A DNA stretch of 64,000 nt from Comamonadaceae bacterium (GTDB taxonomy: Bacteria > Pseudomonadota > Gammaproteobacteria > Burkholderiales > Burkholderiaceae_C). Under the pieces are notes generated by a model. The model ran no database searches. It saw only the letters and a program-made list of their open reading frames with translations, and was not told the origin of the DNA. The translations under genes and the position numbers were made by a program. Numbering within the stretch: the stretch's first letter is position 1; every line of letters begins with the position of its first letter. The DNA lies in NCBI GenBank assembly GCA_027486755.1, contig JAIXOM010000045.1:248001-312000 (forward strand). Direction: 5' to 3'. Below are positions 1 to 64,000 of this stretch, in pieces.

Positions 1-660
1 CATTGGATGGGGGCGGGCCTGGACGTGCACCCTCAGTTTCGCAACTTGCATGCGGTCCCGCTCAAGCAGACCAAGACGGAGTTGGTGGATTTCGTCTCCG
101 GTGAATATGTCTTGCATCGCGACCGCTTGCTGTCCTTGCGCGATGGCATCCACACCGAGCCCGAGAATGAGCCGGAGATCAGAGCGCAGTTGCGCCAGGC
201 ATTGGGCGGTTTTCAGGCCAGGCTGAAGCGCGCCTTGGGCCAAGCCTCTTGGGTCGAAGCCGTGCCAGACGTCCCAGGGCTGGCCTTTGATGCCGCCGGT
301 CGATCCCTGCAACAAGGTCAGAAGCTGGCTCGCTTCCAGGGGATCTCGGTCAGCGATGTCCAAACCGAGTTGCGCGCCCAGGGTACATGGCGGATTCGCA
401 GCCGCTTCACCCATGCGGGCGACCTGCCCTCACCCGTGTTCGTGCCGCTGCTGGTCATGAGCAACTCACGAGGCCAGGAGGTGGCCGAGCGCTCAGGAAA
501 GGGTTTGAGTCTGAAACCCGGCGAAAGTGTCGAGGTGGAGCTGGACGTGACTTTGCCGAAGCCAGCGGACGGGGAAGTGTTTGTATCGATGGTGGTCTCG
601 CATCCAGATACCGGGAAATCCATAGGCAGAGGGCAATACCATGTGGCACTGCGTCCTTAA
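1..660 (+). CDS. C-terminal part of an uncharacterised protein (5' truncated by window)
   Basis: The reading frame is open from the first base, so the true start probably lies upstream of the window; an internal ATG at 7 is the first visible. About 217 residues can be read. The last 100 residues are rich in beta-strand-like alternating segments (LKPGESVEVELDVTL), suggesting a beta-sandwich domain that ends in VALRP. No catalytic motif is recognised. It overlaps the next gene by 20 bases and is the first visible member of the exopolysaccharide-type operon that runs to 4492. Its role is unknown; an extracytoplasmic accessory of the glycosyltransferase is inferred from context only. Confidence 0.6.
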   Translation, partial: HWMGAGLDVHPQFRNLHAVPLKQTKTELVDFVSGEYVLHRDRLLSLRDGIHTEPENEPEIRAQLRQALGGFQARLKRALGQASWVEAVPDVPGLAFDAAGRSLQQGQKLARFQGISVSDVQTELRAQGTWRIRSRFTHAGDLPSPVFVPLLVMSNSRGQEVAERSGKGLSLKPGESVEVELDVTLPKPADGEVFVSMVVSHPDTGKSIGRGQYHVALRP

Positions 661-1603
661 GTGGGCTCGTTGGGCCTTGATCGGGCTGTGCCTGCTTCCG
701 GCTTGGGCGGGTGCAAGGCAGGCCATTTGGGTCTGGGAGCAAGACACGCTCGATTGGCTTCAATCTCCCCCGCAAGCTGCCCAAGCTGCCCAATGGATGC
801 GTGGGCAAGGCATCGCTGTCGTGTACCTCTACGCCGGTGCCCATGTCGCTCACGACCCCTTGGTGGAGACGCCCCAGGCCTACTCCGAACTGCTCAGGAC
901 CTTGCATCGGGCTGGCTTGGAGGTGCACGCGCTCCTGGGTTCAGGCTATTTAAAGACAGAAACGTACGTACTGCCGGAAAACCGCGAGCGGGCCCGGCAC
1001 ATGGTGCAAAGGGTGTTGGATTACAACCAGCGATCTTTGCCGGGTCAGCGCTTTACGGGAATACACCTGGACATCGAACCCCATGTGCTCGACGACTGGT
1101 CGAGCCGGCGGGAAGAGTACATCCGCATGTGGTTGCAGGTTTCAGAGATGTGGATGGCGATGAAACGTCAGTCGGGGCAGCGCCTGATCGTTTCGCCCGC
1201 CATTGTGTTTTGGCTCGATGGCATCCCTGTCGAGCATGCCGGTGTGACCAAAGCAGCCAGTGAGCACATGCAAGATATTTATGACCATGTGGTGCTGATG
1301 GATTACCGCAACCGGGCCCTGGGGCCCGATGGCATCCTCAGCCATGGCGAACAGGAGATAGCCTATGGGCGTCGCATCGGCAAATCGGTGTGGCTGGGCC
1401 TGGAGTTTTCGCCCAACGAGATGGCCAAGCTGACCTTTGACGGGCAAACCATAGCCCATGCCCGCCGAGAGTTGCGACTGGTCAAGCAGGCCTTGGCGCG
1501 AGAGCCCGCATTTGGGGGCATTGTGATCCACCACTATGGCACCTACCTGCGCTGGCTGCGCGAGCACGGTGCAGAGCACTCCCCCATCGTTTTCCAGCCG
1601 TGA
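641..1603 (+). CDS. Secreted TIM-barrel / GH18-like hypothetical protein
   Basis: This 320-residue protein starts with a clear signal peptide (WALIGLCLLPAWAGA), so it is exported. The segment FTGIHLDIEPH around residue 145 resembles the strand-4 active-site motif of GH18-like and related putative glycoside hydrolase barrels, where a D-x-E pair is catalytic. Further barrel-like strands follow (LIVSPAIVFW, DHVVLMDYR, VWLGLEF, GGIVIHHYG). The ATG lies within the end of the preceding gene and the stop overlaps the following GTG (GTGA), so expression is coupled to the response regulator and synthase downstream. A glycan-trimming role on the operon's polysaccharide is inferred; substrate and activity are unknown. 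Confidence 0.6.
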   Translation: MWHCVLKWARWALIGLCLLPAWAGARQAIWVWEQDTLDWLQSPPQAAQAAQWMRGQGIAVVYLYAGAHVAHDPLVETPQAYSELLRTLHRAGLEVHALLGSGYLKTETYVLPENRERARHMVQRVLDYNQRSLPGQRFTGIHLDIEPHVLDDWSSRREEYIRMWLQVSEMWMAMKRQSGQRLIVSPAIVFWLDGIPVEHAGVTKAASEHMQDIYDHVVLMDYRNRALGPDGILSHGEQEIAYGRRIGKSVWLGLEFSPNEMAKLTFDGQTIAHARRELRLVKQALAREPAFGGIVIHHYGTYLRWLREHGAEHSPIVFQP

Positions 1604-2010
1604 TCCATTCCCAACTCGGCCTGAAGCACCGTTCGGTGCTCATCATCGAAGACGATGCCTTCATGGCTCGCTTGCTCGGCTTTGTCTTGCATCGACAAGG
1701 AGCGGCCATCGAATACGCCAAGGATGGTATTGAAGCCATGGAGCGAATAGAACAGCCCTGTGGTTTTGACGCGGTCCTCTTGGACTTGCTGTTGCCGTTT
1801 CATGGGGGCATGGAGGTGCTGGCGCGGATGCGCCAGACGCCGGGGTGGTGTGATGTGCCGGTGCTGATCGTTTCCGATCTGGACAAAGGCGAAGAGATCG
1901 CACGCGCGTTTCGCGCGGGTGCCGATGACTTCGTGACCAAGCCTTTCAATCCGGATGAATTGGTGGCGCGCCTGTCGCGACGCTTGCGACCTCAGCAGAG
2001 CCTTTTGTGA
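1600..2010 (+). CDS. Stand-alone response regulator receiver domain protein
   Basis: The 136 residues form a single CheY-like receiver: acidic pair EDD near residue 17, phospho-acceptor Asp in VLLDLLLPF around residue 62, Ser in LIVSD, and the Lys of TKPF near 110. There is no DNA-binding or enzymatic output domain, so it must act by protein contact. It starts with GTG inside a GTGA overlap with the preceding gene and ends in a second GTGA overlap with the HEAT-repeat gene. This tight coupling suggests the receiver controls the neighbouring membrane or synthase proteins directly. The cognate kinase is not in this operon; the hybrid kinase at 5411-6679 is only a nearby candidate. Confidence 0.85.
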   Translation: MIHSQLGLKHRSVLIIEDDAFMARLLGFVLHRQGAAIEYAKDGIEAMERIEQPCGFDAVLLDLLLPFHGGMEVLARMRQTPGWCDVPVLIVSDLDKGEEIARAFRAGADDFVTKPFNPDELVARLSRRLRPQQSLL

Positions 2011-3092
2011 GCGACAGCCACCTCTTAGACCCGGAATTTCTGCACCGCATGGCTTGGTGGTTGGCCATGGGCCTGATGGTGTGGATCGTCGGCATGTTGC
2101 TGACTTTGTGGCTGCTGCGGATGTATCGGCGCTGGCGAGAGCCAGCGCGAAAAGCGCTGACCGAGCGATTGACGCAAGCCCTGCTTCAAGTTGCTTTGGG
2201 CGACGAGCTGCCTTTGTCGTCTTTTGCGGTCAAGGGCGGCGAGCGCCGTCTGTTGCTCAGGCTTTGGTTACAGATGCAGATGGTCCTGCGGGGCCAGGCG
2301 AGCGACAGGCTGTGCGAACTGGGACGCCGGCTGGGTTTGCAGGATTGGGCCTGGGCTCAGGCCGATAGCCGGTATTACGCCCGTCGCATGGTGGCTCTGC
2401 TGAGCATGGGCTTTTTGCGTCAGACCGATCGCTTGGCGTGGTTGCAAAGCCGCTTGCATCAAGGGCATTCGCACACAGCCATTCACGCGGGCAGGGCCAT
2501 GCTCGAATTGGATGCCGATGCTCATGCTTGGGACGTGGCTCGGGCCCTGCTCGAAAAAACCGAGCTAGACCTGTCGCTGACGGCCGTGATGTTCAAGCCC
2601 TATCGCGCCCGCTTAATGCCGGCGATGCTGACTCTTTGGACCGCTTCGGCCGCCAGCCAGGCGGGCCCTGACGCGGCCTGGCGCGTTCGTTGGCTGCGCC
2701 TGGCCAGGGCTTTGCAGTTGCAACTGCCCAGTGCCTGGCTGGCTCCTATGTTGAATCACGATGTCGACCTGGAGGCTTTGATCGCTGCCATCCGCCTGTT
2801 TCAGGCCGAGCAGGGCGTGGCGCCTTTGTTGACCTTGGCCGACCATTCGGATTGGCGGGTGCGTGCCCAGGTTGCGCGGGCTTTGTCGTATTTGGGAGGG
2901 GTCGACAACGCGCCTTTGCTGGTACGTTTGACCACCGATCACGAATGGTGGGTGCGTTTCCGGTCGGCCCAGGCCCTGCTCTGTTTGCCCGGCGTGACAG
3001 CGACTCAAGCGCTGCAATGGGTCTCGCAGACCGACGATCGCTACGCCGAGCAGATGATGAAAGCGGTTTTTGCCTTGGAGGGCGTCTCGTGA
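2007..3092 (+). CDS. Membrane-anchored HEAT-repeat protein
   Basis: The 361-residue protein has one N-terminal membrane segment (residues about 13-34, WLAMGLMVWIVGMLLTLWLL) and a basic stretch behind it. The rest is alpha-helical. The C-terminal 100 residues carry at least two HEAT-like repeats (DHSDWRVRAQVARALSYLGG and DHEWWVRFRSAQALLCLPG, about 275-340). HEAT repeats are protein-binding scaffolds, so it could bridge the stand-alone receiver (upstream) and the glycosyltransferase (downstream). It starts with GTG in a GTGA overlap and ends in another GTGA overlap. The specific function is not known. Confidence 0.7.
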   Translation: MSDSHLLDPEFLHRMAWWLAMGLMVWIVGMLLTLWLLRMYRRWREPARKALTERLTQALLQVALGDELPLSSFAVKGGERRLLLRLWLQMQMVLRGQASDRLCELGRRLGLQDWAWAQADSRYYARRMVALLSMGFLRQTDRLAWLQSRLHQGHSHTAIHAGRAMLELDADAHAWDVARALLEKTELDLSLTAVMFKPYRARLMPAMLTLWTASAASQAGPDAAWRVRWLRLARALQLQLPSAWLAPMLNHDVDLEALIAAIRLFQAEQGVAPLLTLADHSDWRVRAQVARALSYLGGVDNAPLLVRLTTDHEWWVRFRSAQALLCLPGVTATQALQWVSQTDDRYAEQMMKAVFALEGVS

Positions 3093-4492
3093 TCGCAGAA
3101 TGGATCACGCTGGTGATGGTGGTGTATTTTCTGGCCTTGAACACCATCCATTTGTTGCTGACCCTGCTGGCGGCCCGGGCCTTGGTGTCCAACCAACACT
3201 TCCGCGAAATGGATCAGCTGCCGATGGCCTTTTCTCTGCTGTCGCCGCCCATCAGCGTTTTGGTGCCGGCCTTCAATGAAGCCAAGACCATCGTAGCCAC
3301 GGTTGAGTCATTGCTGCAGCTCAACCACCCCGAGTTCGAGGTGGTGGTCATCAACGACGGCTCCAAAGACGAGACCTTGCAAGTGCTGCAGCAGCACTTT
3401 GCCTTGCTGCCCTACCCCGAGGCTTATCGGATTCAACTGCCCACACAAGTCGTCAAGGCGATTTATTGTTCAAGCCTGTTCCCCAATCTGCGCGTCATCG
3501 ACAAGGACAACGGTGGCAAAGCCGACTCCCTGAATGCCGGTATCAATGCGGCCCGATTCCCGCTGTTTTGCGGTGTGGATGCGGACTCAATCTTGCAACG
3601 CGACAGCCTGCAAAAAGTGGTCAAGCCCTTTTTACACGACCCGACCATGGTGGCCACCGGAGGCACCATACGCGTTGCCAACGGCTGTCATGTGCGGGGC
3701 GGTGATGTGCGGCAGGTCGATCTGCCGCGCAACCCCTGGGCCTTGTTTCAGGTCATGGAGTACTTGCGGGCTTTCCTGTTGGGTCGCCTAGGTTGGTCAA
3801 GCCTCAATGCGATGCTGATCATCTCGGGCGCTTTTGGGGTGTTTCGCAAGCAGACCGTGATTGACGTCGGCGGCTACAAGACGCGCACCATAGGCGAGGA
3901 CATGGAACTGGTGGTGCGCATTCACCACCATATGCGCTCGACGGGGCAAGCTTATCGCATCGAATTCGTCCCTGACCCGGTGTGCTGGACCGAAGCGCCC
4001 GAGGACCGCCGGACTTTGCGCAATCAGCGCATCCGATGGCAACGCGGCTTATCTGAGAGCCTGAGCAGCCATTGGGGTCTGATGTTCTCCAGGCGGGGCG
4101 GTTGGGTGGGGTGGCTGGCCTTTCCGTACATGGTGCTGTTTGAATGGCTAGGGCCTTTGATCGAATTGGCCGGCTACATCTGGACCTTGTACGCCTGGTG
4201 GGCTGGCTTTTTGTCGGGATCTTCTTTGGTGCTTTTTGCCTGCGTGTCCTTGGGAATGGGCATCGCCTTGAGCGTGATGAGCGTGCTGCTGGAGCAAATA
4301 TCGTTTCAGATGTATCCGTATTTTCGTCAGACCCTCAAACTCACCGCGGTGGCTTTTCTGGAAAATTTGGGCTACCGGCAGTTGGCGGCCTGGTGGCGCC
4401 TGGTGGGCCTGTATCGCTGGGCGACCCAAAGCGAGGGGAGTTGGGGGGCCATGACGCGCAAAGGCCATAAGCCCTCGCCTGATAAAAAGTGA
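3089..4492 (+). CDS. Processive family 2 glycosyltransferase (membrane polysaccharide synthase)
   Basis: A 467-residue inner-membrane synthase of the BcsA/PgaC/HasA type. Motifs are complete: VVVINDG (Asp90), the D-x-D in GVDADS (164-166), GED (269-271, the TED-like base region) and the processivity motif QRIRW (313-317). One membrane segment precedes the catalytic domain (residues about 5-30) and several follow it (about 335-420). The GTG at 3089 is chosen because it forms a GTGA overlap with the preceding stop; the frame is open another 400 bases upstream, but that part lies inside the HEAT-repeat gene. It likely polymerises a beta-linked extracellular polysaccharide; the sugar cannot be predicted. 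Confidence 0.85.
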   Translation: MIAEWITLVMVVYFLALNTIHLLLTLLAARALVSNQHFREMDQLPMAFSLLSPPISVLVPAFNEAKTIVATVESLLQLNHPEFEVVVINDGSKDETLQVLQQHFALLPYPEAYRIQLPTQVVKAIYCSSLFPNLRVIDKDNGGKADSLNAGINAARFPLFCGVDADSILQRDSLQKVVKPFLHDPTMVATGGTIRVANGCHVRGGDVRQVDLPRNPWALFQVMEYLRAFLLGRLGWSSLNAMLIISGAFGVFRKQTVIDVGGYKTRTIGEDMELVVRIHHHMRSTGQAYRIEFVPDPVCWTEAPEDRRTLRNQRIRWQRGLSESLSSHWGLMFSRRGGWVGWLAFPYMVLFEWLGPLIELAGYIWTLYAWWAGFLSGSSLVLFACVSLGMGIALSVMSVLLEQISFQMYPYFRQTLKLTAVAFLENLGYRQLAAWWRLVGLYRWATQSEGSWGAMTRKGHKPSPDKK

Positions 4493-4536
4493 CTTTCCTT
4501 GCCGGCAATAGGAGCTGCGTACGGGTTTTTTGAAGT

Positions 4537-4565
4537 GCGGGCCTGGGCGCCACGCGGCGGCCCGC
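4537..4565. terminator. Hairpin between convergent genes
   Basis: A perfect 7-bp inverted repeat (GCGGGCC ... GGCCCGC) with a 15-base loop lies between the GT2 gene and the convergent dienelactone hydrolase stop at 4569. There is no adjacent T-run, so it is only a weak candidate bidirectional terminator. Confidence 0.3.
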
Positions 4566-4568
4566 TGC

Positions 4569-5354
4569 TCACACAACAAGGTGGCTGTCCAGAAACTGCG
4601 CGGTCCGCCTTTGGGCCAGCGCCGCGCTAGAGGCTTGAAATGACGCCCGCCCGGGGTGGTCAAAGCCGTAGGGGGCGTCGTAGTGCTGGACCTCTACCTG
4701 CGAGCCGCCCTCTGCGGCTTGAGCATGCCGGGCCGCAAAAGCCTTGATCGACGTGGCGTTCATCCATTGACCGTCGTTGCCAAAGTGGGTCAGCACCGGG
4801 CACAAGGCCTGCGAAGCCTGGTCGGGCAAATCGGTCATGCCCCCGCCGTAGTAGCACACCGCCGCACCTAAGCCATGGACGCTGCAGGCGGCGCGCCAGG
4901 CCAGCAGCCCGCCCCAGCAAAAACCCAGCAAACCCACGCCGGCTTGGCGCACCCACAGCTTGGCGTGGTCAATGGCCGCCTGAACGTCGAGCATGACCAG
5001 CGGTGAGTCCAGCGCTTGCAGGGGCTTGCAGATGCGGGGATAAGCTCTGTCGCCCGGATGGTCAAAGCGGTAGCCGTAGTCAATTCCGGTTTTGCCGCGG
5101 CTAAAAGTGGATGGGGCAATCACCCAAAAACCCAGGGCCGCATAGCTCTTGGCCACCGCCCGAATGTGCGCGTTGACACCCGGCAAACTGGTGCTGGCCG
5201 CGGTCGTTTTGACGCGTGACGAATCCCAGCCGTAACGCCTTTGGTCCATCTCCTGCAGCAGCACCAGTGCCGCACGCGGCTGGGTCGCTGGCTCGACCAT
5301 ATAGGCCCGGAATCGATGCCCATCGATGGACTGCAACTCAACGTATTTACCCAT
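4569..5354 (-). CDS. Dienelactone hydrolase family protein
   Basis: A 261-residue alpha/beta hydrolase with the family's Cys nucleophile in GFCWGG (around residue 145), an Asp in FGNDGQ and the His in FDHPGR near 235, so the Cys-Asp-His triad is complete. Length matches dienelactone hydrolases, which open lactones such as 4-carboxymethylenebut-2-en-4-olide in chlorocatechol or other ring-cleavage routes. There is no signal peptide, so it is cytoplasmic. It sits alone between the GT2 operon (convergent) and the hybrid kinase (same strand, 56 bases upstream). No aromatic-degradation genes adjoin it, so the substrate is unknown. Confidence 0.85.
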   Translation of the reverse strand: MGKYVELQSIDGHRFRAYMVEPATQPRAALVLLQEMDQRRYGWDSSRVKTTAASTSLPGVNAHIRAVAKSYAALGFWVIAPSTFSRGKTGIDYGYRFDHPGDRAYPRICKPLQALDSPLVMLDVQAAIDHAKLWVRQAGVGLLGFCWGGLLAWRAACSVHGLGAAVCYYGGGMTDLPDQASQALCPVLTHFGNDGQWMNATSIKAFAARHAQAAEGGSQVEVQHYDAPYGFDHPGRASFQASSAALAQRRTAQFLDSHLVV

Positions 5355-5410
5355 ACCCCAATTCCTTATTCAGTGATCTCTATTCCCATGCCAAGTTGCA
5401 TGAGCCGCGC

Positions 5411-6679
5411 TCAGCGGCTGGGCAGGCTCTGGCCCTGGCCTTGCGCAGGGCTGGCCCGGGCGGCCGCAGTGCCGTGCAGGTAGGCCAAAAGCGCGGTAAA
5501 GTTCACAGGCTTGGTGAAATGCTGGTCAAAGCCGGCCTCGGCGGCGCGCCGCTGATCGGTTTCGGTGCCGTAGCCGGTCAGCGCTACCAGCGTCGGCTGT
5601 TCCAGCGCCGGCAGGCTGCGCAGCTGGCGCGCCAGGGCATAGCCGTCCATGCCAGGCAGGCCAATGTCGATGATGCAGGCGTCAGGGGCGACCTCCCGGA
5701 TGCACGGCAGCAGGGCCTCGGCGGTGGGAAAAACAAGGGGCTGATGGCCCGACAGCTCCAGCAGCATCGCCAGCGGCTTGGCGGCGTCGGCGTTGTCGTC
5801 TACCAGCGCAATCGTCAGCGCCGGCGTGGGTGCCGCTGCTGCCAGCGCCTCTGCCCGGGCCGCGGCCTCGGCGACGCCTGCTTGCAGCAGCGGCAGCGTC
5901 ACGGTGAAAGTGGCACCACAGCCCAAGCCGTCGCTGTGCAAAGTGATGCTGCCGCCATGCGCTTGCACCAGATTTTTGACCAGTGACAAGCCCAGACCCA
6001 GCCCGCCCTTGGCGCGGTCGCTGCTGCGCTTGGCCTGGACAAAAAAATCAAATACATGCGCAGCCAGTTCCGGGGCGATGCCCACGCCGTTGTCCGCCAC
6101 CGCGACCTGGGCCTCGTGCGCGCTGGTACTCAAGCTCAGCTCGAGGGTGCCGCCAGCGGGCGTGTAGCGCGCCGCATTGACCAACAAATTCGTCACCACC
6201 TGTACCAGCCGGGTCAAATCGCCCAGCACCCAGACCGGAGCCTGCGGCTGCACCAGCACCAGGCGGTGCTGCTTGGCACTGACCAGCCCGTGGGCTTGCT
6301 CGCTGGCGCCCGCCAGCACCTCGAGCAAGTCGACCGGCTCTTGGTCGATTTGCATCTGCCCTTGTGAGACGCGGGACACATCCAGCAAGTCATTGACCAG
6401 ATGAACCATGTGCGAGACCTGTCGCTCGACGATTTTCGCGGCCCGCACCGACTGCTCTTGCGTGACCGCCGGATGTGCCAGCAACTGAGCCGCCGAACTG
6501 ATGCCGGCCAGAGGATTTCGCAGCTCGTGGCCGAGCATGGCCAGGAACATGTCTTTGCGCTGCTCAGCCCGGCGCAGATCGGCGGTCTGGGCTTCGGGGG
6601 ATGGCAAGGAGCTACAGGCCGACTGAACGGGTTGGCCACGGCGATCATTTTTGAATTGATCATTCCGATCAATTGACAT
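5411..6679 (-). CDS. Soluble hybrid sensor histidine kinase / response regulator
   Basis: The 422-residue protein has no membrane segment. In order: HisKA with phospho-acceptor His51 (LGHELRNPL), HATPase_c with an N-box (LLVNAARYTPAGG), G1 (VADNGVGIAPEL) and G2 (GLGLGLSLVKNLV), then a C-terminal receiver (residues about 295-410) with acidic LVDDN, phospho-Asp in IIDIGLPGMDGY and Lys in TKPV. No PAS or other sensor domain is visible, so the input must come from a partner protein. It is divergent from the binding-protein/GGDEF-EAL pair across a 111-base AT-rich gap and may be functionally linked to it, or to the orphan receiver at 1600-2010; this is inferred. Confidence 0.9.
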   Translation of the reverse strand: MSIDRNDQFKNDRRGQPVQSACSSLPSPEAQTADLRRAEQRKDMFLAMLGHELRNPLAGISSAAQLLAHPAVTQEQSVRAAKIVERQVSHMVHLVNDLLDVSRVSQGQMQIDQEPVDLLEVLAGASEQAHGLVSAKQHRLVLVQPQAPVWVLGDLTRLVQVVTNLLVNAARYTPAGGTLELSLSTSAHEAQVAVADNGVGIAPELAAHVFDFFVQAKRSSDRAKGGLGLGLSLVKNLVQAHGGSITLHSDGLGCGATFTVTLPLLQAGVAEAAARAEALAAAAPTPALTIALVDDNADAAKPLAMLLELSGHQPLVFPTAEALLPCIREVAPDACIIDIGLPGMDGYALARQLRSLPALEQPTLVALTGYGTETDQRRAAEAGFDQHFTKPVNFTALLAYLHGTAAARASPAQGQGQSLPSR

Positions 6680-6790
6680 AAATTTGTCCTTTCGGAAAGC
6701 ATCATGTTACATTCGAAAGACAACTCAAACATTTGTAAAAAAGGATACTGAAATTTTTTCTCCTGATGAGCTTGAGGAAAAATTTGTACT

Positions 6791-7972
6791 ATGAAATTCG
6801 CAATTCCCGCGCTTCTTCGCCTGCCGCTTCTGCTCCTTGTGCTGTGCGCAGGCTTGCCTCCAGCCCTGGCCGCCGTGCCGGTGTACATTGGCTTTGACGG
6901 CTCCTACGGCGTAAAAACCAGTACGGCTGACCAGTCCATCGAGTGGGGCGTGCGGGCCGCCATGGAGGAAATCAATGCCGCCGGCGGCGTGCTGGGCGGG
7001 CGGCCTTTGCGCTTGCTGACCAGGGACAACCAGGCCCTGCCCGCACGTGCGAAGGACAACGTGGTGGAACTGGCTGCGACGCCGGGCATCATTGGCGTGC
7101 TCGGCGGCAAGTACAGTCCGGCCGTGCTGGAGTCGTTTTCTCAGCCCGGGCTGAACGTGCCGCTGATCAGCGTCTGGGGTTCGGCCGACGGGATCACCGA
7201 CAACGCGCCGGCGGGCTCTTACATCTTCAGGCTCTCGCTCAAAGATAGTTGGGGCGTCAAAGCCATGCTGGACCGAGCAACGCGCCGTTACAAAGCTCAG
7301 CGCGTGTGCGCCGTCCTGCCCAACACCGCCTGGGGCCGCTCCAGCGAAGCCGTCTTAAAAGCGCCGCAGAAAAACGGCGTGACGGTCGTGTTCACGGCTT
7401 GGTACAACTTGGGCGAGAGCAGTTTTTCACCCATGCTGGCCAGTTGCCAGGCCAGCGGCGGCCAAGCCCTGATCCTGGTGGCCAACGAAAAAGAAGCTGC
7501 CGTCTTGTTTCGCGACATGGCGCAGCTGCCTGCGGCGCAGCGTTTGCCCCTGGTGTGCCACTGGGGCATGGCGGGCGGCGTGATGCACGAATTGGCAGCC
7601 GACGCGCTGGACAAGGTGGAGCACCAGGTCATTCAGACCTTCACCTTCATCGACAACAAACGCCCGGCCGCCCAGCGTCTGGGCCGCTGGATCATGAAGG
7701 CCGGCAACTTTAGCTCGGTGGCTCAGATACCCAGCCCAGTGGGCGCTGCGCATGCCTACGACATCACGCATTTGCTGGCCTTGGCGGTGAACAAGGCGGG
7801 CACCACCGAGGGCGCCAAGGTTCGCAGTGCACTGGAAAACCTGCCCGCCCACCAAGGCGCGGTACGCACTTATGCGCCGGCCTTCAGCGCTAAGAACCAT
7901 GAAGCGCTAGGCCCTGAGCAGGCTCTGTTTGTGAAGTTTGAGCGATCCGGCGTGCTAACACCGCAAAAATGA
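6791..7972 (+). CDS. Periplasmic ABC-type ligand-binding protein paired with a c-di-GMP enzyme
   Basis: A 393-residue type-1 periplasmic binding protein (Peripla_BP_6, branched-chain-amino-acid/amide type). It has a signal peptide ending ALAA near residue 27, then VYIGFDGSYGVKTSTADQ and the typical INAAGGVLGGRPLRLL segment. No ABC permease or ATPase genes are nearby. Instead the stop overlaps the start of the GGDEF-EAL gene (ATGA at 7969), so the two proteins are made together. The binding protein is therefore more likely a ligand-sensing partner of the membrane c-di-GMP protein than a transporter component. Confidence 0.85.
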   Translation: MKFAIPALLRLPLLLLVLCAGLPPALAAVPVYIGFDGSYGVKTSTADQSIEWGVRAAMEEINAAGGVLGGRPLRLLTRDNQALPARAKDNVVELAATPGIIGVLGGKYSPAVLESFSQPGLNVPLISVWGSADGITDNAPAGSYIFRLSLKDSWGVKAMLDRATRRYKAQRVCAVLPNTAWGRSSEAVLKAPQKNGVTVVFTAWYNLGESSFSPMLASCQASGGQALILVANEKEAAVLFRDMAQLPAAQRLPLVCHWGMAGGVMHELAADALDKVEHQVIQTFTFIDNKRPAAQRLGRWIMKAGNFSSVAQIPSPVGAAHAYDITHLLALAVNKAGTTEGAKVRSALENLPAHQGAVRTYAPAFSAKNHEALGPEQALFVKFERSGVLTPQK

Positions 7973-10647
7973 CGCAAGACCCCGCACGTGCTTATAGCCT
8001 GAAGGAGCGGCTTAGCTATGAGTTGTTGCGCCAGTTGCGCGGCTACGTGTTGACCGCCAGTGTGCTGGTATCGGCCGCGACGGTCGCACTGAGCTACTAC
8101 TACAAGAAAATCGAACTGAGCCACCAAAGCAATTTGGCGGCCAGCGAGTTGAGCCAGGTGGTGGGCAACTTGCTCCAACAATCGCAGGCCTTAGGCTCTT
8201 CGTCGGTGCTGTGGACCGGACTGACCGACAGCGTGGGCCGCAGCATCTACCTGGAGCCCTTGCTCCAGCAGTTCAACGCCTCGGGCCCGCATCAACTTGT
8301 GCTGCTGGACTACCGTGGCAGGCTGCTCATGGCGCCAGACCCAGCCCAGGCCGAGCGGCTGCTGGCCTCGGCACCGGTCGTGCAGGCGATCAGTGGCTCG
8401 GCTGCGGGCTACGGCCTGCTGCCTGCGGCAAACGGTGATGGCGAGCTGCTCGTCTACATCCGGCCGATTTATTCGCCCCTGGTGACGCTGCCCGTCGGCT
8501 TCATTGTGGGCAGCACCAACCTGCAGGCCTCTCTCAAAGGCCTGGCACGGAACAAGACCCGGGTTAGCCTGAGCCTGGGCAATGCGGCCACCTCAGGCTG
8601 GGCTGACCGGGCGCTGGCGATCAAGCACGAAAAAACCGCCTGGATCTCGGGCGACGGGCAAAAAATCGCGCTGCAGGTTCAGCTAACCCAGCCGCTTTGG
8701 GACACCTTGCTGGTGTTGCTGGCGCTGCTGGCGTTGACGTTTCTACTGAGCCACTGGATCTTGCTGCGCGTGAGGTCCTGGGCGCAGGACTTTGCAAGCA
8801 ACACCAGCGACCGGCTGGATCAACTGGTGCAGTATTGTCAAAACATTTTGGCTGGCCAGTTGGTCAAACCGGTGCAACAGCAGCATCAGGACGAAATTTC
8901 GCAGGTCTTCAAAACCCTGGGCCAGATGCTGGTGCAGCAAAAGGAAGTGACCGACGAGTTGCGCACCACATCGCTGGTTTTCATGACCGCCGCCGAGGCT
9001 ATTTTGGTGACCGACAAAGAGGGGAAAATCGTCGAGGTCAACCCCGCCCTGGCGCGCATGACGGGGTATTCGCGTGCCGAACTGCTCGGGCAGCTGGCGG
9101 GAACGCTGTACCGACCGGTTGGCAGCGGCGATGCACAGGAGGTCATACTGCAGAGTCTGAATGCGGACAAGGTGTGGCAGGGCGAGACCTTCTTTGTGCA
9201 CCGGGACGGCTCGCAAATTCCCACGACCACCGCGATTTCTCACATCGTGGACGACCGCGGCCAGACCACCGGGCGCGTGGCGGTGATCACGGACGTCTCC
9301 AAGCTCAAACAAGCGGAGGACAAGCTGCGCTTTTTGGCCTACCACGACGCGCTGACCGGCTTGCCCAACTTCCGCCAGCTGACCGAGCTGGCCCAAGACC
9401 GCTTGGAGGCACCATCGGCCCAGACGAGCTCGACCGCGCTGCTGTTCATGGACATGGACCGGCTCAAAGCCTTGAATGACAACTACGGCCACGAGATTGG
9501 CGACGTCGTCATCCAAGCCACCGCCAAGCACTTGTCGGCGCGCCTGCCGGCGGGTCATATCTTGTGCCGGCGTTCAGGCGACGAGTTCATTGCGCTGGCC
9601 GACATACCGGCGGATATGAACTTGGCCAGCCTGCGCCAAAAGCTCTTTACCGACCTGAACCAGTTGGTGGTCAGGACCGACGTGGGCCTGGTCGCCGCCG
9701 GCGTGAGCGTGGGCGTGGCCCGCTACCGCGTCGACGCCGACAACTTCAACACGCTCATGATCTGCGCTGACATCGCCTTGAACGAGGGCAAGAAAACCCG
9801 CCGCGGCAGCGTGACTTGGTATGACGAGGCCATGGGGCGCAAGCTGCACCGCGCCCAACTGATTCAGTCCAAGCTGCCCCAGGCGCTGAGCGAGCAGGTT
9901 TTAGAGGTGCACTACCAGCCGGAGGTCGACATGCGCAGCGGCGAGCTGATTGGCCTGGAGGCCTTGCTGCGCTGGACCGACCCGGAGCTGGGCGTGATCT
10001 CGCCGACGGAGTTCATTGGCATCGCCGAGGAGCTGCATCTGGCCGAGCAAGTGGCGCTTTACGTGTTTCATCAAATCATGGCGGATCAAGCAGCCATCCG
10101 TCAGCGCTTTGCAGGCGCAGTGATCGCCTTCAACGTCTCGCCGCAGGCTTTTCGGGATTTTCGGCTGTTCAATGCCATCACCGAACAGCTGGAGCACCAG
10201 CCGGACAGCCTGCTGGGCCTGGAGATAGAAATTACCGAAAGCGACATCGCTCACGGCGAGCAAAACCTGATGCAGCAGCTGCAAATGCTCTCCGGCATTG
10301 GCGTGCCGCTGGTCATCGACGACTTTGGCATGGGCTATTCGTCGCTCAGCCGTTTGTCGGGCTTTCCCATCAGCCGCCTGAAGATCGATCGCCATTTTGT
10401 CGCCGGCATGGAAAGCGGACCGGGCACGCGCATCGTCGAAGTGCTGATTGACATGGCATCGGCGCTGGGGCTGCAGGTCACGGCCGAAGGCATTCAGACC
10501 CCGGCGCAACGCCAGCAGCTGATCGACCTGGGCTGCCACCGCGCCCAGGGCTGGCTCTACGCCCGCGCCGTGCCGCTGGACCAACTGCTGAGCCTGCCAG
10601 CCGTGCTCCCAGTGCTGGCTCCGCAGGAGCTGGAGCACCAGGACTGA
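7969..10647 (+). CDS. Membrane PAS-GGDEF-EAL c-di-GMP turnover protein
   Basis: The 892 residues contain a transmembrane helix (about 23-45), a periplasmic domain of about 200 residues, a second helix (about 243-267, LLVLLALLALTFLLSHWILL), a PAS domain (about 330-445), GGDEF (about 455-620) and EAL (about 630-880). The GGDEF signature is SGDEF, an accepted active variant, and there is no RxxD inhibitory site just before it. The EAL domain keeps its metal and catalytic motifs (LEALLRW, FNVSPQ, EITESD, IDDFGMG, KIDRHFV, TAEGIQT), so phosphodiesterase activity is likely. Coupling to the upstream binding protein suggests periplasmic ligand input. Confidence 0.92.
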   Translation: MTQDPARAYSLKERLSYELLRQLRGYVLTASVLVSAATVALSYYYKKIELSHQSNLAASELSQVVGNLLQQSQALGSSSVLWTGLTDSVGRSIYLEPLLQQFNASGPHQLVLLDYRGRLLMAPDPAQAERLLASAPVVQAISGSAAGYGLLPAANGDGELLVYIRPIYSPLVTLPVGFIVGSTNLQASLKGLARNKTRVSLSLGNAATSGWADRALAIKHEKTAWISGDGQKIALQVQLTQPLWDTLLVLLALLALTFLLSHWILLRVRSWAQDFASNTSDRLDQLVQYCQNILAGQLVKPVQQQHQDEISQVFKTLGQMLVQQKEVTDELRTTSLVFMTAAEAILVTDKEGKIVEVNPALARMTGYSRAELLGQLAGTLYRPVGSGDAQEVILQSLNADKVWQGETFFVHRDGSQIPTTTAISHIVDDRGQTTGRVAVITDVSKLKQAEDKLRFLAYHDALTGLPNFRQLTELAQDRLEAPSAQTSSTALLFMDMDRLKALNDNYGHEIGDVVIQATAKHLSARLPAGHILCRRSGDEFIALADIPADMNLASLRQKLFTDLNQLVVRTDVGLVAAGVSVGVARYRVDADNFNTLMICADIALNEGKKTRRGSVTWYDEAMGRKLHRAQLIQSKLPQALSEQVLEVHYQPEVDMRSGELIGLEALLRWTDPELGVISPTEFIGIAEELHLAEQVALYVFHQIMADQAAIRQRFAGAVIAFNVSPQAFRDFRLFNAITEQLEHQPDSLLGLEIEITESDIAHGEQNLMQQLQMLSGIGVPLVIDDFGMGYSSLSRLSGFPISRLKIDRHFVAGMESGPGTRIVEVLIDMASALGLQVTAEGIQTPAQRQQLIDLGCHRAQGWLYARAVPLDQLLSLPAVLPVLAPQELEHQD

Positions 10648-10748
10648 GGAGCGCCCCACTTCGCCTCCAATTCAATCCAGTGCGCGCCGCCAGGCCCCTA
10701 CTGGCCTCTCCTAACTTGGCCCTTGGGCCGACCGATTAACCTGGCCGA

Positions 10749-11849
10749 TCAAACAGCACCCACTGGCGCAAGGCCCTCGACGAAGATCCGGGCCTGTCGG
10801 GGCTTTACCAGCACCCGGTCGCCCTCAGCCAGTCTAAGTTCGCGAAACTGCTGCGCACCCAGGTGCGCCTCGATGACATGATGGTCGTCCTCTGCCCTGA
10901 GCTCCAGCCGCGCCAGTGGGCCAATCACGATGGCGCGCTCCAAAACAGCGGCTAGCCCTTGTAATCCTTCCAGGCCCCCTGCATCCGGCGGCATTGGCTG
11001 CACATCCAGCTCGTGCGGCCGAACATAAGCAGCCGCCCTCGCATCGCGCGCCTGCGCATGCTCCGGGGCGGCAATGCTAAGGCCTGGCAGATGAACCTCG
11101 CCCTGGTGCGCACGGCCATGGAACAGGTTGACGTCCCCGAGGAAACCGTAGACGAATGGACTTGCCGGATGCTCCCACACCTGTTCTGGCGAGCCAACCT
11201 GCTCGACCACACCCTGGTTCATCAAAACCACGCGGTCGGACACCTCCAGCGCTTCGTCCTGATCATGGGTCACAAAAATGCTGGTGACCTTGAGCTCGTC
11301 ATGAAGACGGCGCAGCCAGCGGCGCAGTTCCTTGCGCACTTTGGCGTCGAGCGCGCCGAAAGGCTCGTCGAGCAGCAGCACCTTGGGCTCGACCGCCAAC
11401 GCGCGGGCCAATGCAATGCGCTGACGCTGACCGCCTGAAAGCTGCGAGGGAAACCGGTCAGCCAGCCAGTCCAGCTGCACCAGCTTTAGGAGGTCATGAA
11501 CCTTCGACTTGATCTGCGCCTGGCTCGGACGCTGCCCGCTTGGCTTCACGCGCAGGCCAAAGGCCACATTCTCAAACACCGTCATGTGGCGAAACAGCGC
11601 ATAGTGCTGGAACACGAAGCCCACCTGCCGCTCACGCACATGCACGTCTGTGGTGTCCTCGCCGCTGAACAAGATGCTGCCGGCGTCGGCAGTTTCCAGG
11701 CCGGCGATGATGCGCAGCAGCGTGGTCTTGCCGCAGCCCGACGGACCGAGCAGGGCCAGCAGTTCGCCCGAACCGATGTCCAGCGAGACATCGCGCAGTG
11801 CCTGGAAATCGCCGAAGCGCTTGCTAACGTTGTGGATTTCTATGCTCAT
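10749..11849 (-). CDS. cysA: Sulfate/thiosulfate ABC transporter ATPase
   Basis: The 366-residue ATPase has Walker A ([12 protein letters not shown]), the signature [15 protein letters not shown], Walker B ([11 protein letters not shown]) and the switch His in THDQDEA. It continues into the C-terminal TOBE-like domain typical of CysA. The ATG at 11849 is preferred over one 30 bases upstream because GGAG lies 7 bases before it. It is the last gene of the leftward sbp-cysT-cysW-cysA operon and energises sulfate and thiosulfate import for cysteine synthesis. The gap to cysW is 39 bases. In this family expression usually depends on CysB, whose gene is not in the window. Confidence 0.95.
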
Positions 11850-11888
11850 GACGTTCTCCGAAAAAGGGGCAGCTGGCACAGGGGTGGT

Positions 11889-12815
11889 TCAGGGCCGCGA
11901 GGCAGGCGCAAGAGGCGCAGCGCCAGCCACAGACCACTGAGGTGGGCGCTCGGGTGGGGTTGCGCAGGCAGCCTGCAGCTCACGCTCGTGGCGCCATTCG
12001 ACCACCGACTTGATCAAAAGCGTCACGAGTGCCAGCAGCGCCAGCAAGGAAGCCACCGCAAACGCCGCCACCGACTGGTACTCGTTGTAGAGGATTTCCA
12101 CGTGCAGCGGCATGGTGTTGGTTTGGCCGCGGATATGACCCGACACCACCGACACTGCGCCGAACTCGCCCATCGCGCGCGCCTTGCACAGGATCACCCC
12201 GTAGATCAGGCCCCACTTGATGTTGGGCAAGGTCACACGCCAAAAGGTTTGCCAGCCGGTAGCGCCCAACACAATTGCGGCCTGCTCCTCCTCGCTGCCT
12301 TGCGCCTGCATCAGCGGAATGAGTTCGCGGGCAATGAAAGGGAAGGTCACGAATACAGTGGCCAGCACCATGCCCGGCACAGCGAAGATGATCTTGATGT
12401 CGTGCGCCGCAAGCCATGGTCCTAGCCATCCCTGTGCGCCAAACACCAGCACATAGACCAAGCCTGCCACCACGGGCGAGACCGAAAATGGCAGGTCTAC
12501 CAGGGAAATCAGAAAGGCCTTGCCGCGAAACTCAAACTTAGCGATCGCCCAGGCTGCTGCCACGCCAAACACCAGATTGAAAGGCACTGCGATCGCCGCA
12601 ATGATCAACGTGAGTCGGATCGCGCTCCAGGCATCGGGCTCCTTCAGCGCCTCCCAGTAAGCGTCCCAGCCCTTGCGCAGGGCCTCGGCAAACACTGCCG
12701 CCAGCGGAAACACCAGAAACAGCACCATGAAGGTCAGGGCAATGCCGATCAGCGTAAAGCGCACCCAACGCGGCTCCTGCGTGTCGATGGTGCGACGGGG
12801 GGAGGTGCTGGTCAT
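11889..12815 (-). CDS. cysW: Sulfate ABC transporter permease CysW
   Basis: A 308-residue polytopic inner-membrane protein with about six hydrophobic segments. Its coupling-helix (EAA-like) region reads [25 protein letters not shown], split here as [13 protein letters not shown] then [12 protein letters not shown], and contacts CysA. The [20 protein letters not shown] segment is characteristic of CysW. It overlaps cysT by one base at 12815 and pairs with CysT to form the membrane channel. The N-terminus is cytoplasmic with no signal peptide. A C-terminal tail of about 30 residues rich in Pro and Ala is slightly longer than usual. Confidence 0.94.
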
Positions 12816-13696
12816 CAGCGTGCCCCCGAGCGCTGTCGCTGCCAGGCCTGCAGGCCGTTGATGATCAGCAGCATCGAAAACGACAGCATCAGCATCACCA
12901 GAGCCACCGCGGTGGCGCCCGCGTAGTCGTACTGTTCGAGCTTGCCGATGATGATCAGCGGCGTGATCTCAGACACCATGGGCATGTTGCCGGCAATGAA
13001 GATGACCGAACCATATTCACCGATCGCGCGTGCAAAGGCCAGCGCAAAGCCGGTCAGCAGCGCCGGCAAAATGGACGGCAGGATAACGCGTGCAAAAGTC
13101 TGCCAGCGTGTGGCCCCTAGGCACATCGCGGCCTCCTCCAGTTCCTTTTCTGCGTCTGCCAGCACCGGCTGAACCGTTCGGACCACGAAGGGCAAGCCAA
13201 TGAAGATCAGCGCAATCACCACGCCCTTAGGGGTAAAGGCCAGTTGGATGCCGTAGGGCTCGAAGAACTGGCCGATCCAGCCATTGCCCGCGAGCAGCGC
13301 TGTCAGCGAGATGCCGGCCACTGCGGTTGGCAGCGCAAAAGGCAGATCTACCAGCGCATCCATGATTTTCTTGCCCGGGAACTCATAGCGCACCAGCACC
13401 CAGGCCACCAGCAGGCCGAAGAACAGATTGACCACCGCAGCCAGCAAGGAGGCGCCGAAGGTCAGCCGGTAGGAAGCCAGCACGCGCGGCGAGGTCACGG
13501 CCATCCAGAACGCGTCCCAACTCAAGGAAAAGGTCTTGAACACCAATGCCGTCAGCGGAATCAGCACGATCAGACTGAGGTAAAAAATCGTGTAGCCCAG
13601 CGTTAAGTGAAAGCCTGGCAGAACCCGGCGCGACCGCCGGGCAGCGCCCGGTACCGGCGCCTGGGCGATGGGCAAGGGCAGCGCAGCGCTCATCAC
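12815..13696 (-). CDS. cysT: Sulfate ABC transporter permease CysT (CysU)
   Basis: A 293-residue inner-membrane permease with six predicted membrane segments. The coupling loop reads [19 protein letters not shown], followed by [19 protein letters not shown], a hallmark of CysT/CysU. The start overlaps the stop of the sulfate-binding protein gene by four bases (13693-13696) and the stop touches cysW, so the four genes are translationally coupled. It forms the heterodimeric sulfate channel with CysW. Confidence 0.94.
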
Positions 13697-14685
13697 TTCA
13701 CCGTGTAGAGCTTGTCAAACTGGCCGCCGTCGTTAAAGTGCAGCTTCTGCGCCTCAGACATTGAACCGAAAAACTCCGACACCGGCACCAGCGTCAGCGG
13801 CTTGAAGGTCTTGGCGTACTTCAGCAACAGCGCCGGCGAGTGCGGGCGCAGCGCATGCTTGGCCGCGATCTCCTGCGCCTCTTCGGTAAACAGGAAATTC
13901 AGATAAGCGCGGGCCAGATCGGACGTGCCCTTTTTGGCCACGGTGCGTTCAACCACAGCCACCGGGTTCTCGGCAACGATGCTGATCGAGGGATGTACCG
14001 CATCAACCTTACCGGCGCCGAACTCGTTGTCCACAGAAAGCACCTCGGACTCAAAGGTAACCAGCACGTCACCGATGTTGCGTTGAAGGAAGATGGATGT
14101 CGCATCGCGGCCACCACGGGCCAGCACGGGCACGTTTTTGTAGAGCTTGCCGACGAACTCGGCCGCCTGCGCATCGCTACCCCCCTTCTTGCGCACATAG
14201 GACCAGGCTGCGAGATAGGCCATGCGACCGTTGCCGCCGGTTTTGGGGTTGACCACCACCACCTTTATGCCCGGCTTGATCAGGTCGTCCCAGTCCTTGA
14301 TGTTCTTGGGGTTTCCATTGCGCACCAGAAACAACATGGTGGACTTGGTGGGCACCGCATTGTTTGGAAAGCGCTTGACCCAGTCCTTGGCCACCAGGCC
14401 CTTGTCGGCTAGAAATTCAATATCGCTTGTGGTGTTCATCGTCACCACATCGGCGTCCAGGCCGTCAGCGACTGCACGCGCCTGTGCGCTGGAGCCGGCA
14501 TGCGACTGATCGATCTTGACCTCCTTGCCTGAGACCTTCTTGTAGTGAGCGATGAAGGCAAGGTTGATGTCCTTGTAGAACTCGCGTGATACGTCGTACG
14601 AGACGTTGAGCAGCGTTTGAGCGGAGGCGAACGATGCACTTGCCATCGCCAAGGCGGCCAGAAAGGCTTTGAAGAAATGGTTCAT
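13693..14685 (-). CDS. sbp: Periplasmic sulfate-binding protein
   Basis: The 330-residue protein has a signal peptide ([14 protein letters not shown]) and the sulfate-binding family landmarks [50 protein letters not shown] and [16 protein letters not shown]. These loops bind the sulfate oxygens in Sbp. It delivers sulfate to CysTW and overlaps cysT by four bases. It is the intact one of two adjacent sulfate-binding genes; the upstream copy is broken. Separation from CysP (thiosulfate) on sequence alone is uncertain. Confidence 0.93.
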
Positions 14686-14780
14686 TGGATTTGACAGAAC
14701 GGTTGGGTTAGAAAACGCCGTCGCCGCTGACCTTGGCGCTTGATCCGCCGGAGGGAGCAGGTATGGCGATAAGCGGCCCC

Positions 14781-15448
14781 TTACTTGGGGCCAAAGATCT
14801 GGTCGAAAGTGGCGCCGTCGGCGAAGTGGTCCTTGTCGGCCTTGGTCCAGCCGCCAAAAGCTTCGTCGACGGTGAAGAGCTTGATCGTCGGAAACTGCTT
14901 GGCGTACTTCGCTTGGCGAATTCCCACGCCGCCAGATAGTTCCAGCGTGCGCCGCCTGAGGTTTTGGGGTTGGGCGTGATCACCTTCACATCGGGACGGA
15001 TCAGATCATCCCAGTCCTTGATGTTCTTGGGATTTCCTTGGCGCACCACGAGCACGATGGTCGAGGTGTAGGGCGCCGAATTGTTCGGCAGGCGCTTTTG
15101 CCAGTCGGGTAAAAGCCAAGGACCGTTCCTGGCGATTGCGTCGATATCTCCTGCCAGCGCCAGTGTCACCACATCGGCGTCGAGCCCGTCGATCACCGAT
15201 CGTGCCTGCCTGCCCGAGCCGCCGTGCGACTGCTTGACGCTTACGTCCTGACCGGTCTTGGCCTTCCGGTACTTGGCAAAGGCCTGATTGAGCTCGACAT
15301 ACAGTTCGCGCGTCGGGTCGTAGGAAACATGGAGGAGCGTTATCGGGCTTGGCGATTGGGCCATGGCCGAGGAGGCCAGCCAGCCTGCTTGCGTGGTCAG
15401 CAAGACGGCCAGGGCGTGAAACTTGACGATATCGCGGCGTGATGGCAT
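14781..15448 (-). pseudogene. Decayed sulfate-binding protein gene (internal deletion plus frameshift)
   Basis: The first 184 codons read as a normal sulfate-binding protein with a signal peptide (LASSAMAQ), [33 protein letters not shown] and the [20 protein letters not shown] segment. The frame then becomes meaningless Ser/Pro-rich sequence. In another frame the true C-terminus resumes ([20 protein letters not shown], ending DQIFGPK and a stop at 14781-14783). About 110-120 residues in between are missing. At the junction the octamer CGCCAAGC occurs twice, 6 bases apart, consistent with deletion between short repeats. The product would lack half of the second lobe and cannot be functional. 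The downstream operon copy is intact. Confidence 0.85.
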
Positions 15449-15449
15449 T

Positions 15450-15482
15450 GAAGAACCCAGCGAAGGAGGTAGCGAGTTCTTC
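15450..15482 (-). promoter_or_regulatory. Leader inverted repeat before the sbp pseudogene
   Basis: A perfect 7-bp inverted repeat (GAAGAAC at 15450-15456, GTTCTTC at 15476-15482) lies directly upstream of the pseudogene ATG. It could fold in the leader RNA of the sulfate operon and cover the start region. The remaining gap to 15699 holds no gene or clear promoter that I can identify, although it must contain the sulfate-operon promoter. Confidence 0.3.
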
Positions 15483-15699
15483 GGATGCTAGGAGCAAAGC
15501 CTCAGTTCAGGAACGAATACTTTCTTGGTTGTTTATTACTTGCAGTTCTATGTGGCAAAAAAAGGGGGGCACGCAAGCACAATGAACATGGCCCTGCGCC
15601 CTCCCCCACGTCTAAAAAGACGCGAGGGCAGGCATCAGGGCCGTACGCGGAGCCAATGGGGCTGGCAGACGGCCCCTGGAGCGATGGCTGCAATCGGCC

Positions 15700-16677
15700 T
15701 CAGTCGCCCCTGATCCCCTTTTCCTTGATGATGGCCGCATAGCGGCGCGTGTCAGCGGCGTTGAGGGCGTCCAACTGAGCGGGTGTCATCGGAGTAGGCT
15801 CTGCACCCAGGTTGCGAATGACCTGCGCGACCGCCGGTGTCAGCAGGATGCGGTTGATTTCACGGTTCAGCCTATCAATCACGGGCGCTGGCGTCCCGGC
15901 CGGCGCATAAAAGCTGTGGGTGGAGCCACCGTCATAGCCCTTGAGTCCCAGTTCAGCCAAGGTCGGGATGTCGGGGTAGAGGAAGGATCGCTTGGTGCTG
16001 CCCACGGCCAACAGACGCAGCGCGCCTGAGCGGATGTGCGGCGCAGCGATGCCCGGGTCGAGGAAGAAGTCTAGGTTGCCCGCCAGCAAGTCTTGCAGCG
16101 CAGGAGCCGAGCCGCGGTAGGGTATGTGAACCGCAAAAATGCCGGCCATGCTTTTGAGCATCTCGGCGCCGATATGCGGTGTCGAGCCATTGCCCGGACT
16201 GCCGTAGCTCAGCTTGCCGGGATTGGCTCTGGCAAATTTCTGCAGGTCGGCGAAGCTTTGGAAGCCTGAGTTGGAGCGCACCACCAGGAACAGTTCGAGC
16301 CGCGCGGTCGCTGCCACGGGCAAGAGGTCTTTGCTCGGGTCGTAGGGCATCTTGGCGGTCAATGTCGGGACAACGACCATGGTGCTACCCGAGGCCATGA
16401 GCAAGGTGTAGCCGTCACCCGGGGACTTGGCCACTGCATCGGCACCCACGATGCCGCCTGCGCCAGTGCGGTTTTCAACCACCACCGGCACACCGAGCGC
16501 CTGCGCCAGCGGTGTGGCTACTGCGCGGCCCAAAACGTCGGGCGAGCTGCCCGGTGCAAAGTTGATGACCAGCCGGATGGGCTTATTGGGCCAATCCTGA
16601 GCCAGCGAGCTCATGGGGGCCATCAGCATACCCAATAGGCCGGCAACAAGTGCCTGTCGGCGTGCGGTTTTAAACAT
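15700..16677 (-). CDS. Bug/TctC-family periplasmic solute-binding protein
   Basis: The ATG at 16677 (GGAG 9 bases upstream) gives 325 residues with a signal peptide (LMAPMSSLAQ). The Bug signature follows: WPNKPIRLVINFAPGSSPDVLGR, quoted here only in part, then VVVENRTGAGGIVGADAVAKSPGDGYTLL-type sequence. Bug proteins bind carboxylates (citrate, aromatic or dicarboxylic acids). No TctA/TctB permease is adjacent, as is usual for this expanded family in Burkholderiales. It is divergent from the CoA-transferase at 16995 across a 317-base gap. An in-frame upstream extension to 16944 exists but would precede the promoter and signal peptide. Confidence 0.9.
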   Translation of the reverse strand: MFKTARRQALVAGLLGMLMAPMSSLAQDWPNKPIRLVINFAPGSSPDVLGRAVATPLAQALGVPVVVENRTGAGGIVGADAVAKSPGDGYTLLMASGSTMVVVPTLTAKMPYDPSKDLLPVAATARLELFLVVRSNSGFQSFADLQKFARANPGKLSYGSPGNGSTPHIGAEMLKSMAGIFAVHIPYRGSAPALQDLLAGNLDFFLDPGIAAPHIRSGALRLLAVGSTKRSFLYPDIPTLAELGLKGYDGGSTHSFYAPAGTPAPVIDRLNREINRILLTPAVAQVIRNLGAEPTPMTPAQLDALNAADTRRYAAIIKEKGIRGD

Positions 16678-16709
16678 CTTGAGAGTCTCCTTCAATAGGG
16701 GTGTTTGAG

Positions 16710-16737
16710 TGCCATGGCGCAGCATGGCGCGATGGCA
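16710..16737. repeat. Phased CATGGC repeats in the Bug/CoA-transferase intergenic region
   Basis: CATGGCGC occurs at 16713 and 16723, ten bases apart, with ATGGCA at 16732. Together with TGCCAT at 16710 they form an inverted repeat. The element lies in the presumed leader of the Bug gene. The rest of the 317-base gap (16678-16994) holds the two promoter candidates listed separately and no gene. Confidence 0.35.
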
Positions 16738-16776
16738 TTGCACCTGACCGCTTGGAGTCAAGGTGAAAGGGCAGAG

Positions 16777-16782
16777 ATTATA
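16777..16782 (-). promoter_or_regulatory. -10 box for the Bug gene at 16677
   Basis: On the - strand the sequence is a perfect TATAAT. The matching -35 (CTTCAC, 17 bases upstream) is poor, so an activator may be needed. Transcription would start near 16770, about 90 bases before the ATG. Confidence 0.4.
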
Positions 16783-16897
16783 GTGACCCCGAGGACAGGG
16801 TGAAGCGCCCCGCGGAGGTGGCCTACTTCGCGAAGAGTCAAGCCTGAGGATAAGGAAACCCACTGGTTTGAGCCCACAACCCTCAGCGTTTACGCAG

Positions 16898-16926
16898 TTG
16901 TGGATTTCGGCGCCGCTGTCTAGTAT
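16898..16926 (+). promoter_or_regulatory. Promoter candidate for the CoA-transferase gene
   Basis: TTGTGG at 16898-16903, a 17-base spacer, then TAGTAT at 16921-16926. It lies about 70 bases before the ATG at 16995 and is well placed for this gene. Confidence 0.45.
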
Positions 16927-16994
16927 CTCCCCTTGCGCTTTCACTGAACGCTCGCCGGCCGAACCCGGCCGGGCCTCACCCTGGAAACCAGCCC

Positions 16995-18236
16995 ATGACC
17001 ACCCTCCCCAACTCAGCCACCACCGAAAGCACCTCGGCCCTGCAGGGCATGCGAGTGATCGATCTGACCCAGTTTGAGTCCGGAACCTCCTGCACCCAGC
17101 TGCTGGCCTGGTTTGGCGCCGAAGTCATCAAGATTGAGCCGCCGGTCAAGGGTGAGCAGGGCCGCTATTCCAGCACCGAGCCTGGCATGGACTCCCAGTA
17201 TTTCCTGCAGCTCAATGCCAATAAAAAAAGCGTGACGCTGGACCTGAAAGCCGAAGCCGGCAAGCAACTGCTGCGCCGCCTGATCGAGATGGGCGACATC
17301 TTGGTGGAGAACTTTGCGCCGGGCGTGATCGAGAAACTTGGTTTTGGGGTCGAGGAGGTGCAACGCCTGAACCCGCGCATCGTCTATGCCCGCATCAAGG
17401 GCTTTGCTCCCGAGGGCCCTTATGCCAATTACCTGTCCTTCGATCCGATTGCCCAGGCCGCCGGCGGCGCCTTGTCCATCACCGGCGAGCCGACCGGACG
17501 GCCGCTCAAACCAGGCCCGAACTTCGCCGACTCCGGGGCGGGCCTGCACTGCACCATAGGCATACTGGCTGCGCTCAACCAGCGGCACAGCACAGGCCGT
17601 GGCCAGGTGGTGGAAGTGTCGATGCAAGACTGCATCATCAACTTCATGCGCATCGCCTACGCGGCCCAGGCCATGTTTGATAAGCCGGCAGTGCGCACGG
17701 CCAACCAAAGTATTTTTGCGGGTACCTCGCCCAGTGAGGTTTATCGCTGCAAGGGCGATAGCCCCAATGACTATTGCTACATATACACCACCCGTGCCGG
17801 CAACAAGCAGTGGGAAAGCGTACTCACGGTGATCGGGCGCGAAGATCTGCTGGGCGAGGAGCGCTTTGCCACCCCCGCACTGCGCGCCCAGCATGCGCAA
17901 GAAATCGACGCCATGATTTCAGACTGGACCCGCCACCACGACAAGCACGAGGTCATGCGCCGCATGGGCGAGGCCAAGGTACCAGCCAGTGCGGTGTTTG
18001 ACACCATGGAGCTGTGGTCTGACCCCCACTTGCGCGAGAGGGGCACCTTTGTGAGCTTTGAGCACCCGAAGCGAGGCACGCTGACCATCCCCGGCAATAT
18101 GATCAAGCTGTCAGACTCCAAGGTACCGGTCCAATGCCCGCCCGGTCTGGGCGAATACAACCAGGCTATTTACGGTGAGCTTTTGGGCCTGAGCCCTGCT
18201 GAGCTTGAGGGCCTGCGCCAGGCCAAGGTGATTTGA
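16995..18236 (+). CDS. CaiB/BaiF (class III) CoA-transferase
   Basis: A 413-residue family III CoA-transferase. The N-terminal fold reads MRVIDLTQFESGTSCTQLLA, then GAEVIKIEPP. The catalytic Asp is most likely Asp179 in NFADSGAGLH, matching Asp169 of formyl-CoA transferase. These enzymes move CoA between carboxylic acids through a covalent aspartyl-CoA intermediate. The gene has its own promoter, is divergent from a Bug binding protein gene and convergent with a racemase-like gene. It likely activates a carboxylate imported or processed by its neighbours; the substrate is not predictable. Confidence 0.9.
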   Translation: MTTLPNSATTESTSALQGMRVIDLTQFESGTSCTQLLAWFGAEVIKIEPPVKGEQGRYSSTEPGMDSQYFLQLNANKKSVTLDLKAEAGKQLLRRLIEMGDILVENFAPGVIEKLGFGVEEVQRLNPRIVYARIKGFAPEGPYANYLSFDPIAQAAGGALSITGEPTGRPLKPGPNFADSGAGLHCTIGILAALNQRHSTGRGQVVEVSMQDCIINFMRIAYAAQAMFDKPAVRTANQSIFAGTSPSEVYRCKGDSPNDYCYIYTTRAGNKQWESVLTVIGREDLLGEERFATPALRAQHAQEIDAMISDWTRHHDKHEVMRRMGEAKVPASAVFDTMELWSDPHLRERGTFVSFEHPKRGTLTIPGNMIKLSDSKVPVQCPPGLGEYNQAIYGELLGLSPAELEGLRQAKVI

Positions 18237-18397
18237 GGGGGCTAGCTCGAGGTCTCACCACGGGCTCGAATTCCAAACAGTCAGAGATGGTCAGGACAGG
18301 CAGCCTTGAACCCAGGCCTCTATGAGCGAAGGCGTACTGCCAGTCCCGTCACCTTTGCATAGCCGCAAGAATGGCAGGCCAAAGCCCAGCGGAGCGT

Positions 18398-19201
18398 TTA
18401 AAGGCGCTCGGCCCGCTTGGCCCAGTCGCCCATCAGCGTCTCGCCCAAATCCGCCCGGGGCGGATCGCAGGCCACGCCGGTTTCCCGCAGCAGGGCCCAA
18501 GCCAGGCACAGATTGGATGAGAGCACCGGCTTGCCGGTGCGCAAAGCCAGGCTGGGCATCACGCGCAGACTGGGCATGCCGGTGCCGGAGATCAGGATGG
18601 CATCCACATCGCGGGTATCGAGTTTGTCGGCGGCTTGGTGCACCATAGGCGCACGGATCTTGTAGACCGCGCGGGTATCCGTGGCGTCCATTTCCGTGCG
18701 CGCCCAAGATGCAAGCGTCAGGCCGCTTTGCCGCCAGTAATCCAGGCTGGCGTCGACGATCCACTGCGGGTAAGGCGCCAGCAGGGCTAGGCGCGAAATA
18801 CCCAGGTGTTTGCAAGCGGCCAAGATGGCGGCGGCCGAGGTGATGATGGGAAAGCCGAAACGCTGCGCGTAGGCATCGACCCGCCGACGTTCTTCATCGG
18901 CGCCGATCAGGTAGCTGGTGCCGGTGCAGGCATAGCCCAGCGCGTCGGGCTTTGCAGTATCAAATGCCTCGATGCTGGTGCCCAGGTTATCAAGGTACTG
19001 CACCAGACGGTTGCCCGAATCGGTGCGGCTGCCTTGCAGCCGGGTGGCGATCACGCCCACACCGGCGGGCATCAGCGCAGAGAACTCAGGCTCGACCACC
19101 GGGTTGGCTTGCGGCACCGCCACCGCCAGCAAGGCGCGCGCACTGTATTCGCGTTCGGCCCGCGGTATGGCTGCCGGCGAGGGCTGGCTTGCATAGCTCA
19201 T
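18398..19201 (-). CDS. Maleate isomerase / arylmalonate decarboxylase-like protein
   Basis: This 267-residue protein belongs to the Asp/Glu racemase superfamily branch with maleate cis-trans isomerase and arylmalonate decarboxylase. The first active-site Cys is present (YACTGTSYL, about residue 91). The segment equivalent to the second, ISGTGMPSL (about 204), has Gly where maleate isomerase has Cys. One-Cys members include decarboxylases, so isomerase activity is doubtful. GGAG lies 5 bases before the ATG. The next gene downstream in the transcript order is upstream here: a Bug binding protein (27 bases away) and another racemase-like gene form the same leftward operon. Confidence 0.7.
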   Translation of the reverse strand: MSYASQPSPAAIPRAEREYSARALLAVAVPQANPVVEPEFSALMPAGVGVIATRLQGSRTDSGNRLVQYLDNLGTSIEAFDTAKPDALGYACTGTSYLIGADEERRRVDAYAQRFGFPIITSAAAILAACKHLGISRLALLAPYPQWIVDASLDYWRQSGLTLASWARTEMDATDTRAVYKIRAPMVHQAADKLDTRDVDAILISGTGMPSLRVMPSLALRTGKPVLSSNLCLAWALLRETGVACDPPRADLGETLMGDWAKRAERL

Positions 19202-19228
19202 GCGCGCTCCTTGAACTGAAGCTGGGTT

Positions 19229-20212
19229 TCAGTTGGCCTGGGCATTGGATGACTTGACCGCCTTGCCCCAGCGCACGATTTCGTCTTCCAGAAATGCATT
19301 GGCCTGGGCCCGGGTCATGGCCAGCGACTCTGCCCCCATGTCCGAGATGCGCTGACGCATGGAGGCCGATGCCCCAGCGGCCAAAATTTCCTTGTTGAGG
19401 CGATCGAGCACGGCCACGGGTGTGTTGGCCGGCGCTGCAATACCCCACCAGACCGAGACCTGCTGCTCAGGATAGCCCTGCTCTGCAAAGGTGGGGACAT
19501 TAGGCAGCAAGCTTGACCGCTCGCGGGAGGCCACGCCAAGCACCTTGATGGTGTTGGCTTTGATTTGTCCCACCACATTGGCCTGGTTGGTAAAGAAGAT
19601 CTGCACATGACCGGCCAGCACGTCGTTAATCACCGAGGCGCCACCCTTGTAGGGAATATGGGTGATGTTGATGCCGGCCGTGGTCTTGAACATCTCGCCG
19701 GCGAGGTGCTCCGAGCTGCCCGGCCCGCCCGAACCGAAGTTGATGGCGCCCGGCGTCTTGCGCGCCATCTCGACCAGATCCTTGACGCTGTTGGCAGGAA
19801 AGGACGGGTTGGCCAGCAAGATGCCGGGTGCCCTACCCACCACGGCCACCTGGGTCAGCTCGGTGCGCACGTCGTACGGCATCTGCTTGAACAGCGTCGG
19901 GTTGATCGCATTGCCCGGCGAGGTCAGCAAGAGGGTATAGCCGTCGGCCGGCGACTTGGCCACGAAGGTCGAGCCCACATTGCTGCCAGCACCTGTGCGG
20001 TTTTCAACCACCACCGGCTGCCCCAGGCGCGGCGTCAGCTCCTGTGCCAGGGTGCGGGCGATCGCATCCACACTGCCGCCAGCGCCGTAAGGAACGATGA
20101 TCTTGAGCGGCCGGTTCGGGAAGTCCTGCGCCTGTGCAGCGCCTATGCCCAGCACGGCCATGGCTGCGCCCACAATTTGCAGGCGGCGGAAAAGGTTTTT
20201 GTAAGGGCTCAT
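19229..20212 (-). CDS. Bug/TctC-family periplasmic solute-binding protein
   Basis: The ATG at 20212 has AGGAG five bases upstream and gives 327 residues; a GTG two codons earlier overlaps that ribosome site and is less likely. Signal peptide VLGIGAAQAQ is followed by FPNRPLKIIVPYGAGGSVD, VVVENRTGAGSNVGS and ADGYTLLLTSPGN, all Bug landmarks. It binds an unknown carboxylate. It lies between two Asp/Glu-racemase-superfamily genes on the same strand with gaps of 14 and 27 bases, a binding-protein-plus-enzyme pairing that suggests a shared substrate. Confidence 0.9.
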   Translation of the reverse strand: MSPYKNLFRRLQIVGAAMAVLGIGAAQAQDFPNRPLKIIVPYGAGGSVDAIARTLAQELTPRLGQPVVVENRTGAGSNVGSTFVAKSPADGYTLLLTSPGNAINPTLFKQMPYDVRTELTQVAVVGRAPGILLANPSFPANSVKDLVEMARKTPGAINFGSGGPGSSEHLAGEMFKTTAGINITHIPYKGGASVINDVLAGHVQIFFTNQANVVGQIKANTIKVLGVASRERSSLLPNVPTFAEQGYPEQQVSVWWGIAAPANTPVAVLDRLNKEILAAGASASMRQRISDMGAESLAMTRAQANAFLEDEIVRWGKAVKSSNAQAN

Positions 20213-20226
20213 GTTCACTCCTGGAT

Positions 20227-21042
20227 TTAGGCTTGCGGGTCTGGCAGGGTGCTGTACACCTGCCCATAGTGGCGACGAATTTCGGCGAGTTGGCTCGCTG
20301 GGGGTTGTTGGTAGGTGCAGCGACGCGAGGTCCAGACGCCCCCCATGAACTGGCGCAGCCGCACCGAAGTCTCGGCCATCTTGATCAGCGCGCCAACGCC
20401 ATTGATGATGGGCAGGCCTTGCGGACTCACATGCACGCCGGCGCGGGCCAACAAAACCATCAGCACGCCCACCGCCGGAACGACGGCTTCCGCGCCTTCG
20501 GCCGCAGCGTTCTGGACCTCGGCGAGAAAGCGATCGATCAGGGCCTGGCCCGTTGCGGGGTCCGAGAAGCCGGTATCGAGGTCGACCAGTCGGACCATCT
20601 GCATCGAGCGGGCGCTGTGCAGCTTGTCGCGGTGACCGTAGCGCCGGAAGTTCTCGAGGATCTTGGGCATGTGTTTGGGCGAGCCGGTCACCAGCGCAAA
20701 ATTGCCGGCCATCTGGGTGGCGAAGTAGCCCGAAGTCTCGCCCAGGCCCAGCACCGGCATGTCGGTGATCTCGCGCGCTTCATGCAGACCGGGGTCGCAG
20801 ATATTGCCAATCACAAAGGCGTCGAAGCCTTCTTGCGTGGCCCGCTCAACATTGGCCAGCACTTCCTGGGTTTCAATCAGCTCCAGATAGCGGTATTGGT
20901 CGCCCACGCCGCCGCGCTGGCTGATGCCGTGGATCTGCACCTCGGTATGGGCATCGCGCACCGAATCGATGACCTGCCTGAGCGCTGCGTTGTAGGCCGG
21001 CCAGGCCGAGGCCCGCGTCATGCTTTGGTACCAGATTTTCAT
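20227..21042 (-). CDS. Asp/Glu/hydantoin racemase-family protein lacking canonical cysteines
   Basis: Start at MKIWYQSM (21042), giving 271 residues; the frame is open for another 168 bases but without a better start. IGNICDPGLHEAREITDMPVLG matches the hydantoin-racemase region, quoted here in part as ICDPGLHEARE, but the Cys is displaced relative to the usual CFDDPG. The second site reads VVPAVGVLM instead of the usual GCAGM, so the two-Cys racemase mechanism looks impossible. It may be a lyase, isomerase or binding protein of this superfamily. First gene of the leftward trio with the Bug protein and the maleate-isomerase-like gene. Confidence 0.7.
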   Translation of the reverse strand: MKIWYQSMTRASAWPAYNAALRQVIDSVRDAHTEVQIHGISQRGGVGDQYRYLELIETQEVLANVERATQEGFDAFVIGNICDPGLHEAREITDMPVLGLGETSGYFATQMAGNFALVTGSPKHMPKILENFRRYGHRDKLHSARSMQMVRLVDLDTGFSDPATGQALIDRFLAEVQNAAAEGAEAVVPAVGVLMVLLARAGVHVSPQGLPIINGVGALIKMAETSVRLRQFMGGVWTSRRCTYQQPPASQLAEIRRHYGQVYSTLPDPQA

Positions 21043-21276
21043 GAACGATAGAAGAAGTAACTCATGGGCCAGCCCGACCGGGCGCCGCCGATGATAGCGA
21101 GCCCATTCAAACCGGTAAAGGCCAATGGCTGGCAAGGGTACACAGGTTCTGAGTGCCGCGCACCGGCAGCTGCGCGTTCGGCCCAAACGCCAAGGCAGCT
21201 CAAGGGGCAAGGCCAGTAGGCCGCACCATGAGGACAGGCCACCATGGCAGCGCGTCCTTAGCTACCATCACACCGC

Positions 21277-22632
21277 ATGAACCTACCCACTGCATCGCAG
21301 GCCGCACCACCGCCGGTCAGTTTCTGGCAGTCCTTTGTCTTCTGGCTCAAGCTGGGCTTTATCAGCTTTGGCGGGCCGGCCGGGCAGATTGCCATCATGC
21401 ATCAGGAGCTGGTGGAGAGGCGGCGCTGGATTTCCGAGCGCAGGTTCTTGCATGCGCTGAACTATTGCATGGTGCTGCCCGGCCCGGAGGCGCAGCAATT
21501 GGCCACCTATCTGGGCTGGTTGATGCACCGCAGCTGGGGCGGCATCGCGGCTGGCGTCTTGTTTGTGCTGCCCTCGCTGTTGATCCTGATCCTGCTGTCT
21601 TGGGTGTATGTCGCCTGGGGTCATACGGCGCTGGTCGCGGGCTTGTTTTACGGCATCAAACCTGCAGTGACCGCCATCGTGGTGCAGGCGGTCCACCGCA
21701 TAGGCTCGCGCACGCTCAACAATAGCTGGCTGTGGGCCATCTCGGCCGCGTCCTTTGTGGCCATCTTTGCGCTGCGCGCGCCCTTCCCCGCCATCATCGC
21801 GGGCGCGGCGCTCTTGGGATACATCGGCGGGCGCATAGCGCCCGAGCGCTTTCAGGCAGGGGGCGGACATGCGGGCTCAGGTAAGAGCCAAGGCCATGGC
21901 CCGGCCTGGATCGACGACGACACACCCACGCCCGATCACGCCAAATTCCGCTGGCCGCGCCTGGCTCAGCTTGTGGCGCTGGGCGCGGCGCTGTGGCTGC
22001 TGCCCATGGGCCTGCTCACTGCGCTCTGGGGCTGGGACCACACCCTGACGCAAATGGGCTGGTTCTTCACCAAAGCGGCGTTGCTCACCTTTGGCGGAGC
22101 TTATGCGGTACTGCCCTATGTGTACCAGGGCGCAGTAGAGCACTATGGCTGGCTCACGCCGCTGCAGATGATCGATGGGCTGGCCTTGGGCGAGACCACG
22201 CCGGGCCCGCTGATCATGGTGGTGGCGTATGTGGGTTTTGTCGGGGCCTACACAAAGGCGCTGCTCGGGCCCGATGCGCTTTTTTTGGCCGGTGCGCTGG
22301 CAGCGACTGTAGTGACCTGGTTTACCTTTTTGCCGTCCTTCCTGTTCATTCTGGCCGGCGGGCCGCTGGTGGAGAGCAGCCATAAGACGCTGCGCCTGAC
22401 CGCGCCCCTGACGGCAATCACCGCTGCGGTAGTGGGCGTGATCCTGAACCTGGCCTTGTTCTTCGGCTACCACCTGCTCTGGCCTGAGGGCTTGGGCGGC
22501 GGCTTTGACCCGGTGGCGGCGGTGATGGCGGTCGGCGCCGCGCTGGCTCTGTTTGTCCTCAAGCGCAGCGTCATCGAGGTGATCGCTGTGTGCGCGCTCA
22601 TGGGTTTTTTGCTCAAAACCTTCGTGATTTAG
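21277..22632 (+). CDS. chrA: Chromate transporter, CHR family
   Basis: A 451-residue inner-membrane protein made of two homologous halves, as in long-chain ChrA. The first half has FWLKLGFISFGGPAGQIAIMH and EQERRWISERRF-type loops (here ERRRWISERRFLHALNYCMVLPGPEAQQ, quoted in parts). The second has KAALLTFGGAYAVLPYV and GLALGETTPGPLIMV. About ten hydrophobic segments are visible, with a hydrophilic linker around residue 200. The family exports chromate and provides resistance; some members transport other oxyanions. No chrB regulator or chrR reductase is adjacent, and the flanking genes are catabolic. Confidence 0.9.
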   Translation: MNLPTASQAAPPPVSFWQSFVFWLKLGFISFGGPAGQIAIMHQELVERRRWISERRFLHALNYCMVLPGPEAQQLATYLGWLMHRSWGGIAAGVLFVLPSLLILILLSWVYVAWGHTALVAGLFYGIKPAVTAIVVQAVHRIGSRTLNNSWLWAISAASFVAIFALRAPFPAIIAGAALLGYIGGRIAPERFQAGGGHAGSGKSQGHGPAWIDDDTPTPDHAKFRWPRLAQLVALGAALWLLPMGLLTALWGWDHTLTQMGWFFTKAALLTFGGAYAVLPYVYQGAVEHYGWLTPLQMIDGLALGETTPGPLIMVVAYVGFVGAYTKALLGPDALFLAGALAATVVTWFTFLPSFLFILAGGPLVESSHKTLRLTAPLTAITAAVVGVILNLALFFGYHLLWPEGLGGGFDPVAAVMAVGAALALFVLKRSVIEVIAVCALMGFLLKTFVI

Positions 22633-22677
22633 TGGCCGCCTTGTCCAGACGGTGACAGCCCAGGGTCTGCCCCCCTG

Positions 22678-22705
22678 TTGGCAGCCAGCGATCCGGCGCT
22701 AGACT
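22678..22705 (+). promoter_or_regulatory. Promoter candidate for the Bug gene at 22787
   Basis: TTGGCA at 22678-22683, a 16-base spacer and TAGACT at 22700-22705, about 80 bases before the ATG. Confidence 0.4.
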
Positions 22706-22737
22706 GTTTTTAGGACGTAGGCTTGAAGCCCGCCCGG

Positions 22738-22757
22738 CCCCGCAGATGGCTGCGGGG
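22738..22757 (+). promoter_or_regulatory. 5' leader hairpin of the Bug gene
   Basis: CCCCGCAG-ATGG-CTGCGGGG is a perfect 8-bp stem with a 4-base loop, about 15 bases before the GAGGAG ribosome site. No T-run follows, so it is more likely an mRNA stability or translation element than a terminator of chrA. Confidence 0.4.
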
Positions 22758-22786
22758 ACCACCAACACTACCGAGGAGAGCTTTTC

Positions 22787-23770
22787 ATGCGCACCCGTCG
22801 AGCAAGCATCGCAGCGGCACTTATCTCCGCCACCCTGGCCACTTTGGGCGCTGTGGGTCTGGCCCACGCCGACTTCCCTGACAAGCCCGTCCGCCTGGTG
22901 GTGCCCTGGCCGGCCGGCGGCGGCAGTGACGTGGTGGCCCGCGCGGTCGCCGGCCCGCTGGGCGAGCAGCTCAAGCAGTCGGTGGTGATTGATAACCGGC
23001 CTGGGGCCAACGGCGGCATTGGCTCTTTGGCGGTGGCCCGCTCGCCGGCCGATGGCTATACCTTGGTGTGGGTGACAGCAGACACCCATGCGATGAACCC
23101 GCATGTCTATCCCAAGCTGGGCTATGACCCGCGCACCGACTTCACAGCCGTGGGCATCGTCGGTTATTTCCCCTATGCGCTGATCGTCAACTCGGCCTTT
23201 GCCGGCAACAACGTGGCCGAGTTTGCTGCCGAGGCTAAGAAGCGTCCCGGCAAGGTCACTTTTGCATCCTGGGGAGTGGGCGGCTCAGCCCACATCGCCA
23301 TGGAGATGTTCCGCGCACAGGGCCAGTTCGACGTGCTTCATGTGCCTTACACAGGCGCTGCACCGGCCATTGCTGCGGTAGCTGGCGGACAGGTGGACTC
23401 AATGATTGTGCCGATGTCCGTCGCCGGCCCGCAGGCCGCGGGTGGCAAGGTCAAGATCCTGGGCCTGGCTTCCGGCAAGCGCTTTGCTGCTGCACCCGAT
23501 CTGAGGACCTTCGGCGAGCAGGGTGTGCCTGTCGATGCCGGAACCTGGGTGGGCTTCATGGCACCGGCCAATACGCCGCCGGCGGTGGTGCAAACCCTCA
23601 ACCGGGCGGTCAATGCGGTGATGAACAACCCGCAGGTTCGCGAGCAGCTGATCAAGATGAATGTGGACCCGGCACCGGCCCAGAGCGCCGATCAATTCAG
23701 GGCCTTCGTAGCCTCCGAGTACGAGCGCTGGGGCAAGGTAATCCGCGGCGCCAATATTCGCGTCGAATAA
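22787..23770 (+). CDS. Bug/TctC-family periplasmic solute-binding protein
   Basis: A 327-residue Bug protein: signal peptide LATLGAVGLAHA, then FPDKPVRLVVPWPAGGGSD, VVIDNRPGANGGIGS, ADGYTLVWVTAD and the C-terminal EYERWGKVIRGANI typical of the family. GAGGAG is 8-9 bases before the ATG. It has its own promoter and ends at a strong hairpin (23783-23804), so it is probably monocistronic. No tripartite permease genes adjoin it. Possible functional partners are the divergent flavoprotein and hydrolase genes to its right. Confidence 0.9.
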   Translation: MRTRRASIAAALISATLATLGAVGLAHADFPDKPVRLVVPWPAGGGSDVVARAVAGPLGEQLKQSVVIDNRPGANGGIGSLAVARSPADGYTLVWVTADTHAMNPHVYPKLGYDPRTDFTAVGIVGYFPYALIVNSAFAGNNVAEFAAEAKKRPGKVTFASWGVGGSAHIAMEMFRAQGQFDVLHVPYTGAAPAIAAVAGGQVDSMIVPMSVAGPQAAGGKVKILGLASGKRFAAAPDLRTFGEQGVPVDAGTWVGFMAPANTPPAVVQTLNRAVNAVMNNPQVREQLIKMNVDPAPAQSADQFRAFVASEYERWGKVIRGANIRVE

Positions 23771-23782
23771 GGTCTGCCTCAG

Positions 23783-23804
23783 GCGCAGGGCTGCTGCCCT
23801 GCGC
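23783..23804. terminator. Bidirectional terminator hairpin
   Basis: GCGCAGGG-CTGCTG-CCCTGCGC is a perfect 8-bp stem between the stop of the Bug gene (23770) and the convergent hydrolase stop (23806). CTTTAAG follows on the + strand. Confidence 0.6.
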
Positions 23805-23805
23805 T

Positions 23806-24690
23806 TTAAGGCGCCTGCAGAAAAGGCAGTACCGCCTGCGCGATCAGCTCGGGCTGGCGGCGAAACACGCTGGCGTCGTGGTTCTCAAGCAGAACCTGCT
23901 GGGCGCCGGCGATCATGCTGCAGATCAGCGGCGCCTGGGCGAGCATATGGGCTTCGTCAGCGGGTCGCAATTCCAGCACCTGGGTTGGCGCCTGGATACG
24001 CTGCATTGCTGCGGCCAGGTCAAACTCAAAAATAGCCTCATAAGTGGGCACGATGCTGCGCCAGCCCAGCAGGTGGTCGATCACCATGGATTCGGCCATG
24101 TCGACCTCCTCGGCCAAAGCCTGCGGCCCCTGGCCTGCTCTGCCACCCACAAGAGCCTGAGGCCACCACAGCTTGCGCACATCGGCATCGGCCATCAGCC
24201 ATAGGCGCAATTCATGCGAGCCCGCGTCATCGGCAACAAATTGAGGAAAGTAGTGAGCGATCAAGTGGCGGATCGCCTCGTCGCGCTCGGCCTTGTCGAC
24301 CAAGAGGCTGTGGGTATGACCAGCCAGCACCAGCCTATCGACCCGATCGGGCCAGGCGGCAGCCAGCGCCGCTGCAATCTTGTTGCCGGTGTGCAGGCCC
24401 AGCAGGTGCGCTCTGGGCAGGCTCAAGGCGTCGAGCAGTGCGACCACGCTGTGCGCCATGGCCTTGATGCTGGGCGTGCCGGGCACCGGGTCCGAGTTGC
24501 CATAACCGGGAGTGTCCAGAGCGATCACCCTAAAGTGCGCAGCGAGCAGCGGCATCAAAGCCGCCATGGCGCGCCAGCTGCCCGGCGTGGCATGCATCAG
24601 CAGCAGGGCCGGCCCCTGGCCCGCCTCGGCGTAATGCAGGCTGCCGCGATCGGTATAGGCATAGGCGAGACGCATGGACTGCTTGGGCAT
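23806..24690 (-). CDS. Alpha/beta hydrolase with a non-canonical nucleophile elbow
   Basis: The 294-residue protein has the alpha/beta hydrolase fold: oxyanion region LLLMHATPGSW, LDTPGYGNSDP, and the C-terminal His in LLENHDASVF. The nucleophile elbow, normally G-x-S-x-G, reads GLHTG (around residue 115), so the expected Ser position holds His. Related Burkholderiales proteins with an H-T-G elbow are known to me only as uncharacterised hydrolases. It is divergent from the tricarballylate-dehydrogenase-like gene, sharing a promoter region with a GGAA/TTCC operator, and is convergent with a Bug gene. No signal peptide is visible. Confidence 0.8.
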   Translation of the reverse strand: MPKQSMRLAYAYTDRGSLHYAEAGQGPALLLMHATPGSWRAMAALMPLLAAHFRVIALDTPGYGNSDPVPGTPSIKAMAHSVVALLDALSLPRAHLLGLHTGNKIAAALAAAWPDRVDRLVLAGHTHSLLVDKAERDEAIRHLIAHYFPQFVADDAGSHELRLWLMADADVRKLWWPQALVGGRAGQGPQALAEEVDMAESMVIDHLLGWRSIVPTYEAIFEFDLAAAMQRIQAPTQVLELRPADEAHMLAQAPLICSMIAGAQQVLLENHDASVFRRQPELIAQAVLPFLQAP

Positions 24691-24758
24691 GGCGAGACCT
24701 TGTCGGACCTTGGGTAAACCCTTGATGGGTGGGCTGAGTATCTTACGGTACGATAACC

Positions 24759-24787
24759 ATTATAGGAACAGTATTCCGATATTGGAA
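24759..24787 (-). promoter_or_regulatory. Promoter of the alpha/beta hydrolase gene
   Basis: On the - strand TATAAT (24759-24764) is preceded by TTCCAA (24782-24787) with a 17-base spacer. The IclR-type inverted repeat lies in the spacer, which suits regulation of this promoter. Confidence 0.4.
24762..24780. promoter_or_regulatory. Candidate IclR-family operator
   Basis: ATAGGAA-CAGTA-TTCCGAT is a near-perfect inverted repeat (6 of 7 bases per arm), with another TTGGAA just downstream at 24782. It lies between the divergent hydrolase and flavoprotein genes. An IclR gene sits immediately behind the flavoprotein gene, and the half-site resembles the TGGAA core known from IclR operators. Confidence 0.45.
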
Positions 24788-24816
24788 TGCTGCTGGAGTC
24801 AATCAAGGAGTGGGCA

Positions 24817-26283
24817 ATGAGTCAGACCAGCGAACACAATGTTGATGTGGTGGTGGTGGGCTGCGGCGTGGCTGGCCTGTCGGCGGCCGTGTCTGCCGCC
24901 GAGGCCGGTGCGCGGGTGGTGGTGCTCGAGCGCGCCCCCCGGGACGAGCGTGGCGGCCAGAGCCGTTACACCGAGGCCTACCTGCGCATGAAGAGCGAGA
25001 CCGAGGTCACCGATGACTTCGAGATGCAACTGGCCGACAACGGCTCAGGCGCCATCAGCCCGGCCCTGGTGGCCGAGTCCGGCCAGCCACCCGATAGCCG
25101 CGCGCGGCTGATCAATACCCTGAGCCTGACCGACCCGGACGTGATCGAAGCGCTGGCCACCAATGCCGGGCCTACGGTGGCCTGGATGAAGGGCATGGGT
25201 GTGCGCTTTGACTTTTTGCCCACCCAGTTTCTGACCCGCAGCCAGCCGCGCCTGTTGCCGGTGGGAGGCGGCCTGGCGCTGGTGGAGGCCCTGGCCGCCA
25301 AGGCCGAGGCCTTGGGCGTGCGCTTTCATTACGAGACAGCGGCCCAAACCCTGCTGCGCCAAGACGACGGCAGCGTCTGTGGCGTGGTCGTCAAAACCGG
25401 CGGACAGGCGCCGCGCAAGCTCATGGGCCAGGTGGTACTGGCCTGCGGCGGTTTTGAAGGCAATGCGGAAATGCAGACCCGCTACATCGGCCCGCGCTCG
25501 GTCCATCTGCGCCCGATCTGCCGAGGCGGCTACTACAACCGGGGCGACGGCATACGCATGGGGCTAGAAGTAGGTGCAGCCACCTGCGGCGAATTCGGCA
25601 GCTTCCATGCAGAGCCTGTCGATCCGCGCTCGGGCATTTCCGAGCCTGCCCTGTTCATCTTCCCCTACGGCGTGCTGATCAACAAAGCCGGCCAACGTTT
25701 CGTCAATGAGGCGCCTGGCACGGTCGACGCCTACTATGAGCGGGTGACCCGCCGCATCTATGAGCAAGACGGCGGCATGGCCTATGTGGTGCTGGATGCC
25801 CGGCACATGGAAATTCCCAACTACCGGCTGGGCATACGCAGCGACCAGCCGCCGATTGCCGCCGGCAGCATCAAGGAATTGGCCGGCAAACTCGACGTGC
25901 CGGTGGCGCAGTTTGCAGCAACCATAGAGGCCTACAACAAGGCCTGCGTGCCCGGAACATGGAAGCCGCTGGAGCTTGACGGCCTGCACACCGAAGGTTT
26001 GACGCCGCCCAAGTCCAACTGGGCCCTGCCGATTGCCCAAGCGCCCTTCCACGCCTACCCCATCATGTCGGCCAATGTGTTTACCTTCGGCGGCCTCAAG
26101 ACCGACCGCCTCGGCCGCGTGCTCGACACCCTGGGCGATGCGGTGCCAGGCCTGTACGCGGCCGGTGAGATGACCGGCATGTACTACGGCAATTACACCG
26201 GCTCGACCTCGGTGCTGCGCGGCATGGTCTTCGGGCGCATTGCGGGCGCCCACGCCGCAGGTCGCCCTCTTCCCGGCCTTTAA
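24817..26283 (+). CDS. FAD-dependent tricarballylate dehydrogenase-like oxidoreductase
   Basis: The ATG at 24817 follows AGGAG by 6 bases and gives 488 residues. The N-terminal dinucleotide fold is VVVVGCGVAGLSAAVSAAEA, followed by GGQSRYTEAYLRM, which is typical of TcuA-like enzymes of the fumarate-reductase/succinate-dehydrogenase flavoprotein family. The C-terminal FAD segment reads MTGMYYGNYTGSTSVLRGM. TcuA oxidises tricarballylate to cis-aconitate. Without tcuB or tcuC next to it, another di- or tricarboxylate substrate is possible. It is followed by an IclR regulator gene on the same strand, and is divergent from the alpha/beta hydrolase gene. Confidence 0.85.
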   Translation: MSQTSEHNVDVVVVGCGVAGLSAAVSAAEAGARVVVLERAPRDERGGQSRYTEAYLRMKSETEVTDDFEMQLADNGSGAISPALVAESGQPPDSRARLINTLSLTDPDVIEALATNAGPTVAWMKGMGVRFDFLPTQFLTRSQPRLLPVGGGLALVEALAAKAEALGVRFHYETAAQTLLRQDDGSVCGVVVKTGGQAPRKLMGQVVLACGGFEGNAEMQTRYIGPRSVHLRPICRGGYYNRGDGIRMGLEVGAATCGEFGSFHAEPVDPRSGISEPALFIFPYGVLINKAGQRFVNEAPGTVDAYYERVTRRIYEQDGGMAYVVLDARHMEIPNYRLGIRSDQPPIAAGSIKELAGKLDVPVAQFAATIEAYNKACVPGTWKPLELDGLHTEGLTPPKSNWALPIAQAPFHAYPIMSANVFTFGGLKTDRLGRVLDTLGDAVPGLYAAGEMTGMYYGNYTGSTSVLRGMVFGRIAGAHAAGRPLPGL

Positions 26284-26336
26284 GGCCAAGCATGGCCAAG
26301 ACTGACAACAGCGCCGTTTGATGCGCGATCTGCAAT

Positions 26337-27179
26337 ATGACAGGGTCGATTCCCAAGCTAGGGTCGGCGCCAACGGGCATGAAAAAACAAGCCCCCGCGC
26401 CTGAAGCAGATCCCAAGCCGCGCGCCCCCCTGCGGACGGTACAGGTGCTCTATGAGCTGGCGCAAGCCGGCCAGGGGCTGCGCCTGGCCCAATTGGCAGC
26501 GCGGCTGGACATGCCCAAGACCAGCTTGTTTCGGCTGCTGCGCGCTCTGGAGCAAGACGGCTATGTGAGCTCGGCAGCTGGCGTGCATGAGGTCGGCCCA
26601 CAGGCGATCAGGCTGGGGCTGGCGCTGTCGCGCGGCCGGATCTTTCCCGGCGGTGCCCGTCCGACCATGCAGTGGCTGGCTGAGCAGAGCAGCGAAACCG
26701 TGATCCTGGGTACTTTTGACGACAGCCGCAGCCAGATCGTCTATGTCGATGTGATCGAGCCCAGCAACCCCTTGCGCTTTAGCATCAAGCCGGGCCTCAC
26801 CAAGCCTTTGTACAGCTCGGCCATAGGCCAGTGCTTGCTGGCCTGGCTGCCGACCGACCAACGCGCCAGCTATCTGGCCTCGGTGCAATTGGAACCGCTG
26901 GCTTCAGGGACAGTGCGCAGTGTGGCAGCCCTCAAGCGGCGACTCAAGGAGATTCGCGCCAGCGCGCTGGCCCTCAGCGAGGACGGCATGTTTGACGGCG
27001 TGTATTCCATCGCTGTGCCACTCTTCGATGCGGCCGGCCGGGTACCCGCTGGGCTTTCGATTTCAGCGCCGAGCAAGCGCGGATCGGCGCAACAAGACCG
27101 CTTTGCTGCTTTGCTCCAAAAAGCCGGCGCCGAGCTCTCGCAGTTACTGGGTTATGGCGGCCACTACCCACCCGCGTGA
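26337..27179 (+). CDS. IclR-family transcriptional regulator
   Basis: A 280-residue regulator with an N-terminal winged helix-turn-helix (about 40-95; LRLAQLAARLDMPKTSLFRL) and a C-terminal IclR effector domain (about 110-270; GLTKPLYSSAIGQCLLAWL, then FDGVYSIAVPLFD). The start is uncertain: the ATGs at 26337 and 26379 both lack a clear ribosome site. It lies 53 bases behind the flavoprotein gene and probably binds the GGAA/TTCC repeat upstream of that gene. A similar repeat upstream of the operon at 33652 could make it the regulator of both. Confidence 0.9.
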   Translation: MTGSIPKLGSAPTGMKKQAPAPEADPKPRAPLRTVQVLYELAQAGQGLRLAQLAARLDMPKTSLFRLLRALEQDGYVSSAAGVHEVGPQAIRLGLALSRGRIFPGGARPTMQWLAEQSSETVILGTFDDSRSQIVYVDVIEPSNPLRFSIKPGLTKPLYSSAIGQCLLAWLPTDQRASYLASVQLEPLASGTVRSVAALKRRLKEIRASALALSEDGMFDGVYSIAVPLFDAAGRVPAGLSISAPSKRGSAQQDRFAALLQKAGAELSQLLGYGGHYPPA

Positions 27180-27268
27180 TACCCGGCCTGCGTATACCCT
27201 GCCCTTTGCAGACTGATCGGCCCTGACTGGCTCTGGCTGACCCTGACCGGTTGTAAATGTGGTCCGCT

Positions 27269-28102
27269 TCAGCGAGCCATCAGCGCAACCAGCTCGGGGT
27301 CATGGCGTGCATAGGCGCCGCTGCGGCTGGTGCCTATGCCGGCATCGCGCCGCAGGCGGATCATCATCACCGCATAGCGCCAGGCAATGGCCAGGACATC
27401 GACCACTGGCGCGCCATTGATGTGGGTCAGCTTGTTGGCCACCATCAGGGTGGCCAGCACCGCTTCGGCAGGCACGATCACATCGGCACCCTGCTGGCTG
27501 ATGGCATGCTGCGCCGCCCGACTGAAGGCCTCAAGCACAGCCTGGGGATTGGAGGCAGAAGCGGCCAGCAGTTCGGCCTCGTGCATGGGCGGGTCGATAG
27601 GCACGCAGGGTAAAACCCGTGACTCCAGTCCATGCTTTTCAACGGCGTTTTGCACGATGAAGGAAATCTCCGGCGCATTGGCGATCGGTGCAATGCGCTT
27701 GCCCAGTGAGCATGACACCAGCATCGAGGACTCCAAAATGCCAATGACCGGGATGTCGACCGCCGAGCGAATCTCGCGCAGCAGCGGCTCGCTGAAGGAT
27801 CCGATGACAAAAGCGTCAAAGCCATCCCGCTCGGCCCGGATCGCGTTGTCGACGATCTGGTCAACCGCCCGGTGATACACAAAGGCATTGCCCAGGGCCG
27901 AGGTCGGCGTACGCCCGTGGTAGGTGCCTGCCCGCAAGCCTTCGACCTGTACTGAGGCTTCGTTGCCGAGCAAGGCCTGGGCATGGGCCTGCAAGAAGTC
28001 CCGGTAGGCGCCGAGCCCGGCCAGCTCGGTCATGGACTGGTGCCATAGCCGAAAAGGGACGGACTGTGCCGAGGCTGTGGAAGCGGTGGGTATAGCTGTC
28101 AT
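27269..28102 (-). CDS. Asp/Glu racemase-family protein lacking both catalytic cysteines
   Basis: The 277-residue protein resembles the one at 20227-21042: opening FRLWHQSMTELAG, then FVIGSFSEPLLREIRSAVDI, and VIVPAEAVLATLM. Both positions that carry catalytic Cys in Asp/Glu/hydantoin racemases are other residues here (Ser/Phe region and Ala/Glu region). Racemase activity is therefore unlikely. It is the last gene of the leftward operon that begins at 33652. The ATG at 28102 is taken; a TTG directly before it is possible. Its repeated association with Bug proteins in this window suggests a role on carboxylates. Confidence 0.7.
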   Translation of the reverse strand: MTAIPTASTASAQSVPFRLWHQSMTELAGLGAYRDFLQAHAQALLGNEASVQVEGLRAGTYHGRTPTSALGNAFVYHRAVDQIVDNAIRAERDGFDAFVIGSFSEPLLREIRSAVDIPVIGILESSMLVSCSLGKRIAPIANAPEISFIVQNAVEKHGLESRVLPCVPIDPPMHEAELLAASASNPQAVLEAFSRAAQHAISQQGADVIVPAEAVLATLMVANKLTHINGAPVVDVLAIAWRYAVMMIRLRRDAGIGTSRSGAYARHDPELVALMAR

Positions 28103-28156
28103 CAAGGTGTTCTCCGGGGTCTGGTCTTCAAGCCGCTCGGGGTACCCTGCCTGCCC

Positions 28157-29152
28157 TTAGCGGCTGGCATCCCCCATGCGGAACTCATGGCTGAGCGCAT
28201 CGAGCTGGCGGAGCAATTCAGAGCTCAAGGTCAGCGCGGGCGCTGCGAGCGCATCGCCCAATTGTTCTAGCCGAGAGGCACCCAGAATGGCGCTGGTCAC
28301 CGCCGGCTGGGCCAAAACCCAGGCGATGGCCAGTTGCACCGGGGCGATGTTGACATCACGCGCGATCTGCAGAAAGCCCTCGACCGCGATGAACTCGCGC
28401 TCATGCCAGTAGCGTTCCTTGTACAAGGTTTGCGCACCCCCGCCTTCGCCAAACCGGGTGTCGGCTTGCGCCGGCTCGGCAAAGCGATGCTTGCCGCTGA
28501 GCAGGCCACCGGCCAGGGGGTTGTAGCAAATCATGCCCAGCCCCTCCTCCTGGCACAGGGGGACCAGGTCGCGCTCGATCTGACGAAACAGCAGGTTGTA
28601 ACGCGGCTGAACCAGCACCGGGCTGACCCAGCGCTGGGTTTGACAGCGGCCTATGGCCCGCGCCAGTCGCCAAGCCTGGAAGTTGGATACACCCGCATAG
28701 CGGGCCCGGCCGCTGCGAACAATGGTGTCAAGCGCCTCCAGGCTTTCGTCCAGGGGCGTCTTGCGGTCGTCGTAATGCAGCTGGTAGACATCGACATAGT
28801 CGGTGCCCAAGCGCTTGAGCGAGGCGTCTACCGCATCGAGCAGGTGCTTGCGTGAATTGCCCGACTCCCAGGACAAGGGCCCCATGACCGCGCCGCCCTT
28901 GGTGGCCAGGATGAACTGGTGACGCCGGCCTTGCAGCCAGCGGCCCACAATGCGCTCGGACTGGCCCTTATCGGCCGGGGCTGAGCCTATCGGATAGGCG
29001 TTGGCGGTATCGATGAAGTTCACGCCCTGTGCGGCGCAAGCATCGAGCATGGCGAAGCTGGCCTGCTCGTCGGCCTGCGCGCCGAAGGTGGCGGTGCCCA
29101 TGCACAGCCGCGAGACCTCGATACCGGTCGAGCCGAGGCGGGCGTACTGCAT
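28157..29152 (-). CDS. Aldo/keto reductase
   Basis: A 331-residue (beta/alpha)8 NADPH-dependent reductase. The catalytic tetrad is visible: Asp and Tyr in FIDTANAYP, Lys in ATKGGA and His in YQLHYDD. The NADPH-binding C-terminus includes SAILGASRLEQLGDAL. It resembles the YajO/Tas-like oxidoreductases of about 330-350 residues. It follows the Bug gene by 24 bases and precedes the racemase-like gene by 54 bases in the same leftward operon. It probably interconverts an aldehyde or ketone with an alcohol in the operon's pathway. Confidence 0.9.
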   Translation of the reverse strand: MQYARLGSTGIEVSRLCMGTATFGAQADEQASFAMLDACAAQGVNFIDTANAYPIGSAPADKGQSERIVGRWLQGRRHQFILATKGGAVMGPLSWESGNSRKHLLDAVDASLKRLGTDYVDVYQLHYDDRKTPLDESLEALDTIVRSGRARYAGVSNFQAWRLARAIGRCQTQRWVSPVLVQPRYNLLFRQIERDLVPLCQEEGLGMICYNPLAGGLLSGKHRFAEPAQADTRFGEGGGAQTLYKERYWHEREFIAVEGFLQIARDVNIAPVQLAIAWVLAQPAVTSAILGASRLEQLGDALAAPALTLSSELLRQLDALSHEFRMGDASR

Positions 29153-29176
29153 GCAATAGCTCTTGGGGTTCGAGGA

Positions 29177-30160
29177 TTAATCGAGCTTGGCGCCAGAAAT
29201 CTCGACCGCTTCCTTCCACTTGACACGCTCGGCGGCGGCGAAGGCCGCGGTCTGGGCCGGGGTGGTGGCTACCAGCTTGGCACCTGTGTCCATGAAGCGT
29301 TTTTGCAGAGCCGGGTCGGCGGCGATGGCCTGCATGGCCTCCGACAACTTGTTGACGATGGCCTCGGGCGTGCCCTTGGCAAACACCAGCGCGCCCCAGG
29401 AGGTCAGCACCATGTCTTTGACGCCGGCCTCGGCGGTGGTGGGCACATCGGGCAAAGTGGGCCAGCGGTAGCTTGAAGTGACCGCCAGCGCACGCACCTT
29501 GCCGGCGCGGATCAGGGAGAAGGAGCTGGCGATATTGTCAATGGAAAAGTCGATATTGCCGCCCATCAATGCCGCCAGTGACTGCGCCCCCCCGGGAAAA
29601 GGCACGGCGGTGGCGGGTATGCCCGTGCGAGCTTTGAACAGGGCTGCGGCCAGGTACGGTGAGGTGCCGATGCCGGCGGTGCCGATGTTGGCCCCGCCCG
29701 GCTTGGCCCGGGACCAGGCGATGAGCTCTTGCATGTTCTTGGCCGGGTGATCGGGCGCCACCATGAAGGTGTTGCAGTTTTCCCAATGCAGGCTGGCCGG
29801 CATGAAATCAGTCTCCGGGTTGTGCGGCAGCTTTTTGTAAAGGTACTGGTTGATCGACAGCGTTCCGATGGTGGCCGAGGCAATGGTGTAGCCGTCGGGC
29901 TTGGCAGTTCGCACCGCCTCCATGCCTATGATGCCGCCGGCGCCGGTCCGGTTTTCTACTACAAAGCTTTGACCCAGCCTGGCCTGCAGGCGGTCGGCCA
30001 CCATGCGGGTGAGGATGTCGGCCGCATTGCCCGCGGTAAACGGGACGATGATCTTGACCGGCATCTCGGGCCAGTTGCTGGCCTGTGCGTGGACTGTCGG
30101 TGCAGCACCGACCATACCGGTGCTCAGGGTGGCCAGAACAAATTCGCGACGTGTACTCAT
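29177..30160 (-). CDS. Bug/TctC-family periplasmic solute-binding protein
   Basis: A 327-residue Bug protein starting MSTRREFVLATLSTGMVGAA with a Tat-like RR motif and cleavage after VHAQA. Family motifs: WPEMPVKIIVPFTAGNAAD, VVENRTGAGGIIGMEAV and PDGYTIASATIG. AGGAG is 8 bases before the ATG. It lies within the operon with acyl-CoA dehydrogenase and CoA-transferase genes, so its ligand is probably the carboxylic acid those enzymes activate and oxidise. No permease gene is present. Confidence 0.9.
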   Translation of the reverse strand: MSTRREFVLATLSTGMVGAAPTVHAQASNWPEMPVKIIVPFTAGNAADILTRMVADRLQARLGQSFVVENRTGAGGIIGMEAVRTAKPDGYTIASATIGTLSINQYLYKKLPHNPETDFMPASLHWENCNTFMVAPDHPAKNMQELIAWSRAKPGGANIGTAGIGTSPYLAAALFKARTGIPATAVPFPGGAQSLAALMGGNIDFSIDNIASSFSLIRAGKVRALAVTSSYRWPTLPDVPTTAEAGVKDMVLTSWGALVFAKGTPEAIVNKLSEAMQAIAADPALQKRFMDTGAKLVATTPAQTAAFAAAERVKWKEAVEISGAKLD

Positions 30161-30197
30161 GTTTGTCTCCTCGTGGTTTTGGAATGGATAAGGTGCA

Positions 30198-31358
30198 TCA
30201 AAGGGGCCGCTTGACGCGCGGCAAAATGGAATTGGCGATGATCTGGCGCATCACCTCGGCTGTACCGCCGCCCAGACGGGTCATGCGGGCGTCGACAAAG
30301 GCACGGGCAATCGGGTACTCCAGCATATAGCCCCAGCCGCCGAAAAACTGCAGGCATTCGTCCATCACCTTGCCCTGCAATTCGGTGGTCAGCAGCTTGG
30401 CGCAAGCGGCATCGACCGCATCGAACTGGCCCTGCAGATGCATCTCAATGCAGCGGTCCACATAGATGCGTTGAGCCTGTACCTCGGCGCTCAGGCCAGC
30501 GAGCTTGAAGCGGGTGTTTTGGAAGTCGGCCAAGGTTTGGCCAAACATCTTGCGGTCCTTGACGTAATCAATGGTCCACTCCAGCGCGGCCTCGCAACTG
30601 GCCACGGCGCGGATGGCCTGGATCAGGCGTTCCTGGGCCAGCTGCGTCATCAGCATGGCAAAGCCGCCACCTTCATCGCCCAGGCGGTTGGCCACCGGCA
30701 CCCGCATATCGCTGAAGAAAAGCTCAGCCGTATCTTGTGCCTTGCAGCCCATCTTCTCGAGCTTCTTACCCTTGGTAAAACCAGGCGTGTTGGTCTCGAC
30801 CAGCAGCAGGCTGACGCCCTTGCCGCGCGCATGCGGATCGGTCTTGCAGGCCAGCATCAACAGGTCGGCGGTATGGCCGGTGGTGATGAAGACCTTCTGG
30901 CCGTTGACCACATAGTCCTCCCCATCACGCAAGGCCTGGGTGCGCATGGACTGCAGATCACTACCGCCGGAAGGCTCGGACAGGCCCAAGGCAGTGACCA
31001 CTTCACCGCTGGCCATCTTGGGCAGCCACTTTTTCTTCTGCTCTTCGGTGCCAAAGTCGACGATGTAAGGCGCGACCATGTCCGAGTGGGTGGCAAAGGT
31101 CGGCCCGGTGGCGCCGGCCCGGGCAAACTCTTCAATCAGGATGGTGCTGTGCAAAAAGCTGCCGCCCACACCGCCATAGGCTTCGGGCACATTGCAGCAC
31201 AGCATGCCCAGCTCGCCAGCCTTGCGCCAGAGCTCGCGCGGAATCTGGCCATCCTTCTCCCATTGGCCATGAAAGGGCGTGACCTGCTCCTGGACAAAGC
31301 GACGCACCGCGTCGCGAAACAACTCATGCTCAGCGTTAAAAAGGGTTCTTGGAATCAT
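30198..31358 (-). CDS. Acyl-CoA dehydrogenase
   Basis: A 386-residue FAD-dependent acyl-CoA dehydrogenase. Signatures: LGLSEPSGGSDLQSMRT (substrate/FAD loop) and QFFGGWGYMLEYPIAR. The C-terminal segment RLGGGTAEVMRQII lacks the Glu of the YEG motif used as base by medium-chain enzymes. A Glu in VASCEAALEWTIDY aligns with the base of long-chain and isovaleryl-CoA types, so it should still be active. It oxidises an acyl-CoA to the 2-enoyl-CoA, passing electrons to ETF. It lies between the CoA-transferase and Bug genes. Confidence 0.92.
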   Translation of the reverse strand: MIPRTLFNAEHELFRDAVRRFVQEQVTPFHGQWEKDGQIPRELWRKAGELGMLCCNVPEAYGGVGGSFLHSTILIEEFARAGATGPTFATHSDMVAPYIVDFGTEEQKKKWLPKMASGEVVTALGLSEPSGGSDLQSMRTQALRDGEDYVVNGQKVFITTGHTADLLMLACKTDPHARGKGVSLLLVETNTPGFTKGKKLEKMGCKAQDTAELFFSDMRVPVANRLGDEGGGFAMLMTQLAQERLIQAIRAVASCEAALEWTIDYVKDRKMFGQTLADFQNTRFKLAGLSAEVQAQRIYVDRCIEMHLQGQFDAVDAACAKLLTTELQGKVMDECLQFFGGWGYMLEYPIARAFVDARMTRLGGGTAEVMRQIIANSILPRVKRPL

Positions 31359-31377
31359 CGGGGTGTCTGATCAATCT

Positions 31378-32586
31378 TCAGTTCAGTTGGGGATGGCAGG
31401 GGCCGCCTGGCTCCAGCCAGGGATCGATGCGGTCTGCCTCGAAGCCGCATTCCAGCAGGATGTCGCGGGTGTGCTCGCCCAACTGTGGCTGCAGGCGGGC
31501 AATATCGGTGCGAGCGCCGCTCATCTGTATCGGCACCTTGGCATAGCGCAGAGCCCCTTCGGAGGGGTGCTGACGGATCTGCCAGAAGTCCACGCTGTTC
31601 AGGTGCGGGTCGTGCAAAAGATCATCGAGGCTATTGACCACCGAAAACGGAATGTCTTCGGGTGTCAGCAAGGCCAGCCACTCTTCATTGGTCTTGCGTG
31701 CGACTTGTCGCTCCACCTCGTCCCAGACCAGCCGGAAATTTTTTTGCCGCGCGGTGAAGGTGGCGAAGCGCTCGTCTTGCATCACCTCGGGGCAACCGGC
31801 CAGGGCAAAAAACCGGTGCCAGTCGCTGTCGTTATAGGGCAGGAGCACCAAGTAGCCGTCCAGCGTTTTGTAGGGCCGGCGCGAGGCGCTGCTCACCGGC
31901 TCATAGCCCATGGGCGCAATCGGCGGCTCGAAGGTCGTGCCCCACTGGTGCTCGCTCATATTGAAGGCCGCCATGGTTTCAAACATGGCCACATCGACCT
32001 CTTGCCCCAGGCCGGTCTGCGATCGCTGAATGAGCGCCATTGCCACCGCATACGCGGCATGCAAAGCGCTGATTTTGTCGGCCACGATGGTCGGGATGAA
32101 GCGTGGCTGGCCGGCGATCACGGTTTGCAGGTGCGCCAAGCCAGAGGCCGCCTGGATGATGTCGTCGTAAGCTGCGCGGCCGGCGTACAAACCGTCGTCC
32201 CCGTAGCCCGCCACATGGCAATAGATCAGCCGCGGATGCTGGGCCGCCAAGGCCTCATAGCCCAGACCCAGACGCTCAGCGGCCGAGCTGCGCATGGAGT
32301 GCAGCAGCACATCCGTCTGGCCCAATAGCGCGTGCAGGATCTCGCGCCCCTCGGCCGTCTTAAGGTCGGCCACAATGCTGCGCTTGTTGCGGTTGTTGCT
32401 CAGAAAGAAGGAGCCCATCTTGGGGCTGCGCTTGGGGCCCATCACCCGGGTACGGTCGCCTTCAGGCGGCTCGAGCTTGATCACCTCAGCGCCCATATCG
32501 CCCAGGTACTGGCATGCCAGCGGCCCGAAGACGATGGAGGCAATTTCGAGGACGCGCACGCCCTGCAGCGGCCGGGTGATGGTCAT
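31378..32586 (-). CDS. CaiB/BaiF (class III) CoA-transferase
   Basis: The ATG at 32586 gives 402 residues; a longer open frame reaches 32841 but overlaps the amidohydrolase gene. N-terminus LQGVRVLEIASIVFGPLACQ and GAEVIKLEPPEGDRTR are typical. The probable catalytic Asp is in TIVADKISALHAAY. Four bases separate it from the amidohydrolase stop and 19 from the acyl-CoA dehydrogenase start. It likely forms the CoA thioester that the dehydrogenase oxidises. Confidence 0.9.
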   Translation of the reverse strand: MTITRPLQGVRVLEIASIVFGPLACQYLGDMGAEVIKLEPPEGDRTRVMGPKRSPKMGSFFLSNNRNKRSIVADLKTAEGREILHALLGQTDVLLHSMRSSAAERLGLGYEALAAQHPRLIYCHVAGYGDDGLYAGRAAYDDIIQAASGLAHLQTVIAGQPRFIPTIVADKISALHAAYAVAMALIQRSQTGLGQEVDVAMFETMAAFNMSEHQWGTTFEPPIAPMGYEPVSSASRRPYKTLDGYLVLLPYNDSDWHRFFALAGCPEVMQDERFATFTARQKNFRLVWDEVERQVARKTNEEWLALLTPEDIPFSVVNSLDDLLHDPHLNSVDFWQIRQHPSEGALRYAKVPIQMSGARTDIARLQPQLGEHTRDILLECGFEADRIDPWLEPGGPCHPQLN

Positions 32587-32590
32587 GGTG

Positions 32591-33652
32591 TCACAGACGG
32601 TAAACCCGCTGCGCTGTGCCGCTGTACATGGCCAGCTTTTCCGAATTCGAAGCACCTGCGGTGATGCGCTTGAATGCGTTCCACAAGGTGACCCAGCTGG
32701 CGCCCTGCTTTTCGACCGGGAAGTTGCTCTCGAACACGCAGCGCTCGGCACCGAAGAGCTCAATACAGGTTTCGATATAGGGCCGCCACAGGGCAGCGAT
32801 CTCGGCCGACGAGGGCGGTGCAGGCAGCTTGCCGTAGTCAATAGCGGCCAGCCGGATCATCATGCCGCCGAGCTTGGCCACCACATTGGGGTAGGCGGCC
32901 AATTGCGTGACCTGTTTTTTCCAATGGGCAAACACTTCATCACGCTTGCCGGTATAGGGGCCATAGCCCAGCGGGCCGCCGCAGTGGCCCATGATGATGG
33001 TGGTATCGGGGCAGGCCTGGGCCAGATCGATCAGATCGCCCAGCTGGTGAAAGAACACCCAGGCGTCCAGACTCAGGCCCAGAGCGGTGAGTTCGGCCAC
33101 CCCCTGACGCAATTGCGGTCGCAAGTAGACGCCAGGCACCGGGCTGGTGTTGCCGATGATGGGGTCTGGGTCGTAGCCGGCAGTAGCCCGCACCCCCCGA
33201 AAGCGCCCCTGCCCCGCCTCCATGTGGGCCTCCAGCACGGCCCGCACCGGCGCACCCAGGCTCAGGTCGGCCGAGCCGACGATGCCCGCGCAAATGCGCG
33301 CCTTGCCTGGTCGGCTCGCGTCGCTAGCGGCACCAATGGCTGCGGCAAATTCAGTCTCGCCCACCGGCTTGAAGGCCGCGGGGCCGCTGTCGCGGTAGGC
33401 GTTGTGGCACTCCACGTAGACCGTGGCCAGGGTGTGGTGGCTGCTGTCCACGTCCTGCGCGAATTGCTCGAGCAAGTAGGTGTGGTCTTCCTTGCCATCG
33501 CCCTGCGGCAGGGCTGCAGGCAGGGCGGCCCAAAGGTGATGGTGGGTATCCACGATGGGCAGATCCGGCTCGATCACCTCCTCCGGCGCAAGCTTGCTCA
33601 GCCAGACCTTGTTCAGGGGCAGGACGCGGCCGAAGGCGGTAGGTGCGGTCAT
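32591..33652 (-). CDS. Amidohydrolase family protein (PDC lactonase-like)
   Basis: A 353-residue TIM-barrel amidohydrolase of the 2-pyrone-4,6-dicarboxylate lactonase branch. The metal motif is VDTHHHLW near residue 35. Further candidate ligands lie in VYVECHNAY, FHQLGD, IIMGHCGGP and the Asp/Glu region CVFESNFPVEK near 310. It is the first gene of the leftward six-gene operon. An inverted repeat covers the region just upstream of the ATG. It may hydrolyse a lactone or decarboxylate an aromatic or dicarboxylic acid before CoA activation. Confidence 0.85.
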   Translation of the reverse strand: MTAPTAFGRVLPLNKVWLSKLAPEEVIEPDLPIVDTHHHLWAALPAALPQGDGKEDHTYLLEQFAQDVDSSHHTLATVYVECHNAYRDSGPAAFKPVGETEFAAAIGAASDASRPGKARICAGIVGSADLSLGAPVRAVLEAHMEAGQGRFRGVRATAGYDPDPIIGNTSPVPGVYLRPQLRQGVAELTALGLSLDAWVFFHQLGDLIDLAQACPDTTIIMGHCGGPLGYGPYTGKRDEVFAHWKKQVTQLAAYPNVVAKLGGMMIRLAAIDYGKLPAPPSSAEIAALWRPYIETCIELFGAERCVFESNFPVEKQGASWVTLWNAFKRITAGASNSEKLAMYSGTAQRVYRL

Positions 33653-33659
33653 ACAAGAA

Positions 33660-33675
33660 TTTCCATTTTTGGAAA
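33660..33675. promoter_or_regulatory. Inverted repeat operator upstream of the amidohydrolase operon
   Basis: TTTCCA-TTTT-TGGAAA is a perfect 6-bp inverted repeat centred 16 bases before the start at 33652, overlapping its ribosome-binding area. TGGAAA/TTTCCA half-sites recall IclR-family operators and the repeat at 24762. A -10-like TAAAAT lies upstream on the - strand (33704-33709). Confidence 0.45.
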
Positions 33676-33815
33676 AATGTTTCGAAAATCGACGCAGGCT
33701 GGGATTTTAGTCTGCTCCGTCTGAGCCGATAAGCAGGCAGAGCAAGTTTGTAAACCGCAGGGGTGTCCCGCCACCGGGATGCTTTGCCGCAGGGATCCAG
33801 CATGCACCTCCCCCC

Positions 33816-33865
33816 AAAAAAACCAAAAAACGCCTTGGGGTGGGGTCGCCTGAGCGACCCCACCC
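33816..33865 (-). terminator. Rho-independent terminator of the cupredoxin gene
   Basis: A perfect 12-bp stem (33838-33849 with 33854-33865) with loop CTGA. On the - strand it is followed by two T-runs (complement of A-runs at 33825-33830 and 33816-33822). It lies 30 bases after the stop at 33896. Confidence 0.75.
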
Positions 33866-33895
33866 TTCGCAGGCCTGCCGACTGCCGCAGCCCTT

Positions 33896-34837
33896 TTAGT
33901 GCTTGTGCTTGCTGTGGTCGTGGTCAGCCGCTGTGGGTGCGGCCTGCGCCGAGGCTGAAGCGCTGACCTTGAGCGCACCGCGCATACCCGCCTCGTAGTG
34001 ACCCGGCACCAGGCAGGCCATCTGGTAGCTGCCCGGCTGCATGAAGCGGATCACCAGTTCGCCGGTCTGCCCAGGCTGTACTTGAATGGCGGCGGAGCCG
34101 GCGCTGTCGTGAGCGTGCGTATCGTGCGAACCGGCTTTTTTCATCTCTTGGGCATGTTCACGGATTTGCTGATCTGTGCCCAGCACCAACTCATGGAGCA
34201 CCTTGCCCTCGTTGCGCACCACCAGGCGTACCGTCTCGCCAGCTTGCACTTCCAGGGTATTGGGGGTAAAGCGCATCTGATCGTCCATGCGGATGTCGAT
34301 GCTGCGCCCCACAGCCAGGGCGGTCAGCGCGCTGGTGGCCGTATCTTCAGCGCTGGCGTGTGCGTGCGCCCCCAGATACTGGGGATTGCGCTCGAGCCAT
34401 TGCCAAGCGCCATAGCTTGAGGCTGTCACTACAACGCCAAGCACCACGCTATACCACCAACTGCCGCGGCCCCAAGCATGCTTGCCGTCCAGGGCCAGCG
34501 CAGGGACCGAGATCAAAAAGCCCAGCGGCACCACCCAGGCGCTGCGGGCCGGCGAGTCCGGGAAGTGCTGCAGGCCACCGGTAAAAAAGCCCAGGCCGAT
34601 GGACAGCAGCGACCCTATGAACAAGGTGCGCAGCAGCCCCCGTGAGGCCTGCGACGGATCCTGGGCAAGGCGGTGCTCCATTACAGCGCCGAGCACAAAC
34701 AGCGCCATGCCGGCCGCAGCGGTCCAGAGGGAGCGCTCGCCGCTGAAAAAGCCGTGGTTGACGGCGCCCGATATGAAGCTGATGCCGCTGTACTTGAGCA
34801 GCATGGCACCGTGGTGATGTTGAAAAGCAAGTGCCAT
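33896..34837 (-). CDS. Membrane protein with a C-terminal cupredoxin domain
   Basis: The 313 residues comprise about five membrane helices (residues 15-160; e.g. GMALFVLGAVMEHRLA and YSVVLGVVVTASSYGAW), then a periplasmic cupredoxin domain (about 190-295). The type-1 copper ligands are visible: His in VLHELVLG, then Cys, His and Met in MACLVPGHYEAGM. The tail is His-rich (DHDHSKHKH) and a His-rich insert lies near 250. This fits copper binding or electron transfer at the membrane. It is monocistronic with a strong terminator; no copper regulator is adjacent. The fusion of helices and cupredoxin is unusual in my experience. Confidence 0.8.
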   Translation of the reverse strand: MALAFQHHHGAMLLKYSGISFISGAVNHGFFSGERSLWTAAAGMALFVLGAVMEHRLAQDPSQASRGLLRTLFIGSLLSIGLGFFTGGLQHFPDSPARSAWVVPLGFLISVPALALDGKHAWGRGSWWYSVVLGVVVTASSYGAWQWLERNPQYLGAHAHASAEDTATSALTALAVGRSIDIRMDDQMRFTPNTLEVQAGETVRLVVRNEGKVLHELVLGTDQQIREHAQEMKKAGSHDTHAHDSAGSAAIQVQPGQTGELVIRFMQPGSYQMACLVPGHYEAGMRGALKVSASASAQAAPTAADHDHSKHKH

Positions 34838-35070
34838 AAAAACCCTTTGACGCTGGCTTGATCAATACGCAACAGGCAGCCGCGAATAGGTCATCTATGT
34901 CCCTTAGGACGGTCTCGGCCGGATACCCGGGCGCTTTAACGATGCACTCGGACATGATAAGCCCGCGCAGCCCGCCGCCAAGCGCTACCTTGCCTTATCC
35001 ACGCAGCATGGCCGCTTAAGATGTGTTGGCGCAGATGTAAGCACCCCTTGTAGCCCAATCCTTATCCGCC

Positions 35071-36054
35071 ATGAAGCAACGCGTCTTTGTTCTGGGTGCC
35101 ACCGGCACCATCGGTCAGGCCACGGTCCAGACTCTGTTGAGCGCTGGTTACGAGGTGGTGTGCTTCATGCGACCACAGAACCGCGACAAAGGCACAGCTC
35201 AGCCTGGCTTGAATGCGCTGGCTGGAGCAACGCGTCGATATGGCAGCGTTAGCGATCCAGACTCGCTCGCCCGAGAGGGATTTCAAGGCGAGCGCTTCGA
35301 TGTGCTGCTGTCGTGCATGGCCTCGCGCACGGGCGCGCCCAAAGATGCCTGGGCAATCGATCACCAGGCCCATATCCATGCTTTGGCAGCGGCCAAGCAA
35401 GCCGGGGTTGGGCAGATGATTTTGCTGTCGGCCATTTGCGTACAAAAGCCTCAACTGGCATTTCAGCAGGCCAAGCTGGCTTTTGAGCAGACCTTGATTG
35501 AATCGGGTCTGAACTATTCAATTGTTCGGCCAACCGCTTTTTTCAAGTCTCTGGCCGGGCAGCTCGATCGGCTGCGCCGGGGCAAGCCCTTTCTGATGTT
35601 CGGTGACGGCAGCTTGACCGCCTGTAAACCCATCAGCGATGCCGACCTGGCTCAATTTCTGGTGGGCTGCATTGCCGACAGCAGCCGCCATCGCCAGATC
35701 CTGCCCATCGGTGGCCCCGGGCCGGCCCTGACCGCGCGCGAACAGGGCGAGTTGCTCTTCCAGGCCCTGGGCCAGCTGCCCAGATTCAAGCAGGTGCCGG
35801 TGGCTCTGCTCGACGCCATCATTTCTGCGCTCAGCCTAGGCGGCCTGTTACTGCCCCGCTTGAAAGACAAGGCTGAGCTTGCCCGCATCGGTCGCTATTA
35901 CGCCACCGAATCCATGCTGGTTTGGGACCCGGTGCAAGGGCGCTATGACGCCGATGCCACGCCCTCCTCTGGGAGCCAGACCCTGCGAGATTTTTATGCG
36001 GACCTGGTCGCAGGCCGAGTGACCATAGACCGGGGCGACCACGCGGTGTTTTGA
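35071..36054 (+). CDS. bciA: BciA-like divinyl chlorophyllide a 8-vinyl reductase
   Basis: A 327-residue NAD(P)-binding protein of the atypical SDR/NmrA group with VLGATGTIGQATV at the N-terminus. The segments VRPTAFFKSLAGQ, FGDGSLTACKPISDADLA, LPIGGPGPALTAREQGELLF and IGRYYATESMLVWDP match what I know of BciA, the NADPH-dependent enzyme reducing the C8-vinyl group of divinyl chlorophyllide in bacteriochlorophyll synthesis. No other photosynthesis gene is in the window. It lies alone between the copper protein and a convergent CoA-transferase. The gene may belong to a phototrophic genome, or be a retained or repurposed reductase. Confidence 0.8.
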   Translation: MKQRVFVLGATGTIGQATVQTLLSAGYEVVCFMRPQNRDKGTAQPGLNALAGATRRYGSVSDPDSLAREGFQGERFDVLLSCMASRTGAPKDAWAIDHQAHIHALAAAKQAGVGQMILLSAICVQKPQLAFQQAKLAFEQTLIESGLNYSIVRPTAFFKSLAGQLDRLRRGKPFLMFGDGSLTACKPISDADLAQFLVGCIADSSRHRQILPIGGPGPALTAREQGELLFQALGQLPRFKQVPVALLDAIISALSLGGLLLPRLKDKAELARIGRYYATESMLVWDPVQGRYDADATPSSGSQTLRDFYADLVAGRVTIDRGDHAVF

Positions 36055-36106
36055 GATTCGCTGCATCGCGCCGAGGGCGGCGCTCCTACTCCTGCTGCCA
36101 ATCCGC

Positions 36107-37306
36107 CTAGGCCATCACTCCTGCATCAAGGAGGTGATCGACCTCCTGTGCGCTCCAGCCCGCGTCCAGTAGCACCTGCCGGCTGTGCTCGCCGCAGCGC
36201 GGTGGGCTCAATACGATGCCAGGGCGCTGGCCGGCCAGGGTGATGGGCACCAGCGGTGCCAGCACCTCTTGGCCAGCACGTGGCCCATCGGGTAGCTGCA
36301 TGGGCGCCAGGCCGCCGGTGGCCAGGAGGTGCGGGTCTTCGAACAGGTCCTCAGGGCTTCGTATCGGCGCATAGGGCAGCCCTGCGCGCTCCATGGCCCG
36401 GGCCAGTGCCTGCACCTCGAAAGTCTCCAGATGGGCGCGCAGGCGCGGCATCAGTGTGGGCCGGGCCAGTACCCGCTGGTTGTTGGTGGCCAGGCTGGGC
36501 TCGGTCTTGAGATCGGGCAGGCCCAGCACATCACAAAACAACAGCCACTGGGCGTCACTGACCGCCGCCAAAAAAATCTGCTCGCCATCCTTGACGGTGA
36601 ACACGTCATAAATCGCCCAGGGACTGACCCGCGCCGGCATGGGGGCCACCGGCTTTTGCAGGATCGCATGCTGCAGCATGTGCTGGCCGACCAGAAAGAC
36701 GTTGTTTTCATAGAGGGCAGACTGCACCTCCATGCCCTGACCAGATATGCCACGCTGTACCAAGGCCGCCATCACACCGATGGCGCCAAACATGCCACCC
36801 ATGATGTCATTGACGCTGGCCCCCGCGCGCAGCGGATCGCCCGGCCGACCAGTCATAAAGGCCAGACCGCCCATCATCTGAACCACCTCGTCGAGCGCCA
36901 GGCGATTTTGATAGGGCCCCGGCAAGAAGCCCTTGTGACTGACATAAATCAGTTTTTTGTGGTCTGGTGCCAGGTCTTCATAAGCCAGCCCGAGCTTGGC
37001 CAGGGCACCGGACTTGAAGTTCTCGACCACCACATCGGCGCCCAGGCACAAGCGCCTGGCCACCGCCCTGCCCTGCGGCTGATGCAGGTCGAGGGCGAGG
37101 CTCTTTTTATTGCGGTTAAACAGCGGGAAAAATCCTGCGCCTGCGCCCAGCAGCTGCCGGGTGCGGTCGCCGCCCAGCGGTTCGATCTTGATCACCTCGG
37201 CGCCCAGGTCGGCCAGGATCATGCCGCAGGCCGGCCCCATCACCATGTGGCTCATCTCTATCACCCGCAGGCCGCGCAGCGGCAGCGCCGAGGTCGCGCC
37301 GCTCAT
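36107..37306 (-). CDS. CaiB/BaiF (class III) CoA-transferase
   Basis: A 399-residue CoA-transferase: LRGLRVIEMSHMVMGPACG, GAEVIKIEPLGGDRTRQL, and probable catalytic Asp in GASVNDIMGGMFGAIG. It is the last gene of the leftward operon starting at 44327 and overlaps the YrdC-like gene by four bases. It presumably activates the carboxylic acid product of the cluster for further degradation. The third such enzyme in the window; each sits in a different gene cluster. Confidence 0.9.
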   Translation of the reverse strand: MSGATSALPLRGLRVIEMSHMVMGPACGMILADLGAEVIKIEPLGGDRTRQLLGAGAGFFPLFNRNKKSLALDLHQPQGRAVARRLCLGADVVVENFKSGALAKLGLAYEDLAPDHKKLIYVSHKGFLPGPYQNRLALDEVVQMMGGLAFMTGRPGDPLRAGASVNDIMGGMFGAIGVMAALVQRGISGQGMEVQSALYENNVFLVGQHMLQHAILQKPVAPMPARVSPWAIYDVFTVKDGEQIFLAAVSDAQWLLFCDVLGLPDLKTEPSLATNNQRVLARPTLMPRLRAHLETFEVQALARAMERAGLPYAPIRSPEDLFEDPHLLATGGLAPMQLPDGPRAGQEVLAPLVPITLAGQRPGIVLSPPRCGEHSRQVLLDAGWSAQEVDHLLDAGVMA

Positions 37307-37989
37307 GCGCTGGCTGGCCTGGGCGGCAGCTCGATGCGAAAGTGGCGCTTGAGGATGTCGGCGATGTTTTCAAAGCAGGAACCGTAGCGCACCACCTCCA
37401 GCGTCTCGCAGTGGATCAAGGTGGACGATGACTGCCAGGGGTGGTATTTCATCAGGCCGTAGTCGATGACCACATCGGCAATGGCGGTGATTTCGCTTTC
37501 CATGTCTTCAACTCGGAACTTGGTGCCGTGCAGCGACAAATTGGCCGAGGAGCCAAAGAGCAGGGTCTGGCGCTCCAGGCTCAGGCGGGTGATCTCACGG
37601 TGAAAAGGTCCGGCGTTGAGCAGCATCAGCAGGGTGTGGTCGCGGGTGCTGCGGGCGTAAATATCAGGATCGAGTTTGGCCAGCAAAGGATGGTCTACGC
37701 GGCACGGCGCGATCAGGCCCAGCGGCAGGTCATAGTCCTGCACGATGGCCTGCACGATGGCACGCCCGCGTTCGCTGACCTGATGCAACTCGCGATGCAA
37801 GTCATCGTTACCGAGCATGGCGTTGAGCTTGGCCGGCGCCCTGCGCTTGGTGGCAAAAATCTTATGCAGGGCCGGCGCGGTCGCACCGATCAGGGAGTAG
37901 CCCACATCGTTGGGCAAGATGGCGATGCCGCCGCCCTCCATCACCTTCATAGCGCGCTCAGCGTCTGCGCGTGGATCGATCACTGACAT
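37303..37989 (-). CDS. YrdC/Sua5-family paralogue A in a catabolic operon
   Basis: Starting at 37989 (AGGA 5 bases upstream), this 228-residue protein keeps the YrdC fold signatures KRR (48-50) and GSSANLS (146-152) that bind ATP/carbonate in TsaC. The usual T-[DE]-T/A-[VF]-[YF]-G-L substrate segment after strand 1 reads PNDVGYSL (26-33). A C-terminal extension of about 50 residues ending LKRHFRIELPPRP is shared with paralogue B at 45721-46452. TsaC makes threonylcarbamoyl-AMP for tRNA t6A, but the changed pocket and operon position argue for another substrate. The stop overlaps the CoA-transferase start. Confidence 0.75.
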   Translation of the reverse strand: MSVIDPRADAERAMKVMEGGGIAILPNDVGYSLIGATAPALHKIFATKRRAPAKLNAMLGNDDLHRELHQVSERGRAIVQAIVQDYDLPLGLIAPCRVDHPLLAKLDPDIYARSTRDHTLLMLLNAGPFHREITRLSLERQTLLFGSSANLSLHGTKFRVEDMESEITAIADVVIDYGLMKYHPWQSSSTLIHCETLEVVRYGSCFENIADILKRHFRIELPPRPASA

Positions 37990-38013
37990 GGATTCCTCAA
38001 TGAAATAGGGCAT

Positions 38014-38667
38014 TCAGCCGTTTTGATGGGCAAAGATCACTTGCTTGCCGCTCAGGATGTGGGCCCGCATGGTGGCCTGAGCCAGGCCCGGATCGCGCGA
38101 GCGCAGGGCGTGCACGATCTCCTGGTGGTGGGCAGCGCTGCGTTCGAGTGCGGCCTGATCGTAGCGGGCAAAGGTCTGCGAGACCATGGGCACCTGCACC
38201 ACCGCGCTGAGCAGGCTGGCCAGATGCCTGTTCTTGCTCGCTTCCAGGATGGCACGGTGAAAGCGGTTGTTGGACTCTTCAATGGCCGCCATGTTGCGGC
38301 GGCTCTTCTTGGCCACCAATGCACTGAAGCGGTCGGCCTCGGTCTGCAGCAGGCTCAGGTCTTCCTCAGTGGCATGGCTGGCCGCCAGCTCACAGCCATA
38401 GGCTTCGAGCATGACCCGCAGGTCAAAGACCTGGAGCAGGTTTTCGCTGCTCCAGTCCATGACCCGCGCACCGCGGTTGGGATGGAGTTCAACAAAGCCC
38501 TCGGCCGCCAGCACATTGAGCGCCTGGCGTACCGAGGTGCGCGAGACTTCGGCCCGCTCGGCCACAGCCACCTCCCGTATCCACGATCCGCCTGGGTACT
38601 GCCCACTGCGGATCGCCTCACGGATGACCTGGCAGGCTTTGTCAACGCTGCTGGTCAGGCCGTTCAT
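38014..38667 (-). CDS. GntR/FadR-family regulator (FCD domain)
   Basis: A 217-residue regulator: N-terminal winged helix (about 10-75; EVSRTSVRQALNVLAAEGFVEL) and an all-helical FCD ligand domain (about 85-210). FCD metal/ligand residues appear in FHRAILEAS, HHQEIVHAL and MRAHI. It is embedded in the leftward operon between the binding-protein and YrdC-like genes, so it likely autoregulates that operon through the palindrome in the 44328-44413 divergent promoter region. Carboxylic acid effectors are usual for the FCD class. Confidence 0.92.
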   Translation of the reverse strand: MNGLTSSVDKACQVIREAIRSGQYPGGSWIREVAVAERAEVSRTSVRQALNVLAAEGFVELHPNRGARVMDWSSENLLQVFDLRVMLEAYGCELAASHATEEDLSLLQTEADRFSALVAKKSRRNMAAIEESNNRFHRAILEASKNRHLASLLSAVVQVPMVSQTFARYDQAALERSAAHHQEIVHALRSRDPGLAQATMRAHILSGKQVIFAHQNG

Positions 38668-38679
38668 GCGGGCCTGGCC

Positions 38680-39486
38680 TCAGCGCCAGTATTCCGGCCG
38701 CGAGAAGCCCTTGGCCTTGGGGTCGGTCTCAACAAAGCGCCTGTATTCGTTGGACTTGTAGCCAGTGACCAGCTTGGCGATCAGATCAGATTTGGCCACA
38801 TCGTCACGGGCGGCCAAGATGATGCGGTACTGCGGCGCCGGGTCTTCCAGGGCCAGGGCCGAGGACAGCGCCATGCCGGAGGCAATCACATGGTTGCCCA
38901 AGATGGTCGAGGCGTCCATCTCCGACAGGGTGCGCGGCATCTGCGGCGCATCAATCAGCACCAGCTGAATATTCTTCGGATTGCCGGTGACGTTCTTCTC
39001 GGTGGCCCGGCCAGCGGCCACCGCCGGGTCCAGGGTGATCAGGCCCTGACCTTGCAAAAACGCCAGCGCGCGGCCCATGGAGGTCGGGTCATTGGGCACC
39101 GAAATACGCGCGCCGTTGGGCAAAGACTTGATGTCTTTGTGCTTGGTCGAGTAAATGCCCAGGGGGGCGCTGGGGACCTGCAGAACCTCGACCAGACGGG
39201 CTTTTTGCTGGGTGTTGAAGGTCTCCAGGAAGGCGCGGTTTTGGAAGACATTGGCATCGAGCGAGCCGTCCATCAGCGCAGAGTTGAGCTGGATGATGTT
39301 GGAAAACTCGGTGGCCTGCACCTTGATGCCCTGGCTTTCCAGGTAGGGCTGCACGCCGCGCTTGAACTGGTCGGCATAGGGGCCGGGGAAAAAGCCGATG
39401 CGCAGCACCTGCTGGGCCCAGCTTACGCCGGTGGTGGCGCTCAGGGCTGCGGCCAGTACACCAGCCAAGAGATTGCGTTTTTTCAT
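38680..39486 (-). CDS. MetQ/NlpA-family periplasmic binding protein
   Basis: From the ATG at 39486 (GGAGATC 6 bases upstream) the product is 268 residues with signal peptide LLAGVLAAALSATTGVSWAQ. NlpA/MetQ landmarks: LRIGFFPGPYADQF, EFSNIIQLNSALMDGSLDANVFQN and GARISVPNDPTSMGRALAFLQ. Unlike MetQ of E. coli there is no lipobox Cys, so it should be soluble in the periplasm. With the ABC genes upstream it forms a MetNIQ-type importer. Given the catabolic neighbours, the ligand is probably not methionine. Confidence 0.85.
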   Translation of the reverse strand: MKKRNLLAGVLAAALSATTGVSWAQQVLRIGFFPGPYADQFKRGVQPYLESQGIKVQATEFSNIIQLNSALMDGSLDANVFQNRAFLETFNTQQKARLVEVLQVPSAPLGIYSTKHKDIKSLPNGARISVPNDPTSMGRALAFLQGQGLITLDPAVAAGRATEKNVTGNPKNIQLVLIDAPQMPRTLSEMDASTILGNHVIASGMALSSALALEDPAPQYRIILAARDDVAKSDLIAKLVTGYKSNEYRRFVETDPKAKGFSRPEYWR

Positions 39487-39545
39487 GGGGATCTCCTTCA
39501 AATGGACAAACAAAATACGCGGACACAAAAGGGATTGAGCAGGCA

Positions 39546-40217
39546 CTAGCGCCGGTCGCTGCGCCGAACCAGCCAGTCGCCCAGCCATTGGGTGCACTGG
39601 ACCAGGATGAACATAATGATCACACACCAGATCATCACCGATGTCTCGAAGCGGTAGTAGCCAAACCGTATGGCCAGATCGCCCAGGCCGCCGGCACCCA
39701 CCGCGCCAGCGACCGCCGAATAGGCGATGAATCCGGTGGCGGTGACTGTCAGACTGCCCAGCAGGGCCGGCAGCGCCTCGGGGATCAGCACCTTGAGCAC
39801 GATTTGCAGGGGCGTGGCGCCGCAGGCTCTTGCCATCTCGACCATGCCGCGCGGCACATCGCGCAGGTTCTGCTCCACCAGGCGCGCAAAGTAGGGAATC
39901 ACCGCAAAGGACAGGGCAACGGCCGCCGCCTTGGGGCCGATGCTGGTCCCCACCAGCACACGGGAAAACGGAATCAGGAGCACCAGCAAGATGATGAAGG
40001 GGAAAGAGCGCAGCACATTGACCAGATAGGCCGCCACCCGGTTGAGCACCGGCTTGGGGTAGAGACCTTGGTCGGATGTGACGAAGAGGAACACGCCCAA
40101 GGGCGTGCCCAGCAGCACCGCGCTGAGCATGGTCACGCCCACCATCAGGAAGGTGTCGCTGGTGGCTTTCCACAGGTCGGGGCCGAATTCAACAAAGGCC
40201 TTGAGGAGCTCGTTCAT
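39546..40217 (-). CDS. MetI-family ABC transporter permease
   Basis: A 223-residue inner-membrane permease with five to six hydrophobic segments. The coupling motif is EMARACGATPLQIVLKVLIPE, shown in part as ARACGATPLQIVLKVLIPE. GFIAYSAVAGAVGAGGLGDLA is typical of MetI. It overlaps the ATPase gene by four bases and is followed by the binding protein 59 bases away. Length matches MetI (about 217). Confidence 0.88.
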   Translation of the reverse strand: MNELLKAFVEFGPDLWKATSDTFLMVGVTMLSAVLLGTPLGVFLFVTSDQGLYPKPVLNRVAAYLVNVLRSFPFIILLVLLIPFSRVLVGTSIGPKAAAVALSFAVIPYFARLVEQNLRDVPRGMVEMARACGATPLQIVLKVLIPEALPALLGSLTVTATGFIAYSAVAGAVGAGGLGDLAIRFGYYRFETSVMIWCVIIMFILVQCTQWLGDWLVRRSDRR

Positions 40218-41002
40218 GTTTCCTCCTGCGGCAGCTCGGTCTGGTCGGTCCAGCCTTTAGCGGTCTCGAAAAAGAAGCGGCCCAGCCGACTGACGGGCTC
40301 GGGCCGGCTCATGTCAATGCGATCGACCACCGCGCCTTTTTCCAGCACCACCGAGCGCTCGCACAGATAACTCGCCACCTTGATGTCGTGGGTCACCACC
40401 ACCATGGTCATGCCCCGCTCACGTTTGAGCTGCTTGAGCAGGCGCAGGATGGACAAGGCGGTGTGCGGATCGAGCGCCGAGGTGGCCTCGTCGCTGAGCA
40501 ATATTTGTGGCCGCATCGCCAGCGCCCGGGCAATGGCCACCCGCTGCTTTTGCCCGCCCGACAGCTGCGCCGGATAGGCCGACTCCTTGTCACTCAGGCC
40601 GACGGCCGACAGCGCCTCGCGCGAGCGCTCGCGCCTTTGGGCGGACGACAGCCCAGCCACTTCCAGCGCAAAGGATACATTTTCGAGCGCGCTGCGGCTG
40701 CTCAGCAAATTGAATTGCTGAAAGATCATGCCCACCTGCTGACGGGCCTGGCGCAGCTCGGCGGCGGGCAGTGAGGTGAGATCACGCCCGCCGATCAGCA
40801 CCCGCCCGCTGCTGGGCACTTCGAGCAGATTGATCAGGCGCAGCAAGGTGCTCTTGCCCGCCCCAGAAAAGCCGAGCAGGCCCACCACCTCGCCTTGGGC
40901 AAGGGTCAAATCGGTGGGCAAGAGTGCATGCACCGGTGCCTGCGCCGTGCCATAGGTCTTGGAGACGCCTTGAAGTTCAATCATGGGAGAGTCAGAAGTC
41001 AT
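40214..41002 (-). CDS. MetN-type ABC ATPase without the C-terminal NIL domain
   Basis: The start at 41002 overlaps the previous stop (ATGA) and gives 262 residues. Walker A GFSGAGKSTLLR, signature LSGGQKQRVAIARAL, Walker B ILLSDEATSALD and His in VVTHDIK are intact. Canonical MetN has about 340 residues because of a C-terminal NIL/ACT domain that mediates trans-inhibition by methionine. That domain is absent here. This favours a catabolic importer not regulated by internal methionine. Confidence 0.88.
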   Translation of the reverse strand: MTSDSPMIELQGVSKTYGTAQAPVHALLPTDLTLAQGEVVGLLGFSGAGKSTLLRLINLLEVPSSGRVLIGGRDLTSLPAAELRQARQQVGMIFQQFNLLSSRSALENVSFALEVAGLSSAQRRERSREALSAVGLSDKESAYPAQLSGGQKQRVAIARALAMRPQILLSDEATSALDPHTALSILRLLKQLKRERGMTMVVVTHDIKVASYLCERSVVLEKGAVVDRIDMSRPEPVSRLGRFFFETAKGWTDQTELPQEET

Positions 41003-42918
41003 GCTTGCGGCCCTTTTTGGCTGGCCTCGGGTCCGGCCGCAGCCTGCCATGCGTCGACGACCTCACCGAGTCTGGGCATCCAGACCTGGTCGAGGGCCAG
41101 CGCCTGATCGAGCACCCGCTCGAAGAGGGCAATGCGGGCGGACGAGCCCAATACCCAGGGCCGCACGCAAAAATGAAACAGGCGCGCCGAGGTTGCTGCG
41201 TCGCGATTGAGCTGGCGCAAGGCCTTGCCGAAGTGGTCTTCCAGGATGGCGGGGTCGCACATGCGGTTGATCAGCACCGTCTGGTCGTCAAAGTCGGCCC
41301 ACAGCGGCGTGGCAATCAGGGAGCCGGGCGTACGCATGCGGTAGGGCTGCTCGTCATTGGCCCAGTCGGACAGGTAATGCACGCCCTGCTCGCCCAGCAA
41401 TTGAGGGGTCAGGGTCGATTCGCTGTAATCCGCACCAAACCAGCCTCGGGTTTGCACACCGCAGGCTGCCAGCCGGTCCAGGGTTGCAACAATATAGCTT
41501 CGCTCTTCCTGCAAGCTCATGCGGCTGGTTTGAGGCCGGGTGACCGACAGCCCGTGGGCAATGAACTCTGCGCCGTCTTGCTGCAGACGATCGAGCAAAT
41601 CCGGATAGCACTCGGCCGTGATGGCATCCATGGCCACCGTCGGCCGTACGCCGCGCTGGCGCAGCGCATCGAGCAGGCGAAAGATGCCGACCCGGTGGCC
41701 GTATTCACGGGTGGAGACACGCGAGATATTGGGAAAGTCGCGGATCAAGCCACCGCCAACGCTGTGCACCTGCGGCCAGCCGGTCGGCAGCGGATCTTCA
41801 TAAGCTTCGAGCACCAAAAGAGGTACCACCGCCAGCTGGCCCGGCGCCTGCCAGTGCAGTGCCGGCCGGCTCGGCCAGGGGTTCCAGTCGCAATGCGGAT
41901 GGTCGTAGCCGGGCTGTCGCTCGGCAGGCCATGGCCCCGGGGCCATGGTGACGCTGGCCGGCTTGTGCGGCCGCAGCACCACCTGCGGCGCTCTGGCCTT
42001 GCGGCGCTCATCAATCTCGCGGGCATGGGCCACATGTTCGTCGTGGTGGTGATCGAGGAAGTGGCGGGCGATCTCGTCGCCGGTGGCCCACCACAGGCCT
42101 TCGTGGCCGGCGATATGGTCGAGCACCTCGCGCAGATGGCCAACATGGTGCGGCTGTCCGATCTGATAGGGATGCAGGGCAATGCAAAACACCCGGCCGC
42201 CGTCGGCACTCTCGGCATACAGCCGGTCGAAGGCTGCCTTGCAGGCGTCAACAAAGTAACGCGCGCCGTAGGGACGGCCGTCCCACAGCGGCGCGTCGTT
42301 CAGGTCGTAGGTATAGGGAATGGAGACGAGCTTGCGGCCGGGCACATGAATCGGCACCGGCACATCGTCATGAACCCAGTCGGCGTGATAGATCATGCCC
42401 GACTCGGCAATCAGCGCCGGCGTGCGCGCAGTGTTGGTGATGGCCGGCGTGAGGATGCCCAGCAGGTCGGCGCCGGTATGGCGTTTGAGGCTGTCTATAT
42501 TGTCTTTGTAGAAGGCGCGCTCCTGCGCCTCGTCCATGCCGTACAAAAACCGGGTGTTGTAAAGGCCATGGCTCATCACCGCCCAGCCGCGCTGGCGTAT
42601 GAGTTGGGCAATTTCAGGAAAGTGATCGAGCAGCGCCAGGTTGAGCGAAACGGTGGGCCGCACCGGGTATTGCTGCAGCACCTCGTCCATGCGCCAGATG
42701 CCCACCCGGTTTCCATAATCGCGAAATCCGTATTCGCGCACATCCGGATGAGCTGGCACCCGGTCCCAGGTCTCGCGCCCTATGGCTGGCGGAGGGGTGT
42801 ATTCGTAGAACTCCACATTCGGCACGATCCACACCGCCAGGCGCTTGCCGCCTGGCCAGCGCACCGCCGGCCGGCTGGTCACAGGTGCGTACTGAACAAA
42901 GTCTCGAATCGATGGCAT
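40999..42918 (-). CDS. Tandem-fused polysaccharide-deacetylase/imidase-like protein
   Basis: A 639-residue protein made of two homologous NodB-like (PuuE allantoinase/cyclic imidase type) domains. Domain 1 (about 15-305) contains YGNRVGIWRMDEVL, WAVMSHGLYNTRF, IYHADWVHDDVP and ALHPYQIGQPHH. Domain 2 (about 370-620) repeats the order with YGHRVGIFRLLDAL, AEFIAHGLSVT, HYLSDWANDEQPY and CVRPWVLG. The His region is better kept in domain 1, so domain 2 may be regulatory or have changed specificity. A single-domain relative is at 56886-57788. This family hydrolyses cyclic imides, ureides or N-acyl groups. Confidence 0.8.
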   Translation of the reverse strand: MPSIRDFVQYAPVTSRPAVRWPGGKRLAVWIVPNVEFYEYTPPPAIGRETWDRVPAHPDVREYGFRDYGNRVGIWRMDEVLQQYPVRPTVSLNLALLDHFPEIAQLIRQRGWAVMSHGLYNTRFLYGMDEAQERAFYKDNIDSLKRHTGADLLGILTPAITNTARTPALIAESGMIYHADWVHDDVPVPIHVPGRKLVSIPYTYDLNDAPLWDGRPYGARYFVDACKAAFDRLYAESADGGRVFCIALHPYQIGQPHHVGHLREVLDHIAGHEGLWWATGDEIARHFLDHHHDEHVAHAREIDERRKARAPQVVLRPHKPASVTMAPGPWPAERQPGYDHPHCDWNPWPSRPALHWQAPGQLAVVPLLVLEAYEDPLPTGWPQVHSVGGGLIRDFPNISRVSTREYGHRVGIFRLLDALRQRGVRPTVAMDAITAECYPDLLDRLQQDGAEFIAHGLSVTRPQTSRMSLQEERSYIVATLDRLAACGVQTRGWFGADYSESTLTPQLLGEQGVHYLSDWANDEQPYRMRTPGSLIATPLWADFDDQTVLINRMCDPAILEDHFGKALRQLNRDAATSARLFHFCVRPWVLGSSARIALFERVLDQALALDQVWMPRLGEVVDAWQAAAGPEASQKGPQA

Positions 42919-42923
42919 GGCAG

Positions 42924-44327
42924 TCAGACGCTGGCGTTTTGGCGGGTGTCGGACGGCAGGCGCAAGGCCCTGGCGTCGCTCAGATACTGGAGATTTTGCA
43001 GCTGAGCATACAGCGCCTTTGCTGCCTCAGCCTCTATGCCAGCCGCCTGAGCGCAACCCATGAATTTTTCCTGCAGTTGCTCAGGCGGCAGCGGCGTGTC
43101 GGCATGGCCGGTGGCGCGCCGCACTTTGGGCGAGGCGACGGTGCTGCCGTCGTCGAGCTGTAAAAAGATCTGGTCAAAGGGTGCAGCATCGCGCCAGCCA
43201 GGCTCGAATTCTTCGGTGGTGTGGATGTGCACACACTCCATCAGGGCGACGATGCGCGGATCGCGCACCACCTCGTCGCGCAGCTGCGCCAGACCGACGG
43301 CCCCATGCACCAGGGCGCTGGCAATCGCAAATTCCAAGCTGAACTTGGCTTGCAGGGAGTCGGTGGGGCGGTGATGCGGCATCACCGCCGCATGGCGGGC
43401 GCTGATGTGCGCGTCGATGCGCTTGATGCGCGCCAAGTCCAGCGCATGCTCGCGCCGCAGACCCAAGGCGGCGTCGATGCCACGCTGGGCCGAGCCGACC
43501 ACCGGGTATTTCTTGATGTTCAGGCCCAGCTGCGTCAAACGCCATTGACCCGGCACGGGCGCGGCAGCCTGCAGGTCGACTCGGCCTTCCGGGGAAAAAG
43601 CGCGCATCAGACCATGGCGCCCCTCGATAGCAGTGGCTGACGCCTGTAGCCCGCAGCGGGCCATGCCGGCGGCCTGCACACCCACCCAGGAGGCGCGTCC
43701 GCCATGGAAGGGTTTGGCCATGGTGCCAAAGTTTTCGAACACGCCGCCAGCGCTTGATGCAGCCAAAGCCAGCGCGTGGCGAGTCTGCTCTGCGCTCAGG
43801 CCCCAGATGACGCAGGTCGCGGCAGTGGCGCCCAAGGTGCCCAAGACAGCGGTGGGGTGCCAGCCTTGCTCGTAGTACAGGTCTTTCTCGCGCAAGAAGG
43901 CGTCTGACCACACCTCATAGCCTATGGCGTAGGCCCGCAGCAGCATGGCCCCGTCAGCCACCCCGCTGTCAGCCGCAGCCAGGATGGCCGGCACCAGTAC
44001 CGCACTGGGGTGGTTGGAAAAAGCGAAGTCGTCGTAATCGAGCGCATGCGCGGCCGTGGCATTGAGCATGGCCGCCACCGCTGGCGGCACCCGACCGTCA
44101 TGGCCCAGGACCCGCGCCACCGGCGGGCCGCCCTGCTCCCGCACCCAGCGCAAAAGTGCCAGCACCGCTTCTTCATGGGCACCGGCCAGTGTGACGCCGA
44201 TCGCATCGGTAAAGCCCAGTGTGGCCACTTCGATCGCGCGCTCAGGCAGCGGTAGGCTGCGGGCCGCCGCAACGAAGTCGGCATAGGCCTGGGTCAGGGG
44301 GGCGGGATTTGTATGCAATTCGCTCAT
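42924..44327 (-). CDS. MmgE/PrpD family protein
   Basis: A 467-residue member of the 2-methylcitrate dehydratase/cis-aconitate decarboxylase family. Typical segments: TLGFTDAIGVTLAGAHEEAV, NATAAHALDYDDFAFSNHPS (the family's HxxDxDD-like motif as HALDYDD), GYEVWSDAFL and the FHGGRASWVG region. It is the first gene of the leftward operon (5-base gap to the deacetylase-like gene), directly behind the divergent promoter. Family members dehydrate or decarboxylate hydroxy-tricarboxylates; many homologues in catabolic clusters have unknown substrates. Confidence 0.88.
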   Translation of the reverse strand: MSELHTNPAPLTQAYADFVAAARSLPLPERAIEVATLGFTDAIGVTLAGAHEEAVLALLRWVREQGGPPVARVLGHDGRVPPAVAAMLNATAAHALDYDDFAFSNHPSAVLVPAILAAADSGVADGAMLLRAYAIGYEVWSDAFLREKDLYYEQGWHPTAVLGTLGATAATCVIWGLSAEQTRHALALAASSAGGVFENFGTMAKPFHGGRASWVGVQAAGMARCGLQASATAIEGRHGLMRAFSPEGRVDLQAAAPVPGQWRLTQLGLNIKKYPVVGSAQRGIDAALGLRREHALDLARIKRIDAHISARHAAVMPHHRPTDSLQAKFSLEFAIASALVHGAVGLAQLRDEVVRDPRIVALMECVHIHTTEEFEPGWRDAAPFDQIFLQLDDGSTVASPKVRRATGHADTPLPPEQLQEKFMGCAQAAGIEAEAAKALYAQLQNLQYLSDARALRLPSDTRQNASV

Positions 44328-44356
44328 GCGGATTCGACGAGTCAGGCCTCAATCCC

Positions 44357-44409
44357 TTGGATAGGAACAATTTGCAAGATATTATGCATACAATTTTTAA
44401 GCGACTCAA
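44357..44409. promoter_or_regulatory. Overlapping divergent promoters
   Basis: Rightward: TTGGAT (44357-44362), 17 bases, TATTAT (44380-44385). Leftward: TTGAGT (complement of 44404-44409), 17 bases, CATAAT (complement of 44381-44386). The two -10 boxes overlap. The rightward start point near 44392 lies after the ATG at 44384, so the amidase must begin at the next in-frame ATG, 44414. Confidence 0.6.
44381..44394. promoter_or_regulatory. Palindromic operator, probable GntR target
   Basis: ATTATGCATACAAT contains the perfect palindrome TATGCATA with partly symmetric ATT/AAT flanks. It covers both -10 boxes of the divergent promoters. The GntR/FCD protein at 38014-38667 is the obvious candidate repressor. 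Confidence 0.45.
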
Positions 44410-44413
44410 TCCA

Positions 44414-45730
44414 ATGAAGGAAGTCCTCCGACCCCTGTGGCAACTGACGGCCAGCCAGGCCAGCACCCTGATGCAGCAAGGGCGCCTGAGCAGCGAGCAG
44501 TATGTGCGCGCCTGCCTGGATCGCATTGCCGAGCGCGAGCCGCAAGTGAAGGCCTGGGCCCATGTAGATGCCGACACAGCCCTGGCTCAGGCCAGAGCCT
44601 GCGATGCCCAGCCCAGGCGAAGCGCCCTGCACGGCATACCTGTGGGCCTGAAGGACGTGATCCGCAGCTTCGATCAGCCTACCCGCTTTAATTCCCCGAT
44701 TTACGCCAATCACCGGCCCAATGAAGACGCGCACAGCGCCGAGGTCCTGCGCCTGCACGGTGCGGTGATTCTGGGCAAGCTGCAGACCCTGGAGTTTGCC
44801 TGCGGCGGTCAGTTCCCGCCAACCTGCAATCCCTGGGACCTGGCGCGCACACCGGGCGGCTCGTCTTCCGGCTCGGGTGCAGCGGTGGCCGATGGCATGG
44901 TGCCGCTGGCTCTAGGCACACAGACGGGCGGCTCCACCATACGCCCAGCCGCGTTCTGTGGCGCCGTCGGCATGAAGCCAACCTGGGGCCGCATCCCATT
45001 TGACGGTATCAAAAGCTTTGCCGCGCATTTAGATACCGTGGGCCTTTTTGCACGCAGTGCGGACGACCTGGCTCTGCTGCTCGAGGCCTACGCTCTGCTC
45101 GAAACGGAGCCGCCTGGGGTGCCGCCCCTGCGCCAACTCAAGCTGGCCGTCTGCCGCACGCCCTTGTGGGCGCAGGCCGAGGCCGTGGCGCAATATGCCT
45201 TTGCGGCTTTTCTCGAGCGCCTGCGCGCCGCTGGCGTGCAGCTGAGCGAGCTGGCTTGGCCCGAAGAGCTGGCCGCCATCAACACCTGGCAGGACGAGGT
45301 GATGCAAGACGGCGGGCGCAGCGCCTTTTTGCCCGAGCTGCTCAAAGCGCCTGAGTTGCTGCACCAGGACTTTAAAAACAAGCTGTCCAATCACCTGCAG
45401 CTCACGCCGGCCGGCATGCGGCTGGCGCTCGACCGCATTGCGCAGGCCCGCATGACTTTTGAAAGCGCCATGGGCGATGCTGACGCGGTCATTGGTTTGA
45501 GCGCGCCCGGCCCTGCTCCGCTGGGCCTGCACAGCCAGGGCATGGCCACCTTCAACCGCCTGTGGACCGCGCTGCAGGTGCCCTGCATCAGCCTGCCGCT
45601 GCTGTGGAGCCCCGAGGGCCTGCCCATGGGCTTGCAACTGATACACCGGCGCTATGAGGACCACCGGCTGGTCACTGTGGCTCGTACCCTTGAATCGGCC
45701 TTGTACGAAGAAAGACACCCATGGAATTGA
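44414..45730 (+). CDS. Amidase signature family enzyme
   Basis: The 438-residue enzyme has the Ser-Ser-Lys triad: Lys80 in GIPVGLKDVI, the cis-Ser in TPGGSSSGSGAA (around 150) and nucleophile Ser174 in GTQTGGSTIRPAA. The start at 44414 is chosen because the promoter places transcription after the alternative ATG at 44384; neither has a strong ribosome site. Amidase-signature enzymes hydrolyse carboxamides, ureides (allophanate) or amidated intermediates. The stop overlaps the YrdC-like gene by 10 bases. It would release ammonia or an amine from the cluster's substrate. Confidence 0.9.
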   Translation: MKEVLRPLWQLTASQASTLMQQGRLSSEQYVRACLDRIAEREPQVKAWAHVDADTALAQARACDAQPRRSALHGIPVGLKDVIRSFDQPTRFNSPIYANHRPNEDAHSAEVLRLHGAVILGKLQTLEFACGGQFPPTCNPWDLARTPGGSSSGSGAAVADGMVPLALGTQTGGSTIRPAAFCGAVGMKPTWGRIPFDGIKSFAAHLDTVGLFARSADDLALLLEAYALLETEPPGVPPLRQLKLAVCRTPLWAQAEAVAQYAFAAFLERLRAAGVQLSELAWPEELAAINTWQDEVMQDGGRSAFLPELLKAPELLHQDFKNKLSNHLQLTPAGMRLALDRIAQARMTFESAMGDADAVIGLSAPGPAPLGLHSQGMATFNRLWTALQVPCISLPLLWSPEGLPMGLQLIHRRYEDHRLVTVARTLESALYEERHPWN

Positions 45731-46452
45731 TCACCCGCGTTCCCGAGCCCATTGAACAGCTTCAGCGCCGCGACGCACAGCAGGCGTTTCGCATCATGAG
45801 CAGCGGCGGCGTGACCCTGCTGCCGCTGAGCGTGTCCTACGCCATCTTTGCCCACACCGCGCTGGCGGTCGAGCGCATTTACAGCCTGAAAAAGCGCCCT
45901 CAGACCAAGCCCAATGGCGTCATCGGTAATTGGGACATCTTCACCGAGGTGTTTGAGGTGAGCGAGCGCGACCGCGATCTGGTGCGCTGCCTGACGCTGG
46001 ACCACGACCTGCCCTTGTCCATCATCGGCCCTTACCGGGCCGACCACGACTGGCTGCGCACGGTGCAGTTTGGCGCCCTGCGCCGCTCGACCAAGGCCGG
46101 CACCATGGACCTGCTCATGAACGCCGGCCCTTTGCACAATGAGTTGGCCCGCCTCAGCCTGGAGACGGCGCTGCCCCTGATGGGCTCGTCGGCCAATATC
46201 TCGGGCTCGGGAAGCAAGTTCCGCTTTGAGGATGTGCAGGAGAGCCTGCGCGAAGGCTGCGACCTGGCGCTGGACTACGGCACCTCGCGCTACATCAATC
46301 AGTGGCAGATGGGCAGCACCATCATTGAGTTGCCCACTTGGCAGGTTCTGCGCTGGGGCGGCCTGTTCGAGCAACAGGCCGTGCTGGTGAAAAAACACTT
46401 CGGCGTAGAGCTCACGCCGCGGCCCAGCAGCGGATCCTGGACGCTGGTATGA
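45721..46452 (+). CDS. YrdC/Sua5-family paralogue B in a catabolic operon
   Basis: A 243-residue paralogue of the protein at 37303-37989, with colinear segments throughout: DHDLPLSIIGPYRADH, LLMNAGPLHNELARLSLE and the C-terminal VKKHFGVELTPRP. KKRPQTKPNG (57-66) and GSSANISG (155-162) keep the ATP/carbonate-site signatures of TsaC/YrdC. The threonine-pocket motif is replaced by PLSVSYAI (35-42). It overlaps the amidase gene by 10 bases and the PLP-enzyme gene by 4 bases. The two paralogues may form a hetero-oligomer; their reaction is unknown. Confidence 0.75.
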   Translation: MELITRVPEPIEQLQRRDAQQAFRIMSSGGVTLLPLSVSYAIFAHTALAVERIYSLKKRPQTKPNGVIGNWDIFTEVFEVSERDRDLVRCLTLDHDLPLSIIGPYRADHDWLRTVQFGALRRSTKAGTMDLLMNAGPLHNELARLSLETALPLMGSSANISGSGSKFRFEDVQESLREGCDLALDYGTSRYINQWQMGSTIIELPTWQVLRWGGLFEQQAVLVKKHFGVELTPRPSSGSWTLV

Positions 46453-47516
46453 CGCAAAGCCACCGCCCTCCCTCGCCGGACCCACGCTGGCAACGCCTGC
46501 GTGAACTGGCTGGCCTGGTGGGTCGCACGCCACTGCTGGCCTTGCGCCTGCGTTACCGCGGCCGTGAGGCCTGTATCTATGCCAAAGCCGAGTCCTTCAA
46601 CCTGACAGGCAGCATCAAAGATCGCATGGCCCTGCATATTCTTGCGGCGGGTCTGAGCTCAGGGCAGCTGCGTCAGGGCGCCCTGGTGACCGAGGCGACC
46701 AGCGGCAATGCCGGCATCGCCATCACTGCCATGGCCACCGCCATCGGCCATCCGGTCAAGATCTTCATGCCCGACTGGATGAGCGCCGAGCGCATCGCAC
46801 TGATGCGCCTGTACGGTGCCGAGGTAGAGCTTGTCTCGCACGCGCAGGGTGGCTTTTTAGGCAGCATCGCCCGCACCCGTGAGTTGGCCTTGGAACCGGG
46901 CGATTGCTTCCTGCCCTCGCAGTTTGACAACGAAGCCAATGCCCAGGCCCATGAAGAGGGCACCGCGGTCGAGCTGCTGGCGCAACTGGCCAGCCGGGGC
47001 CTCAAACCCGACGCCTTTATTGCCGGTGTCGGAACCGGCGGCACAGTGCTGGGGGTCTCCCGGGCGCTGCGCAAGTCCTGCCCGGGTGCCCAGGTCTACC
47101 CGCTGGAGCCTGCCGAATCGCCGACGCTATCGACCGGCCACAAGGTCGGCAAGCACCGCATTCAGGGCATCTCTGACGAATTCATCCCGGCCCTGTGCCG
47201 CCTCGACCAGTTGGGGCCGGTGGTGGCCGTCCACGACGGCGATGCGATCTTGCTGGCCCAGCGCCTGGCCCGCGAGCTTGGCCTGGGGGTGGGGGTATCG
47301 TCGGGCGCCAATCTGCTGGGCGCGCTGACAGTGCAAGAGCGTTTAGGCCCGCAGGCGGTGGTCTGTACCGTGCTGTGCGACGACAACAAAAAATACCTGT
47401 CCACCGACTTATGCCGCGAAGAGCCGCTGCGGCCCGGCTACCTAAGCCCAGACATCGAGCTCATCGGGCTGGAGTCGATCGCCTGCCCGACCCCGGAGCT
47501 GGCCATCTCAGCCTGA
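46449..47516 (+). CDS. Cysteine synthase-family PLP enzyme
   Basis: The ATG at 46449 overlaps the previous stop (ATGA) and gives 355 residues. This is a fold-type II PLP enzyme: Lys57 in NLTGSIKDRMA forms the Schiff base, TEATSGNAGIAI is the carboxylate loop, GVGTGGTVLGVSRAL binds the PLP phosphate, and VSSGAN follows. Cysteine synthase/cystathionine beta-synthase relatives catalyse beta-replacement or beta-elimination on Ser, O-acetyl-Ser or diaminopropionate-like substrates. Its length exceeds CysK/CysM by about 30 residues (C-terminal extension). Third gene of the rightward operon; a biosynthetic role is less likely here. Confidence 0.88.
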   Translation: MTQSHRPPSPDPRWQRLRELAGLVGRTPLLALRLRYRGREACIYAKAESFNLTGSIKDRMALHILAAGLSSGQLRQGALVTEATSGNAGIAITAMATAIGHPVKIFMPDWMSAERIALMRLYGAEVELVSHAQGGFLGSIARTRELALEPGDCFLPSQFDNEANAQAHEEGTAVELLAQLASRGLKPDAFIAGVGTGGTVLGVSRALRKSCPGAQVYPLEPAESPTLSTGHKVGKHRIQGISDEFIPALCRLDQLGPVVAVHDGDAILLAQRLARELGLGVGVSSGANLLGALTVQERLGPQAVVCTVLCDDNKKYLSTDLCREEPLRPGYLSPDIELIGLESIACPTPELAISA

Positions 47517-47616
47517 GGTGTAAAGGCGCGCCTGTGCATGACTTTGAACGGGGCGGTGCCTGCGCCGCAAAGCAGGCGAGGCGGCGGCTTGATTCAATAC
47601 CGCCAGCAAGGGATGC

Positions 47617-47646
47617 AGCCCAGCCGGCACCCCCAGCAGCTGGGCT
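47617..47646 (+). terminator. Possible terminator hairpin after the PLP-enzyme operon
   Basis: AGCCCAGC and GCTGGGCT pair perfectly (8 bp) around a 14-base loop, 100 bases after the stop at 47516. No T-run follows. A -10-like TAGAAT lies just downstream at 47650-47655 and may serve yggX. Confidence 0.35.
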
Positions 47647-47694
47647 CCTTAGAATGCGTGCATCGCCAACCATCACGCGCAAGCACACACCAAC

Positions 47695-47970
47695 ATGGCA
47701 CGCACTGTTAACTGCATCAAACTAGGTCACGAAGCCGAGGGCCTGGACCGTCCGACCTACCCTGGCCCGCTGGGCCAGCGCATTTTTGAGCAGGTCAGCA
47801 AAGCGGCATGGGCCGAATGGCTGAAACAGCAAACCATGTTGGTCAATGAAAACCGCCTTAATTTGGCCGATGCACGCGCCCGCCAATACCTGGCGCGCCA
47901 GATGGAAAAGCATTTCTTCGGCGAAGGCGCCGATGCCGTCAGCGGCTACGTGCCACCTAGCCAGCCCTGA
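47695..47970 (+). CDS. yggX: Probable Fe(2+)-trafficking protein YggX
   Basis: The 91 residues match the small YggX family: N-terminus [20 protein letters not shown] with the conserved Cys7, [17 protein letters not shown], and [10 protein letters not shown] followed by [15 protein letters not shown]. YggX protects iron-sulfur clusters and labile iron against oxidants. It precedes mnmC by 12 bases, so the two housekeeping genes are likely cotranscribed. Confidence 0.95.
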
Positions 47971-47982
47971 AGCCGGTCGCCC

Positions 47983-49857
47983 ATGGCCGAGCCGGTGGTC
48001 TGGCTGGACGATGGCACCCCGGCCAGCCCGCACTTCAAAGACTGTTACCGCAGCTCGGTACAACAGGGGCGCTTGCAGGCCGAGCAGGTGTTTCTGGCCG
48101 GCTGTGGTCTGCCCGCGGCCTGGCAAGGCCAGCCGCAATGGCGCATCCTTGAAAACGGCTTTGGCCTGGGCCTGAATTTTCTGGTCAGTTGGCAATGCTG
48201 GCGCACGGACCCGCAGCGCCCCACGCTCCTGCACTACGCGGCCACCGAGGCCTATCCGGTCAGCGCATCTGAGCTGTTGCATGCCTGTCGGGTGTACAAC
48301 GACCTGCTCCCGCTGGCCCTTGAACTGGCGCGGCAATTTGAAGGGCTGCTGCCCGGCGTTCATAGGCTGGCCTTTGATGGCGGGCGGGTGCTCTTGACGC
48401 TGCTGATCGGGCCTGCCGAGCGCATGCTGCGCACGCTCGACGGCAGCTTTGACAGCGTCTACCTCGACGGCTTCGCGCCCGACCGAAACCCGCAGATGTG
48501 GGAGCCGGCGCTGCTTCAAACCATCGCCCGCCGCTGCCGGCGCGGGACGCAACTGGCCACCCCCATGCTGGCGCAGGGCGTGATAGATGGTCTACGCCAA
48601 AGTGGCTTTGAGCTTCACAAGGCCGATGGCGCTGCGCCCAAGGCCGACCAGTTCATTGCCAGCTACCAGCCCGCCTGGCAGCCGCGCCTATCCCCTCGCA
48701 GCAGGCCTGCAGCACGCGCACCGGGAAGCGCCCTGGTGATCGGCGCTGGCCTTGCCGGTGCGGCGGTGGCGGCCAGCCTTACGCGCAGGGGCTGGCAGAT
48801 CAGCCTGCTGGAAGCCGAGCGGCCATCAGCCGGTGCATCCGGCCTGCCCGTTGGCCTGCTCAGCGCACATGTTTCTCCCGATGACGGGCTGCTGTCGCGC
48901 TGGAGCCGCGCCGGATTGCGCATTACCTTGGCACAAGCCGAGCGGCTGTTGGAGGCTCAAAACCACTATAGCGCCTGCGGTGTCCTGCAAAGACGGTTCG
49001 ATGCCACCGGCGCACTGCCCCGGGACTGGCCCAAGGCAGGGCAATACTGGAGCCGGGCCGCGGGGACAGTGGCCGGGCTGGAGCCCACACTCAGCCAGGG
49101 CGCCAGCGACGGCGCCACCTTCGAAAGCATCTGGCACGCCAGGGGCGGCTGGATACGACCCTCGGCCCTGGTCAGTGCCTGGCTGAGCGAAGCTGGTGTC
49201 TGCGCGCAAACCGCCAAGGTCGACCGACTACTGCGCCAGGACGGCCAGTGGCTGGCCTTGGATGCGACCGGCGCTGAACTGGCCCGAGGCGACCTGGTGG
49301 TTCTGGCCAACGCCACTGATTGCGCGCGCTTGCTCGCCACCGTCGGCGCGCATATCGAGGCCGGCGGACAAATCCTGCGCGGACAAGTCTGCTGGGGCGA
49401 GGTTCAGCCGGGAGACCTTCTGCCACCGGTGCCCGTCAACGGCCATGGCCATCTGGTGCCCAGCTTTCGTAACGAGAATGGACACACCTGCTGGCAATTT
49501 GGCGCAAGCTTTGACCGCGACCAGACCGACTTACAGCCCCGGCCGCAAAGCCATGCGGACAACCTGAGCAAACTTGCGCAGCTGTTGCCCCATACAGCGC
49601 AGAGCCTGACCGGCCGCCAGGCGCAGCCCTGGGTGGGCCTGCGCTACGCCTACAAAGACCACCTGCCCCTGATCGGCCCGCTCGATGAGAGCCGCTGGCC
49701 CGGCCTGTGGCTGAGCACCGCCTACGGCTCCCGAGGCCTGGCCGGCACATCCCTGGCGGCCGAACTGATCGCCGCCTGGCTGCATGAGGAGCCACTGCCG
49801 GTGGAGGGCCGTTTGGCACTAGCGGTGTCCGCAGGGCGCCAGATTCCCCGCTCGTGA
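47983..49857 (+). CDS. mnmC: Bifunctional tRNA mnm5s2U34 biosynthesis protein MnmC
   Basis: The 624 residues combine an N-terminal SAM-dependent methyltransferase (about 1-235; ILENGFGLGLNFL and VYLDGFAPDRNPQMW) with a C-terminal FAD-dependent oxidoreductase (about 245-620; ALVIGAGLAGAAVAASLTRR and PWVGLRYAYKDHLPLIGP). It removes the carboxymethyl group from cmnm5U34 and then methylates nm5U34 in tRNA. Length and domain order match fused MnmC of gamma- and betaproteobacteria (about 620-670). Confidence 0.95.
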   Translation: MAEPVVWLDDGTPASPHFKDCYRSSVQQGRLQAEQVFLAGCGLPAAWQGQPQWRILENGFGLGLNFLVSWQCWRTDPQRPTLLHYAATEAYPVSASELLHACRVYNDLLPLALELARQFEGLLPGVHRLAFDGGRVLLTLLIGPAERMLRTLDGSFDSVYLDGFAPDRNPQMWEPALLQTIARRCRRGTQLATPMLAQGVIDGLRQSGFELHKADGAAPKADQFIASYQPAWQPRLSPRSRPAARAPGSALVIGAGLAGAAVAASLTRRGWQISLLEAERPSAGASGLPVGLLSAHVSPDDGLLSRWSRAGLRITLAQAERLLEAQNHYSACGVLQRRFDATGALPRDWPKAGQYWSRAAGTVAGLEPTLSQGASDGATFESIWHARGGWIRPSALVSAWLSEAGVCAQTAKVDRLLRQDGQWLALDATGAELARGDLVVLANATDCARLLATVGAHIEAGGQILRGQVCWGEVQPGDLLPPVPVNGHGHLVPSFRNENGHTCWQFGASFDRDQTDLQPRPQSHADNLSKLAQLLPHTAQSLTGRQAQPWVGLRYAYKDHLPLIGPLDESRWPGLWLSTAYGSRGLAGTSLAAELIAAWLHEEPLPVEGRLALAVSAGRQIPRS

Positions 49858-49936
49858 GGCCAAAGGCGAAGCGTTCCTGAAGGGCTGTTTTCTGTCGGGC
49901 GTTGACCAGACCTTGCTGGCTTCAGACAATAGCCCC

Positions 49937-50371
49937 ATGGACAGCCCCGCCCTTGACCTCAGCCCTTTTCGATTGGCCTTGGCCTCGCTAGAGGACGGCT
50001 TGGGTGTGGTGCGCGACGGGGCCTGGTTCAGTCAGCAAAGCGAAAAAGTACGCCACACCTTGATTGCTGGCGTGATTCAAAACTTCGAATTCGTCTACGA
50101 AATCGGCACCAAAATGCTGCGCCGCCGCCTGGAGATGGACGCCCTGAACCCCAGCGAGGTGGACTTCGCCAACTTTCGCGATGTGCTACGGATCGCTGCT
50201 GAAAGAGGCCTTGTTTCGGATGTGACCGCCTGGTTTGCTTACCGCCAGATGCGCAACATCGTTGCGCACACCTATGACCATCACAAGGCCCAGCAAGTCT
50301 ATGAAGGCATTCAGGCCTTCATGCTCGACGCCCGCCTTCTGCTGAGCCGCCTGGAGCAGGCCCATGACTGA
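49937..50371 (+). CDS. hepT: HepT-like HEPN toxin / nucleotidyltransferase substrate-binding protein
   Basis: From the ATG at 49937 (a TTG at 49913 is possible) the protein has 144 residues, all helical, of the HI0074/HEPN family. The RNase-type motif R-x4-H-x-Y is intact as RNIVAHTY (Arg106, His111, Tyr113). In characterised HepT/MntA pairs the HEPN protein is a toxic RNase that MntA silences by adding AMP to this Tyr. The gene overlaps the MNT gene by eight bases. It sits between housekeeping mnmC and the catabolic cluster. Confidence 0.85.
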   Translation: MDSPALDLSPFRLALASLEDGLGVVRDGAWFSQQSEKVRHTLIAGVIQNFEFVYEIGTKMLRRRLEMDALNPSEVDFANFRDVLRIAAERGLVSDVTAWFAYRQMRNIVAHTYDHHKAQQVYEGIQAFMLDARLLLSRLEQAHD

Positions 50372-50678
50372 GCCTATGCATGGCATGAATGATGAGCAGC
50401 GGGCCCTCGTACGGCATATCCTGGGCACCTGGGTGCCCGGTCACGAGGTGCGCGTTTTCGGCTCCAGAGCCCACGGCCATCCAAAGGCCTACTCCGACCT
50501 GGATCTGGTCATCATGGCTGAGACCCCCATTCCCATGGCAACCATGGGTCAACTGCAAGACGCTTTCGCCAACAGCGACTTGCCATGGCGTGTGGACGTG
50601 ATCGAATGGGCCAGCACATCGCCCGAGTTTCAGCGACACATCCAGGCCAGCAGCGTGAGCCTGTCGGCACTCAACTGA
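50364..50678 (+). CDS. mntA: MntA-like minimal nucleotidyltransferase antitoxin
   Basis: The 104 residues form a minimal nucleotidyltransferase: GSRAHG (33-38), catalytic Asp45 and Asp47 in YSDLDLVI, and the third acid Asp78 in WRVDVIEW. All metal ligands are present, so AMPylation of the upstream HEPN protein is expected. The eight-base overlap with hepT indicates coupled translation. Together they form a type VII toxin-antitoxin module. Confidence 0.87.
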   Translation: MTEPMHGMNDEQRALVRHILGTWVPGHEVRVFGSRAHGHPKAYSDLDLVIMAETPIPMATMGQLQDAFANSDLPWRVDVIEWASTSPEFQRHIQASSVSLSALN

Positions 50679-50731
50679 GCAACCCGTCTGGGCTTATGAG
50701 GCCCCCTCCGCACTGGCCCGCTGGATGCCGC

Positions 50732-51481
50732 TCAGTGGCATTCCATCAAGTTACCGAACCCGGCTACCTTGTCGGTGATGCCCTGGGCGCGCAGCGCATG
50801 CCAGTAGGTGGCGGTATTGATGGCGATCACGGGCTTGCCCAGGAAGAGTTCGGCCGCGGCGGCCAGGCGGATCATGGACAAGTTGGTGCCGACCTGCACG
50901 ATGGCGTCGACATCGTCGCCGTCGAGCTTTTGCAGGGTCTGGCGGCACATATCGTCGGTGGTGTGGGCGATCAGCACCGGGCTGGGCCGCTCAAGGCAAA
51001 TGTCACGTACCACGGTAAAGCCGCAGTCGCTGTAAAAGCGCCGAACTTCTTTATTAGCCACCTCGAAGTAAGGCGACAGAAAGGCGATGCGCTTGGCCTT
51101 GTAGACATTGAGCGCGGCCTCGGTGCCGAAGGAGCCGCAGCTGACTTTAACCTGGGCGCGCTCTTCCATCATCTTGATGTAGCCCTCGGCGCCCTTGCGG
51201 CCGTTCCAGAAGGTGGCAGCCGACATGCCCATGATCATGTAGTCCATCTCACAGGTGCGCAGCACATCAATGGCCTCGAGGGTGGACTTGTTGATGTTGT
51301 CGACCAACTTGAGAAAGCTCTCGTTGTCGTTGACCGGGTTGTTGGGGATCGCGATGCGGCTGTAATGATTGGTGACGCCGACCGGGCGCAGGTCGTCAAA
51401 GTCGGGCTGCACGATGGTGTTGGTGGATGGCCCCAACACGCCAAACTTTTGTCGGTAGCCCAGATGATCAGCCATGGTCAA
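50732..51481 (-). CDS. Maleate isomerase-like (Asp/Glu racemase superfamily) protein
   Basis: A 249-residue protein opening RQKFGVLGPSTNTIVQPDF, a start typical of maleate cis-trans isomerase and arylmalonate-decarboxylase relatives. The first active-site segment reads MIMGMSAATFW and the second IVQVGTNLSMIRL, so neither standard Cys is present at the expected places. Function is therefore uncertain. It overlaps the cysteine hydrolase gene by four bases, the same adjacency as maleamate amidohydrolase and maleate isomerase in nicotinate degradation. Last gene of the leftward arm of the GntR cluster. Confidence 0.7.
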   Translation of the reverse strand: MTMADHLGYRQKFGVLGPSTNTIVQPDFDDLRPVGVTNHYSRIAIPNNPVNDNESFLKLVDNINKSTLEAIDVLRTCEMDYMIMGMSAATFWNGRKGAEGYIKMMEERAQVKVSCGSFGTEAALNVYKAKRIAFLSPYFEVANKEVRRFYSDCGFTVVRDICLERPSPVLIAHTTDDMCRQTLQKLDGDDVDAIVQVGTNLSMIRLAAAAELFLGKPVIAINTATYWHALRAQGITDKVAGFGNLMECH

Positions 51482-52098
51482 CTCCTCGTGTGTTGTGCGA
51501 TGAATTCGTCGCGGCTCATCACATCCGCATATTTCTGCTTCATGTCGAACAGGTTGGCATCGTGCGGCTCGATGGCACGGTCGCCCACGCAGTCGCTGAT
51601 GATGACGGTGCGCAGGTTGTGCTGCATGCTGTCGACCACGCTGGCGCGCACACAGCCGCTGGTGGTACAGCCGACGATGACGGCGGTATCGACCCCGCGC
51701 TGCAGCAGCCAGCCGGCCAGACCGGTTTCAAAAAAAGCCGAGGCCGACTGCTTGCGGATCACCCATTCGCCGGGCAGCGGCTGGAGCTGGGGCACGATCT
51801 GAGAACCGGGGGCGTGCTCGGTGAGCTTTTGCAGGGGCGGGACTCGCAAGGCAAAGATATTGTGGTTGGAGCCGTCGTCCTCAAACACCACCCGGGTATG
51901 CACGATGGGCAGTTGCTGCGCCCGAAAATGCGCAAGCAAAGGGACGGTGGCATTGGCAGCGGCCAGGATGTGCGGGCCGCCGAGCTGGTCGAAGTCCACA
52001 AAGCCGTTGACGAAGTCGACCAGCACCAGCGCGCACTTGCGGCCTATGCCGGAGGTGCCGCCCAGGCCCTGGTGTTTGTAAATGGCGTGCTTGTCCAT
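51478..52098 (-). CDS. Cysteine hydrolase (isochorismatase/N-carbamoylsarcosine amidase family)
   Basis: A 206-residue amidohydrolase with the triad Asp28 (LVLVDFVNGF), Lys116 (VIRKQSASAF) and Cys149 (GCTTSGCVRAS). The TTSGCVRAS motif is the form found in N-carbamoylsarcosine amidase and maleamate amidohydrolase (NicF). It hydrolyses an amide or carbamoyl group, releasing ammonia. It lies 14 bases behind the lyase gene and overlaps the maleate-isomerase-like gene by four bases. Confidence 0.88.
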   Translation of the reverse strand: MDKHAIYKHQGLGGTSGIGRKCALVLVDFVNGFVDFDQLGGPHILAAANATVPLLAHFRAQQLPIVHTRVVFEDDGSNHNIFALRVPPLQKLTEHAPGSQIVPQLQPLPGEWVIRKQSASAFFETGLAGWLLQRGVDTAVIVGCTTSGCVRASVVDSMQHNLRTVIISDCVGDRAIEPHDANLFDMKQKYADVMSRDEFIAQHTRS

Positions 52099-52112
52099 GA
52101 CGGCTCCCGATG

Positions 52113-53027
52113 TCAGTCTTGCTTGTGTTCGCTGTCGAACTGAGCGACCCAGTCAAAACCCATCATCTGGGAAAACTTACCGAAGTCATACAGCGGCGTG
52201 CTGGTGCCCACGGTCGAACCGGTGGCTTGGATGCCCTTGTACACGCTCTCGAAGGCGGCGCCGGCCGCCAGAAATGCGGCTGCAGGGAAAATCGCCAGCC
52301 GGTAGCCTATGGCCTGCAAGTCTTCGCGGCTGAGCACAGGCGTGCGGCCACCGTCGACCATATTGGCCACCAGCGGCAGGTCAAAGGCCTTGCCGATGCG
52401 CTCCATCTCTTCGATCGACTCCGGGCTCTCCACAAACAGCAGGTCAGCGCCAGCGCGGGCGTAAATTTCAGCACGGCGCAGCGCTTCGTCCAGGCCGTGG
52501 GTGGTGCGCGCGTCGGTGCGGGCGATGATCAAAAAGTTGGGGTCGCTGCGGCTTTCCACCGCCACCCGGATCTTGTCGGCCATGGCCTGCGCATCGACCA
52601 CCCGGCGGCCAAGCATGTGGCCGCATTTTTTGGGAAATTCCTGGTCTTCGAGCTGGATCACGCAGGCGCCGGCAGCCTCATAGCCGCGCACCGTATGCAT
52701 CACATTGAGCAGACCGCCGTAGCCGGTGTCACCGTCGCAGATCATGGGCGTGGCGGTGATGCTGGCAAATTGCTGCACCCGGTTGACCATGTCCGAGTAG
52801 GTGGCCAGGCCAGCGTCAGGCATGCCCAAGTAAGAGGCCACGGTGCCGTAGCCCGTCATGTAGAGGGCTTCAAAGCCCATGCGATCGGCGATTTTGGCCG
52901 AGACCATCTCGAAGACGCCGGGCGCCGACAGCAGGCGCTTTTCCCGCAAGCGGGCCGCCAGCTTGGCGCGGCGCACGGAATGGCTGACGCGGGAGATGCC
53001 GCGAACGATGTTGTCAGACGGGTTCAT
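52113..53027 (-). CDS. Isocitrate lyase / PEP mutase family protein
   Basis: A 304-residue lyase of the PrpB/2,3-dimethylmalate-lyase branch. Mg-binding segment ICDGDTGYGG and the catalytic Cys loop FPKKCGHM are intact, followed by IIARTDARTTHGLDEA. Such enzymes cleave C4-C7 2-hydroxy-dicarboxylates or methylisocitrate into succinate/pyruvate or propionate-type pieces. It overlaps the monooxygenase gene by four bases. In this cluster it may perform the final C-C cleavage after ring opening. Confidence 0.9.
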   Translation of the reverse strand: MNPSDNIVRGISRVSHSVRRAKLAARLREKRLLSAPGVFEMVSAKIADRMGFEALYMTGYGTVASYLGMPDAGLATYSDMVNRVQQFASITATPMICDGDTGYGGLLNVMHTVRGYEAAGACVIQLEDQEFPKKCGHMLGRRVVDAQAMADKIRVAVESRSDPNFLIIARTDARTTHGLDEALRRAEIYARAGADLLFVESPESIEEMERIGKAFDLPLVANMVDGGRTPVLSREDLQAIGYRLAIFPAAAFLAAGAAFESVYKGIQATGSTVGTSTPLYDFGKFSQMMGFDWVAQFDSEHKQD

Positions 53028-54217
53028 GCAATGGCCTCCGCGCGATCGAGCGCATCGAGCATGGAAGATTTACGCAGGTATGCACGCGCGGCCGCTGGAT
53101 CGGCGGCGGTGGCGCGCAGTGCGTCCTGGGTTTTCTTGCGGGCAACCGGATCACGCTCTTCAATCTCGGCCTTGTTGCGTGCTGTGCTGGCGTTGATGTA
53201 CTCAATCGCGATGGTGCGGCGCTGGCGCTCGTAGCGGTCGAGCAGGCTCTCATCCTGGCCCTGCTGCAGCACCTCCAGCAATTTGTGGGACAGGTTGAAG
53301 GCATCGTGAACGCCGCCGTTCATGCCCATGCCCCCGAGCGGATTGTTGATGTGGGCCGAGTCGCCAGCCAGCAGCACCCGGCCGCGCCGAAACTCCTTGG
53401 CCACCCGCTGATGCACCTTGTAGAGCGTGCGGTGGATGGTCTTGTAGGGCTGGGGCTGAGCCAGCAGGTTTTGCAGCCGGGCCTGCACCGCCTCGTCGGT
53501 GAGCACCTCTTCGTCGCTCTCCTCGGGGCGGGTTGGGAACAGCACCCGCCAGAGCGTGGGCACGCGCAGCAACACACACCATTCCTTGGGGTCTGAGCAG
53601 TAGTTCACATACGAAAGCTTGGGCAAATGGTTGGCGTACTCAAAATCGGTGGAGATCACCAGGAAGCGCTCCGGGTAGGTGTAGCCCTCGAACTCAATGC
53701 CCACGCTGCGCCGCACCGCGCTCCAGGCCCCATCAGCGCCAATCAGGTAGTCGCCCTCCAGGCGCAGCGTCTCGCCCTCCTGCTGGGCCACCAGCTGCAC
53801 CTTGTCGGCGGTTTGCGTGACCGATTCAACCTTGGCATTGAACAGGATCTTCACATGGGGCAATTTGGCCAGTTGGTCCTTGATGGCTTCAGTCAGCTTC
53901 CACTGCTCGCATTGCAGGCGGAAAGGGTGCTCGGTATCGTTCTTGAGCAGATCCATGTCGAATTCGGCGATCACGCCTTCGCTGCGGTCGCGCTGCTGGG
54001 TGTAGCGAGCCACCAGGCCCTGCGGCACGATGGTCTGCGACAGACCGTAGCGGGCCAGCATGTCCAGGGTCGGCGGGTGGAAGGTCGAAGCCCGCAGGTC
54101 CATGCTCAGACCCGGCGCGCCTTCAAGCACCGTTACCGCAATGCCAGCCTGGCCCAGAACCAGGGCGCTGACCATGCCAACCGGGCCGGCGCCGGCTATC
54201 AAAATATGAGATTTCAT
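53024..54217 (-). CDS. Class A FAD-dependent aromatic monooxygenase
   Basis: The ATG at 54217 (GGAG 9 bases upstream) gives 397 residues; upstream in-frame codons precede the promoter. FAD motifs: ILIAGAGPVGMVSALVL (residues 4-20), DG motif YLIGADGAWSAVRRS and GD motif GRVLLAGDSAHINNPLGG. These mark the p-hydroxybenzoate hydroxylase fold, which hydroxylates aromatic or N-heteroaromatic rings with NAD(P)H and O2. It is the first gene of the leftward arm, its promoter carrying a GntR-type operator. Confidence 0.9.
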   Translation of the reverse strand: MKSHILIAGAGPVGMVSALVLGQAGIAVTVLEGAPGLSMDLRASTFHPPTLDMLARYGLSQTIVPQGLVARYTQQRDRSEGVIAEFDMDLLKNDTEHPFRLQCEQWKLTEAIKDQLAKLPHVKILFNAKVESVTQTADKVQLVAQQEGETLRLEGDYLIGADGAWSAVRRSVGIEFEGYTYPERFLVISTDFEYANHLPKLSYVNYCSDPKEWCVLLRVPTLWRVLFPTRPEESDEEVLTDEAVQARLQNLLAQPQPYKTIHRTLYKVHQRVAKEFRRGRVLLAGDSAHINNPLGGMGMNGGVHDAFNLSHKLLEVLQQGQDESLLDRYERQRRTIAIEYINASTARNKAEIEERDPVARKKTQDALRATAADPAAARAYLRKSSMLDALDRAEAIA

Positions 54218-54245
54218 CAGATCTAGCTCCAAACTAAGAGAGCTA

Positions 54246-54275
54246 ACTGTACACAACTTTGGCCCGATTAAACAA
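54246..54275 (-). promoter_or_regulatory. Promoter of the monooxygenase operon
   Basis: On the - strand TTGTTT (54270-54275), an 18-base spacer and TACAGT (54246-54251), about 30 bases before the ATG at 54217. The -10 overlaps the operator at 54247-54256. Confidence 0.45.
54247..54256. promoter_or_regulatory. GntR operator 1
   Basis: CTGTACACAA fits the FadR-subfamily consensus (T-x-G-T ... A-C-x-A) except for its first base. It shares nine bases with operator 2 and overlaps the monooxygenase promoter -10. Confidence 0.55.
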
Positions 54276-54399
54276 GCGCCACGACTCAAGGCCCCGGCCC
54301 GCAAAGGAAACAGCTTCGCCGTTTCCCTATGACCGAGGGATACCGCCATCAGTGCAAACCCTTAACGCGCCCACTTGCCTGCTGCTGGATCCCACAAAT

Positions 54400-54409
54400 T
54401 TGTACACAA
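54400..54409. promoter_or_regulatory. GntR operator 2
   Basis: TTGTACACAA is a perfect TTGT-AC-ACAA inverted repeat upstream of the GntR gene start at 54443, just before a -10-like TATAGT (54415-54420). It fits the FadR-subfamily consensus and suggests autoregulation. Confidence 0.6.
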
Positions 54410-54442
54410 TACTTTATAGTGATCGGAAATTAAAGCCCAACC

Positions 54443-55114
54443 ATGCCTCGCGCCAGCAGTCTCGCCTACGACACCGTTCGCCAGTTCATTCTGGGCGGCA
54501 GCTTTCTGCCCGGGGAGCGCTTGGTTGAAGAAGACCTGGCCCACAGAGTGGGCGTCTCGCGCACATCCATCCGCGACAGCTTGCGGCGCCTGGCCGGCGA
54601 GGGTCTGGTGCGAACCGAGGCCAACCGTGGCACCTTTGTAGCCGAGATGAGCAGCGAGGAGATCGATGAAATCTTCCAGCTGCGCGCGGTACTTGAGGGT
54701 CATGCCACCGCTTTAGCGGCTGTCAATGGCAAGCCTGAGCATTGGGACCAACTGAGCCAAAAAGCCGACGAGATCGACGCACTGCTCAGCCAAGACCTGG
54801 ACCCGCAGGCTTTCTTTCTGGGGTTTCAGGACAGCAACACAGCGTTTCATGCGATCTTGCTGCAAGCCAGTGGCTCCAAGCGTCTGCAAGCCCTGAGCAA
54901 ATCTCTCATTGAGCTGCCTCTGGTCACGATGAAGCAGCACAACTGGCCCGGCGAGGTCAAGGTGCGCCGCTCCAATGAGCAGCACCGCGAGATCATCAGC
55001 GCCCTGCGAGCCCGCGACCCGCTGCTGGCCAGGCTGCATGTGCAGGCCCACATCATCCATGCCCGGCCCAGGGCCATGATCGAACGGGCCTTGGCGCCGG
55101 TGGCCCTGCTGTGA
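54443..55114 (+). CDS. GntR/FadR-family regulator (FCD domain)
   Basis: A 223-residue regulator with an N-terminal winged helix (about 5-70; HRVGVSRTSIRDSLRRLAGEGL) and a C-terminal FCD domain (about 80-210; NTAFHAILLQASG, EQHREIISAL and LHVQAHI carry likely metal/ligand residues). It heads the rightward arm and overlaps the SDR gene by four bases. Two near-identical operators in the 225-base gap to the left should let it control both directions. A pathway carboxylate or amide is the likely effector. Confidence 0.92.
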   Translation: MPRASSLAYDTVRQFILGGSFLPGERLVEEDLAHRVGVSRTSIRDSLRRLAGEGLVRTEANRGTFVAEMSSEEIDEIFQLRAVLEGHATALAAVNGKPEHWDQLSQKADEIDALLSQDLDPQAFFLGFQDSNTAFHAILLQASGSKRLQALSKSLIELPLVTMKQHNWPGEVKVRRSNEQHREIISALRARDPLLARLHVQAHIIHARPRAMIERALAPVALL

Positions 55115-55950
55115 ACGCCGTGGCACCGCCCTCCTCCATGGCCATCGTGATTACCGGTGGCGGCCGCGGCCTGGGCTGGGAAATGGCCGATGCACTTTTG
55201 CAGGCCGGTCACCGGGTGCTGGTCACTGGTGCGCGCGAGTCCACAGAACTGCAGGAAGCTTGCGATCGCTGGAATGACGGCCTGAGTCAGCCGCGGGCCC
55301 TGTCCATGGTGGCCGATGTGGCCAACTGGGCGCACTGCCAGGCGGTGGCGCAGCGCTGCCTGGACGCGTTTGGCCGCATCGACGGGCTGATCAATAACGC
55401 CGGCCGCGGCATGCTGGAAATCAGCCAGACCTTCAACACCGAGCCGGCCCTGTTCTGGCAGGCCGATCCTCAGGGTTTTGGCAACATCATCGACGCCAAC
55501 GTAACCGGCGCCTTCCTGATGGCCCGCGCTTGCGTACCGCAGATGGTGGCGCAGGGCTTTGGACGGCTGGTCAACATCTCGACCAGCCAGGTAACCATGG
55601 TGCGCACCGGTTACTGCCCCTATGGCCCGAGCAAGGCGGCCCTGGAGGCCATGAGCGTGATCTGGGCCAAAGACCTGCAGGGCAAGGGGGTGAGCATCAA
55701 TGTTTTGCTGCCCGGCGGCGCGGCCGATACCCGCTTACTGCCTGGCAGTGGCTCGGACCGGCGCGGCGCCGATGGCAACCTACTCTCGCCGGCGCTGATG
55801 CGCGCGCCCATTGTCTGGCTCATGGGCCAGGCCGGGGCTGATGTGAGCGGCCAGCGCTTTGTAGCGCGCCTGTGGCCCGAGAGTCAAACCGGCGATCAGG
55901 CAGCAGCCCTGGCCCGCAGCCCGGCGCATGAGTTGCCGGCCATCATGTGA
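55111..55950 (+). CDS. Short-chain dehydrogenase/reductase
   Basis: A 279-residue classical SDR: cofactor loop ITGGGRGLGWEM, NNAGRG, Ser in VNISTSQ and the YGPSK catalytic pair (Tyr-x3-Lys). The GTG at 55111 overlaps the GntR stop (GTGA); an ATG at 55138 is an alternative nearer the fold. It oxidises or reduces a hydroxyl/keto group in the cluster's pathway. A C-terminal tail of about 30 residues extends beyond the usual end. Confidence 0.88.
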   Translation: MNAVAPPSSMAIVITGGGRGLGWEMADALLQAGHRVLVTGARESTELQEACDRWNDGLSQPRALSMVADVANWAHCQAVAQRCLDAFGRIDGLINNAGRGMLEISQTFNTEPALFWQADPQGFGNIIDANVTGAFLMARACVPQMVAQGFGRLVNISTSQVTMVRTGYCPYGPSKAALEAMSVIWAKDLQGKGVSINVLLPGGAADTRLLPGSGSDRRGADGNLLSPALMRAPIVWLMGQAGADVSGQRFVARLWPESQTGDQAAALARSPAHELPAIM

Positions 55951-55972
55951 GAGACCGGGAACAAGTGCCGTT

Positions 55973-56863
55973 ATGAAAACGCTGCAACTCGGCCAATTCA
56001 GCATCGATACCGTGGTGGAGACGGCCGGTCCGTTTGCCCCGGTGGACTTTGTTTTGCCCGGCGTGGATCTGGCGCAGCTGGAGCAGCAGTCAGACTGGCT
56101 GATGCCGCGTTTTTTGAATGCGCAGCGCCAGCTGATGATGAGCTTTCACAGCTATGTGCTGCGCACGCCGCGCCACAACATCCTCATCGATACCTGTGTG
56201 GGCAACGACAAGGAGCGGCCGCTGCGCCAGGGCTGGCATCGGCAGCAGTCGAACTACCTGCAGTCACTGGCGATGCTGGGGCTCAAACCCGAGGACATCG
56301 ACTTTGTCTGCTGCACCCACCTGCACGCCGACCATGTGGGCTGGAACACACAGCTGCATGAAGGCCAGTGGGTGCCGACCTTTCCCAAGGCGCGCTATGT
56401 GTTTTCCGATGCCGAATACAAGCACTGGGAAACCGAGCACCGGCAGGCTCTGGCGCAAGGCCGGCCTGCGCCCAACCACGGATCTTTCGGCGACAGTGTG
56501 CTGCCGGTGGTTGACGCAGGCCTAGCCCTGATGGTCGAGGACGGTCATGACTTTGAGGCCGGGGTGCGACTTGAGCCCGCCCATGGGCACACGCCCGGCT
56601 CCTGCGTCCTGCATGCGCGCAGCGCAGGCGAGCATGCGGTGTTCACCGGCGACATCATGCACACGCCGGTGCAGTTGATCGACCTGTCCTGGTCCTCACG
56701 CTTTTGTCATGACCCATCACAGGCCCAGCAGGTCCGCCAGACCCTGGCCGAGCAACTGGCTGACACCTCGAGCTGGATGATGGCCGCGCACTTCCCCGAC
56801 CCTGTGGCTGGCCGCATCGTCAGCCACGCCCAGGGCCTGCGCTGGTCCTGCGATCACCCCTGA
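55973..56863 (+). CDS. Metallo-beta-lactamase fold hydrolase
   Basis: From the ATG at 55973 the protein has 296 residues. Zinc-binding motif THLHADHVGW (H-x-H-x-D-H), then EPAHGHTPGSCVLH, FTGDIMHTP and AAHFPDP supply the remaining His and Asp ligands. The N-terminus and loop order resemble lactonase-type members (AHL lactonase and related). In this cluster a lactone, ester or cyclic amide is a plausible substrate. No signal peptide is seen. Confidence 0.88.
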   Translation: MKTLQLGQFSIDTVVETAGPFAPVDFVLPGVDLAQLEQQSDWLMPRFLNAQRQLMMSFHSYVLRTPRHNILIDTCVGNDKERPLRQGWHRQQSNYLQSLAMLGLKPEDIDFVCCTHLHADHVGWNTQLHEGQWVPTFPKARYVFSDAEYKHWETEHRQALAQGRPAPNHGSFGDSVLPVVDAGLALMVEDGHDFEAGVRLEPAHGHTPGSCVLHARSAGEHAVFTGDIMHTPVQLIDLSWSSRFCHDPSQAQQVRQTLAEQLADTSSWMMAAHFPDPVAGRIVSHAQGLRWSCDHP

Positions 56864-56885
56864 AAAACCTGAAAGACAACACGCC

Positions 56886-57788
56886 ATGCACTATTCCTGG
56901 TCCCCCCTGATCAAGCGCCAAGCCCTGCGTTGGCCCGGCGGCAAGAAGCTTGCCGTGATCATCACCATGAATTGCGAGTATTGGGACCTGACCCGCGAAG
57001 GCACCGAGCCCAATTACGCAGGCGGGCCGCCCATGTTGCCCGACATGCTGCCGGGCAATGTGGCCGACTTTCCCAATTTCACCTGGCGCGAATATGGCCA
57101 GCGGGTCGGCGTCTGGCGCATGTTCAAGCTCTTTCACGAGATGGGCGTGCCTTTTTCCTGCACCATGAACGCCAAGACCGCGCTCGAACGGCCAGAGATC
57201 ATTGAATACGCCAAGGAGCGCGGCTGGGAAATCGTGCCGCATAACTATGAGCAGGGCGAGCTGCTGACGCGATACACCTTTGACATTGACAAAGAGAGGG
57301 CCGTCATCGACGCCACCCTGGATGTCTATGAAAAGGTCGTCGGCCGCAAGGCCAAGGGCTGGCTGTCGTCCTCGCTGCGCAGCACGCCCAACACGCCAGA
57401 CCTGCTGGCCGCGCGCGGGCTGAAGTTTTTCTGCGACTACATGAACGATGAGCAGCCCTATCTGATTCAGACGCCCTCGGGGCCCATCGTCAATGTGCCC
57501 TATACCATCGAGATCAACGACTTCACCTTCTTCCACCGCCGCGCCATGACCACCTGGGACGCGGCGCGCATGCTCAAGGATCAGTTCGACGAGCTCTACC
57601 GTGACGGCGCCGACAGTGGGCGCATCATGAGCGTGGGCCTGCACCCGCACGTCTCGGGTCATCCGCACCGCATGCCCTGCTTCCGTGAATTCCTGGCCCA
57701 TGCCAAGGACCACCCTGACGTCTGGTGGACCACCCGCGAGGAAATCGCCGAGTGGTATCTCCAGAATCACCACACCCACATCGCCTGA
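56886..57788 (+). CDS. Polysaccharide deacetylase-family protein (allantoinase PuuE / cyclic imidase type)
   Basis: A 300-residue single-domain protein related to both halves of the fused protein at 40999-42918: RWPGGKKLAVIITMNCEYWD, WREYGQRVGVWRMFKLF, WEIVPHNYEQGE, FFCDYMNDEQPY and SVGLHPHVSGHPHR. This NodB-like group includes PuuE allantoinase and bacterial cyclic imidases rather than true sugar deacetylases. Ring hydrolysis of an imide or ureide would yield a half-amide for the cysteine hydrolases encoded in the same cluster. It lies between the MBL and transporter genes. Confidence 0.85.
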   Translation: MHYSWSPLIKRQALRWPGGKKLAVIITMNCEYWDLTREGTEPNYAGGPPMLPDMLPGNVADFPNFTWREYGQRVGVWRMFKLFHEMGVPFSCTMNAKTALERPEIIEYAKERGWEIVPHNYEQGELLTRYTFDIDKERAVIDATLDVYEKVVGRKAKGWLSSSLRSTPNTPDLLAARGLKFFCDYMNDEQPYLIQTPSGPIVNVPYTIEINDFTFFHRRAMTTWDAARMLKDQFDELYRDGADSGRIMSVGLHPHVSGHPHRMPCFREFLAHAKDHPDVWWTTREEIAEWYLQNHHTHIA

Positions 57789-57796
57789 AGGCCACG

Positions 57797-58711
57797 ATGC
57801 AACTGCTGCAACAAATCGTCAACGGTCTCATGCTCGGGGGCATTCTCGCCTTCGTGGCCGTTGCCTTTACCCTGACCATCGGGATGCTCAACTTCCTGAA
57901 CTTCACCATTCCGGCGCTGTTCATGCTCGCCGGCATGGTGACCTGGGCCCTGTCAAGCAGCGGCGGCCACTTCATGAGCCTAGGCTGGCACTGGACCCAC
58001 GCCGCCGCCGCCGGTATTGCCGTGGCTGTGCTGGCCTCTTTGCTGATTGAGCGCTTTACCTACCGCTACATGAAGGCGCGCTTTGGCGATGCCACCGAAC
58101 ACGCCCTGCCCTTGGTCAGCTCGCTGGGCTTTCTCATCATCTTTGAGCACCTGGCCATGACGCTCTGGAGCGCCGATCCGCAGCGCTTTGAATTGCCTTT
58201 CAAGAGCTCGACGCTGGAAATTGGCGGGCTGCTCTTCGGCATCCCTCACCTGATCAGCTTGGCCTCCGCCATTGTTCTAGTGGCCCTGCTCAACGGCATT
58301 TTGGAGCGCACCCGCCTCGGACGCGCTTTACGCTCGATCGCCGAAAATCCGGATGCCGCCACGCTCATGGGCGTGGAGGTCCAGCGCATCGTGCCGGTGG
58401 TGTTCGTGATCGCGGGCGTGCTGTCGGCGCTGGCCGGCATCTTGTACGCAGCCAGCTACGGCACGGTCACCCCTTTCATGGGCGATGCGATCGCCACCGA
58501 CGCGATTGCCGGCATGGTGCTAGGCGGCCTGGGCAATATCTGGGGCGCGATTGCCGGCGGTTTGCTGGTTGGTCTGGTCAAGGTGCTGGCCATCAGCACC
58601 TTCGGCGCCGAAATTGAAAAGATCCCGGTCTGGGGTCTGCTGCTCGTCATCCTGATCGTCAGGCCCCAGGGTCTGTTCGGACACACACGCATCGGAAAGG
58701 GCAAGTTCTGA
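57797..58711 (+). CDS. livH: Branched-chain-type ABC transporter permease LivH-like
   Basis: The ATG at 57797 gives 304 residues with about eight hydrophobic segments. Family landmarks: LLQQIVNGLMLGGILAFVAV, RALRSIAENPDAATLMGV and GGLGNIWGAIAGGLLVGL. It lies 8 bases behind the deacetylase-like gene and overlaps livM by one base. With LivM it forms the channel for amino acids, amides or urea-type solutes. Confidence 0.93.
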   Translation: MQLLQQIVNGLMLGGILAFVAVAFTLTIGMLNFLNFTIPALFMLAGMVTWALSSSGGHFMSLGWHWTHAAAAGIAVAVLASLLIERFTYRYMKARFGDATEHALPLVSSLGFLIIFEHLAMTLWSADPQRFELPFKSSTLEIGGLLFGIPHLISLASAIVLVALLNGILERTRLGRALRSIAENPDAATLMGVEVQRIVPVVFVIAGVLSALAGILYAASYGTVTPFMGDAIATDAIAGMVLGGLGNIWGAIAGGLLVGLVKVLAISTFGAEIEKIPVWGLLLVILIVRPQGLFGHTRIGKGKF

Positions 58712-59589
58712 TGTCTGGCTATCTTGCTGGCCTGCTGGCCATGTTGTCGATCAACATCATCGTGGCCTACTCGGTCTTCCTGCCCGGCTCGGCCGGCTTG
58801 CTCAACCTGGGCGCTGCCGGCTTCGTGCTGGTGGGCGCCTACACCGCCGGCGCTTTAAGCTCGCTCTATGACGTGCCGCTGGCACTGGCCATTGCGCTGG
58901 GTTCGGCCATGTCGGCCCTGGTGGCGTTTTTGATTGCCTTTCCGATTTTGCGCACCCGCGGCATCTATATGGTGCTGGCCACCTTCGCCTTTGCCGAGGT
59001 GGTGGGCGGCGTGCTGCTCAATATCCCCAGCCTGGGCGGTGCGGCGGGCCTTTCGGTGATGGCTTACGCCGGACTGCCGGTGGTCGTCCCCTGCGCCATA
59101 GGCACGGTGGCCTTTGTGGCGCTGCTGATGCGCACCCGTTTTGGCTTGTCGGTGCGCGCCGTCCATGATGACGAAAGCGTGGCCCATTTGTTTGGCGTGC
59201 ACCTGCGCATGACGCAGGTGATGGCACTGACCCTGGGCGGGGCCGTCGGCGGCCTTGGCGGCGCCTTGCTGGTGCACCAGTTCAACTTCATCGACGTGCA
59301 ATCGACCGGGGTGCTGTTTAGCATTTACGTGCTGCTGTATGTGCTGATGGGGGGAACGCAGACGGTCTGGGGCCCGCTGTTTGGTGCGATCTTCTTTACC
59401 CTGGTGCCTGAGGGACTGCGCAAGCTGTCTGAGCTCGATCCCTCGCTCAAATTCCTGGAGGGTGGGCGCTATATCGTGTTTGGCGTGGCGGTGGTGCTGA
59501 TCATGATGCTCAGACCTCAGGGCGTGATCACCCGCACCATGATCGAAAGCTGGGGTGGTTCGGCCAACAAGAAGGAGGCCGGCGCATGA
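58711..59589 (+). CDS. livM: Branched-chain-type ABC transporter permease LivM-like
   Basis: A 292-residue permease with multiple membrane segments; LLNLGAAGFVLVGAYTAGAL, GLSVRAVHDDESVAHLFGVH and MGGTQTVWGPLFGAIFF are typical of LivM. The start overlaps the livH stop and its own stop overlaps livG by four bases. It partners LivH. Confidence 0.93.
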   Translation: MSGYLAGLLAMLSINIIVAYSVFLPGSAGLLNLGAAGFVLVGAYTAGALSSLYDVPLALAIALGSAMSALVAFLIAFPILRTRGIYMVLATFAFAEVVGGVLLNIPSLGGAAGLSVMAYAGLPVVVPCAIGTVAFVALLMRTRFGLSVRAVHDDESVAHLFGVHLRMTQVMALTLGGAVGGLGGALLVHQFNFIDVQSTGVLFSIYVLLYVLMGGTQTVWGPLFGAIFFTLVPEGLRKLSELDPSLKFLEGGRYIVFGVAVVLIMMLRPQGVITRTMIESWGGSANKKEAGA

Positions 59590-60341
59590 GCATCGCACTG
59601 CAACTCGAGGGCGTGAGCAAGTCCTTTGGCGGCCTGAAGGTCATCGACGATGTCAGCTTTTCGGTGCCGACTGGCAGCCGCACCGCCTTGATCGGCCCCA
59701 ACGGCGCCGGCAAGTCCACCGTCTTCAACCTGATCTCGGGCGTCTATCCGATCGACAGTGGCCGTATCAGCGCCCTCGGCCAGGACATCACCCAGATGTC
59801 GGTGGCGCACCGGGTCGGCCACGGCATCGCCCGTTCGTTTCAAAACATTCGCCTGATGCCCCACCTTTCCACCCTGGAAAACGTGATGCTGGGCGAGCAC
59901 CATCGCAGCAAACCCTGGGAGCTGGTGAGCAGCCGCAAGGCCAGTGCCAAGGCCAGGGCCACGCTGGAGCGTGCCGGCCTGGGCACCTACCCTGGACAGG
60001 TGGTGGCCGACCTGCCTTACGGGATTCAAAAGCGCATCGAGGTGGTGCGCGCCCTGATGGCCGAGCCTCGCATCCTCCTGCTCGATGAGCCAGCGGCCGG
60101 CCTGAACAATGTGGAGACCGAGGAGCTGCGGCGGCTGCTGCAAACCGTATCGGACAGCGGCGTCACCTTGCTGGTGGTCGAGCATGACATGCCTTTCGTG
60201 CGGCACCTGTGCAACCATGTGGTGGTGCTCAATTTCGGCCGCAAAATTTTTGAAGGTACGCCCGAGGCGGTCAAACAGGACTCGGCCGTGCTGGAGGCCT
60301 ACCTGGGCACGCCCGACGCGATGGAGGCCCGCCATGCTTGA
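59586..60341 (+). CDS. livG: Branched-chain-type ABC transporter ATPase LivG-like
   Basis: A 251-residue ATPase: Walker A GPNGAGKSTVFNL, signature-equivalent LPYGIQKRIEVVRAL (LSGG replaced by the LivG-type LPYG), Walker B ILLLDEPAAGLN and His in VEHDMPFV. ARSFQNIRLMPHLSTLENVM is characteristic of LivG. Four-base overlap with livM and eight-base overlap with livF. Confidence 0.94.
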   Translation: MSIALQLEGVSKSFGGLKVIDDVSFSVPTGSRTALIGPNGAGKSTVFNLISGVYPIDSGRISALGQDITQMSVAHRVGHGIARSFQNIRLMPHLSTLENVMLGEHHRSKPWELVSSRKASAKARATLERAGLGTYPGQVVADLPYGIQKRIEVVRALMAEPRILLLDEPAAGLNNVETEELRRLLQTVSDSGVTLLVVEHDMPFVRHLCNHVVVLNFGRKIFEGTPEAVKQDSAVLEAYLGTPDAMEARHA

Positions 60342-61032
60342 AGCACGCAATTTGTCGGTCAGCTATGGCCGTACCCAGGCGGTGCAAAACATGTCCATCC
60401 AGGTTCAGGCCGGTGAGATCGTCACCGTACTGGGTGCCAATGGTGCCGGCAAGACCTCGCTGCTCAAGGCGCTGCAGGGCGTGGTGCGACCGGCCACTGG
60501 CGAGGTGCTGTTCAAGGGCGCTTCCATCCTGAGCCACAGTGCGGCCAAGCGGGTCAGCGAAGGCCTGGTGCTGGTGCCCGAGGGGCGGCAGATTTTTGTC
60601 AGCCTGAGCGTGCACGACAACCTGCTGATGGGTGCTTACACGCGCAAGGACCAGCCTGAGCGCGAGATCGATGCCATCTACCAGCGCTTTCCCAATTTGG
60701 CCCAGCGGCGCGACATGCCCGCCTCGGTGCTGTCTGGCGGCGAGCAGCAGATGCTGGCCATAGGCCGCGCCCTGCTCAGCCGACCCTCGCTGATGATGCT
60801 CGATGAGCCGTCTTTGGGCCTGAGCCCGCTGCTGGTCAAAGCCTTGTTCAGCCTGATCACAGAGCTCAACCGCGATGGTCTGGCCATCTTGCTGGTTGAG
60901 CAAAACACACACATGGCCCTGGCTACCGCCCACAGGGCCTATGTGCTTGAACTTGGGCGGCTGGTTCTGGAAGGCAAAGCCTCGGCGCTGGCGAGCGATC
61001 CGCGCATGGCTGAGGCTTACCTGGGTGCTTGA
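60334..61032 (+). CDS. livF: Branched-chain-type ABC transporter ATPase LivF-like
   Basis: The ATG at 60334 gives 232 residues. Walker A GANGAGKTSLLKAL, signature LSGGEQQMLAIGRAL, Walker B LMMLDEPSLGLSP and VEQNTHMAL identify LivF. It overlaps livG by eight bases and is followed after 19 bases by the binding protein gene. Confidence 0.94.
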   Translation: MLEARNLSVSYGRTQAVQNMSIQVQAGEIVTVLGANGAGKTSLLKALQGVVRPATGEVLFKGASILSHSAAKRVSEGLVLVPEGRQIFVSLSVHDNLLMGAYTRKDQPEREIDAIYQRFPNLAQRRDMPASVLSGGEQQMLAIGRALLSRPSLMMLDEPSLGLSPLLVKALFSLITELNRDGLAILLVEQNTHMALATAHRAYVLELGRLVLEGKASALASDPRMAEAYLGA

Positions 61033-61051
61033 AACTTCAATGGAGTTGATG

Positions 61052-62230
61052 ATGAAAAAACGTTTGATCGTGATCGCCGGCCTGGCTGCCAGCCTGGTCG
61101 CACCCTCCTGGGCTCAGGAGATCGTTCTGGGCTTGTCCCATGCCAAGACCGGCCGCTATTCCGGCGTGGCCGTCGGAACCGAGATTTCGGTGGACATCGC
61201 CGTGGCCGAGATCAATGCCGCCGGTGGCATCAACGGCAAGAAAATCCGTATCGAAAAGTTCGATACCGGTGGCGATCCCAAGAATGCACAGGTGGCCGTA
61301 CAGAAGTTCGCTGAGGACGCCAAGGCCCTGGGCATCATCGGCCCCTTCTCCAGCCAAGAGGCGCAGGTGGGCTTTGCCGCCGGCGAACGCCTGGAAATCG
61401 TGCAGATTCCCAATGCCGCTTCCGCACCTGGCCTGACCAAGGACCGCAAGTGGGCCTTCCGCGTCACCGAGGACGAGGGCAAGCAATTCGGCCGCCTGCT
61501 CAAGACCATGGGCACCAAGGGCGGTGTCAGCAATAAGACCGCCGCAGTCATGTTCCCGAGCGACGAATTCGTCGGCAAATCGCTGGCCGGCTGGATGCCC
61601 AATCTGCTCGAAGCCAATGGCTGGAAGATGGTGATCCCGGCCGAAGGCTTTCCGACCAACGCCACCGACTTGTCGCCGCACATCACCAAGCTCAAAGGCA
61701 ACACCCCGGGTGTGCTGGCCTTTGCGGGTCTGCCTGAGGGCACAGCCAAGGTCATGAAAGAGTTGCGTCGCCAAGGACACAACAGCATGTTGATCGGCGC
61801 CCAAATTTTTGCCGACCCCGACATCGCCAAGGTTCTGGGCAGTGACGGCGAAGGTGCGACCTTTGTGTCCTGGTACTGGTGGGATACCAATGAGCGCACC
61901 CGCACTTTCGAGCGCAAGTTCCTGGATGAAGCCAAAAAGCGCGGCGTCAACAAAAGCGGCGCCCACCATGTGGACGCATCGGCCTATGACATCGTCTATG
62001 TGTTCGCCGACGCGATGCGCCGTGCCAACGTGAGCGGCGATCCAGCCAAGCTCAAGGCTGAACGCACCGCCATCCGCGACACCCTGCGCAGCACCCAAAT
62101 CAGCGGCGTGACCGGCAACATCTGCTTCAGCAAGGACGGCGACTCTGAACTGCCGGCCTACATCATCCGCATCAAGGGTGGTCAGCGCACCTTGCTCGAC
62201 AGCCACGCGCCCGACGCTTGCAGCAAGTGA
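61052..62230 (+). CDS. Branched-chain-type ABC transporter substrate-binding protein
   Basis: From ATG 61052 (GGAG 6 bases upstream) the protein has 392 residues with signal peptide LAASLVAPSWAQ. Peripla_BP_6 features: IVLGLSHAKTGRYSGVAVG, INAAGGINGKKIRIEKFDTG and FVSWYWWDTNERTRTFERKF. It captures the cluster's substrate for LivHMGF. The stop overlaps the next SDR start (TGATG). The ligand may be an amide, imide or amino acid. Confidence 0.92.
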   Translation: MKKRLIVIAGLAASLVAPSWAQEIVLGLSHAKTGRYSGVAVGTEISVDIAVAEINAAGGINGKKIRIEKFDTGGDPKNAQVAVQKFAEDAKALGIIGPFSSQEAQVGFAAGERLEIVQIPNAASAPGLTKDRKWAFRVTEDEGKQFGRLLKTMGTKGGVSNKTAAVMFPSDEFVGKSLAGWMPNLLEANGWKMVIPAEGFPTNATDLSPHITKLKGNTPGVLAFAGLPEGTAKVMKELRRQGHNSMLIGAQIFADPDIAKVLGSDGEGATFVSWYWWDTNERTRTFERKFLDEAKKRGVNKSGAHHVDASAYDIVYVFADAMRRANVSGDPAKLKAERTAIRDTLRSTQISGVTGNICFSKDGDSELPAYIIRIKGGQRTLLDSHAPDACSK

Positions 62231-63000
62231 TGGGCACTTCCGTTTGGAATGAGCAGGCCTTTGCGGGCCTGCGCCTGGTGCTGGCCGGCGGCTGCGGCGG
62301 CATAGGCCGGCACCTGGCCGGCCAGGCCGCCGCGCTGGGCGCGCAGATACGGGTGCTAGACCTGCCCGCCTCGATCGAGCGGCATGGCGCCGCTCTGCCT
62401 TGCATCCCCATGGACGCCAAGGACCCCGCTTCGGTCGATGCGGCGATGGCGCAGGCGGCCAACGAGCTGGGCGGGATTGATGCCTGCATCAATCTGGTGG
62501 GCTATATGAGCGAGCACAAGGCCCTGCAACAAACCGCCACGGAAGTTTGGCAGGACGTCATGCGCGGCAACCTCGATGCCGCCTTCTACATCTCGCGCGC
62601 GGCTTTGCCGCACCTGCACCGCAGTGAGCGAGGCAGTTTGCTGCACGTGGCCTCGGGCCTGGGAGGCTGGGCCCGACCGATGTTCGGCGCCTACGGTCCG
62701 GCCAAAGCCGGCATGATTTTGATGGTGCGCGAGCTGGCGCTGGAAAATGCGCCGAAAGTCCGGGTCAACGCGGTAGCGCCGGGTGCAGTTGACACCGCCT
62801 TTTTGCGCGGCGGGACCGGCCGCTCCGACGAGTCCGCCCCACCCAACTTGGACCCCAATACCTACGGGAAAGTGGTTCCCCTGGGCCGCATGGCGGTACC
62901 GCAGGACGTCAGCGACCCTATCTTGTTCCTGATCAGCCCAGCGGCGGCCTACATCACCGGCCAGACCCTGCAGATCAACGGCGGCACTTATATGCCTTGA
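62230..63000 (+). CDS. Short-chain dehydrogenase/reductase
   Basis: A 256-residue SDR: cofactor loop LAGGCGGIGRHLAG, NLVGYMS in place of the usual NNAG, Ser in HVASGLGG and catalytic YGPAK. C-terminal ITGQTLQINGGTYMP is the standard family ending. It is coupled to the binding protein gene by a one-base overlap and followed by a strong hairpin. A second, distinct SDR lies at the start of the arm, suggesting two redox steps or two substrates. Confidence 0.9.
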   Translation: MGTSVWNEQAFAGLRLVLAGGCGGIGRHLAGQAAALGAQIRVLDLPASIERHGAALPCIPMDAKDPASVDAAMAQAANELGGIDACINLVGYMSEHKALQQTATEVWQDVMRGNLDAAFYISRAALPHLHRSERGSLLHVASGLGGWARPMFGAYGPAKAGMILMVRELALENAPKVRVNAVAPGAVDTAFLRGGTGRSDESAPPNLDPNTYGKVVPLGRMAVPQDVSDPILFLISPAAAYITGQTLQINGGTYMP

Positions 63001-63003
63001 ACG

Positions 63004-63028
63004 GGGTGCTGCGCTTGGCGCAGCACCC
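63004..63028 (+). terminator. Intercistronic hairpin after the SDR gene
   Basis: GGGTGCTGCGC-TTG-GCGCAGCACCC is a perfect 11-bp stem with a 3-base loop, starting 4 bases after the stop. No T-run follows, so it may be a leaky terminator or an mRNA-stabilising element before the cysteine hydrolase gene at 63053. Confidence 0.45.
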
Positions 63029-63052
63029 GCCTCCTGAATTGATGAGACTGCC

Positions 63053-63751
63053 ATGAACACCATGCGACCATACAACCCCTCCCCCGAACTGGTGCGGCGC
63101 GTGGTGGCCCGCCGCGGCCGCTTGCATGCCTTTGAAACCATCAAACCTCAGCGCACCGCGCTGATCGTGGTGGACATGCAAAACAGCTTCGTCAAAAAGG
63201 AGGGTGCTCATGCCTGGGTACCGGGTGCGGCAGCGACCTGCCCAACCATCAACCGACTCGCCCGCGGGGTGCGCGAGACCGGTGGCACGGTGGTCTGGAT
63301 CCTCAACACCTATGCGCCGAAGTCCGACCAGGCTTGGTCTCACTTTCACCAGGAACTGTCGAGCCCACAAGGCGATGCCCTGCGCAGCAGCTGCATGGCC
63401 GAGGGTACTGCGGGTCATGAGCTGTATGCCGACCTCGCGCCTGAGCCGCAAGACTGGCGGGTTCGCAAGTATTTCTACAGCGCCTTCATCCAAGGCTCGT
63501 CTGACCTGCATGAGCGACTTCAAGCCCAGGGCATCGACACCCTGCTCATTGCGGGCACCGCGACCAATGTGTGCTGCGAATCGACCGCCCGCGACGCGAT
63601 GATGCTCAACTACCGCACCCTCATGGTCTCCGACGCCTGCTCGGCCATGAGCGTGGACGAGCATGAGGCCTGCCTGAGCAACTTCATCTTCAGCTTTGGT
63701 GATGTGCAGACCACCCAAGAGGTGCTTGAGCGCCTGGGCCGTCAGGGCTGA
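63053..63751 (+). CDS. Cysteine hydrolase, RutB/biuret hydrolase-like
   Basis: A 232-residue isochorismatase-family amidase. Triad: Asp41 (IVVDMQNSFV), Lys139 (VRKYFYSAF) and Cys174 in GTATNVCCESTARDA, which closely resembles ureidoacrylate amidohydrolase RutB and biuret hydrolase. These enzymes remove a carbamoyl or amide group from ureido or half-amide compounds. It is the last gene of the rightward arm and fits hydrolysis of the product of the imidase-like enzyme. Only 11 bases separate it from the metal-efflux gene. Confidence 0.9.
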   Translation: MNTMRPYNPSPELVRRVVARRGRLHAFETIKPQRTALIVVDMQNSFVKKEGAHAWVPGAAATCPTINRLARGVRETGGTVVWILNTYAPKSDQAWSHFHQELSSPQGDALRSSCMAEGTAGHELYADLAPEPQDWRVRKYFYSAFIQGSSDLHERLQAQGIDTLLIAGTATNVCCESTARDAMMLNYRTLMVSDACSAMSVDEHEACLSNFIFSFGDVQTTQEVLERLGRQG

Positions 63752-63762
63752 AATCCGCCGGC

Positions 63763-64000
63763 ATGGACAAGCGGCCGCAAGCACCCGAGTCGGCGGCTGA
63801 GCCTTGGGGCCACGGGCACGACTTTCACGTAGACGCCAGTGCTGCCGAGCGCGGCACCCGCGCGGTGGTCTGGATCACCCTGGTCACCATGGTGGTCGAG
63901 ATTGTGGCCGGCTGGTGGTTCAACTCCATGGCTTTGCTGGCCGACGGTTGGCACATGAGCTCGCACGCGGTGGCCATAGGCGTGACCGCCTTCGCCTACG
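63763..64000 (+). CDS. dmeF: CDF-family Co/Ni efflux transporter DmeF-like (3' truncated by window)
   Basis: The 79 visible residues run off the window end. An N-terminal His-rich stretch (GHGHDFHVD) precedes a first membrane helix (VVWITLVTMVVEIVAGW). The CDF metal-site segment NSMALLADGWHMSSHAVAIG follows; HM-S-H after the Asp is characteristic of DmeF-type transporters. The protein would export divalent cobalt or nickel using the proton gradient. It lies 11 bases behind the cysteine hydrolase, but a functional link is not evident. Confidence 0.85.
   Translation, partial: MDKRPQAPESAAEPWGHGHDFHVDASAAERGTRAVVWITLVTMVVEIVAGWWFNSMALLADGWHMSSHAVAIGVTAFAY

Follow-up and report, generated by a model that had tools for sequence, protein, structure and literature searches.

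A conserved divergent gene cluster with two YrdC-like proteins and a possible role in imide or amide catabolism

A gene cluster that sets prpD-pda-metNIQ-gntR-yrdA against a divergent amidase-yrdB arm is found in eight complete single-contig copies, including the one in the window (the whole 64,000-nucleotide stretch analysed). The synteny in other genomes on which the initial annotation had staked its reading is thus conserved. Operator-like sites are conserved along with the gene linkage, and the two YrdC-like proteins, YrdA and YrdB, combine a predicted YrdC fold and a conserved ATP tetrad with an altered threonine site. We tentatively suggest, at slightly less than even confidence, that the module is an accessory, repressor-controlled one for the breakdown of a small cyclic compound, either the imide or the amide of a substituted C4-dicarboxylate, in which YrdA and YrdB adenylate a carboxyl intermediate.

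At positions 36107-47516 the open-frame list gives eleven closely spaced genes, divided between two divergent arms. A second caller, based on codon usage, returned the same eleven frames with different starts for pda, metQ and yrdA, which confirms the arrangement originally described; the starts of metN, the amidase and the cysK-like gene were picked within longer open frames. The minus strand carries prpD (42924..44327), encoding an MmgE/PrpD-family enzyme; pda (40999..42918), encoding a tandem NodB-fold protein of NodB/PuuE-like type; genes for a MetN-like ATPase (40214..41002), a MetI-like permease (39546..40217; PF00528) and a MetQ-like substrate-binding protein (38680..39486; PF03180, 201 bits); an FCD-domain GntR regulator gene (38014..38667; PF07729 and PF00392 over cut-off); yrdA (37303..37989), whose start at 37989 fits the homologues, 38013 being also possible; and, last in the arm, an accessory family III (frc/CaiB-like) CoA-transferase gene (36107..37306; PF02515, 345.9 bits). 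The plus strand carries an amidase-signature enzyme gene, its product a probable half-amide hydrolase (44414..45730; PF01425, 251.5 bits), yrdB (45721..46452) and an accessory cysK-like PLP enzyme gene (46449..47516; TIGR01136, 280.6 of a cut-off of 344). The overlaps of 4-10 bases noted at the outset follow from these coordinates: 4 for yrdA/CoA-transferase, metN/metI, pda/metN and yrdB/cysK, and 10 for amidase/yrdB. All ten proteins tested against Pfam, both YrdC-like ones included, exceed the cut-off of the named family, the cysK-like protein being typed by NCBIfam instead. Among the NCBIfam matches listed for the ten proteins scanned (all but YrdB), none reaches a cut-off, so that no activity is fixed for the cluster proteins.

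Two of the genes originally counted in the set, those encoding the PLP beta-replacement enzyme and the CoA-transferase, lie outside the core as local additions. The PLP gene is present in one of the eight complete copies, and among clustered loci a cysK-like gene is otherwise found only in two fragments (L098, L099). The CoA-transferase adjoins yrdA in one of the eight and yrdB in three, and a close relative of the window's enzyme also adjoins yrdA at L163. An old-yellow-enzyme gene stands beside yrdA in three of the eight; the sole product scanned, that of L032, is nearest to N-ethylmaleimide reductase (264 of a cut-off of 403). Full-length tandem pda occurs in 5/399 family genomes, the host counted, and the other four, which also belong to the genome set of the YrdC locus search, all have a YrdC of the catabolic branch, three of them in the same cluster and one (G768) on another contig. 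Two-gene versions of pda occur at L035, L036 and L039. Neighbourhood genes were called by the codon-usage caller, longest-frame calls having given spurious ORFs in GC-rich DNA.

The annotated starts of the two arms are about 86 bases apart. Operator-like site 1, ATTGTATGCATAAT, lies on the amidase side (44381..44394, minus strand), and site 2, TTTGTATGCAAT, at the prpD start (44308..44319, plus strand). Because site 2 falls inside the annotated start, prpD may in fact begin with the TTG at 44318. Of 12 divergent regions examined, 11 have the operator-like sequence ATGCATACAA between the arms, and nine have TTGYATGCAA on the prpD side; such sites are also present in two copies that were inspected only later, and L102, a type I copy, is without one. 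This conservation supports the earlier proposal of one operator region for both arms. In the window, WTTGYATGCAWW, a pattern derived from the two junction sites themselves, occurs twice, both times at the arm junction, against 0.10 expected, and 1 of 100 shuffles reached two. At one mismatch or fewer, the 14-base form ATTGTATGCATAAT has a single match in the 4.0 Mb host genome, which lies at the junction; with three mismatches allowed, one was found in the window against 1.38 expected, no rarer than chance. The FCD-GntR regulator presumably binds these sites.

YrdA and YrdB are paralogues (43% identical) and single domains of about 228-243 residues, in which PF01300 was the only family detected at E 0.001, with no fused Kae1-like domain; HypF and TobZ carbamoyltransferases differ in carrying one. 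Their PF01300 scores are 30.2 and 45.0 bits against a gathering score of 25.1, and YrdA reaches 31 of the 123.2 bits of the TsaC/Sua5 equivalog TIGR00057, below its cut-off. The predicted fold is nearest to Smu.1377c and TsaC2/Sua5, Smu.1377c (3l7v) being the nearest solved structure. The KxR/SxN tetrad, given as the ATP-binding motif of TsaC/Sua5 in excerpts of PMC9654439 and PMC10321239, is kept in YrdB and in 60 of 60 aligned branch members, chosen from 92 usable. By the same sequence alignment the threonine-binding residues, in Pa-Sua5 numbering, fare unequally: T33 is kept in 1/60, S181 in 51/60 and R195 in 60/60. Depending on the branch, Asn, Leu or Met occupies the former threonine site, with Leu in place of Thr33 in YrdB. 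Of the ATP/bicarbonate-dependent step proposed initially, the ATP part is plausible because the tetrad is invariant, while bicarbonate is unsupported; the threonine-binding residue set is altered.

The window's pair thus differs from TsaC/Sua5 in Thr33 and in its catabolic neighbourhood. Apart from the pair, the host encodes a Sua5 (198 bits) and another PF01300 protein, L002 (143 bits), which we take to be YciO-like, just as we take structure 1k7j to be YciO. The tetrad is not visible in the aligned L002, perhaps through misalignment; the Smu.1377c-like rows L018-L020 show it and, unlike the window's pair, keep the PT motif. YciO and Smu.1377c resemble YrdA and YrdB as standalone YrdC-fold proteins without an assigned substrate, YciO having been linked to rnm and possibly rRNA in the part of PMC12506659 consulted. 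Since the YrdC tree came from a short search with long-branch warnings, neither its root nor the placement of the Sua5, YciO-like and Smu.1377c-like rows is certain.

The catabolic YrdC branch recurs beside imidase/amidase genes, caprolactamase-like HyuAB, TRAP genes with an isochorismatase-like hydrolase, and LeuCD. The titles of the records concerned name alpha-, beta- and gammaproteobacteria. Of the non-redundant loci, 64 offer 8 kb or more of context; MmgE is found at 30 of these, an amide/imide hydrolase at 29 and LeuC at 21, the comparison level being nine MmgE genes across the 4.0 Mb host genome; the profiles were built from the same loci, Bug and CaiB, both common genes, were counted without background, and the loci are not independent genomes, record names revealing the same-genome pairs L034/L102, L039/L104, L062/L105, L064/L081, L071/L097, L092/L106 and L093/L101. 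In six of the 64, all well covered (L047, L049, L050, L051, L076, L107), the neighbourhood contains neither MmgE nor an amide hydrolase, LeuC, Bug or CaiB; PrpF is present at L076, and MetQ and OYE at L107. Among the typed neighbours we found none that would be a transfer partner of Kae1/TsaD type. The names yggX and mnmC and the labels tautomerase, racemase and PhyH are provisional. LeuCD-type clusters contain the YrdC gene and lack an imide/amide hydrolase, so the YrdC step is not attributable to nitrogen removal.

Some of these neighbourhoods resemble known routes. Anaerobic nicotinate breakdown includes a dimethylmaleate hydratase/dimethylmalate lyase route, to which the LeuCD-type L080 is similar in its LeuCD (over cut-off), methylisocitrate-lyase-like and PrpF-like genes (both under cut-off), with YrdC and an acyl-CoA ligase added and no nicotinate gene among those recognised close by. 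The surroundings of the YrdC branch repeatedly include MmgE, CoA-transferase III, RipB-like and CitE-like genes, as in methylsuccinate/itaconate clusters (MmgE/PrpD isomerase, CoA-transferase, RipB, RipC). The excerpted source text on those clusters lists no YrdC or imidase gene, and the window's cluster, unlike them, has no RipB or RipC gene. For the TRAP-type clusters, where L069 has a RipB-like protein (243 of 340 bits), a methylsuccinate/itaconate route is suggestive only.

The hydrolases are assigned by family relationship. The pda product scores 184.6 of 424.6 bits against TIGR03212 (PuuE allantoinase), below the cut-off, and its nearest solved relative is PuuE 3cl6 (E 2.5e-26). A relative of PuuE allantoinase and cyclic imidases, it differs from them in joining two halves in tandem, the second of which is altered (the LHP histidine is kept in the N-half, with RP at that place in the C-half). 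The window holds two PuuE-like proteins, PuuE allantoinase being the nearest solved relative of both. Among solved structures the amidase is nearest to malonamidase E2 (1ock, E 3.6e-57). The prpD product carries PF03972 and PF19305 (180.9 and 106.1 bits, over cut-off), scores 22-40 bits of 458-950 against the PrpD equivalogs (2-methylcitrate dehydratase), below their cut-offs, and is nearest to iminodisuccinate (IDS) epimerase 2hp3 (E 1.5e-47), with which its conserved His/Asp/His/His/Lys/Lys dicarboxylate-binding blocks align, as read by eye. According to the text available from PMC12290011, whose binding-residue list has Glu at the second place, a 1,4-dicarboxylate is common to the MmgE substrates, as are the residues that bind it; the prpD product probably acts on such a compound.

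The importer is MetNIQ-like, and it is modified, as the initial annotation held: the MetN-like protein lacks the C-terminal part (TIGR02314 matches at 1-224 of 343 only, 258 of a cut-off of 499.7), the MetQ-like protein lacks the lipobox cysteine (TIGR00363, 120.5 of 228.85; 122 of 374 in a second comparison), and the MetI-like protein scores 202 of a cut-off of 212 against PRK10782, leaving all three below curated cut-offs. The CoA-transferase is nearest in NCBIfam to succinate-glutarate CoA-transferase (225 of a cut-off of 750), and the cysK-like protein in the PDB to 5b53 (E 1.8e-113).

In the pathway that we favour, the MetNIQ-like importer would take up the cyclic imide or amide, the tandem PuuE-like protein would open the ring, the malonamidase-like amidase would release ammonia from the half-amide, the MmgE/PrpD enzyme would isomerise or dehydrate the resulting 1,4-dicarboxylate, and the CoA-transferase, where present, would pass the acid onward. 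YrdA and YrdB, as a YrdC-fold branch dedicated to catabolism in place of threonylcarbamoyl-AMP synthesis for tRNA, would carry out an ATP-driven adenylation of a carboxyl or N-carboxyl group in an intermediate common to all cluster types. We infer the order of the steps, the substrate class, regulator binding and the adenylation reaction. The import and stepwise deamidation originally proposed hold as a general role, fitting the allantoinase/imidase-like pda, the malonamidase-like amidase and the IDS-epimerase-like prpD, and fail where the PLP enzyme and CoA-transferase were made part of the core. Points against this pathway are the LeuCD-type clusters, the missed NCBIfam cut-offs, the six loci without the usual neighbours, the lack of a Kae1/TsaD-type partner among the typed neighbours and the missing operator-like site at L102. 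In its favour, fungal use of nicotinate is reported in excerpts of PMC9304392 to employ an imidase and then an amidase. Plants are reported to yield pyrrolic products of chlorophyll breakdown (PMC7318184, in part); a tetrapyrrole-derived maleimide as natural substrate is an idea that nothing here singles out. It is possible, if rather doubtful, that YrdA and YrdB found a new class of carboxylate-adenylating catabolic enzymes and a third YrdC-fold line next to those of t6A synthesis and carbamoyl transfer, a pair that activates a substituted C4-dicarboxylate or half-amide with ATP, the amino acid at the former threonine site setting the substrate.

A serious rival, which we nonetheless consider unlikely, is hydantoin or ureide catabolism. 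Here pda or HyuAB would open a hydantoin-type ring, the amidase or isochorismatase-like hydrolase would remove the ureido ammonia, YrdA and YrdB would handle an N-carboxy or N-carbamoyl amino acid, near the ancestral chemistry of TsaC, and MmgE would epimerise an aspartate-like product as IDS epimerase does. The nearest relatives of pda (allantoinase) and of the L054 isochorismatase-like protein (biuret hydrolase and RutB), all matched below cut-off, agree with this, as do that of MmgE and the action of known YrdC enzymes on N-carboxythreonine or carbamoyl phosphate. The amidase, in contrast, is nearest to malonamidase, and in other clusters of the YrdC branch the LeuCD, methylisocitrate-lyase-like, RipB-like and CitE-like genes close by suggest branched dicarboxylates that carry no amino group.

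The other alternatives are considerably weaker. PF01300 membership and a fold like TsaC2/Sua5 would also suit t6A or other RNA-modification proteins caught in catabolic operons by chance, or regulators, but we regard this as improbable given the separate Sua5 and further PF01300 gene of the host, the altered threonine site and the repeated linkage to catabolic genes across proteobacterial records. Slightly less probable again is sulfur amino acid use, with MetNIQ importing a methionine- or cysteine-related compound for the CysK-like enzyme; both family matches invite it, but the cysK-like gene is present in one of the eight complete copies, and the MetN truncation and the missed Met importer cut-offs argue against it. 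That the arms are neighbours by chance and work separately is very improbable: yrdA and yrdB do lie on different contigs in some genomes (L034/L102, L039/L104), but these assemblies are fragmented, and all eight complete copies show the divergent order with an operator-like site between the arms.

Established settings for YrdC-fold proteins are tRNA modification, hydrogenase maturation and the carbamoylation of antibiotics. In the titles and abstract openings listed for the literature searched, a scope outside which most subscription papers fall, we found no catabolic YrdC and no paper combining YrdC with hydantoinase, gene cluster and catabolism; the main text of the Variovorax WS11 isoprene paper, whose plasmid's name L083 bears, does not mention YrdC or Sua5. 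If true, a catabolic YrdC branch would broaden the chemistry of an ancient adenylating fold, the automatic name 'Sua5/YciO/YrdC/YwlC family protein' would conceal another function, and an unrecognised pathway in proteobacteria would be indicated, testable in isolates such as Variovorax paradoxus VAI-C.

The eleven-gene cluster of the window (36107–47516) is present as the initial annotation described it, and the gene caller agrees. Pfam confirms the named families for 10 of the genes and NCBIfam that of the eleventh, the PLP enzyme. The tightly packed arms contain five gene overlaps, of 4, 4, 4, 10 and 4 bases. GC content is flat across the window (0.59–0.67 in 2 kb steps), and ARAGORN found no tRNA genes there.

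The two-armed arrangement also withstands a synteny check. Nine aligned YrdC-like proteins served as the query for a profile scan of genome contigs, which yielded 78 loci (L-numbers); the genes around these were called and clustered. Eight loci carry the whole window-type cluster on a single contig, both arms included: the window, L022, L031, L032, L033, L037, L038 and L042. In all eight, amidase and yrdB are faced by prpD, pda, metN, metI, metQ, gntR and yrdA, in that order. Other components vary. An extra VOC gene precedes yrdA in L022, L038 and L042 and follows it in L037; in L031 and L042 the amidase appears broken; the CysK-like gene occurs in one of the eight and in the fragments L098 and L099. 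The CoA-transferase gene adjoins yrdA in the window and in the fragment L163, and yrdB in L031–L033. An old-yellow-enzyme gene adjoins yrdA in three of the eight; for the one scanned, that of L032, the closest match is N-ethylmaleimide reductase, at 264 bits against a cut-off of 403. Gene order is common to L031–L033 well past the cluster limits, so the eight copies are not eight independent observations.

Starting from a different gene, pda was searched for in 399 genomes of the family (threshold 1e-60). Matches were found in 13 genomes, at full tandem length in five including the host, and none of these five lacks YrdC. The full-length gene lies within a window-type cluster in genomes G082, G592 and G647; in G768 pda is accompanied by prpD and amidase on a 5 kb contig, with yrdB on a separate contig. 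The four non-host genomes were already among those of the YrdC scan, and the check therefore tests specificity and is not a new sample. Within the genus, YrdA is found in 2 of 21 genomes, host counted, and the yggX-mnmC pair, a neighbour of the cluster in the window, stands without the cluster in the four congeners inspected of 17 with that match. The catabolic module is thus accessory. In one congener (L160 6376–7584) a CoA-transferase gene 66% identical to that of the window lies directly upstream of yggX-mnmC, the place that the cluster occupies in the window.

Operator-like sites, TTGTATGCA, fall between the arms (window 44300–44400). Among the ten divergent regions examined first, ATGCATACAA is found between prpD and the amidase gene in nine (the exception is L102), and the ATTATGCATACAA form in eight; seven have TTGYATGCAA towards prpD. 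Both sites are present in L098 and L131, looked at only afterwards, bringing the totals to 11/12 and 9/12. In the window WTTGYATGCAWW, a pattern derived from the same sites it was scored on, matches these two places only, against 0.10 expected, and 1 of 100 shuffles reached that count. In the whole host genome (3,996,478 bases, 64 contigs) ATTGTATGCATAAT has a single match at no more than one mismatch, located between the arms. The conservation and rarity of these sites are good evidence that one regulator controls both arms; the simplest candidate is the FCD-GntR protein of the cluster, which would bind them. Downstream of the cluster, L031 (18633), L032 (18662), L033 (18073) and L107 (9656) have a further TTGYATGCAA site close to genes for a VOC protein and a Dpp-type peptide importer, suggesting that the same regulator may control these genes and that the regulon may be wider there. 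One operator-like site overlaps the annotated prpD start (window 44308–44327). The real start may be the TTG at 44318, since for some homologues (L032, L037) the caller places the start at a TTG-CAT in the corresponding position.

Counted per sequence, the 92 members of the YrdC branch from these loci neighbour pda (28), LeuCD (22), HyuAB (12), TRAP or isochorismatase-like genes (11), amidase alone (1), amidase with HyuAB (1) or other genes (17). Across 64 non-redundant YrdC loci whose context spans 8 kb or more, MmgE occurs in 30, an amide or imide hydrolase in 29, LeuC in 21, and two or more YrdC genes in 16; 58 contain one or more of MmgE, amide hydrolase, LeuC, Bug and CaiB, and six contain none of these. 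With nine MmgE genes in the 4.0 Mb host genome, a random 15 kb would contain one with a chance of about 3%, and the presence of MmgE at 30 of 64 loci is far above chance, relatedness allowed for.

Marine proteobacterial loci (L052–L059, L065, L068) carry a HyuA-HyuB-YrdC-MmgE operon with isochorismatase-like genes, in several cases alongside CitE, CoA-transferase and an HpaB-like flavoprotein; the set has the look of a lactam or hydantoin pathway not yet described. In L054, the closest matches of HyuA and HyuB are the caprolactamase subunits, at 529 and 231 of 1000 bits; the isochorismatase-like protein comes closest to biuret hydrolase and RutB, and CitE and the CoA-transferase also score under cut-off. 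L069 encodes a RipB-like protein (243 of 340 bits). The LeuCD-type locus L080 encodes LeuC, LeuD and a 3-(methylthio)propionyl-CoA-ligase-type enzyme that exceed their cut-offs, and methylisocitrate-lyase-like and PrpF/oxalomesaconate-tautomerase-like proteins that fall short of theirs. The LeuCD-type operon of Variovorax paradoxus VAI-C (L146 7147–14193, CP063167.1) holds a tandem pair annotated Sua5/YciO/YrdC/YwlC, with a gene of the PEP-mutase/isocitrate-lyase family on one side and CoA ligase and LeuCD genes on the other, making this a tractable isolate for work on the YrdC pair.

The host has further loci of related content. Adjacent to the cluster, window 50732–63751 holds a second catabolic cluster with an imide/N-ring logic. 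Its genes, several of them tentatively named, are EutA/maleate-isomerase-like, two isochorismatase-like hydrolases, a PrpB-like lyase, FAD monooxygenase, FCD-GntR, SDR, metallo-beta-lactamase fold, a single PuuE-like protein and a Liv-type importer. A third locus (L130 7759–19901; contig C13 of host genome G000, ~52.8–64.9 kb) has four PuuE-like, two isochorismatase-like and one MmgE gene, along with what we take to be tautomerase-, racemase- and PhyH-like genes, and no YrdC gene was found in it. A similar arrangement is seen in L135 and, partially, in L132 and L136.

The tandem pda encodes two PuuE-like domains, with the LHP histidine kept in the first and RP at that place in the second; two separate genes in L035, L036 and L039 suggest that it is a fused pair. 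The cluster amidase is nearest malonamidase E2, whose substrate is a half-amide. For the MmgE/PrpD protein the closest match is iminodisuccinate epimerase; the protein also has the family's 1,4-dicarboxylate-binding blocks, a role given to them in the part of PMC12290011 consulted. In fungal nicotinate breakdown, as far as the consulted part of PMC9304392 describes it, an imidase is followed by an amidase. The compound would be imported and its ring opened, ammonia would then be removed and a C4-dicarboxylate rearranged, and YrdA/YrdB would spend ATP on a carboxyl group that every cluster type shares. Family relationships are the basis for the hydrolytic half of this scheme; the YrdC half we infer. 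Alkylated maleimides or succinimides would fit as substrates, as would hydantoins, and the main rival to imide hydrolysis is a ureide version of the pathway.

The 2025 PF01300 survey sets TsaC/Sua5 apart from YciO, and the sections consulted make no mention of a catabolic group (PMC12506659); no catabolic YrdC appeared among the papers listed by literature searches. On these grounds, and within those sections of the survey, we call the biological setting of these proteins new, with a known fold and probable adenylation chemistry.
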